DNA of 32,398 bases from Chloroflexota bacterium (GTDB lineage: Bacteria; Chloroflexota; Anaerolineae; Aggregatilineales; Ch27): the NCBI GenBank assembly GCA_019873685.1, contig JAIOAT010000045.1, forward strand, positions 1-32,398, in the 5' to 3' direction. The notes beneath the pieces are model-generated. The model searched no databases and was not told the DNA's origin. It saw nothing but the letters and a program-made list of their open reading frames with translations. Each line of letters opens with the position of its first letter. Within the stretch, counting starts at the first letter, position 1. This document shows positions 1 to 32,398 of this stretch, one piece after another. The position numbers and the translations under genes were made by a program.

Positions 1-300
1 TCGGTGTGTTGGTCGGCGTGTTGCTCGGCGTCAGCGTCGGCGTGCTCGTGGGCGTGTTCGTCGGTGTGTTGGTCGGCGTATTGCTCGGCGTCAGCGTCGG
101 CGTGCTCGTAGGCGTATTCGTCGGTGTGTTGGTCGGCGTATTGCTCGGCGTCAGCGTCGGCGTGCTCGTCGGCGTATTCGTCGGTGTGTTGGTCGGCGTG
201 TTGCTTGGCGTCAACGTCGGCGTGCTCGTCGGCGTATTCGTCGGTGTGTTGGTCGGCGTGTTGCTTGGCGTCAGCGTCGGCGTGCTCGTGGGCGTGTTCG
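1..300. repeat. 60-bp tandem repeat encoding Thr/Pro stalk
   Basis: Five consecutive 60-bp units lie at 1-60, 61-120, 121-180, 181-240 and 241-300, with a decayed part unit to about 345. They differ at only a few positions, mostly silent (gta/gtg, ctc/ctt) plus an agc/aac change. On the minus strand each unit encodes 20 residues, [20 protein letters not shown]. The near identity at DNA level points to recent unit duplication, and the array continues past the left edge. Confidence 0.95.
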
Positions 301-1663
301 TCGGTGTATTCGTCGGCGGCGCGGTTGCTGTGCTGGTAGGCGTAGCCGTGGGACTGCCGCCTCCCAGCGGCATATAGTTGTGAACGTAGTAATCGGCGCT
401 CAGGTCCGCCGCCAGAACCAGCAAGCCGGTTGTGGCGTTCACCGGCTGCTTGGTCGAGGTGGGATCGTAAAGATGGTTATACGTGGCATCAGCAATGAAC
501 GGCGTCCCCTTCCCCGGCGGGAAAGCGATATTATCCAGGCTGGTTTGCTTGTAGTAGATGGCCGTCAGCGCCTTGCCGGAGTTGATCGTCCCGCCCCCGA
601 TTTGCACGGCGGCAAAGACGTACAGCTGGCGATGCTGTTCATCAATGACCACGATGGGCCGGGTGTGATCGTCGCCGACCCGACCAAACACATAGTTGCT
701 CCAGTTGCCAGCGCTATCCAGCACCAGCAGGAAGATCAGCGGGGCGTTAGGGTTCGGGTTCGGCAGATCGCTGAGGGAGGTCTTGACCACAGCGAACACC
801 CGCCCGCTGGAATCAGCGACCAGCTGCTTGATATTCAGGTGATCGTCGGCGGTCTTCGGCCCCTGGATTGCCGTCCGGCTGGCCTGCCACACGTTGTCAG
901 GATCGCCGTCACGATGCACGGCGAAGAAGATCGCATCGCTAACCTGGTTGCTCCACATCACCCCGATCTTGGAATCGTAAGCGATCACGGCGGCGATGTC
1001 GTCGCTGCCAACCGTCGTGCCATTGACCGGCGGGATAAACGGCGTCCCCCAGGTCAGGTCATTCCCCACCGTGCGGTTGACATAGACTCTGGCGTTTTGC
1101 GTATACGCCACCCATAGCTTGCCGGTGCTATCCTTGTCCAGCACAATCGCTTCCATCCCGGCGCTGGTGATGGTGACCGGGAAGCCGGAGTCGAGCGTGT
1201 AGGTCTTGCTGGCGCTGTTGTAGCTGTAGCGCAGGATGCGGGCGCTATCGGCGCTGGTGGTATTACCCGGCCCGGCGGTGGCAATGTACAGGCGTGTCCC
1301 ATCCCACAGCGCGTCAGCATGGGAGTTGTTGCGCTCGTCCACCAGGACGCCGGTATCCGTCCAGGTGTGCGTGGGCACATCGTAGCGGTAGATACGGTAT
1401 TCCTGGCTGGTGCGATGAAAGAGAACGCCCCACCACAGGCCATCATTAAACCACAGCTTGCTCTGTGGCTTTTCTGCAGTCGGATGGGTGACCCCGCTGG
1501 CGTAGTAGGCGTGGTCGCGGTAGCCAACATCGATGGCCGTCCCGGCGAAGACATCCCCCGCCAGCAGAAAGGCCAGGATAAGCGTCAGGTTGATGATAGC
1601 GAGCAGTCTGCGCCTGAACACGCGCCGCCGCAGCCGCGGCCGGATCATCCCGAAAACGTTCAT
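1..1663 (-). CDS. Secreted repeat-stalk protein, propeller-like N-terminal part (3' end outside window)
   Basis: The frame is open from an ATG at 1663 to the left edge, giving at least 554 residues with no stop. Residues 1-41 form a signal peptide with a long Arg-rich n-region ([12 protein letters not shown]) and a hydrophobic core ending in AGDVFA. Residues 42 to about 435 are a globular region with repeated short beta-like blocks ([23 protein letters not shown]), which resembles a sialidase or BNR-type propeller; no catalytic motif was identified. From residue 437 ([14 protein letters not shown]) the chain becomes a Thr/Pro stalk built of 20-residue repeats. Such stalks are common on secreted Chloroflexota proteins. 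The ATG overlaps the stop of the upstream gene as ATGA, so it is the last visible gene of the glycan operon. Probable role: cell-surface or extracellular protein working with the exported glycan (inference). What follows the stalk is unknown. Confidence 0.8.
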
Positions 1664-2838
1664 CGATCATCCTCCACCACATAAGGCCGTACCATCCGAT
1701 AAATCTCAGCCAGATCCGCCGGATAAGAATGGCGGATCTCATGCGCCGTCCGGCCCGCGAACAGGCGCAGCAACAGCTCGCGCTCACGCAGCGAAGCCGA
1801 CTCCAGCAACATGTTGCGTCGTTCCGGGAAGGCGTAGAGCGACTGTTGATAGGCAATCCACAGCGTGCGGCGCTCGTAGGCCAGCGACGCCGCCATACGC
1901 CGGGCGATCTCCGCTGCTTCCACCGGCAGGACAGCCGTCGGGCCGGAGGCGACCGTCGCCAGGAACAGCCGATCCAACGGCGCCGATCCCTGCCAGAGGT
2001 GATCGCGGAAGATCAGTTCCGGCGCGACCCGCGATTGGCCCAGCAGCGGATAGCCGCCCTCCAGACTCAGCCGGTGCAACCACCCGGCGGCGATCCCGCC
2101 CCCGCGCACGGATTCCGGTAGCGCCCGGTACATCCGCTGGTAGAGCCGCATTGCCCGGATGCGCTGGCGATCCGCCGCCGGGATACGCGCCCAGAACTCT
2201 GGCAGCTGGCGCAGATGCCAGCTCCACACCTGCGTCATCCCGGAAAGCCCATAAAGCAGGCCATCGTCCGGGGAGACAATCGTCCATTCGTCGGAGAGGT
2301 AATGCGCCCCGGCGGCCATGAACGGTAGCAGCGTTTCTGTCTTGCCGCCTTTTTCCCAGCCAGTGACCAGCACCCCGACACCTTCATAAACAAAGGCGCC
2401 CGAATGGAGCAACACGTACCCCTTCGCCAGCAGACGCAGACCCAGGATGGGCACCAGCAGCGGGATCACACTGACGCCGCGCTCACACAGAATCTCGCCT
2501 GGCTCGCCCAGCGCCCCGAAGTCGATCTGCGTCCGGTGGCCGAATTCATCCACGCGGTAGAAGTGGGCGTCGTCGAAGGCGGCGTCGTTCAGGCCGATTG
2601 TACGCAACGTCCCGACCGTCGGGAGCCGGTCGACAAAGGTCACGGTGATATCCGGCTCGGCGGCGGCGCTGCCCGTTGACGGCCCCAGCACACGGCGAAG
2701 CGCCCGCAACGCCGACTCCGGTGGGTCGATCAGGCGGATGGTAACCAGACCATGCAGGACATGATCGACCACGCGATGGTGGCCGTTGCCGGTGACCGGC
2801 GCAGCGAGCGTACGGGGATCGAGCTTGGCTACAGACAT
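1660..2838 (-). CDS. HPr kinase-like P-loop protein
   Basis: The 392-residue protein has the C-terminal core of the HPr kinase/phosphorylase-like family: a strand with LHSGAF (144-149), a P-loop variant GWEKGGKT (160-167) and a downstream SDEW (182-185), at the position of the acidic motif of HprK-like proteins. There is no N-terminal HprK domain and no nearby HPr gene, so it is more likely one of the HprK-related proteins found in exopolysaccharide gene clusters than the catabolite-control kinase. The substrate is unknown. The ATG at 2838 lies inside the upstream kinase gene (10-bp overlap) with GAGGTGG eight bases ahead, and its TGA overlaps the next ATG. An adjacent kinase, flippase and glycosyltransferases suggest a role in glycan assembly or its control (inference). 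Confidence 0.75.
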
Positions 2839-3911
2839 TGCAGTACCACCTCAAGACTGTTGGAAACCCAGCCCTCATCCCAGGCGCGGGCCGGATTCTG
2901 CGCCAGATACAACGCCAGATAGTGCAACCAGTACAGCAGCAACAGGGCGCGCCCGGCTTCAGGCTCAAGCGCCGGCGCTGCCGCCGATTCGGCCAGCAGC
3001 GCCTGTTCACGGGTCGTCCAGCCCGCACCGCGCAGCAGATCGTTGACGGCTGGCCCCATCTCCCGCTGCCCGGCCAGCAGCTTGCGCCGCTGGATAAGCA
3101 GGTGCAGGATGTCGAACGCCGGCAATTCCTGCGGCGCAGCGCGGTCCCAGTCCACAATGCCGCTGATCACGCTGCCATCAGCCCTGACCAGCAGATTGCT
3201 GGCCCAGAAATCGCCGTGAATCCAGCTCACTGTCAGCGTCCGCCCAGCCAGGAAGCTGCCCAGTTCCGCCCGCAGGCGCGCCAGCGCATCCTCATTCCGG
3301 CGGGCGTGCGGACGGTTGACGGCCAGTCGCAGCAAAGCGCCCGCTGGCCGTTCAACCCAGCGCTCAAGCGCTGCTGCGTCAACCCGGATCGTCGCCTGCG
3401 TGCGCCGATGCAGCGAAGCAACGGCCTGCACTGCGGCGTGATGCAGGCGCTCCTCAGCGGCCCGGTCATGCAGCAGCAGCCGTGCTTCAATGCCGGGCAG
3501 GGCGCGCTCGACAAAGTAGGGCTGGCCGTCAAGCTGGCCGCTGGCCAGCAGCTCCGGAGTCAGAGTCAGCCAGTCAGCCAGGCGTTCATCAGCCCGCAGT
3601 GCGCCCAGGATCGTCGCCTGCTGGCGCAGGCTCTCCGCCCCGGCGGCGCTGCGCGGCAGCTTGATGATGGCCGCCGGTGCGCTGTCCTCTGGCCCAACCG
3701 CCAGCACAATCACGTCGGTCAGCGTCCAGTCGGCCCGCCCCACCCGCCAGGTCTCCGGCGCGGGTAACCCCGGCAGCGGCGGGACCGCCCGCAGGATGGC
3801 CGGGGTCATCTCCACGACCTGGCGCAGCGCATGGCGGTTGATCCAGCGCCGCCAGGATTTACCCAGCCGCGGCATCCATTGCAGGCCCAGCGCCGACGCA
3901 TTGACGCCCAT
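2829..3911 (-). CDS. Aminoglycoside phosphotransferase-fold kinase (APH family)
   Basis: The 360-residue protein carries the APH/choline-kinase signature: a probable ATP-binding Lys in AIIKLP (K84), the catalytic loop HGDFWASNL (H232, D234, N239) and the metal-binding VDWD (D254, D256), all intact, so it should be active. The family phosphorylates small hydroxylated molecules such as sugars, choline or aminoglycosides; here the operon suggests a sugar or glycan-linked substrate rather than antibiotic resistance (inference). The start at 3911 was chosen because GAGGAGG lies seven bases upstream and 10 bases separate it from the flippase stop. A longer GTG start at 3944 would overlap the flippase gene by 23 bp and has no better ribosome site. 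The C-terminal end overlaps the HPr-kinase-like gene by 10 bp. Confidence 0.82.
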   Translation of the reverse strand: MGVNASALGLQWMPRLGKSWRRWINRHALRQVVEMTPAILRAVPPLPGLPAPETWRVGRADWTLTDVIVLAVGPEDSAPAAIIKLPRSAAGAESLRQQATILGALRADERLADWLTLTPELLASGQLDGQPYFVERALPGIEARLLLHDRAAEERLHHAAVQAVASLHRRTQATIRVDAAALERWVERPAGALLRLAVNRPHARRNEDALARLRAELGSFLAGRTLTVSWIHGDFWASNLLVRADGSVISGIVDWDRAAPQELPAFDILHLLIQRRKLLAGQREMGPAVNDLLRGAGWTTREQALLAESAAAPALEPEAGRALLLLYWLHYLALYLAQNPARAWDEGWVSNSLEVVLQCL

Positions 3912-3921
3912 GACCGCCTCC

Positions 3922-5505
3922 TCAACCCACACGGGTGAACACACGCCGGGCGCTACGCACCAGCGGCCAGCGGCCCAGTTCCGGGAACATCTGCCCGACA
4001 GCCAGCGCCCGCCAGCTCACAGCCAGCACGACCAGGCTGCCCGCCGCGCCCAGCGCCAGCGCCAGCGGCAGGCTTTCCGGCAGGATGGCGATCTGCAGTC
4101 CCAGCAGCGCCAGCGCCACCAGCGCCGCCATGCCATAGACAAGCGCGTACTGACGGCGGAATAACGAGATGCCGGTGTAGCGCCACAGGCCGTACTGCTT
4201 GAGCAGGTTGTGCACGATCAGCGTCGAGGCTGAGCCAACCGCCGCCCCCAGAACGCCATAGGGAGGGATCAGCGCCAGATTGACAATCACATTGACCACC
4301 GTAGCGGCCACATCCACGGCCACGGTGAAGCGCAGTCGCCCGTACACCTTGAGCGTCAGCCCGTTAAAGCCCAGCACCGTGTGGAAGAAATAACCCAGCG
4401 AGAGCAGCGCCATGATCGGCACCGAATCGGCGTAGCGCGGGCCATACACCTGCACCGTCATCGTCCCGGCAAAGCAGAAGGTCAGCAGGAAGATCGGCAG
4501 CGAAAGCACGGTCATCCACAGCGCCGTCTGCCAGTACAGGTCGGCCAGCCCGCTGTGATCGCGGCGGGCGTACAGGCGCGCCGCCAGTGGCGTGTAGAGC
4601 AGGGCGAAGGTCAGGATCACGCCCTGGTTCAGGCGAGCCATCGGCAGTACAGCGCGGAAGCTGGCCACCGCCTCTGTGTTGTGGAAGTAGCCCAGCAGCA
4701 GCGCATCCGAAGACTCGATCACCAGCCAGACCAGCACAGAAGCCAGCAGCGGGATGGCAAAACCGTAGATCTCGCGGGCCGGGTAACGCAGGGCGCGCAG
4801 CCGCAGCCCGGCCAGCCAATCCTGCCCGCGCAGGGTGCGGGCGAACATCATCCCGTACAGCGCCACCCCGAGGAGGCTGATCAGCAGGTATCCGATCGTC
4901 AGGAACAGCACGTCAGCCTGCAGGGCGGTCAGGGCTACCACCAGCGCCAGCCGCAAACCCGGCCCCAGCACTGACTGGCGGAAGAAGATCACCCGCGGAC
5001 TGGCAAGCGCTGCGAACAGGTTGGTCAGCAACCCATCCAGGGCTTCAATCGGGATCAGGAAGGCCATGATCGCCAGCAGGCTCAGCGCCGCCGGGTCGTC
5101 GGTAGGCTTGAGGTCAAAGACGTTGATCCCCACGTTGAGACCGGCGGCTATGAGCAGCCCCAGCCCGATCACGGTGGCGAAGGCCAGCACCAGCGCGCCG
5201 AGCAGCCGGTCATGCTGGCGGTGCTCGCGGTACAACGGGATGAAGCGCGAGAGCGTATCCGGCAGGCCGAACATGGCGATCCCTTTGCACAGCAGGGCAA
5301 AGGACAGCGCATAGCTGAACGCGCCGTAGTCAGCCTTGCTCAGGGCGCGCACCAGCAACACCTGCGCCCCGAACTCCATCACCTGCGCCAGGAGTTTGCC
5401 GACCAGCAGCAGACTCGATCCCCGGATGTGGCGGGCAGTGGCGCTGTGGGCTTCTGCGGGGGCAACCTGCATAGCCGCGGCAGGCAGGGGTTGGGCTGTG
5501 CTCAT
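3922..5505 (-). CDS. Polysaccharide flippase, Wzx/MOP superfamily
   Basis: A 527-residue, strongly hydrophobic polytopic protein with roughly 12-14 predicted membrane spans. The N-terminal stretch (HIRGSSLLLVGKLLAQ followed by VLLVRALSKADYGAFSYAL) is typical of the oligosaccharide flippase branch of the MOP superfamily, which moves lipid-linked oligosaccharide units across the cytoplasmic membrane. This is the clearest export function in the operon and marks it as an assembly locus for a surface glycan. The ATG at 5505 overlaps the TGA of the upstream gene as ATGA, preceded by AGGAAGGG. The last residues (RRVFTRVG) are cytoplasmic and basic. No polymerase (Wzy) gene is seen in the window. Confidence 0.88.
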   Translation of the reverse strand: MSTAQPLPAAAMQVAPAEAHSATARHIRGSSLLLVGKLLAQVMEFGAQVLLVRALSKADYGAFSYALSFALLCKGIAMFGLPDTLSRFIPLYREHRQHDRLLGALVLAFATVIGLGLLIAAGLNVGINVFDLKPTDDPAALSLLAIMAFLIPIEALDGLLTNLFAALASPRVIFFRQSVLGPGLRLALVVALTALQADVLFLTIGYLLISLLGVALYGMMFARTLRGQDWLAGLRLRALRYPAREIYGFAIPLLASVLVWLVIESSDALLLGYFHNTEAVASFRAVLPMARLNQGVILTFALLYTPLAARLYARRDHSGLADLYWQTALWMTVLSLPIFLLTFCFAGTMTVQVYGPRYADSVPIMALLSLGYFFHTVLGFNGLTLKVYGRLRFTVAVDVAATVVNVIVNLALIPPYGVLGAAVGSASTLIVHNLLKQYGLWRYTGISLFRRQYALVYGMAALVALALLGLQIAILPESLPLALALGAAGSLVVLAVSWRALAVGQMFPELGRWPLVRSARRVFTRVG

Positions 5506-6731
5506 GAGCGCCCTTCCTTCCAGGCCAGCACCTGCCGCCGCCAGATACGGGCTACCACGTCCGCGCCGACCGCGCCCGGCGATCGCGCACCATCGACGAT
5601 CTCGGCGTTGGCGATCTGCCGCTGGAGCGCCAGATAATCCTGCCGCTCGGCTTCCAGATGAGCCGGATCGTGCTCGCCCTTGCGGGCGTACATCACCGCG
5701 CCGGGGACATCCAGCACCAGCACCAGATCAGGCGGCGGGAGCAGATGGGCGCGCAACCAGCGCGAGGCCGCCATCAACGGCGAGAGTCGCTGGCGCGGCG
5801 GCAGCAGGGCGTCATAGGTGTAACGGTCGAAGATGACCAGCCGCCCCCGCGCCCGGTGTACCAGCGCAGCGAGGTAGTTCGCCCACAGCACCAGCAGAAA
5901 AACCGGCCCACGCAGCGCTCGCGGCTGCAGCCGCTTCACCAGCGGCACGCGCTCCTCGCTCAGGCCCATGTACAGCGTGCGCACCGGGAAGTAGAAACTG
6001 CGCTGCACGGCCTCCACAATGGTCGACTTGCCCGCGCCATCCGGCCCCAGCAGGGCCACGTTCAGCCCTGGCGGATGACTCCACGCCGGCAACCGGCCCA
6101 GTACACGGGTCAGCGCATCGCGCCAGCCAGACGTACGCCGGGCGGGCCAGCGCGCTGCGATCTGCGCCAGGCTGTCCCAGTCGCCCGCACGCGTGGCGGC
6201 AAGCAGATGTTCCGCCGGCCAATCGCCCGGCAGGATGGCAGCCAGGGGGCCGTCAGGACAAGCTGCGGTGCTCAGCGACAACAGGTGAGCGCGCTCCCCT
6301 GGCCCGATCTCGCCGGAAACCAGCAGGCAGCGCAGCAGCAAATGCCAGAAGGCGTCGTCCGGATCAGGGCTATATACCGTCCCCTGGCGCAAACGGCGCT
6401 CCAGGACACCCGCGCTGACCTCAGGAGAGCAGACCAGGCGCGGCCCGTACGTCAGGCGGGTCAGCACATTGACCCGCACCCAGCAGGCCGACGGGGCAGC
6501 GTAGGCCAGCCAGTCGCGCCGGGTAGCCTGCGCCTGATTGGAGAGAGGCAGGAAGTCCAGCGCCGCCAGGGAACATTCTGCGGTAGCCCTGTCGGCTGGC
6601 CCCACCAGAATGTCCAGCTCTTCGCCCGCCGCGCCGGGCAACTCGCCCCGGTGCAGCACACACCAGCGCACGCCTGCGCTTTCCAGGGCGGCAAACCACG
6701 ATTCGGTCAAAGACTGCGCCTTGTTCATCAT
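5502..6731 (-). CDS. Nucleotidyltransferase-like / thymidylate kinase-like fusion protein
   Basis: Two parts are visible. Residues 1 to about 200 resemble a nucleotidyltransferase-like domain (WCVLHRGELPG then EELDILVG around residues 23-44). Residues 222-409 resemble thymidylate kinase: P-loop GPDGAGKST (229-237) and FDRYTYD (301-307), a DR(Y/F)-type motif. A housekeeping Tmk is about 210 residues and lacks this N-terminal extension, so dTMP need not be the substrate. Kinases of this kind occur in polysaccharide clusters with unknown acceptors. ATG codons lie at 6731 and 6728; GGAGG sits immediately before, so 6728 is equally likely. A TTG at 6767 would overlap the beta-helix gene and is less attractive. 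The stop overlaps the flippase start. Confidence 0.72.
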   Translation of the reverse strand: MMNKAQSLTESWFAALESAGVRWCVLHRGELPGAAGEELDILVGPADRATAECSLAALDFLPLSNQAQATRRDWLAYAAPSACWVRVNVLTRLTYGPRLVCSPEVSAGVLERRLRQGTVYSPDPDDAFWHLLLRCLLVSGEIGPGERAHLLSLSTAACPDGPLAAILPGDWPAEHLLAATRAGDWDSLAQIAARWPARRTSGWRDALTRVLGRLPAWSHPPGLNVALLGPDGAGKSTIVEAVQRSFYFPVRTLYMGLSEERVPLVKRLQPRALRGPVFLLVLWANYLAALVHRARGRLVIFDRYTYDALLPPRQRLSPLMAASRWLRAHLLPPPDLVLVLDVPGAVMYARKGEHDPAHLEAERQDYLALQRQIANAEIVDGARSPGAVGADVVARIWRRQVLAWKEGRS

Positions 6732-6756
6732 GCCTCCGGGCCTGCGATCAGGCCCG

Positions 6757-8118
6757 TCAATCTGCAATCCAGGTCCACGACGGCGGTGCGGTGTAGGTCA
6801 CGCTGATCGTCTGCCCCGCCGCCAGGCGAAAGCTGCCGCCCGGCAGACGGGTGGATCGCCCGGCGATAGCCACATCGCTGACCACCCCGCCGCTGAGATA
6901 AACCATCACCGGGGCGTGAAACGGGTTAACCAGCACCGCATCGCTTTCCGGCAACGGCGGTGCTTCCAGCACGCCCCCGCCCAGGCTGTCGATCTCCACG
7001 GCGGAACACGTCGGGCCGACGGCGTACATCCCGGCAGCGGCATTGTGAATGTGGTTGGCGCTGCACATGGTCTTGGTCACATGACGCGCCAGGTGTACAC
7101 CGTAACGGAAGCGAATCGGCCCGCCCAGCGTAAAGACTTTGTTGGCGACAATGGTCAGCTTGCTGATGCCCGCCGGAACATCACTTTCCACGAAGATGCC
7201 GTCGAAGGCGTTATCCTGTTCCAGCCGGTCGCCCAGGATCGCATTGCCGGAGATCAGGAGTTGCCCCCACGGGCCGGAGTCAGCCTGCGTGGTGCGGGTG
7301 ACGATGATCCCATGCTGGCGGTTGGCGTTCAGATCGTTGGCCGCCACGATCACGCTATAGGCCGTCTGCGTGATCAGGATGGCCGCCCGGTGGTTGCCGT
7401 ACAGATCGTTGTTGACCACCCGCACGCCGCCGTTATGGATTTCCACGCCATATTCACAATCATGGATGTAGCACTGGGCCACCACGTGGTCGATGCCGTT
7501 GATGTCCAGCAGCACCCCCGCCCCGCCACAATCGCTGATCCGGCAGCCGGTCACGCTATCCTGGCTGGCCCGGTTGGCCATGCCGGAAAAACCGATGCGC
7601 AGCCCGTGCCCCTGACAATCGTGGATATACAGGCGCTCGAAGAAACTGTAGTAGGCGGTGGTGAAAAGCCCTTCCCCGCCCTCCGGGCAGTGCTCCCGAT
7701 TGCCGTCGATGGCAAAGTCGGCCAGATGCACCCGTCCGAAGGCGTAGGCTCCGGCCCGGCCCGCCGCCGAGTCAGTCAGGACAGGGCCGCGGCTGCCATC
7801 GCCCAGCCGGATCGTCGCCACGTTCATCCCCGCGCCCAGCAGGTTGACCCCATCGCGCAGCAACAACGGCCCATCGACGCGGTAGACGCCCGCCGGCAGG
7901 AAGACATGACCACCGCCAGCGGCGCTGCACGCATCAATGGCCGCCTGGATAGCCGGGCGATCATCAGCCAGGCCATCGCCCCGTGCGCCATAAGGAGCCT
8001 GACGCACGTTGAGAGCCAGGCTATCCAGGCGCGCCGCCAGCGTTTGATCGTTGGCGTTCCAGATCAGCCGTCCCTCGTTCGGTGTGGCCGCAGCAGCGAC
8101 TTCACGAATGGTCATCAT
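6757..8118 (-). CDS. Right-handed beta-helix protein, pectate lyase superfamily
   Basis: The 453-residue protein begins its fold with APYGARGDGLADDRPAIQAA and GGGHVFLPAGVYRVDGPLLL, the standard opening of the Pect-lyase_3/phage-tail-spike-like beta-helix family, followed by coils with repeated N and G turns. Members cleave, epimerise or bind polysaccharides; no catalytic site was identified. It has no signal peptide of its own, although relatives in such loci are usually exported. Directly upstream, and overlapping its ATG by ATGA, is a 71-residue ORF that is little more than a Tat leader, so export may depend on that leader or on a frameshift. ATG codons exist at 8118 and 8115; AGAGG is three or six bases away. 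It is followed by the kinase fusion gene 25 bp downstream. Confidence 0.78.
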   Translation of the reverse strand: MMTIREVAAAATPNEGRLIWNANDQTLAARLDSLALNVRQAPYGARGDGLADDRPAIQAAIDACSAAGGGHVFLPAGVYRVDGPLLLRDGVNLLGAGMNVATIRLGDGSRGPVLTDSAAGRAGAYAFGRVHLADFAIDGNREHCPEGGEGLFTTAYYSFFERLYIHDCQGHGLRIGFSGMANRASQDSVTGCRISDCGGAGVLLDINGIDHVVAQCYIHDCEYGVEIHNGGVRVVNNDLYGNHRAAILITQTAYSVIVAANDLNANRQHGIIVTRTTQADSGPWGQLLISGNAILGDRLEQDNAFDGIFVESDVPAGISKLTIVANKVFTLGGPIRFRYGVHLARHVTKTMCSANHIHNAAAGMYAVGPTCSAVEIDSLGGGVLEAPPLPESDAVLVNPFHAPVMVYLSGGVVSDVAIAGRSTRLPGGSFRLAAGQTISVTYTAPPSWTWIAD

Positions 8119-8330
8119 CGCCCTCTCTCGCCCGGCTCTTCGCCGGTGGAAGCGGGGAAGTCAGCAAACGGCCATGCCAGCCGCGCAAGGGTCACATCCT
8201 CCTGCCCCCAGGCGACAAACACGGGCCGTTCCGCAGTTGCACTGGCGATCAAACCGCTGCTCGTGGCAAGCGCCAGCACACCGGCGCACCACAGGAACTC
8301 CCGGCGCGACCACCGATCAGCGAGCGGCAT
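8115..8330 (-). CDS. Small protein with twin-arginine signal peptide
   Basis: A 71-residue ORF starts at ATG 8330, six bases after a strong AGGAGG, and overlaps the end of the glycosyltransferase gene by 14 bp. It opens with MPLADRWSRREFLWCAGVLA: an S-R-R-x-F-L twin-arginine motif, a hydrophobic stretch and ASATA as a likely cleavage site. Only about 38 residues remain after cleavage, Pro- and acid-rich at the end (STGEEPGERGR). The TGA overlaps the ATG of the beta-helix gene. Either this is a genuine small exported protein, or it is the Tat leader of the beta-helix protein separated from it by a frameshift; the good ribosome site favours real translation. No homologue was recognised. Confidence 0.62.
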   Translation of the reverse strand: MPLADRWSRREFLWCAGVLALATSSGLIASATAERPVFVAWGQEDVTLARLAWPFADFPASTGEEPGERGR

Positions 8331-9489
8331 CGGGCGCCTCCTGCAATAGCGGTGTCTGGCGCGGCGCATCCCCGACGCCGGGCCTGACGATCGATCGGTA
8401 CAGCGCCAGCAGATCAGCCGTGCACGCTTCCCACGTCGGTAGCGCGACCGCGCCCGCGTCTGCGTTGCGATCCAGCGCCAGCAATTCCAGCAACGCCCCG
8501 GCCACTGCTTCCGGCCCGGCATCCGGCGGGACAGCCCGCACGAGCGGGTAGCGAGTCAGATCGCTCAGCGCCGAAGCGTCATTGACCAGCAGCGGGCAGC
8601 CCAGCGCCAGCGCCTCGGTCGCGCCAAGCCCCTGTGACTCGTAGTCGCTGAGCAGGGCCACGGCCCCGGCGCTGGCCAGCAGGCGGGCCATCGCCTCCCG
8701 GTCGGCGCTGGAAATCGCCCCGATCTCCACGCGCTCAGCCACGCCCAGCTCAACCGCCAGCCGCCGCAGTTCCGGCTCGTATGGCCCCGTACCGACAATG
8801 CGCAGCCGCGCTTCTGGCTGACGGGCCAGCACGCCGGGCAGGGCGGCGATCACGCGCTGGTGGCCCTTGTAACGCTCCAGGCGTCCCACCGAGACAATAA
8901 GACTGTCCGACAATACAGCCGGTTGCCGGGGGAGACGCGGCAGGTCGGAGCCGTTGGGGATGACGACGATCTTCCCGGCGGGCAGTCGTAGCAGCGCGCT
9001 GAAGTGACGACGTTCAAACTCCGAGACGGCGATCAGGCGGCTGGCGCGGGCCAGCAACGGGCGCAGCATGCCGATCTGGACGCCGCGCAGAGCCTGGCGC
9101 AGTCGGGAGGAATGCCCGCCGCTGTGGAAGGTGAGCACATAGGGGACCCGGGCACGCAGAGCCGCCAGCATGGCCAGCGGCGCGACCAGCGTATGGTAGC
9201 CCTGGCAATGCACCACATCCCAGCGCCCCTCCGCAATCACGCGGGCCAGACCGGGCGCGAAGTAGTAATCGCGCCCCTTCGGCCAGGCACGCACTCGGCG
9301 CACCGGTACGCCCGCCATGTCCTCAACGGGCAATAGCTGGCCTCCGGGGTCAGTGGTAAGTACGGTAACATCTATCCCGCTGGCAGCCAGCCGGCTGGCT
9401 ACCTGGAAGGTATGCATCTCGGTGCCCCCCACCAGTGGAAAGTAGCGGGCGGTCACCTGCAGCACACGCAGGGGGGTATCAATTGTCAT
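8317..9489 (-). CDS. Glycosyltransferase family 4
   Basis: The 390-residue GT-B enzyme has an N-terminal acceptor domain beginning VLQVTARYFPLVGGTEMH, a typical GT4 opening with a GG turn, and a C-terminal donor domain with VGRLERYKGH (201-210) and the EX7E motif (E284 and E292 in YESQGLGATEA). Family members transfer a hexose or similar sugar from an NDP-sugar to a lipid-linked acceptor on the cytoplasmic side. The ATG at 9489 follows the preceding gene by 29 bases and has only a weak ribosome site (GAAGG), so this gene may be expressed at a lower level than its neighbours. The sugar specificity cannot be read from the sequence. Confidence 0.9.
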   Translation of the reverse strand: MTIDTPLRVLQVTARYFPLVGGTEMHTFQVASRLAASGIDVTVLTTDPGGQLLPVEDMAGVPVRRVRAWPKGRDYYFAPGLARVIAEGRWDVVHCQGYHTLVAPLAMLAALRARVPYVLTFHSGGHSSRLRQALRGVQIGMLRPLLARASRLIAVSEFERRHFSALLRLPAGKIVVIPNGSDLPRLPRQPAVLSDSLIVSVGRLERYKGHQRVIAALPGVLARQPEARLRIVGTGPYEPELRRLAVELGVAERVEIGAISSADREAMARLLASAGAVALLSDYESQGLGATEALALGCPLLVNDASALSDLTRYPLVRAVPPDAGPEAVAGALLELLALDRNADAGAVALPTWEACTADLLALYRSIVRPGVGDAPRQTPLLQEAPDAAR

Positions 9490-9518
9490 AAGAATTTCTA
9501 CAAACCTTCTATTTGGGA

Positions 9519-10532
9519 TTACGGCGCCGTCTCTGAGTAAACCTGTTCCCTGCCGGTCAACGCCTTCCCGGCGTGATCGGGCTTAAACCGCCATAACTGC
9601 ACCCTGCCTACCACATAACCAGCTACAGTCCAGGCCAGCCCGGCGACAATCATGGCCGCGCGCGCCAGCCCTCCTAGATCGCGGCGCAGGGCGTCCCCCA
9701 CACCGCGCCAGATACCCCGCGGCAACGTCCTGAGCGTATACGAACGCTCACTGGCCAGCCCGTCCCGGCTGCCCACAAAACGCGCCACCAGCGCCTTGGA
9801 TAGCCCTTCGGCATAGCAACGTGACATGAAATATGCGATCCGCCCCCGGCTGGCCGGGACACGGTGCAGGACGCGCGCGCCTGGCTCGTAGAGCAACACG
9901 CCCTCTGTCCAGCGCTGCTGGACGCGGATGCACAGCTCGGTTTCCTCGCAGCCCAGCGGGCGCGTACCGATGCGCCCGATCCCGTCCCTGAAACCGCCTA
10001 CGGCCTCAAACACTTCCCGGCGGAAGGACATGTTGCAGCCGATCAGGTTACGCACCGGCGCCGTTGACTCCGGCAGGCCGCGATAGCTGCACCCGACCAC
10101 CCACTGAAATTCCTCCGGCAGCCAGGCCGGGCGGCCAGCGAGCCACAGCGGCTCGATCAGCCCGCCCACTCCCAATACCGCCGGATCGGCGTAAGCCGCG
10201 CTGAGGCGTTCCAGCCAGTCGGGCGCGGCCACCGCGTCTTCATCCACAAAGGCGATGATCTCACCCCGCGCCGCGGCAATGCCGCTGTTGCGTGCGCCGG
10301 ATAACCCCTGCGCCTGCCGGTTTTCCACCACCACGACGCCCTCAGGGCCAAACTGCGCACGGGAGCGCGCCAGCAACGCCGGGTTGTGATCGATGACCAC
10401 GACGATCTCCCGCGGCGGGAGCGCTTGCCGCTGCACCGAATCCACAGCAGCAAGCAGCTCCTGCCAGCGCGCTTCCGTGTAAGCGCAGATGACCACGCTG
10501 ATATCGGCAACCGCCTGAGCCATAGACCCCAT
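9519..10532 (-). CDS. Glycosyltransferase family 2 with C-terminal membrane segment
   Basis: The 337-residue GT-A protein has the GT2 opening ISVVICAYTEARWQELLAAV, the segment LSGARNSGIAAARGEIIAFV and the DED metal-binding motif at 97-99 (FVDEDA). A later stretch with GCEETELCIRVQQR matches the ED/acceptor region of GT2 enzymes. Near the C-terminus AAMIVAGLAWTVAGYVVGRV forms one probable membrane span, so the enzyme is likely anchored to the inner face of the membrane. The ATG at 10532 is three bases after the stop of the upstream GT2 gene; a second ATG at 10523 is possible. Its donor and acceptor are unknown. Confidence 0.88.
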   Translation of the reverse strand: MGSMAQAVADISVVICAYTEARWQELLAAVDSVQRQALPPREIVVVIDHNPALLARSRAQFGPEGVVVVENRQAQGLSGARNSGIAAARGEIIAFVDEDAVAAPDWLERLSAAYADPAVLGVGGLIEPLWLAGRPAWLPEEFQWVVGCSYRGLPESTAPVRNLIGCNMSFRREVFEAVGGFRDGIGRIGTRPLGCEETELCIRVQQRWTEGVLLYEPGARVLHRVPASRGRIAYFMSRCYAEGLSKALVARFVGSRDGLASERSYTLRTLPRGIWRGVGDALRRDLGGLARAAMIVAGLAWTVAGYVVGRVQLWRFKPDHAGKALTGREQVYSETAP

Positions 10533-10535
10533 CCG

Positions 10536-11375
10536 TTAGCGCCCGGCGTCCATGTACTGGCCCGCCGCCACCGCGCTGACCGGCTCTTCCACCACCACCG
10601 GCGGGCGGCGAGTCAGGAAGCGTTCCCGCAGGATCGTCTTGAGGACGCGGATACCTACCGGGATGGTCTTGAGGTTGCTCTGGCCGTGGATGCGCCGCGC
10701 TTCGAAGCTGGGCACTTCCGCCACCCGCAGGCCGCGCAGCAGCGCACGCACGTTCATCAGCGTCTCGATCTCGAAGCCATCGGCGTCCAGATCAAGCACC
10801 GGCACGACATGCGCCCAGAAGGCGTTATAGCCATAGCACAGGTCAGAGTAGCTACCGCCGCACAGGACACGGACCATCAGGACAAAGGCCAGGTTACCCA
10901 GCCGCCGGTACAGTTCCATGTCGGCGGTGCCGCCGCCCTGCAGGAAGCGCGACCCCTTGACGAAATCCGCCCCGGCCAGCAGGGGGCCAATGTAGGACGG
11001 GATTTCGCCCGGATCGGTGGAGCCGTCTGCGTCGAGCATGACGATGATGTCGCCGGTGGCGGCGGCGAAGCCGGTACGCAGGGCGGCGCCCTTGCCGCGC
11101 CCTTCCTGCATCAGGATGCGGATGCCCGGATACAGCTGGCGGGCGACCTCAATCGTGTTGTCTTTGGAGTGCCCGTCCACCAGAATGACCTCGTACACCC
11201 ACTGCGGGATGCGCGGCAGGACGTACGGCAGGTTTTCGGCTTCGTTCATCGCCGGGATGATCACACTGACTCTGACTCCCCCGGCCTGTTCAGGGCTCGC
11301 GTAGGGCGGCGTACCCGCGGCCTGGCGACGAGTCCAGTTACTGGCGAACATTGAAGAGGCAATTGAGAGTTCCAT
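10536..11375 (-). CDS. GT2 glycosyltransferase, dolichyl-phosphate mannose synthase-like
   Basis: The 279-residue protein matches the DPM1/polyprenyl-phosphate glycosyltransferase pattern: VSVIIPAMNEAENLPYVLPR, VILVDGHSKDNT, GRGKGAALRTGF and the metal-binding DADGS (115-119). There is no C-terminal membrane domain of the GtrB type, so it resembles the short soluble form. Such enzymes move mannose or glucose to a polyprenyl phosphate, or act as ordinary GT2 enzymes. It is the first gene of the minus-strand operon. The ATG at 11375 has AGGTGG five bases ahead and is preferred over a GTG at 11384. The first 33 residues are poorly ordered and rich in Ser, Ala and Pro, which is unusual for the family. 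Confidence 0.88.
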   Translation of the reverse strand: MELSIASSMFASNWTRRQAAGTPPYASPEQAGGVRVSVIIPAMNEAENLPYVLPRIPQWVYEVILVDGHSKDNTIEVARQLYPGIRILMQEGRGKGAALRTGFAAATGDIIVMLDADGSTDPGEIPSYIGPLLAGADFVKGSRFLQGGGTADMELYRRLGNLAFVLMVRVLCGGSYSDLCYGYNAFWAHVVPVLDLDADGFEIETLMNVRALLRGLRVAEVPSFEARRIHGQSNLKTIPVGIRVLKTILRERFLTRRPPVVVEEPVSAVAAGQYMDAGR

Positions 11376-11527
11376 AAAAGCCACCTTAGATCAATTCTGC
11401 TCAGGTCTTGCTCCGGCCTGGATGAATAACGGACCTTGAACGGAACATGACCGGCTGGCATCCTGACATGACTCCACCCGACAATGTTATGCACAAGACC
11501 GCAATCCGGATTACTAGCGACTAAAAT

Positions 11528-11563
11528 GTTAAATCAAGGCAAAGCCTCATAAAAGGATTTAAC
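11528..11563. repeat. AT-rich nested inverted repeat upstream of the glycan operon
   Basis: GTTAAATC at 11528-11535 is matched exactly by GATTTAAC at 11556-11563, and inside them AGGC-AAA-GCCT forms a second small hairpin. The element sits about 150-190 bases upstream of the first glycosyltransferase start in an unusually AT-rich stretch. It may be an operator or a leader RNA structure. No convincing promoter pair was found in 11376-11689 apart from this AT-rich zone; the rest of that gap holds no gene that I can support. Confidence 0.4.
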
Positions 11564-11689
11564 CACATCCCGGTCGCCAGCCGGTCTCAAAAGTGGTCAC
11601 AAAAAGTCTTAAAACGACCTATTTTATCGCAATTGTCACGCTGGATAGCTTCTTACTGCGCTTCTTGCGCCGTTTTTCCCACCCGGTGC

Positions 11690-11749
11690 AAAAAAACGAG
11701 GCCCCGACCGGAAGCGCGCCTGCACGGCCCGCTGGCCCGGTCAGGGCCT
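11690..11749 (-). terminator. Rho-independent terminator of the response regulator gene
   Basis: On the minus strand a 13-bp stem (AGGCCCTGACCGG with CCGGTCGGGGCCT, one G-U pair) closes a 25-base loop that can itself fold, followed by CG and seven T residues (A7 at 11690-11696 on the plus strand). It lies 45-104 bases after the response regulator stop. The U-tract makes this the most convincing intrinsic terminator in the window, and it isolates the regulator from the glycan operon. Confidence 0.8.
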
Positions 11750-11793
11750 GCATGCCTGCCATTGCCTGGGTTCCGCCCGCCCGTCACGGCGGT

Positions 11794-12471
11794 TCAGCCG
11801 CTGAACAGATATCCTTCCCCCGGCACTGTCTGAATATAGATGGGACGGTGCGGGTCTGGCTCGATCTTGTTGCGCAAACGGTACACCACATTCTTCAACA
11901 GCGCGCCGTCCACGTCCCCCCGATAGCCCCACACCACGTCAATGATGTGCCCGGAATCGAGCACCTGATTGGCATGGGCCAGCAACAGTTGCAGCACCCG
12001 GCATTCCAGGTAGGTCAGCCTGACCACTGTGCCGTCGGCGCGGATGACCTGCCGCCGCGTCGGGTCCAGCCGGAAGCTCAGCGGCCCCTTCATTTCCTGA
12101 CCACCGGCGGCCAACCGGGATTGCCGCAGCCATACCGCGATCTTGGCCAGGAATAGCGACGGGCTGAGCGGCCTGACGATGCACTCTTCCACTCCGGCCT
12201 CGTAAGCCGCCAGCACGTACCCCTCATCCCCTCTTGATGTCAACAGCAGCATCGGGCTGGTGGTCTGCGGGCGGATCTGCCGGCAGAGCGCGATACTGTC
12301 CTGCTCCTGCGCATAAATATCGATAATGACCAGCGCGTATGAGCTTTCCTGCAGACGCTTGCCTGCTTCCTGCGTCGTCCTGGCGTGCGCCACTTCAAGC
12401 CCTCTCTGGCGCAGCGCATAAGTCCAGATTCCCCCGATTTCCGGGTTATCACTGATCAGCAACACACTCAT
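11794..12471 (-). CDS. OmpR-family response regulator with atypical receiver
   Basis: The 225-residue protein has a receiver domain (1-115) and an OmpR/PhoB winged-helix DNA-binding domain (about 128-225; RLTYLECRVLQLLLAHANQVL and NVVYRLRNKIEPDP). The phosphoacceptor Asp is D51 (VIIDIY) and T78 is present. The acidic pocket is reduced to D8-N9 instead of two acids, and the conserved Lys is replaced by Arg (R100 in VRPLS). Phosphorylation may therefore be weak or absent. No histidine kinase gene is adjacent. ATG 12471 has GGAGGAG upstream. It could regulate the glycan operon that begins 420 bases downstream, but only position supports that. Confidence 0.88.
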   Translation of the reverse strand: MSVLLISDNPEIGGIWTYALRQRGLEVAHARTTQEAGKRLQESSYALVIIDIYAQEQDSIALCRQIRPQTTSPMLLLTSRGDEGYVLAAYEAGVEECIVRPLSPSLFLAKIAVWLRQSRLAAGGQEMKGPLSFRLDPTRRQVIRADGTVVRLTYLECRVLQLLLAHANQVLDSGHIIDVVWGYRGDVDGALLKNVVYRLRNKIEPDPHRPIYIQTVPGEGYLFSG

Positions 12472-12616
12472 TGACCGACTCCTCCTACACCAGCAACGTC
12501 ACCTGTTGGGAGGGCGGCATTGTCGGCTACGGTCTCCGGTCGAGCACTAGACTCCCGGAAGTTTGGTCAACTCCTTTCACTACGACCGTACAGGCAATGG
12601 CGGCAGTACCAACACA

Positions 12617-12645
12617 ATGATAAAATTTGATTAGATCAGTCTAAA
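12617..12645 (-). promoter_or_regulatory. Probable sigma-70 promoter for the response regulator, with overlapping palindrome
   Basis: On the minus strand TTTAGA (12645-12640) and TATCAT (12622-12617) are separated by 17 bases, giving a start near 12610 and a leader of about 140 bases. The palindrome TTAGA-TCAG-TCTAA (12631-12644) overlaps the -35 box and spacer and could be an operator, possibly for autoregulation. The stretch is clearly more AT-rich than its surroundings. This and the hairpin at 12711-12747 are all I see in the gap 12472-12863. Confidence 0.5.
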
Positions 12646-12710
12646 TTACTAGTAGCAGGAAGTCAACCCCCGAATGGCACAAAACTTTCTGTCCAGGCTA
12701 TCCAGACAGC

Positions 12711-12747
12711 AGACGGCGGGAGGCATCCAGCTTTCCTCCCGCCGTCT
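12711..12747 (-). terminator. GC-rich hairpin after the shikimate dehydrogenase-like gene
   Basis: A perfect 13-bp stem (AGACGGCGGGAGG with its complement) encloses an 11-base loop, 117 bases beyond the stop of the minus-strand gene. There is no U-tract on the minus strand and only TTTC on the plus strand, so it may be a weak terminator or an RNA-stabilising hairpin. Confidence 0.5.
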
Positions 12748-12863
12748 TTCGCCAGGCCACAGCTGCAATCTGGTGAGGGAATTACATCGCAATTTCGTGG
12801 GCCAACAGGCTCTGGTCGCGGGCGTCCCACGTCATCCGGCTATGCGCTCCGGTGACACTCCCA

Positions 12864-13832
12864 TCACTTCCGGACGCTCTCCGCTGCGGCGGCCAGCCGC
12901 TGAAAGAGCGCATCATCCAGATCGATGTGCAGCACCTGAGCCACCACCTGCGTCCAGCCGTGCAGGAAGTATAGCCAGCCGTCTTCCACGCGGATGTTGC
13001 GCGACTCCACCTGAGCCAACGCCTGATGCATAAAGTCCAGTTCGCCCCGGTAGTTGAACTCCCAGGCGATCCCGTTGAGCGGGAACAGCCCGGCATCCGT
13101 GATAGGCGAGCCGGGGATATCCTTGCCCATCCCGGTGGCGTTGATCACAATGCTGTAGGGCGGCAGTGTCGCCATGATCGCATCGTTCCTGACCGGGTCC
13201 TGGTTGCAGATGTACTCCACCTCGATGTCAGTCTTGAGCTGCTCGACCATCGCCTTCATGCTGTCCAGCCGCCCCTGCGAGCGATTGACCACGATGAAAC
13301 GCCGGGGCCGATCCGCCGCGTCGGGTTTGTTGATCAGGTGCAGCAGGGTAGCTACCGCCGACCCCCCCGCTCCGAAACACAGGACATGCCCGCCCGTCCG
13401 CCCGAAGTAATCTTTGCCGATGATCGCGTCCAGGCTCAACCCGGCAGTGATGGGGTCTTTGGCGTGGCCTTCCAGCTGGCCGTTACGCTTGGAGATGCAG
13501 GAGACCTCGCCGCAAATCTGGGCGTAGGGATCGGCGTAGTCGAACATATCGCGAGCCGCCTGGAAAAGGTCGATCTTATGGGTAGTCACCAGCGCCCCCA
13601 GCGAGAGCGGATCGTACTTGATCTGCGCGACGGCCTGGCGGTAAGCCTGCGGCTCGTCGTGAATCTTCAGGTCGACCCCTTCAATCACGATCTCAGGCCG
13701 CCCCAGTTCGCGCATCCACAGTGGAAAGACCTTCATAATCGAGGACTTCCCGGTGGTCACGCCAATAAAATAGAACGTGGGGGTGGTCTTGGTCACGATC
13801 GTGTATCCGGAAACGGTTCGGGTTTCTGCCAT
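12864..13832 (-). CDS. Shikimate dehydrogenase-family oxidoreductase, divergent
   Basis: The 322-residue protein keeps the AroE architecture: catalytic Lys in LVTTHK (K86), Asp in AKDPITAG (D126), the Rossmann loop FGAGGSA (153-159), the NADP-type VVNRS (181-185) and NATGMG (231-236). The usual N-terminal substrate motif with HS.SP is replaced by GVTTGKSSIMKVFP, and the NTD motif by KDP, so the substrate may not be shikimate. It is about 40-50 residues longer than typical AroE. It stands alone, far from any other aromatic-pathway gene. The ATG at 13832 has AAGGAG ten bases ahead. An authentic AroE is possible but the substrate pocket argues for a related hydroxy- or oxo-acid dehydrogenase. 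Confidence 0.75.
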   Translation of the reverse strand: MAETRTVSGYTIVTKTTPTFYFIGVTTGKSSIMKVFPLWMRELGRPEIVIEGVDLKIHDEPQAYRQAVAQIKYDPLSLGALVTTHKIDLFQAARDMFDYADPYAQICGEVSCISKRNGQLEGHAKDPITAGLSLDAIIGKDYFGRTGGHVLCFGAGGSAVATLLHLINKPDAADRPRRFIVVNRSQGRLDSMKAMVEQLKTDIEVEYICNQDPVRNDAIMATLPPYSIVINATGMGKDIPGSPITDAGLFPLNGIAWEFNYRGELDFMHQALAQVESRNIRVEDGWLYFLHGWTQVVAQVLHIDLDDALFQRLAAAAESVRK

Positions 13833-14096
13833 CGTCCTGATCTCTCCTTGTCACTTCCGCCGTAGCGCGTCCGGGCGTCACCGCAGTCGCCGGATGGCGT
13901 GAGTCAGACAGGCGCATCGCGGAGATGAAAACGGGGAGGATAAGCGCACGTCCAGCCAGGCCAGGCAGCAGCGCTTACTGAGTGTTGCCCGCCCGAAAAA
14001 CGCCGGACACCCGGTTGCTCTGAATTGTCACCGGGGAGAGCGACCATGTCAACCGTCAGGCGGCATGACTGTACCGTAACATTAGGCCTATCCTGA
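13833..14096. other. Gap without a supported intact gene
   Basis: This part of the gap between the dehydrogenase-like gene and the cytochrome remnant holds no recognisable gene. A 16-codon ORF at 14046-14096, preceded by GGGGAGAG, lies in the same frame as the cytochrome c remnant and could be its old start after an internal deletion. No CxxCH haem motif was found here. Confidence 0.4.
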
Positions 14097-14273
14097 CCGC
14101 CGGAACTGAATAGCGATCAGGATCATCGCACCTTCATCACCGGGCGGCCAATCTGAGACGCCGCTAACACGACCGGCGTGGATATGCCGCCGCGCGGCGG
14201 TAACCCCGCCCTGAGCAACGAGGACATCCTGAAGATCATCGCTTACCTGCGCAGCCTGCAATCTGCGCCATAG
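14097..14273 (+). pseudogene. 3' remnant of a cytochrome c gene with in-frame TGA
   Basis: The plus-strand frame reads FITGRPI, then TGA at 14154-14156, then [15 protein letters not shown] and [20 protein letters not shown] to a TAG at 14271-14273. This is the C-terminal third of a class I cytochrome c: the Met haem ligand (ATG at 14184), the PPRGGNP loop and the closing helix. In relatives the position of the TGA is usually an aromatic residue, most simply TGG (Trp), so one base change explains it. The CxxCH haem-binding half is missing upstream. The fragment therefore cannot make a functional cytochrome. It faces the KimA-like gene, ending 80 bases from that gene's stop. Confidence 0.78.
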
Positions 14274-14353
14274 GCATCCGGCGTCAGTGCCCCGGAAGTC
14301 CCCGCCGTGACCCGACCACGACTCCTGGGACAACGCCGCAGCCTCCGATCCCG

Positions 14354-16189
14354 TCACTCGCGCAAGTACAGAGGAAAGTCGATGATCGCCCGCACCCGGC
14401 CAAAACGCCGCCGCCGGTACAGCAGCGCCAGCTTGAGCAACCAGGCCGTCTGGTTGTGCAGCAAATTCTGCCACCAGTGGGCCGGGACAAACTCCGGCAG
14501 CAGAACGGTCGCCAGCTGGCCATCGTTGCTTTCGCGATCTGTCTGATCCAGGTATTCCAGCAGCGGCCCAACAACCGACCGATAGGGACTGGGCACGACC
14601 ACCAGGGCGACATCCTGCCCCCAGCGGCCCCATTCCTGGCGGAGCCGGTCGCCATCACCGGGGTTCACCTCCACATAGACGGCAGTGACCCGATCAGAGA
14701 TTGAGCGGGCATAGCGCAGCGCTTCCACCACGCCCCGGTGCACGCCGGAGATCGGCAGGACAACGCGCGGCGCGCGTAACGGCGAGATGTCCGGCAGCGC
14801 GTTGCGCAGCGTCAGTTCGCGGGCTATGTCCCGATAGTGGGCTTTGACAGTGCTGAAGCCCCAGATGATCAGCGGCAGCATCACCAGAACCATCCATGCG
14901 CCATCAACGAACTTGCTGACGGCAACAATGACGGTGGTGACTGCCGTAGCCGCTGCCCCCACGCCGTTGATCAGCGCCTTCATTCTCCAGCGCGGGCCGC
15001 GCACCCGCAGCCAGTGGATGACCATCCCGGCCTGGGATAGCGTGAACGCCAGAAAGACCCCCACCGCAAACAGCGGGATCAGCGCGTGGGAATCGCCCCC
15101 GAACGCTACGATCAGCAGGCCACTGAAGCCAGCCAGCACCAGCATCCCGTTGGAGAAGACCAGCCGGTCGCCCAGCAGGGCCAGCTGGCGCGGCAGGTAA
15201 CCGTCCCCGGCCAGGACAGAGGCCAGGCGGGGGAACCCGGCAAAGCTGGTATTGGCCGCCACCACCAGTATCGCCAGTGTGGCCACCTGCACCAGCACAT
15301 ACAGGACATTGGCGCCCAACACCCGCCGGGCCAGAGCCGAAAGGATCGTCTCCTCCGCGCTGGCGACCACCCCGAAGTACTGAGTCAGGCCGATGCTGCC
15401 CAGAAAGAGGATGCCCATCAGAACAGCCATTACAGCCAACGTGGTATTGGCGTTCTTGACCTCCGGCGGCCTGAACACCGGGACGCCGTTCCCGATGGCC
15501 TCAATACCGGTCAGGGCGGTACAGCCGGACGCCAGGGCGTGCAACACAAGGAACGTGGTCACCGGCTCCTGAGCCGGCGGGGCCGTCCGGGCGAAAGCGC
15601 CGGGGCCTTCGACAACGGCTCTGACCAACCCTATAACCAGCATTCCCAGGTAGAAGAGCAGGAACATATATACCGGGACAGCCATCACCGTCCCGGACTC
15701 GCGTACGCCACGCAGATTAGCCAGGGTGATCAGCGCCAGGAACAGCAGCGCCAGCCCTGTCCGATGCGGCCACAACTGTGGGAAGGCGGAGGCAATCGCC
15801 GCCACGCCAGCCGTCAGGCTGACGGACGCCGTCAGCACATAGTCAATCAACAATGCGGCAGCAGCGGCCAGTCCCACCCATGGCCCCAGGTTCTCGCGGG
15901 CAACGGTATACGACCCACCGCCGCCAGAATACGCCTGCAACGCCTGCGAGTATGACAGCGCGACAATGATCAGCAGCGCGGTGATGGCCAGCCCGATCGG
16001 CCACATATAAGCCAGACCCGCCGCGCCAGCTACGGCCAGCCCCAGGAAAATTTCCTGGTTGGCATAGGCGATCGACGAGAGCGCATCCGGCGAGAAGGCG
16101 GCCAACGCCCGAACTTTGTTCAGCCGTTCGCCAGCAAGTTGCTGCGTGGGAAGCGGCGGCCCGATCAATAGATCGCGTAAGGCATGCAT
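14354..16189 (-). CDS. APC-superfamily permease, KimA-like potassium transporter
   Basis: The 611-residue protein has about 12 membrane spans followed by a cytoplasmic C-terminal domain of some 150 residues (from about residue 455: RAPRVVLPISGVHRGVVEALRY). The N-terminal KVRALAAFSPDALSSIAYANQEI is characteristic of the KimA/YdaO group, high-affinity proton-coupled potassium importers of about 600 residues; in Bacillus KimA is controlled by c-di-AMP. The C-terminal domain resembles a universal-stress-like fold. The ATG at 16189 was chosen because the preceding 38 codons (from a start at 16303) are Arg-rich and unlike the family, and the length then fits. An amino-acid permease is the alternative. 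The gene is divergent from the Crp/Fnr regulator. Confidence 0.75.
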   Translation of the reverse strand: MHALRDLLIGPPLPTQQLAGERLNKVRALAAFSPDALSSIAYANQEIFLGLAVAGAAGLAYMWPIGLAITALLIIVALSYSQALQAYSGGGGSYTVARENLGPWVGLAAAAALLIDYVLTASVSLTAGVAAIASAFPQLWPHRTGLALLFLALITLANLRGVRESGTVMAVPVYMFLLFYLGMLVIGLVRAVVEGPGAFARTAPPAQEPVTTFLVLHALASGCTALTGIEAIGNGVPVFRPPEVKNANTTLAVMAVLMGILFLGSIGLTQYFGVVASAEETILSALARRVLGANVLYVLVQVATLAILVVAANTSFAGFPRLASVLAGDGYLPRQLALLGDRLVFSNGMLVLAGFSGLLIVAFGGDSHALIPLFAVGVFLAFTLSQAGMVIHWLRVRGPRWRMKALINGVGAAATAVTTVIVAVSKFVDGAWMVLVMLPLIIWGFSTVKAHYRDIARELTLRNALPDISPLRAPRVVLPISGVHRGVVEALRYARSISDRVTAVYVEVNPGDGDRLRQEWGRWGQDVALVVVPSPYRSVVGPLLEYLDQTDRESNDGQLATVLLPEFVPAHWWQNLLHNQTAWLLKLALLYRRRRFGRVRAIIDFPLYLRE

Positions 16190-16280
16190 ACACACCCATC
16201 TCCCGCTATCCATGTCCGGGAATCCGTTATAGCGCCGCCGGGGAGCGCGTGCCAATCGCCCCCGCCCTGCCATCCGCGCC

Positions 16281-16309
16281 TTGCGTGCCCCGACCTGGCG
16301 CATTACGAT
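16281..16309 (+). promoter_or_regulatory. Possible promoter of the Crp/Fnr gene
   Basis: TTGCGT (16281-16286) and TACGAT (16304-16309) are 17 bases apart. Transcription would start near 16316, giving a leader of about 30 bases before the ATG at 16345, which contains the GAGGAG ribosome site. It lies in the divergent interval with the KimA-like gene. Confidence 0.4.
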
Positions 16310-16344
16310 CGTTCAGGATAGCGTCCTGTTGTGAGGAGCGAGCC

Positions 16345-17097
16345 ATGGTTTCCCACCGCCGCACCCCGGTTGAGCCGGAATCGATCACCCCTCATCTGTG
16401 CTCGCTGGACCTGCGCCTGCACATCCTCAAAGGGCTGCCCTTTTTCGCCGGGCTGCCGGAGGAGGATATCGCCGGGATCAACGCCCGCTTTCACGAACGC
16501 GGCTATGCGCCGGGAGAAACCATCTTCTACGCTGGAGACCCCGTCAAACGGCTGTATGTCGTCGCCTCCGGTAAGGTTAAGCTGCTGCGCCACACGCTCA
16601 GCGGCCAGGACGTTCTGCTGGACATCCTGGCTCCCGGTGAGTTCTTCGGTAATCTTTCCGCGCTGGGCGATGACGTGTACCCCGACACGGCCCAGGCCCA
16701 GACGCTAACCTGCGCGCTGAGCATCGAGGCGGACGTCTTCCGCCAGATCATGGCCGCCTACCCGGCCGTCGCCCTGGCTGTAGTCGACATCATGAATGAG
16801 CGCCTGCGCGCCGCGCATGAGATGATGCGCCAGCTCAGCGCCCATACTGCCGAGCAACGCATCGCCCACACCCTGCTCAAGCTTGGCGAGAAACTCGGTC
16901 AGCCGGCGGATGTTGGTCTGCTGATCCAGATGCCGCTTTCCCGCGAGGATGTGGCGGCCATGGCCGGGGCCACCGTAGAGACCGCCAGCCGGACGCTGAG
17001 CCAGTTCAAGAAGGCCGGGCTGATCCGCAGCGGGCGGCAGTGGGTGGCCCTGGCCGACCCTGACCGTCTGAGAGCCATCGCCGAAGGCGACGCCTGA
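16345..17097 (+). CDS. Crp/Fnr-family transcription regulator
   Basis: The 250-residue protein has an N-terminal cyclic-nucleotide-binding-type beta-barrel (about 25-145; GYAPGETIFYAGDPVKRLYV, GEFFGNLSALGDD) and a C-terminal winged helix-turn-helix (about 185-235; PLSREDVAAMAGATVETASR). The Fnr cysteine cluster is absent, with a single Cys near residue 19, so a 4Fe-4S oxygen sensor is unlikely. The cAMP-contacting Arg-Ser-type residues of true CRP are not evident either, so the ligand is unknown. ATG 16345 follows GAGGAG by six bases; the in-frame GTG at 16249 lacks this. The next gene downstream starts after a near-perfect palindrome, so the regulator may control the metal-efflux pair. Confidence 0.88.
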   Translation: MVSHRRTPVEPESITPHLCSLDLRLHILKGLPFFAGLPEEDIAGINARFHERGYAPGETIFYAGDPVKRLYVVASGKVKLLRHTLSGQDVLLDILAPGEFFGNLSALGDDVYPDTAQAQTLTCALSIEADVFRQIMAAYPAVALAVVDIMNERLRAAHEMMRQLSAHTAEQRIAHTLLKLGEKLGQPADVGLLIQMPLSREDVAAMAGATVETASRTLSQFKKAGLIRSGRQWVALADPDRLRAIAEGDA

Positions 17098-17160
17098 CCC
17101 CGCCCCGCCAGCGTCCTGATCTTCCCTGAATGCCAGAAATTCCCGGCCAGTTGTGGCAAA

Positions 17161-17180
17161 CAGTGCAATTAATTGCGCTG
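17161..17180. promoter_or_regulatory. 20-bp near-perfect palindrome upstream of the metal-efflux genes
   Basis: CAG-T-GCAATTAATTGC-G-CTG is symmetrical over 20 bp with one mismatched pair; the central 12 bp are perfect. It lies 73 bp upstream of the HMA start and 63 bp after the regulator stop. A possible -10 box TATGCT is at 17209-17214 without a good -35, which fits an activator-dependent promoter. The adjacent Crp/Fnr protein is the obvious candidate binder, but the sequence is not the canonical TTGAT-N4-ATCAA or TGTGA-N6-TCACA. Confidence 0.6.
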
Positions 17181-17252
17181 GATCATGTTACCTGCCTGCG
17201 GAAGGCGCTATGCTGGCGTCATGACCGCTGGAAATGAAGCTGGAGGTTAGCG

Positions 17253-17468
17253 ATGAAAACCGTTCTCCGCAGTCAGGAACTCACCTGCCCGTCCTGTGTG
17301 GCCAAGATCGAAAAGGCCCTCAAGGCGCTGGATGGCGTCACCGAGGCCCGGGTGTTCTTCAACACGGGTCGGATCGAGGTCGACCATGATAGCAATCTGG
17401 TCAGGGCCGACGATCTGGTCAAAGCTATCCGGGCAGCCGGCTACGAAGCACGTGTGACGCCCTTCTAG
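17253..17468 (+). CDS. Heavy-metal-associated (HMA) domain protein, copper-chaperone-like
   Basis: The 71-residue protein is a single ferredoxin-like HMA domain. The metal-binding loop is LTCPSC (Cys at 13 and 16), followed by VAKIEKALKALDGV and a second half ending AIRAAGYEARV, the normal length for CopZ-type chaperones. GGAGG lies six bases before the ATG. The P-type ATPase 104 bp downstream lacks any N-terminal HMA domain, so this protein probably serves as its metal-delivery or sensing domain in trans (inference). The metal is soft (Cu, Zn or Cd) by family but not determined. Confidence 0.92.
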   Translation: MKTVLRSQELTCPSCVAKIEKALKALDGVTEARVFFNTGRIEVDHDSNLVRADDLVKAIRAAGYEARVTPF

Positions 17469-17495
17469 CACGGGACGATTGAAAACCGCGGCTGT

Positions 17496-17525
17496 GCGCC
17501 CCGCCCTACCCACCGGACGGGGCGC
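17496..17525 (+). repeat. Intercistronic hairpin between HMA and ATPase genes
   Basis: A perfect 8-bp stem GCGCCCCG/CGGGGCGC with a 14-base loop lies in the 104-bp gap. It has no U-tract, so it may act as partial attenuator or stabiliser that lets the small HMA protein be made in excess over the pump. Confidence 0.45.
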
Positions 17526-17572
17526 GCCAGCCAGCTGGCAGCCATGACCTGGCAGGGAGCAAACCAACCACC

Positions 17573-19522
17573 ATGACCGTACTACGCAATCTTCTGGAAA
17601 ACCCTCGCCGCCTGCGCGAGGCGCTGACAATCGGCAGCGGGGTGCTGATCGCCGCCGCCCTCCTGGCCGGCAACCTGCCGGGCGGCGCTGCCTGGTACAA
17701 CGTTCTGATGGCCGCCGCTGCGCTCGTCGCCGGGGCCGATATCGCCGCCCGCGCCGCGCGCAGTCTGCGCAACCGCCACATCAGTATCGAACTGCTGGTG
17801 ACCATTGCCACTGCCGGCGCACTGCTGATCGGCGAATACTGGGAAGCGGCAGCGGTGACCTTCCTCTTCATGCTGGGCGCTTACCTGGAAGCCCGCACCC
17901 TCAGCCGCACCCGCCAGGTGCTGCAGAGCCTGCTGGACCTGGCGCCAACGACGGCCATCGTCCTGCGCGACGGGCGGCAGGAAGAAGTCGCCCCCGGTGA
18001 GGTTGCCTTTGGCGAAACTGTCCTGATCAAGCCCGGCGGCAAGGTCCCGGTCGATGGCGAAGTCATCGACGGGCGCTCCGCCGTAGACGAAAGCATGATC
18101 ACCGGCGAGCCAATCCCGGCGGAAAAACAGCCGGGTGCGCCGGTCTTCGCCGGGACGATCAACCAGGCCGGTCTGCTGGTCGTCCGTGCTACTGGCGTCG
18201 GGATGGATACCACGCTGGCCCGGATCATCCGCCGCGTGGAAGAAGCGCAGGACGAAAAAGCCCCCACCCAGCGCTTCATCGAGCGCTTCGCCCGGTGGTA
18301 CACGCCTTTCATCATCGCCCTGAGCGGCCTGTTTTACCTGCTCACGCGGGATGTCGAGCTGGCCCTGACCATCCTGGTCATCGGCTGTCCGGGCGCGCTG
18401 GTCATCTCCACGCCGGTCTCGGTCGTGGCCGGGATTGGCCGTGCCGCCAAGAGCGGCATCCTGATCAAGGGCGGCGAACACCTGGAGAACGCCGGCAAAA
18501 TCTCCGCCCTGGCCCTGGACAAGACCGGCACCCTGACCGCCGGGCGTCCACAGGTAACCGATGTGGTCGCCCTGCAACCGCTGGCCGTCGCCGCAGGACT
18601 GGAAGTTACTGAAGCAGACGCCGCTTATCCGCCACCTGCCCCCGTCGCACCGGATGGTCGCTGGACGCCTGAGCAGGGCGAGGTCCTGCGCCTGGCTGCC
18701 ATCGCCGAGTCCGGCTCCGAGCATCCGCTGGCGCGCGCCATCCTGGACGAAGTGGCGGGTCAGGACGCCCTCCCGGCAGCTAACAGCTTTGAGACATTCA
18801 CCGGCAAGGGCATCCAGGCGGAATACCTGGCGCAGACTATCCGCGTCGGCACTGCTGACTGGCTCTCCGGACTGGGTATCGCCATCCCGGCGGAAGCGCG
18901 GACCAACCTCAACCGGCTGCAGAGCGCCGGCAAGACGGCCGTCCTGGTGGCGGTTGACGACCTGGTGATCGGCATCCTGGGCATCGCCGACACGCTGCGC
19001 CCGGCAGCCCCTGAAGCGATCCGCCGGCTCAGGGCAGCCGGGGTACGGCGAATCGTCATGCTCACCGGCGATGACCGGGCCACCGCCGAAGCCATCGCCG
19101 CCGAAGCCGGGATCACGGAAGTCCACGCCCGCCTGCTGCCGGAGGACAAGCTGGAAGCCATCCGCCGCCTGCAGCGGGAAGGGCATGTCGTGGCTATGAT
19201 CGGCGATGGAATCAACGATGCTCCGGCTCTGGCTGCCGCCGATGTCGGGATCGCCATGGGCGCAGCGGGCACCGATGTAGCCATTGAGACCGCCGACATT
19301 GCCCTTATGGCCGATGACCTGCTCAAGCTCCCGGAGGCTGTCCGCTTTTCCAGGGCCACACTGACCAACATCCGCCAGAATATGCTGGTGGCGCTGGTCA
19401 CCGTGACCGGCCTGCTGATTGGCGTGATCGCCGGTGAAGTACATATGTCCGGCGGGATGCTCGTCCACGAAGCCTCGGTGCTGCTCGTCATCCTCAACGG
19501 GATGAGGCTGCTGCGCCTGTAG
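17573..19522 (+). CDS. P1B-type heavy-metal translocating ATPase with CPG motif
   Basis: The 649-residue pump has the actuator TGEP (177-180), phosphorylation site DKTGTLT (316-322), the P1B-specific SEHPLARAI, and hinge GDGINDAP. Eight membrane spans are predicted (two N-terminal extra spans before 70-110). The membrane metal site reads IGCPGALVISTPV (CPG at 272-274) where Cu, Zn and Cd pumps normally have CPC, and the last span carries HEASVLLVILNGMRL. The metal therefore cannot be assigned confidently. There is no N-terminal HMA domain; that role is taken by the separate upstream gene. The ATG at 17573 has AGGGAG about 14 bases ahead, a poor spacing. The protein likely exports a divalent or soft metal ion from the cytoplasm. 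Confidence 0.93.
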   Translation: MTVLRNLLENPRRLREALTIGSGVLIAAALLAGNLPGGAAWYNVLMAAAALVAGADIAARAARSLRNRHISIELLVTIATAGALLIGEYWEAAAVTFLFMLGAYLEARTLSRTRQVLQSLLDLAPTTAIVLRDGRQEEVAPGEVAFGETVLIKPGGKVPVDGEVIDGRSAVDESMITGEPIPAEKQPGAPVFAGTINQAGLLVVRATGVGMDTTLARIIRRVEEAQDEKAPTQRFIERFARWYTPFIIALSGLFYLLTRDVELALTILVIGCPGALVISTPVSVVAGIGRAAKSGILIKGGEHLENAGKISALALDKTGTLTAGRPQVTDVVALQPLAVAAGLEVTEADAAYPPPAPVAPDGRWTPEQGEVLRLAAIAESGSEHPLARAILDEVAGQDALPAANSFETFTGKGIQAEYLAQTIRVGTADWLSGLGIAIPAEARTNLNRLQSAGKTAVLVAVDDLVIGILGIADTLRPAAPEAIRRLRAAGVRRIVMLTGDDRATAEAIAAEAGITEVHARLLPEDKLEAIRRLQREGHVVAMIGDGINDAPALAAADVGIAMGAAGTDVAIETADIALMADDLLKLPEAVRFSRATLTNIRQNMLVALVTVTGLLIGVIAGEVHMSGGMLVHEASVLLVILNGMRLLRL

Positions 19523-19525
19523 ACA

Positions 19526-19552
19526 GGCCCGGGGATCGCCACGTCCCCGGCC
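19526..19552 (+). terminator. Hairpin after the ATPase gene
   Basis: GGCC-C-GGGGA pairs with TCCCCGGCC (nine pairs, one bulged C) just four bases after the ATPase stop codon. There is no U-tract, so it is a possible terminator or 3' stabiliser only. Confidence 0.45.
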
Positions 19553-19632
19553 ATCGGCATAAGTCCATACGCCGCTTGGCTTCCGGCAAGGTGCCCCGGC
19601 CCATGCGACCGGGACGCCGCCATTACGGGTGG

Positions 19633-19661
19633 TTGCCGCCCGGTCGGTTCTCCCCTAAGAT
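19633..19661 (+). promoter_or_regulatory. Probable promoter of the PASTA protein gene
   Basis: TTGCCG (19633-19638) and TAAGAT (19656-19661) are separated by 17 bases, each matching four of six consensus positions. A start near 19668 leaves a leader of about 50 bases containing the AGAGGAA ribosome site before ATG 19718. Confidence 0.45.
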
Positions 19662-19717
19662 AGCGGTGTAGACCAATCACTCCGCCCGGCGAGACACAAC
19701 CGGACAAGAGGAACGCC

Positions 19718-20821
19718 ATGAGAATCGCGAAGATCATTGCCTGCCTGCTGGCGCTGGTCGGAATGCTCAATACGGCACCGCTGATCGCTCAGGCTCAGGA
19801 TGGCCCGTCAGCATCTGTCCCCGATCTCACCGGTCTCAGCGTCCCGGCGGCGGCGGCCAGCCTCAACCGGGTCGGGCTGGCGCTCGGCCCGCAGATCGAC
19901 CAGCCATGGACGGAAGCAACGGGATTGCCGCCCAACACGGTCGTCGGCCAGGACATCCCGCCCGGTCAGGCGGTCGCCGCGGGCACCGCAATCGGGATCA
20001 CCGTCCTGCGCTCGCCCAATGTCCTGCTGCTCTACGACGCGGAAGGCATTACCCTGATCAACCAGAGCGGCGCAGACCTTGACCTGAACGGCCTGATTTT
20101 CACCGCCCTGGACGGCAACACGCCCGCCGCGTTCCCGGCGACCAACTGGCTGCCCGGCCTGTCAGCGGGCGATTGCGCCCAGCTCTGGGCGGTACGGCGC
20201 ACCGGCCCCTCCCGCCCGGCGGAATGCCGGGCCATCCAGCGCTGGCTGAGCACGGTTAATCCGGCTGTGCACTTCTGGACTGGCGCTAACGGCGTGACCC
20301 GCTTCAGCGTGAACTACGGCGGCGTCGAACGGGCGACCTGCCCCGCTGCGCCGCCCGGCGCCGGGCAGCAACGCTGCGCCTTCTTCCTGCCGGCGGGTGT
20401 CGCTGCTGGCGACGTGACCGAATACATTTACCTGGCGTATACGAGCGACCGCCTGATCGTGTTCAACCAGACTCAGGATCGCTGGATGCCGCTGCAGGGG
20501 GTAAAGCTCTACAACTACAACCCGAATGTAATCATCCGTGGCGCGGAGCTTACCGTCAGCGATCCCGGCCTGTATGCGATCCTCAACCCGGCAGCGGATA
20601 CCAGCCGGCTGGCGCCGGGGCAATGCCTGTTCTTCACCAACAGCAGCCCGGAAGCCACTACGCCGCCCCAGCCCTGCGAGGCGATCGCCCGCCTGGACAT
20701 TGACCCCAGCCTGGTCTTCTGGGCCGCCGACTTCGAGGTGGGCAGCGTGACTGATGGCCAGCGGCATTCCTGCCCGGCTGCCAGCCCGGACAAGCTCACG
20801 CTGTGCATCATGCCCCGTTAG
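19718..20821 (+). CDS. Secreted PASTA-domain protein with duplicated four-Cys module
   Basis: The 367-residue protein has a Sec signal peptide (1-26, ending IAQAQ) and one PASTA domain (about 33-97; VPDLTGLSVPAAAASLNRVGL and VVGQDIPPGQAVAAGT). The remainder is two copies of a module that I do not recognise by name, about 102-222 and 245-365. Each has four Cys with almost the same spacing: C153, C170, C208, C220 and C303, C320, C352, C363 (17, 38, 12 and 17, 32, 11). Conserved surroundings include GDCAQLW/GQCLFF, VHFW/LVFW and ATCPA/HSCPA. Disulfides are likely in the exported protein. PASTA domains bind peptidoglycan fragments, so wall attachment is plausible. It lacks a kinase domain. AGAGGAA precedes the ATG. 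Confidence 0.82.
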   Translation: MRIAKIIACLLALVGMLNTAPLIAQAQDGPSASVPDLTGLSVPAAAASLNRVGLALGPQIDQPWTEATGLPPNTVVGQDIPPGQAVAAGTAIGITVLRSPNVLLLYDAEGITLINQSGADLDLNGLIFTALDGNTPAAFPATNWLPGLSAGDCAQLWAVRRTGPSRPAECRAIQRWLSTVNPAVHFWTGANGVTRFSVNYGGVERATCPAAPPGAGQQRCAFFLPAGVAAGDVTEYIYLAYTSDRLIVFNQTQDRWMPLQGVKLYNYNPNVIIRGAELTVSDPGLYAILNPAADTSRLAPGQCLFFTNSSPEATTPPQPCEAIARLDIDPSLVFWAADFEVGSVTDGQRHSCPAASPDKLTLCIMPR

Positions 20822-20843
20822 GCCTCTGGCCTGCCGGAATCAC

Positions 20844-20880
20844 CAGCCGCCCGCCGGGTGATCAGGCGGGCGGCTGTTTG
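20844..20880. terminator. Shared terminator hairpin between convergent genes
   Basis: A perfect 12-bp stem, CAGCCGCCCGCC at 20844-20855 and GGCGGGCGGCTG at 20865-20876, closes a nine-base loop and is followed by TTTG on the plus strand. It lies between the stops at 20821 (plus) and 20901 (minus) and can end both transcripts, though the U-tract is short. Confidence 0.7.
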
Positions 20881-20900
20881 GACCGTCCTTACAGGCTTCA

Positions 20901-22433
20901 TCAATCGTCATCGTGGTCGTCATCCCGGTCAAAATGGCCGGGATGCACGCCAAATTCGCACTTGGCTCGCCAGCCATGCGCTGGCGCCCAGGGCGGCGGC
21001 GGATTGTTGCACTCGCCATCGCGCCAGACCTGCCCCGGCGCATTGATGTAGATGTCCACGTCCACAATGACCACTACAGCCGCAATGATCACCGTCAGGC
21101 CATCATCGTCGCGAACGCCGCCATCCACCCGCACGTGGTCGCCGACGCGCAGCGCGATCAGGATCGGGTCCGCGGGATCAAGCGTGATCTCAAACCCGTA
21201 GATGACGATGACATTGCCCCGGATCTCCACGACCGGCCCTTCGATCACGACCACAATCGGCAGGTCCGCTTCGCCGCCCTGATAGAACACGGTATCGGTG
21301 TCGGTGACTGCCGACGCGCCAGCCGTAGCCGTCACCGTCGCTGTGTTCTGTTGCTGGCCTTCCACCGCCGGGGATGGCCCCAGGATGCACTCGAACCCGT
21401 CACCCGGCGCCAGTTGCTCCGGGATGGTGCAGCCAGCCAGGGCAAAGGCAGGATCAGCCAGGGTAATGCCGGTCAGGGCGGCTGTGCCGTTATTGGTCAC
21501 CACCAGCTTGAACAGCACATCCTGCCCGACAGTCGCACGCGGGCCGGGGGCTGTATCGGCGTCATGCCAGACAGAACCACCGTTGACCGAAACGAACTTC
21601 TCGATGTCCACCGCCGGGCGTTCGCCGCCAAAGTAATAGGCGCTGTCGGCATCGCTGACCGTCCCGCCGCCAAACTCCGCCGTGACCGAGGCCGTATTGA
21701 CCTGCTGGCCCGCAGCTACCGGGAACGGCCCGGTGGGACACTCAAAGAACATGCCCGGCGCCAGCGTTGTAGGTACAGCGCAGGCTGCCAGATATGCGGG
21801 ATCGCTCAGGCGAATCTCGCCCAGCTCAACATCGCCGCTGTTGGTGACTGTCAAGCGGAAGGACACCTGCCCATCCAGCGGCACAGACGGCCCCGGCGCA
21901 CTGTCGGCGTCCGCCCAGGTCAGCCCGCCGTCAGTGGACACAAACTTCTCCAGCGTGACGGCCGGTCGGGCGCAGGCCGGGCCGGGAATCGTGCCTGCCT
22001 GGAACCCGTTGCCGTCCTTGACTGCCACGCTGACTGTCCCCTCAGCGATGTTGCCGGAAAGCGTCAACGTGTAGGTGCGGGTATCCGTCACCAGCAGTGG
22101 CACATCCCACTTGATCCCATCAATGCCAGTGGTCGGATCAACGCCAAAGCTGACCCCGCGCGCCGGGCTGTAGCCGACCACCTGTAATGGCGGATCGCAG
22201 CTTGGCAGACCCAGGTCAAAATGGCTCAGGTCAGGCGGTTGGCTCGTCCCGGCCACGGTATAAGTGAAGGTCGTCTGGTCGGTAGTGTCGTTGTACACCC
22301 GGCCACCGTAGCGCACCTCGAAGCTGCCCAGCCGCAGCCCACTATCTGGCCCCTGCGCCCGCGCCGGAACCGGAACGGGCAGCAGGCAAAGCACGAGGAT
22401 ACCGAGCAACAGTGCACGCCATTGTTGACCCAT
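20901..22433 (-). CDS. Secreted DUF11-like repeat protein with Asp/His-rich tail
   Basis: The 510-residue protein has a Sec signal peptide (1-27, ending ARAQ), an N-terminal domain (about 30-155) with FTYTVAGTSQPPDLSHFDL and paired Cys, and two DUF11-like beta repeats (about 157-268 and 274-387), each opening with EKFVS..GG..W.DAD.APGP. A region with GDHVRVDGGVRDDDGLTVII (about 430-450) resembles a small OB-like DUF5666 segment. The tail holds CNNPPPPWAPAHGW and ends HFDRDDDHDDD, which may bind metal ions. It is probably an extracellular adhesion or wall protein. ATG 22433 follows GGAG by eight bases; the GTG at 22442 would overlap that site. Confidence 0.8.
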   Translation of the reverse strand: MGQQWRALLLGILVLCLLPVPVPARAQGPDSGLRLGSFEVRYGGRVYNDTTDQTTFTYTVAGTSQPPDLSHFDLGLPSCDPPLQVVGYSPARGVSFGVDPTTGIDGIKWDVPLLVTDTRTYTLTLSGNIAEGTVSVAVKDGNGFQAGTIPGPACARPAVTLEKFVSTDGGLTWADADSAPGPSVPLDGQVSFRLTVTNSGDVELGEIRLSDPAYLAACAVPTTLAPGMFFECPTGPFPVAAGQQVNTASVTAEFGGGTVSDADSAYYFGGERPAVDIEKFVSVNGGSVWHDADTAPGPRATVGQDVLFKLVVTNNGTAALTGITLADPAFALAGCTIPEQLAPGDGFECILGPSPAVEGQQQNTATVTATAGASAVTDTDTVFYQGGEADLPIVVVIEGPVVEIRGNVIVIYGFEITLDPADPILIALRVGDHVRVDGGVRDDDGLTVIIAAVVVIVDVDIYINAPGQVWRDGECNNPPPPWAPAHGWRAKCEFGVHPGHFDRDDDHDDD

Positions 22434-22449
22434 AACAGGCACTCCAGAC

Positions 22450-22464
22450 GAGATGACTCATCTC
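22450..22464. promoter_or_regulatory. Perfect 7-1-7 palindrome in the leader of the DUF11-like gene
   Basis: GAGATGA-C-TCATCTC lies 17 bases upstream of the minus-strand ATG, next to the ribosome site. It could be an operator or a hairpin that covers the ribosome site region. No regulator is identified. Confidence 0.4.
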
Positions 22465-22612
22465 AACAGGTGCGATCATGGCCTGATCCATTAAACCATA
22501 CAATTCTCATATCGCCGCCGCCTGACGCAGGAATCAGGACAGAATTCCTACAGCCCCGCCCGGCGCAGGACGGGCGCACTGGCAAATCCGCTGCTTATCC
22601 TGCTGTTTACAA

Positions 22613-22621
22613 TGCTACAAT
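22613..22621 (+). promoter_or_regulatory. Extended -10 promoter candidate for the DUF4432/NagZ genes
   Basis: TGCTACAAT at 22613-22621 is an extended -10 element (TG, one base, TACAAT); a good -35 is lacking. Transcription would start near 22628, about 100 bases before the DUF4432 start. It is the only reasonable promoter seen in 22434-22728. Confidence 0.4.
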
Positions 22622-22728
22622 GAGGATGTCAGCGTTTCACCCTGTGAGCCTGACGATGTGCCTGACCATCGGCGCTGAGGCTTCCCGCAATATCTGCGCC
22701 GGTGCCCCACCCGACAGGTAGATGATCC

Positions 22729-23844
22729 ATGGCCCCACTTGAGACTCGAATCACCCTTGTGCCGGAGCAGTTCAGCGAGCGCGAGCGCACCGTGGTCACC
22801 CACGGCCCGCTGACGGCGACCGCCTTCCGCTACAACAGCGGCGTATGCGCCCTGCGCCTGGAAAACGAGCATGGTGCGTTGACCGTGCTTCCCTACCAGG
22901 GCCAGCAGATCTGGTCGGCGGAGTTTGGCTGTCCGGGCGTGGCGCGGCGCAACATCACCATGCGCTCTGCTTTTGAGGAACCCCAACCCACCCGCGACTT
23001 CCTGGCGACCTTCGGCGGCTTCTTGCAGCACTGCGGCCTGTCCGGCGTGGGCGGCCCCTCGCCGCAGGACACCCATCCGCTGCATGGCGAACTTCCGAAC
23101 GCGCCCTATCAGTCCGCCTATCTGGTCGCCGGTGAGGATGCTTCCGGCCCTTACCTGGGCATTGGTGGGACCTACCGGCACACGGTCACCTTCTCCCACG
23201 ACTATCTGGCGGAACCGCTGGTCACGCTGCACGGCGGCGCGGCGGGCTTCCGCGTAGCCATGACCATCACTAACCGCAAGCATTCCGACATGGAAATGCT
23301 CTACCTGATGCATCCCAACTTTCGCCCGGTGGATCATGGCCGGGTGGTCTACTCCGCGCCGTGCACCCCGCAGACCGTGCGCGTCCTGACAGCCATCCCC
23401 GCCCATATCCGCCCGCGCCCCGGCTACCGGGAGTTCCTGGAGCGTCTGGCGGCAGACCCCGCGCTGCACCAGGTGCTGGCTCCCGATCTGGCCTTTGACC
23501 CGGAAGTGGTCATGTTCATCGATTATGTAGCAGATGCCGACGGCTGGGCGCACAGCATGCTGGTGCACCCGGATGGTAGCGCCGAGGTCATCCGCCACCG
23601 TCCTGCCGAACTGCCGCGAGCCACGCGCTGGATCAGCCGCACCCCGGATCATGACGCGATCGCCCTGGCGGAAGCTGGCACCGCCGAACCGCGGGGTTAC
23701 CTGGGAGCCAGGGCTAACGGCCAGGTCAGGATTCTCAGGCCGGGGGAACGCTTCTCGTGTGCCATCGAGATCGAGGTTCTGAACGCGGATGACGCCCGCC
23801 GCCTGGAAGCGCACATCCAGACTGTGCTCGCCGCCCATGCCTGA
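22729..23844 (+). CDS. DUF4432 family, aldose-mutarotase-like protein
   Basis: The 371-residue protein has the galactose-mutarotase-like beta-sandwich pattern of DUF4432: ALRLENEHGALTVLPYQGQQ near residues 41-60, LQHCGLSGVGGP (about 99-110) and HPLHGELPNAPYQSAYLVAG (about 116-135), with conserved His residues in the sugar pocket. YLMHPNFRPVD (about 191-201) is a second His-containing motif. Family members are thought to act on aldoses or sugar phosphates, but no reaction is established for DUF4432 as a whole. It precedes the NagZ-like gene by 84 bases and probably starts the oligosaccharide-use operon, handling released sugars in the cytoplasm (inference). AGGTAG lies upstream of the ATG. Confidence 0.78.
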   Translation: MAPLETRITLVPEQFSERERTVVTHGPLTATAFRYNSGVCALRLENEHGALTVLPYQGQQIWSAEFGCPGVARRNITMRSAFEEPQPTRDFLATFGGFLQHCGLSGVGGPSPQDTHPLHGELPNAPYQSAYLVAGEDASGPYLGIGGTYRHTVTFSHDYLAEPLVTLHGGAAGFRVAMTITNRKHSDMEMLYLMHPNFRPVDHGRVVYSAPCTPQTVRVLTAIPAHIRPRPGYREFLERLAADPALHQVLAPDLAFDPEVVMFIDYVADADGWAHSMLVHPDGSAEVIRHRPAELPRATRWISRTPDHDAIALAEAGTAEPRGYLGARANGQVRILRPGERFSCAIEIEVLNADDARRLEAHIQTVLAAHA

Positions 23845-23928
23845 TCGCACTCCCGCCCTGTAGGGGTGGTATTCGTGACAACCCGTCCGTGTTTGGGCAG
23901 CGACCTGCTGCAAGAAAGGGCTGTGCTG

Positions 23929-25482
23929 ATGGCTTCCCTGCAAGAGAAAATCGGTCAGATGTTGCTGGTAGGCTTTGAGGGCCTGCAAGCGCCGCAGTAC
24001 ATCCTGGACTGGCTGGCGGAAGGGCGAATCGGCGGCATCATCCTGTTCGCCCGCAATGTCGCCACGCCAGAACAGCTGGCCGAACTGGTTCGTTCCCTGC
24101 GTCGCGCCGCCCGCCATCCCCTGCTGATCGCCATCGACCAGGAAGGTGGCATCGTCGCCCGCCTGCGCCACGGCTTCACCGAAAGCCCCGGCGCGATGGC
24201 CCTTGGGGCCGCTGATTCGGAGGTACTGGCGGAACGGGTGGCCGCCGCCCTGGGAGCTGAACTGCACGCGTTGGGCATCAACTTCAACCTGGCCCCGGTG
24301 GTGGATATTGGCCACGACAGCAGCAACCCCGTGATCAGCACCCGTACCCTGGGGATCGATCCCGCGCGGGTCAGCCGGCTGGCCGTCGCCCAGGTACGCG
24401 GCTTTCAAAAGGCGGGGGTGGGCGCCTGCGCCAAACACTTCCCCGGCCACGGCAACACGCCAACCGATTCGCATGTCAGCCTGCCGGTGGTCAGCGGCTC
24501 GGTCGACTTCCTGTGGCAGCATGACCTGATCCCCTTCCGGGCGGCAGTAGAGGCCGGCATCGCCAGTGTGATGATCAGTCATGTCAAGTTCGAGGCGCTT
24601 GATCCTGATTATCCCTCCACGCTATCCCCGGCCATCATCACCGGCCTGTTGCGGAACGAGATCGGCTTTGACGGCCTGGTCGTTACCGATTGCATGGAGA
24701 TGCAGGCCATCACCCAGAACTACGGCGCGGGCGAATCGGCGGTGCTGGCAGCGCTGGCAGGCGCCGACGCGATGTTCTTCTCCCACACCCGGACCAATCA
24801 GGAAGCCGCCTACAACGCCCTGCTGGACGCCGCCGAAAGCGGACGCCTGCCGCTGGAACGCATCGAGCAGGCCATCACCCGCATTAACGCCTTCACCAGC
24901 CGCTACCCCGGCGCCGAACCGGGAGACCTGAGCGTCATCCGCCACCCGGATCACCTGGCGGTCTGCCGGGCCGCCGCCGAAGCCGGGACTGTGCTGGTCA
25001 GCGCCGATCCGGCCTCCTTCCCCCTGCGCCCGGAAAGCCAGCGCATCGCCCTGGTAGAGTTCGCCTCCCACCTGGAAACTGGCGCCATCGACCAGAGCGG
25101 CCTGACCGGGCTGGGTACGCTGCTGCACGCTCAGGCGCCGCGGATCATCCACCTGGCTCTCAACCCTGCCGAACCGGAGGGTGAGACCCTGGAAGAAGCG
25201 CGGCGGATGGTTCGGGCAGCGGACGTGGCCATCATCGCTACACGCAGCGCCCATCTGCTGCCCAAACAGCGGGAGATCGCCCAGGAGCTGCTGGACATGG
25301 CGCATCGCAGCATCCTGCTGTGCCTGCGCAATCCGTACGATATTGAGGTGCTGGATGGACCGGACACGATCCTGTGCACCTGCGGCGACGCCACGCCCTC
25401 GCTGCAGGCGGCGGTAGACGCCCTGCTGGGCCGCTTCACGCCGACCGGTCGCCTGCCGGTGCCCGTCAAGGGGGTTAGCTAA
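23929..25482 (+). CDS. nagZ: GH3 beta-N-acetylhexosaminidase, NagZ-like
   Basis: The 517-residue enzyme has the GH3 barrel with all NagZ hallmarks: AIDQEGG (68-74), AKHFPGHGNTPTDSH (168-182, with the Asp180/His182 acid-base pair typical of NagZ) and the nucleophile Asp254 in VVTDCMEM. A second alpha/beta domain of about 170 residues follows (from about 345), making it longer than the single-domain E. coli NagZ and like Gram-positive-type enzymes. There is no signal peptide, so it acts on imported GlcNAc-containing fragments from peptidoglycan or chitin. ATG 23929 (AAGGG eight bases ahead) is preferred to GTG codons at 23866 and 23875, because the conserved family start SLQEKIGQMLLVGF follows directly. 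The adjoining transporter fits uptake of the substrate. Confidence 0.88.
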   Translation: MASLQEKIGQMLLVGFEGLQAPQYILDWLAEGRIGGIILFARNVATPEQLAELVRSLRRAARHPLLIAIDQEGGIVARLRHGFTESPGAMALGAADSEVLAERVAAALGAELHALGINFNLAPVVDIGHDSSNPVISTRTLGIDPARVSRLAVAQVRGFQKAGVGACAKHFPGHGNTPTDSHVSLPVVSGSVDFLWQHDLIPFRAAVEAGIASVMISHVKFEALDPDYPSTLSPAIITGLLRNEIGFDGLVVTDCMEMQAITQNYGAGESAVLAALAGADAMFFSHTRTNQEAAYNALLDAAESGRLPLERIEQAITRINAFTSRYPGAEPGDLSVIRHPDHLAVCRAAAEAGTVLVSADPASFPLRPESQRIALVEFASHLETGAIDQSGLTGLGTLLHAQAPRIIHLALNPAEPEGETLEEARRMVRAADVAIIATRSAHLLPKQREIAQELLDMAHRSILLCLRNPYDIEVLDGPDTILCTCGDATPSLQAAVDALLGRFTPTGRLPVPVKGVS

Positions 25483-25510
25483 GTCACCTGAGCAAACTGC
25501 CCTATATCGT

Positions 25511-25539
25511 TTGACACTATTGCCCAAATGGGGCATAGT
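25511..25539 (+). promoter_or_regulatory. Strong sigma-70 promoter of the binding-protein gene with internal palindrome
   Basis: TTGACA (25511-25516, perfect) and CATAGT (25534-25539, four of six) are separated by exactly 17 bases. The spacer holds TGCCC-AAATG-GGGCA (25521-25535), an inverted repeat between the two boxes where a repressor could block polymerase. The start would be near 25546, giving a leader of about 46 bases before ATG 25592. The binding protein thus has its own promoter apart from the nagZ-like gene. Confidence 0.72.
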
Positions 25540-25591
25540 GAAAATGGAGCAAGTCCATATGTGTCTGCATCACCGGGTACTGGAGGGGAAG

Positions 25592-27340
25592 ATGCGCAAG
25601 CTAACGGTTCTGATCCTGCTGGCCCTGCTGTTGACCAGCGTCGCGCCGGTCATCGGGCAGGCCGGGCAAGCACCGGCGGGCACCTTCTATGGCGCCTGGC
25701 CGTACTTCCTGCCTCCCGACGGCCACCTGAACAGCTTCGCCACCGGCGGGCCAAGCGGCATCGGCCTGTACTATCGCTGGGTCGAACTGCCGATGGCCTA
25801 CTTCCTGCGCGCCCAGGGCGAATATGAACCCTGGCTGGCCGAGAGCTGGGAGTTCGAGGGCGATGAGGCGTTTGTCGTCCATCTGCGTCAGGATGCCAAG
25901 TGGAGCGACGGCAACCCCATCACCGCCGACGATCTGGTTGGCACCTATGCGATTGGTCGTATCCTCCTGTGGAGCGACTTTAATTACGTTGGCGAGGTAG
26001 AGAAAGTTGACGATTACACCGTCCGCTTCCATCTGGCCAACCCCTCACTGCTGGCCCGCCACCTGATTCTGCGCACCACGATCCGCAGCATGGCCGTCTA
26101 TGGCGACCTGGCCCAGAAAGCCATGGAAGTCTACGCGAGTGGCGCCAACAAGGACAGCGAAAGCTGGCTGGCCCTGCAGACCGAGATCAAGGAGTTCCGT
26201 CCTGAGGTCGTCGTCGCCAGCGGGCCGTTCATCTACGGCCTGGAAGACATCGGCGACAGCTTCATGACCCTCCACTGGCAGCCCAACAGCATCTTCTCCG
26301 AAACGGTCAAATTCGGGGAAGTCAAGATCTGGTACGGCGAGACCGAGGCCGTGACCCCGCTGGTGCTGGATGGCAAGGTCAGCTACGCTACTCACGGCTT
26401 CCCGCCCGCGACCGACCAGGCGATGATGGACGCCGGGCTGCGCATCATCCGTGGCCCTTATGGTTACGGCGCGGCGGTCTACATCAACCATGACAAGTAT
26501 CCCTTCAGCCGGCCGGAAGTGCGTCAGGCGATGGCTATGGCCATCGACCGCGCCGAGAGCGCCTTCCTGACCAAGGGTCTCAGCGCCCTGCCCGTGCAGT
26601 ACATGGCAGGTATGGCTGACAGCCTGGTTGAGCTGTGGCTGAGCGAGGAAGATCGGGCCGCCCTCAACACCTACCCGTACGACCCGGCTGCGGCGGAGCA
26701 ACTGCTGCTGAGCATCGGCTTCACTCGCGACGCCAATGGCAAGTGGCTGGATGACAACGGCGATCCGGTCGTCGGCGAATACATCTTCCAGGCGGAATGG
26801 GCCGACTATGGCGCTGCCGCCCAGAACGCCGTCGAACAGCTCAACGACTTCGGCTTCCAGATCACCGGTCGCGCTGTACAGTGGCAGCAACTGGACGAGG
26901 ACCTCAAGGCAGGCAACTTCACCCTGACGGTCCGCAGCTGGGGCGCTGCTTCGCCCTTCCCCAGCGACCAGTTCAACCAGGTGCTCCGTACCTGGAACTA
27001 CCCCGGTCTGGGAGAAGGTCAGAAGGGCATCAATTTCCCGATGGAGTTTGAATGGCGGGGCGAGCAGATTGACTTTGGCAAGCTGATCGCCGACGCTGGC
27101 GCCGGCCTGGATCCGGAAGCGCAGCGGCCCTTCGTGGCCAAGGCTGCCGCGATCTACAACGACCTGCTACCGGTCATCCCGCTGAGCGAGGCGCTGGCCA
27201 ACAATCCGCTCAACGAGAACCTGGTCAGCGGCGCGCCGGCTGATGACGACCCGATCTGGCTCAACGGCGGTGGCTCCGTTGACAACTACATCACCTACCT
27301 GGTGATGAACGGCATTCTCACGCCGGGGCCGGAGGCTTAG
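25592..27340 (+). CDS. ABC transporter substrate-binding protein, family 5 (Dpp/Opp type)
   Basis: The 582-residue protein begins MRKLTVLILLALLLTSVAPV with Sec cleavage after IGQAGQA. It has the SBP_bac_5 pattern: LAESWEFEGDEAFVVHLRQDAKWSDGNPIT, ITADDLVGTYAIGR, VRQAMAMAIDRAE. The protein has no lipobox Cys, unlike most family-5 binding proteins of cells with one membrane. The family binds peptides, but also oligosaccharides such as cello- and xylo-oligomers in Thermotoga; the neighbouring GH3 and mutarotase-like genes point to a GlcNAc oligosaccharide (inference). ATG 25592 follows GGAGG by five bases; upstream TTG and ATG codons in the same frame lack this. The gene ends before two hairpins, so it can be transcribed alone. 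Confidence 0.88.
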   Translation: MRKLTVLILLALLLTSVAPVIGQAGQAPAGTFYGAWPYFLPPDGHLNSFATGGPSGIGLYYRWVELPMAYFLRAQGEYEPWLAESWEFEGDEAFVVHLRQDAKWSDGNPITADDLVGTYAIGRILLWSDFNYVGEVEKVDDYTVRFHLANPSLLARHLILRTTIRSMAVYGDLAQKAMEVYASGANKDSESWLALQTEIKEFRPEVVVASGPFIYGLEDIGDSFMTLHWQPNSIFSETVKFGEVKIWYGETEAVTPLVLDGKVSYATHGFPPATDQAMMDAGLRIIRGPYGYGAAVYINHDKYPFSRPEVRQAMAMAIDRAESAFLTKGLSALPVQYMAGMADSLVELWLSEEDRAALNTYPYDPAAAEQLLLSIGFTRDANGKWLDDNGDPVVGEYIFQAEWADYGAAAQNAVEQLNDFGFQITGRAVQWQQLDEDLKAGNFTLTVRSWGAASPFPSDQFNQVLRTWNYPGLGEGQKGINFPMEFEWRGEQIDFGKLIADAGAGLDPEAQRPFVAKAAAIYNDLLPVIPLSEALANNPLNENLVSGAPADDDPIWLNGGGSVDNYITYLVMNGILTPGPEA

Positions 27341-27365
27341 ATCGCTCCATCCGCCGCCTGGCCAA

Positions 27366-27387
27366 CCGGCGGGCTTAAGCCCGCCGG
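27366..27387. repeat. Perfect 22-bp palindrome downstream of the binding-protein gene
   Basis: CCGGCGGGCTT and its exact inverse complement AAGCCCGCCGG are directly joined, starting 26 bases after the stop. It can form an 11-bp hairpin with almost no loop, or be a protein-binding site or repeat element. Confidence 0.65.
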
Positions 27388-27446
27388 GCTGAGGCACGGT
27401 GGAAACCTGAAGAAGAGGCTGTTAACAGCGTCAGTATGTCGTGTGT

Positions 27447-27478
27447 GCACCGGGTGGGGGGCCACCCCCACCCGGTGC
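27447..27478 (+). terminator. Very stable hairpin, probable terminator or attenuator
   Basis: A perfect 14-bp stem, GCACCGGGTGGGGG with CCCCCACCCGGTGC, closes a GCCA loop. Only TCGTTG follows, so the U-tract is weak. Together with the palindrome it should reduce read-through from the binding-protein gene to the permeases, a common arrangement that keeps the binding protein in excess. Confidence 0.68.
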
Positions 27479-27493
27479 TCGTTGCCGGTCAGC

Positions 27494-27511
27494 GGCGGTA
27501 TAATCACCGCC
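27494..27511 (+). promoter_or_regulatory. TATAAT box inside an inverted repeat ahead of the permease genes
   Basis: GGCGGT-ATAATC-ACCGCC is a perfect 6-6-6 inverted repeat with the consensus -10 box TATAAT (27499-27504) in its centre. No good -35 hexamer is found 16-18 bases upstream. A start near 27511 gives a 70-base leader before ATG 27581. The palindrome may be an operator controlling a second promoter of the transporter operon. Confidence 0.5.
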
Positions 27512-27580
27512 AGCCGGCGGGCAAGATCGGGCCTGTCGGAATACGGAACGCCAGCGCCCAGTTGAGAAACCACCTGACCT

Positions 27581-28663
27581 ATGGAAGCAACGACCTCTCC
27601 CCAAGCTGTTCAGTCCGGATGGGCCGCGTTCTGGAAGGCAACCCGGCGCGCCCTGACCGGCTATACCGCACGAACCCTCCTCCAGGGGTTGTTGACCATC
27701 TGGGCGGTGATGACCTTCACCTTTGTGCTCATCCGCCAGATGCCATCCAACCCGGTGCAGATCGAGGCGGAGCGGATCGTCCGTGAAGAGCTGGTCTCGT
27801 ACGAGGAAGCGTACAGCCGCGCTGCTTCGCTCTTTGACTTTGACCCCAATCAGCCGATCATTGAGCAGTACGTCGAGTATCTGGCCAAGCTCATCCGCCT
27901 GGACTTCGGCCAGTCGATCACCTCTGCGGGTACGCCGGTGCTCGACCAGATTCTGCAGTACCTGCCCTGGACAGTCTTCAGCGTCGGGCTGGGGCTGCTG
28001 ATCAGCTTCACCATCGGCATCTTCGTGGGGATGGCCATGGCTTACTGGCGCGGCGGCATTCTGGATAACGTGGTGACCGCCCTCGCCTCCATCCTCTTCG
28101 GCATCCCTAATTACATCATCGCCCTGCTGATCATCCTGATTCTGGGGGTGCAGCTCAAGCTGTTCAGCGTTGCCGAGGCTCTGGGTCGCGTCGACCCCAC
28201 CATCGAGCCGGGCTTTACGCCGGAATACATTGGCAGCGTGCTGAGCCACGCCATCCTGCCGGTAGTCACCTACGTCTCAGCGACAGTCGGCGGCTGGATT
28301 CTGACGATGAAGAGCAGCACCATTGCCACGCTGGGGGAGGAATACGTCACGGTAGCCCAGGCCCGCGGGCTGAGCCAGTGGCGTGTCCTGACCGCTTACG
28401 TGGGCCGCAACGCCATGCTCCCGCTGGTCACCCGTCTGGCCATCAGCATCGGCTTCGTTGTTGGCGGCAGCGTGATCATCGAGGATATCTACCGCTACCG
28501 GGGCCTGGGCAAGTTTCTGACCACGGCTATTGTGGCCCGTGACTACACCTCGATGCAGGGCGTCTTCCTGGTGATTGCGGTTTCGGTGGTGGTAGCCAAC
28601 ATGCTGGCGGATGTCCTCTACGGCGCGCTTGATCCGCGTGTGCGCGTCGGAAAGGAGCAGTGA
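27581..28663 (+). CDS. ABC transporter permease, DppB type
   Basis: The 360-residue membrane protein has the typical DppB layout: an N-terminal span (TLLQGLLTIWAVMTFTFVLI), a long external loop with LFDFDPNQPIIEQYVEYLAKLIRLDFGQSI, then five further spans. The cytoplasmic EAA-type motif is EEYVTVAQARGLSQWRVLTAYVGRNAMLPL near residues 251-280, which contacts the ATPase subunit. It pairs with the next permease and the two ATPases to form the transporter. The extra N-terminal 28 residues are hydrophilic. No strong ribosome site precedes the ATG. Confidence 0.93.
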   Translation: MEATTSPQAVQSGWAAFWKATRRALTGYTARTLLQGLLTIWAVMTFTFVLIRQMPSNPVQIEAERIVREELVSYEEAYSRAASLFDFDPNQPIIEQYVEYLAKLIRLDFGQSITSAGTPVLDQILQYLPWTVFSVGLGLLISFTIGIFVGMAMAYWRGGILDNVVTALASILFGIPNYIIALLIILILGVQLKLFSVAEALGRVDPTIEPGFTPEYIGSVLSHAILPVVTYVSATVGGWILTMKSSTIATLGEEYVTVAQARGLSQWRVLTAYVGRNAMLPLVTRLAISIGFVVGGSVIIEDIYRYRGLGKFLTTAIVARDYTSMQGVFLVIAVSVVVANMLADVLYGALDPRVRVGKEQ

Positions 28664-28665
28664 TC

Positions 28666-29853
28666 ATGGATCTGCAAAGCCTCGCCAGCCCGACCGGTCT
28701 GCTTATCGGCGCGCTATGCGGCCTGGTGCCGCTGGTCATCGCCCTGCGCAACCGCACCCCCCGCCCCGGCATCCTGGGCTTCCTGGCCTGCCTGCTCAGC
28801 GGATTCGCCTGCAATGTGCTGGGCGGCCTGCCGATGATCCTGCTGACGGTGGCCGTCGTTGTCTCCTATACCTACACCGACCGGGATGACCCATTCCTGT
28901 CACGCGCTGCCCTGGAAGAAGTCGACTTCGAGGAGACCTTCGGCGCGATGGTGACCCGCCGCCTGGCCGGCCTGGGGCGGACAATCCGCGCAGCCAGCCG
29001 CGCCCTGGTCCGCAACAAGGCCGGGTTCCTGGGCTTCCTGGGACTGGTGTTTTTCTTCGTCCTGAATATCTTCGGCCCAATGGTGATCCCCTACGACGGC
29101 CAGCCGCACTTCTATGACCGCCGACGCGAAGGCGCGATCAACCTGTTTCAGGGGCCATCGGCGGAATTCCCACTGGGGCTGGACTGGCAGGGGCGTGATA
29201 TCCTCTCGCACATTGTGCATGGCGGGCGCGCCCTGATCATCACTTCCGTACAGGCGGGCGTGATCACCACCGTCATCGCCGTAATCCTGGGGGCCGTCGC
29301 CGCCCTGATCGGCGGCCTGCTCGACCAGATTCTCAACGCCATCGCCAACTTTATCCTGACCATTCCACAATTTCCGTTACTGGTGGTGCTGGCCGGGTTG
29401 ATCAGCTTTGAAGATCGCTTCTTCCTAGCGGTATTGCTGGGCCTGCTGGACTGGCCGACCCTCATGCGCGCCGTCCGCGCTCAGGTGCTCAGCCTGCGCG
29501 AACGCGATTACGTGGAAGCGGCCTACGCCCTTGACCTGGGCCTGCCGCACATCGTCATGCGAGAAGTCCTGCCGCAGATGATCAGCTACATTGTCATCAA
29601 CATGATCTTCTCCATCCGTGGGGCCATGTACGCCATCGTTGGCTTGGTTTTCCTGGGCATGGTGCCGTTTACTGAACCAGACTGGGGCGTGATGATCTTC
29701 ATGGGCCGTTCCCAGGGCGCGCTGTTTTCGGCAGAGGCAGCCAGCATGTTGCTCTCGCCGGTCATCGCGGTAGCCCTGTTCCAGCTTTCGCTGGTGCTCT
29801 TTACCCGCTCGCTGGAGGAAGTCTTCAACCCCCGTTTGCGGGCTGGCCTGTAG
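28666..29853 (+). CDS. ABC transporter permease, DppC type, with N-terminal membrane extension
   Basis: Residues from about 100 onwards are a standard DppC: ALVRNKAGFLGFLGLVFFFVLNIFGPMVIPYD, LGLDWQGRDILSHIVHGGR, and EAA motif YVEAAYALDLGLPHIVMREVLPQ. The first 70 residues are unusual: they contain two or three further membrane spans (GLLIGALCGLVPLVIALR, GILGFLACLLSGFACNVLGG, MILLTVAVVVSYTYT) and a linker not found in ordinary DppC proteins. ATG 28666 follows AAGGAG by eight bases and starts two bases after the previous stop; a GTG at 28660 is closer to the ribosome site and less likely. Confidence 0.9.
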   Translation: MDLQSLASPTGLLIGALCGLVPLVIALRNRTPRPGILGFLACLLSGFACNVLGGLPMILLTVAVVVSYTYTDRDDPFLSRAALEEVDFEETFGAMVTRRLAGLGRTIRAASRALVRNKAGFLGFLGLVFFFVLNIFGPMVIPYDGQPHFYDRRREGAINLFQGPSAEFPLGLDWQGRDILSHIVHGGRALIITSVQAGVITTVIAVILGAVAALIGGLLDQILNAIANFILTIPQFPLLVVLAGLISFEDRFFLAVLLGLLDWPTLMRAVRAQVLSLRERDYVEAAYALDLGLPHIVMREVLPQMISYIVINMIFSIRGAMYAIVGLVFLGMVPFTEPDWGVMIFMGRSQGALFSAEAASMLLSPVIAVALFQLSLVLFTRSLEEVFNPRLRAGL

Positions 29854-29865
29854 GGAAACGCGCTT

Positions 29866-30882
29866 ATGTCCATCTCCGATTCCACCATCCTCAGTGTTCA
29901 GGATGTCTCGATCAGCTATCTGGCCCACCGGGGCAAGGTGCGGGCGGTCAGCCGCGTGTCCTTTGACCTGCACCAGGGCGAATCGCTGGCGCTGATCGGC
30001 GAAAGCGGCTGCGGTAAATCCACGCTCAACCTGGGGATTATCCGCCTGCTGCCCAAGACAGGCCGCATTGACCAGGGCAAGATTCTCTACACCACGCGCG
30101 ACGGTCGCGTGGTGGATGTGCTGGGTCTCAGCGAGCGCGAGATGCGAGAATTTCGCTGGGCGGAATGCGCCATGGTCTTTCAGGCGGCGCTTAACTCGCT
30201 CAACCCGGTCATCCGCGTGCGCGATATGGTCTATGACACGGCACAGGCGCATGGCCGCCACGACCGCGTCCAGATTCGCAAGCGGATGCTGGAGCTATTT
30301 CGCCGGGTGCGGCTGGACCCTGAGCGCGTGTTCAACGCCTATCCGCACGAGTTGAGCGGTGGGATGCGCCAGCGTGTGCTGCTGGCGCTGGGCGTGCTGC
30401 TCAATCCGCAGGTGGTCATCCTGGATGAACCCACGACCGCAGTGGACATCCTGACTCAGCGCACCATTCTGGAAGTGCTGCGCGAACTACGGGCCGCAAT
30501 GGGGTTCAGCATCATCTTCATCAGCCACGACCTTTCCATTGCTGCCGAGATGGCGGATACTGTCGCCACGATGTACGCCGGGGAAATCGTCGAGATCGGC
30601 CCGGTAGAAGAGCTGTTCTACCGCCCGCGCCACGCCTACACGCTTGGCCTGCTGGAGGCGGTGCCCAAGCTCAGCGTGGGCGCTCAGGAACTGGTCAGCA
30701 TCCCCGGCAGCCCGCCCGACCTGATCGAGCCGCCGCCGGGCTGCAAGTTCCATCCTCGCTGTCCATTTGTCACAGAACGCTGCCGGCGCGAACCGCCGCC
30801 CCTGGTGGAAGAAGCGCCGGGTCACCGTGTGGCCTGTTTCGAATCAGCTCGCGTGCTGGCCCACAGCCAGCCGGTACGCTGA
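29866..30882 (+). CDS. ABC transporter ATPase, DppD type
   Basis: The 338-residue nucleotide-binding subunit has Walker A GESGCGKST, Q-loop region MVFQAALNSLNPV, signature LSGGMRQRV, Walker B VVILDEPTTAVD and the switch His in FISHD. The C-terminal oligopeptide/dipeptide extension ends with CKFHPRCPFVTERC, whose cysteines bind an iron-sulfur cluster in some homologues. It energises the transporter together with the next gene. ATG 29866 lies 12 bases after the permease stop. Confidence 0.95.
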   Translation: MSISDSTILSVQDVSISYLAHRGKVRAVSRVSFDLHQGESLALIGESGCGKSTLNLGIIRLLPKTGRIDQGKILYTTRDGRVVDVLGLSEREMREFRWAECAMVFQAALNSLNPVIRVRDMVYDTAQAHGRHDRVQIRKRMLELFRRVRLDPERVFNAYPHELSGGMRQRVLLALGVLLNPQVVILDEPTTAVDILTQRTILEVLRELRAAMGFSIIFISHDLSIAAEMADTVATMYAGEIVEIGPVEELFYRPRHAYTLGLLEAVPKLSVGAQELVSIPGSPPDLIEPPPGCKFHPRCPFVTERCRREPPPLVEEAPGHRVACFESARVLAHSQPVR

Positions 30883-30923
30883 GGGCAGGGCAGCCTGCCC
30901 GCCTGAATCGGGAAAGTATTGCC

Positions 30924-31946
30924 ATGGGCGATAATGGTTCCAGCCAACCCCTGATCGAATTGCAGAATGTGAACCGTTTCTTCCGCCAGGGGCGCACGCG
31001 CGTTCAGGTGCTGCAGAACATCAACCTGGCTGTCGCCGAAAACGAAATCCTTTGCCTGGTCGGGGAAAGCGGCTGCGGCAAAACTACCACCGGCCGGATC
31101 ATGGTCGGCCTGCTGGAGCCATCCTCCGGCGAAGTCCGCTACCGGGGGCGTCCGGTCAACACACTGCGGGGCAAGGATCGGGCGGAATACCGCCGCGCCC
31201 TGCAGATCATCCATCAGGACCCCTTCGCTTCGCTAAATCCAGCCCATACTGTGGGCCAGATTCTGGCGTTTCCGCTGCAGCGCCACCGGATGGCCGAAGG
31301 GCGTGGCGGCGTGCGGCGACGCATCTGGGAACTGCTCACCCTGGTCGACCTGACCCCGCCCGGCGATATCGTCAACAAATATCCCCACCAGCTGAGCGGC
31401 GGGCAACGCCAGCGCGTCAGTGTGGCCCGCGCCCTGACGGTTAACCCGCGCCTGATTGTGGCGGATGAGGCAGTGAGCATGGTCGATGTGAGCATTCGCA
31501 TCAGCCTGCTCAAGATGCTCCACCGCCTGCGCGACGAATACGGCATTGCCATCGTCTTCATCACCCACGATCTGGCGCTGGCCAAATACTTCGCCTGGGA
31601 GGGACGGATCGCCGTGATGTACCTGGGCCGCATCGTGGAGCTTGGCCCGACGCCGGACATCATCAGCCGCCCCGCCCATCCGTACACCCGTGCCCTGATC
31701 TCCGCCATTCCTGAAGCCGACCCGCAGATCACCCGCAGCAAGCAGCGCATGGTGCTGCGTAGCGAGGACATCCCCAGCCTGCTGGAGATTCCGCCTGGCT
31801 GTGCGTTCCATCCACGTTGCCCGTTCTTCGTCGAAGGGGTCTGCGATACACAACTGCCCACGCTGGAGAAGGTCCCCGATGGCAGCCAGTATGCCGCCTG
31901 CACACCGCTGACCCGGGGCCAGGAACTGCGACTCTATGGTTCGTGA
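30924..31946 (+). CDS. ABC transporter ATPase, DppF type, altered Walker B
   Basis: The 340-residue subunit has Walker A GESGCGKTT, Q-loop region QIIHQDPFASLNP, signature LSGGQRQRV and switch FITHD. Walker B reads LIVADEAVSMVD where nearly all DppF proteins have DEPVSALD: the Pro after the catalytic Glu is Ala and the D-loop Ala-Leu is Met-Val. The Asp-Glu pair remains, so hydrolysis should be kept. A four-Cys C-terminal extension (CAFHPRCPFFVEGVC) follows. Its last 11 bases overlap the next small gene. Confidence 0.94.
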   Translation: MGDNGSSQPLIELQNVNRFFRQGRTRVQVLQNINLAVAENEILCLVGESGCGKTTTGRIMVGLLEPSSGEVRYRGRPVNTLRGKDRAEYRRALQIIHQDPFASLNPAHTVGQILAFPLQRHRMAEGRGGVRRRIWELLTLVDLTPPGDIVNKYPHQLSGGQRQRVSVARALTVNPRLIVADEAVSMVDVSIRISLLKMLHRLRDEYGIAIVFITHDLALAKYFAWEGRIAVMYLGRIVELGPTPDIISRPAHPYTRALISAIPEADPQITRSKQRMVLRSEDIPSLLEIPPGCAFHPRCPFFVEGVCDTQLPTLEKVPDGSQYAACTPLTRGQELRLYGS

Positions 31947-32181
31947 CGCTCTGCAGGGCTTCCTGCGGCTGGGTATGTGGGTAGCCGTCTGCGGGCTGGT
32001 GATGATCTTCCTGCAGCCGCCGGGTAGCGCCGGGTTTGTGCTGAGCGTGTGCAGCGCCGGAATCGGCCTGGCGATCATCGCCGGTGTGATTGTTGCGCTG
32101 CGGGCGGACTTCCCCGGCTGGCTGGCCCGGCTGGCCGCCCGGCGAACCACCCCGCCGGGAGGCCCAACCGACCAGGTATGA
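31936..32181 (+). CDS. Small two-span membrane protein
   Basis: An 81-residue ORF starts inside the last codons of the ATPase gene (11-bp overlap), with AGGA about 12 bases upstream, so it is probably translated with it. Two membrane spans are likely (MWVAVCGLVMIFLQ, then GFVLSVCSAGIGLAIIAGVIVAL), followed by a basic cytoplasmic tail with LARLAARRT. I do not recognise the family. Its position suggests an accessory membrane protein of the transporter, but this is only inference. Confidence 0.68.
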   Translation: MVRDALQGFLRLGMWVAVCGLVMIFLQPPGSAGFVLSVCSAGIGLAIIAGVIVALRADFPGWLARLAARRTTPPGGPTDQV

Positions 32182-32201
32182 GACCAGCCCCAATATGCTG
32201 C

Positions 32202-32229
32202 TTGACAGTCAGCCATCCCAAGATATACC
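32202..32229 (+). promoter_or_regulatory. Candidate sigma-70 promoter beyond the transporter operon
   Basis: TTGACA (32202-32207, perfect) and TATACC (32224-32229) are 16 bases apart, in an AT-richer stretch. It would transcribe the permease fragment and whatever follows the window. It may be a remnant of the regulatory region of a lost gene. Confidence 0.5.
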
Positions 32230-32274
32230 ATGCTGCCAAACCTTTCCCAATGTTGCATACAACCTTGAGGATAG

Positions 32275-32391
32275 CTCTGTGGCCAGCTGATGGCCGTGTC
32301 GTTCCTGTCGATGCTGCCGGTGCTGATTCTGTTCTTTATCCTGCAGAACCGGTTCATTGAATCGATGGCCCTTTCCGGGATCAAGGGCTAA
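32275..32391 (+). pseudogene. 3' fragment of a MalG/UgpE-type sugar permease
   Basis: The frame reads GQLMAVSFLSMLPVLILFF and LQNRFIESMALSGIKG to a TAA at 32389-32391. This is the last membrane span and the ending (ALSGIKG) of CUT1 sugar ABC permeases of the MalG/UgpE group. A TAG at 32272 closes the frame just upstream and no EAA motif or further permease sequence was found before it, so only about 38 codons of a gene of some 280 remain. A perfect-looking promoter sits just upstream, so the fragment could be transcribed. Confidence 0.68.
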
Positions 32392-32398
32392 ACTGCTG

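Follow-up and report, generated by a model that had tools for sequence, protein, structure and literature searches.

A cytochrome c gene stub in an Anaerolineae genome as the probable scar of one large deletion that removed a nitrous-oxide-reductase module

To our knowledge, no enzymatic sink of N2O other than nitrous oxide reductase is known, and close relatives differ in whether they carry it. The window analysed here (32,398 nucleotides, the whole of contig C45 of a draft genome, G000, which comprises 109 contigs and is 96.75% complete) contains a fragment of a c-type cytochrome gene that is very probably the scar left when one large deletion removed a nos module. The fragment is a pseudogene by deletion: the sister genome G001, the only one of the same genus in the comparison, carries the intact orthologue at the same site on its contig C2, which was aligned to the window and is colinear with it on both sides. 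The direction of change would be loss rather than gain, because G000 retains the end of the cytochrome gene; this ancestral state is read from one sister together with the stub, and the junction from a draft contig. The features are collected in Table 1.

Table 1. Features at and around the deletion site, in window coordinates.
Feature	Position	Strand	Remarks
Left neighbour, aroE-like (shikimate dehydrogenase-like), intact	12864..13832	-	98% to G001:C2:12950-13915
16-codon ORF	14046..14096	+	ends TGA 14094-14096; former intergenic DNA upstream of the lost module
Deletion junction	14107..14136		about 14131 likeliest; left matches G001 to 14212, right from 23083
Raised divergence from G001	14131..19800		covers stub, permease, crp and heavy-metal P-type ATPase genes; about 5.7-5.8 kb
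3' stub of nos-cluster c-type cytochrome gene	14134..14273	+	Met-ligand loop and C-terminal helix; stop TAG 14271-14273
In-frame TGA	14154..14156	+	TGG (Trp) in G001; Trp in 14/14 printed homologous copies
Right neighbour, APC-family amino-acid permease-like, intact	14354..16303	-	PF13520 E 2.1e-26; 85% to G001:C2:23247-25082

A first-pass annotation had seen in this interval what is left of a cytochrome c gene, with a nonsense codon and with its CxxCH half gone, and both parts of that description are borne out. Translation of 14046-14273 gives an MPPRGG loop, a C-terminal helix and the TGA at 14154-14156. In a search of 41 related genomes the stub found the intact cytochrome c of G001 with 89% protein identity over 45 residues (E 3.7e-22), in a gene that ends at G001:C2:23222, and cytochromes of other genera with up to 79% identity. 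The reverse search with the G001 cytochrome returned window positions 14109-14270 (E 1.9e-21), and as DNA the stub and its G001 counterpart are 84% identical, ungapped, over 14134-14263. Going by these matches in both directions, the similarity to cytochrome c is not due to chance. The Pfam profile PF00034 on its own gives a weak match below the cut-off (E 0.014, 17.1 bits), because only about 45 residues of the cytochrome are left. Set against a class I cytochrome c (PF00034/PF13442), the stub has the Met-ligand loop and the C-terminal helix, and its reading frame is broken by the TGA at an invariant Trp, which stands in the string RPIWD in all 14 of the homologous copies printed. No CxxCH lies in frame upstream of the stub, the G001 counterpart being CTACH, and what remains of the gene in the window is its last ~46 codons. 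The annotation had also pointed to the syntenic interval in a relative; there G001 has an intact, longer gene.

The boundaries of the missing DNA were drawn from blastn colinearity and from pairwise alignments of both flanks. Window positions 3-14129 are colinear with G001 106-14212, positions 14134-14263 correspond to G001 23083-23212, and from 14358 onwards the window follows G001 from 23248 onwards; at the junction G001 has 8870 bp of extra DNA that is missing from the window. Similarity of the left flank to G001 can be followed as far as about 14130, and the match to the cytochrome becomes clear at 14134-14136, with six junction bases, ACCTTC, that are not clearly matched to either side. 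The cytochrome protein alignment can be extended leftwards to 14109, but as DNA that stretch fits the left flank better. The string TCATC is present at both G001 breakpoints, which makes microhomology at the join possible. On the left, the aroE-like neighbour matches aroE profiles weakly, falling far short of the aroE cut-off, and finds nothing in Pfam at E 1; against the wider set of genome contigs it finds relatives in Anaerolineae at up to 79%, none of them from this genus. A second copy of it, 50% identical, lies at G000:C3:120407-121366. On the right, the permease-like gene probably has its true start near residue 38, its best homologues beginning at residues 31-42. The distance from the stub's stop to the permease gene is 84 bases (14274-14357), against ~25 in G001. 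In G001 a minus-strand hydrophobic frame, seen as a translation only, spans the left breakpoint (~14170-14330).

What G000 is missing can be read from its sister, where the block runs crp-crp-nosZ-membrane protein-nosD/nosF-nosY-ytkA-cytochrome c and, by its family matches, is a complete clade II (Sec) nitrous-oxide-reductase module. The G001 NosZ has 662 aa and scores 807 bits with the Sec-dependent model TIGR04246 (cut-off 625). NosD and NosF form one protein of 788 aa, with 393 bits to TIGR04247 (cut-off 300) and an ABC_tran ATPase; the NosY-like protein is an ABC-2 permease with a match to ABC2_membrane_2, and a YtkA-like protein, two Crp/Fnr-type regulators and the CTACH cytochrome complete the block. 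A membrane-like protein of 229 aa stands after nosZ in the place of NosB and is kept there in relatives; as a putative NosB it reached the cut-off of no family model. Nine regions from relatives were searched with the G001 proteins. Five (G002, G005, G010, G023 and G031) have the full order from crp-crp to the cytochrome, and G004 has crp-crp-nosZ up to the end of its contig. Three genomes of genus g11 (G011, G022 and G037) share the core of nosZ, membrane protein, nosD/F, nosY and cytochrome; in these three ytkA was not detected and crp homologues lie beyond the cytochrome or were not seen. The cytochrome has two domains in tandem in most relatives and one in G001 and G023, and the cytochromes closest to the stub sit 3' of nosZ in their genomes. 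The module's c-type cytochrome presumably passes electrons to NosZ. Crp/Fnr regulators have been linked to clade II nosZ in an earlier proposal (PMC11539149). The window has a Crp/Fnr gene and, after it, a gene for a heavy-metal P-type ATPase at 16249-19522 (TIGR01525, 586 bits, and above the cut-offs of both the Cd and the Cu subfamily); this pair lies beside the lost copper-enzyme module and is present in both sisters.

The module was also sought in the rest of G000. The G001 NosZ has no match there at E 1e-10 and the NosD family has none; the NosZ profile gives a single match of 20 bits, near the heme-copper oxidase gene, and does the same in G001. At the DNA level nothing in G000 matches the first 4788 bases of the missing block, and the rest of the block finds only the stub and short stretches resembling ABC ATPases. 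A nos copy elsewhere in G000 was thus rejected at the protein, DNA and profile levels for the 97%-complete assembly, though one in a missing piece is remotely possible. A clade III (lactonase-type) NosZ as a replacement was likewise rejected, the matches being below cut-off and equally present in the sister. Each of the two genomes has one heme-copper oxidase subunit I.

The sequence of events that we favour, the single large deletion, would have started from an ancestor in which a clade II nos module separated the aroE-like gene from the permease gene. DNA lying 5' of the first crp gene would have been joined to the cytochrome gene some 46 codons short of its end, in an illegitimate join that was probably assisted by microhomology. 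By the measure of G001 this would have removed 8870 bp, comprising the two regulators, nosZ, the nos accessory genes and the upstream portion of the cytochrome gene. The stub, without its heme-binding half, would then have drifted, TGG becoming TGA. The predicted outcome is an organism that keeps its heme-copper oxidase and should have lost N2O reduction.

The DNA to the right of the junction differs from G001 more than the rest of the window does: divergence is 18% in the tract and 10% elsewhere, and the left edge of the tract lies at the deletion junction (Mann-Whitney P 9e-9 for 250-base bins, tract against rest). A change-point scan of the whole alignment chose 14000-19999 as the best interval, with 0 of 300 permutations as strong, and a 500-base scan has divergence returning to ~10% beyond 20 kb. 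Gene by gene, with the short ORF 22221-22721 omitted for want of an orthologue, the permease, crp and ATPase genes have dS values of 0.62-0.70 and the other colinear genes values of 0.22-0.48. This pattern suggests that the tract is likely a recombinant segment in one of the two lineages, and it is perhaps tied to the deletion as one recombination event.

Such an event, a specific form of the deletion, we regard as possible and hold only tentatively. Homologous exchange near 19.8 kb and an illegitimate join near 14131 would have replaced ~5.7 kb with DNA from a hypothetical donor, a diverged relative, and deleted the nos genes in the same step, the imported DNA bringing in the cytochrome end and the permease, crp and P-type ATPase genes. 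The raised dS and divergence begin at the junction, in a tract that the change-point scan picked unprompted, and homology-facilitated illegitimate recombination is described, in the excerpted text of PMC3240628, for three competent species and for conjugation in E. coli. As set out there, that process predicts an exchange tract that ends at an illegitimate junction, with deletion possible, which is the pattern seen in the sequence here. However, an earlier import, in either lineage, with its left end inside the missing 8.9 kb would look identical. The tract edge at the junction may therefore mean either that import and deletion were one event or that the true edge lay inside the missing block. 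If the one-event form is true, a trait that consumes a greenhouse gas was erased in a single step through the exchange of alleles between related lineages.

The step in divergence also bears on a different account, in which contig C45 was falsely joined in assembly and the organism still has its module. The genome is a draft, and a chimeric contig could likewise give a change in divergence from G001 at the junction. We nevertheless consider this improbable: no piece of the module was found on any other contig, the stub has an in-frame stop at an invariant Trp, and the return of divergence to ~10% past 20 kb would not be explained by one false join.

The age of the loss can be approached through the stub itself. 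Under NG86, over 14142-14270 and with the stop excluded, 19 of its differences from G001 are synonymous and 3 are non-synonymous; in amino acids there are 3-5 changes plus the stop. Neutral drift for half of the G000 branch at dS 0.65 would be expected to leave 15 non-synonymous differences, with P ~2e-4 for three or fewer. At dS 0.4 the same test is marginal (P 0.017); neutrality for at least half of the branch is rejected if local dS is at least 0.65. Because the divergence of the stub is mostly synonymous, we infer that the loss was recent relative to the split of G000 and G001, a rough estimate from 43 codons. The same small number of amino-acid changes might be taken to mean that the stub still works as a short gene, or that its TGA is read through. 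That view has next to nothing to commend it, since no cytochrome c can form with the CxxCH heme site absent, and the conservation is accounted for by the recent loss.

The first-pass annotation had offered yet another origin, an internal deletion within a single cytochrome gene that joined its old start, a short ATG ORF of 16 codons in frame upstream of the stub, to its old end; we give it practically no credence, as synteny refutes it, the upstream ORF being intergenic DNA that G001 keeps 5' of its nos module, more than 8 kb from where the intact cytochrome gene begins. In the G001 layout the counterpart of this ORF, in the same frame with GTG for ATG, has the aroE-like gene on one side and the first crp gene on the other. 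It was never the cytochrome start, because it stands on the other side of the deletion junction. That there was a deletion holds, with 8870 bp lost where a start-to-end join within one gene had been envisaged, and the hint that this lineage lost a respiratory gene stands as regards respiratory function, the extent being the whole nos module, with the cytochrome gene losing its 5' part. The annotation was thus partly supported: right in kind, and wrong in scale and in the role given to the upstream ORF.

The G001 cluster, with its nosZ, nosD/F/Y, post-nosZ membrane protein and terminal cytochrome c, matches clade II nos clusters, whereas the window keeps only the last ~46 codons of the cytochrome. 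Chloroflexota, mainly Anaerolineae, are known clade II and non-denitrifying N2O reducers (PMC11409646). By gene content, G001 looks like one of these and G000 like a relative that has lost the trait. Loss of the nos regulon has precedents, long-term in Neisseria and through phase variation in Azospirillum, as cited in excerpted text of PMC4250227, and in those cases, too, the whole N2O-reduction step is lost where relatives keep it. They are nirK organisms, whereas here the search for a Cu nitrite reductase gave nothing above noise in G000 or G001, so that what was lost was probably N2O reduction as a stand-alone trait. Events of this kind are known, and the present one is a clear new example of nos loss and not a new system. 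Its value is that the loss can be seen with both breakpoints, with the site still intact in the sister and with a scar that is young, in uncultured Anaerolineae that seem to be stand-alone N2O reducers; a trait lost as one block cautions against predicting N2O reduction from genus membership.

Some smaller observations were made along the way. In a different genus, G037:C62:12853-12981 (L025) has a relative of the same cytochrome in a frame of 74 aa; the matching stretch contains a TAA, the frame as printed lacks an intact CxxCH, and this is possibly another decayed copy. A second candidate remnant, at G004:C324, was set aside as uninformative, its 33-aa frame being cut by the contig end. Finally, at the edge of the contig, window positions 3-352 give many overlapping matches in several registers to the start of the matching G001 contig and lie in a long open frame, which looks like part of a gene for a repeat-rich protein.
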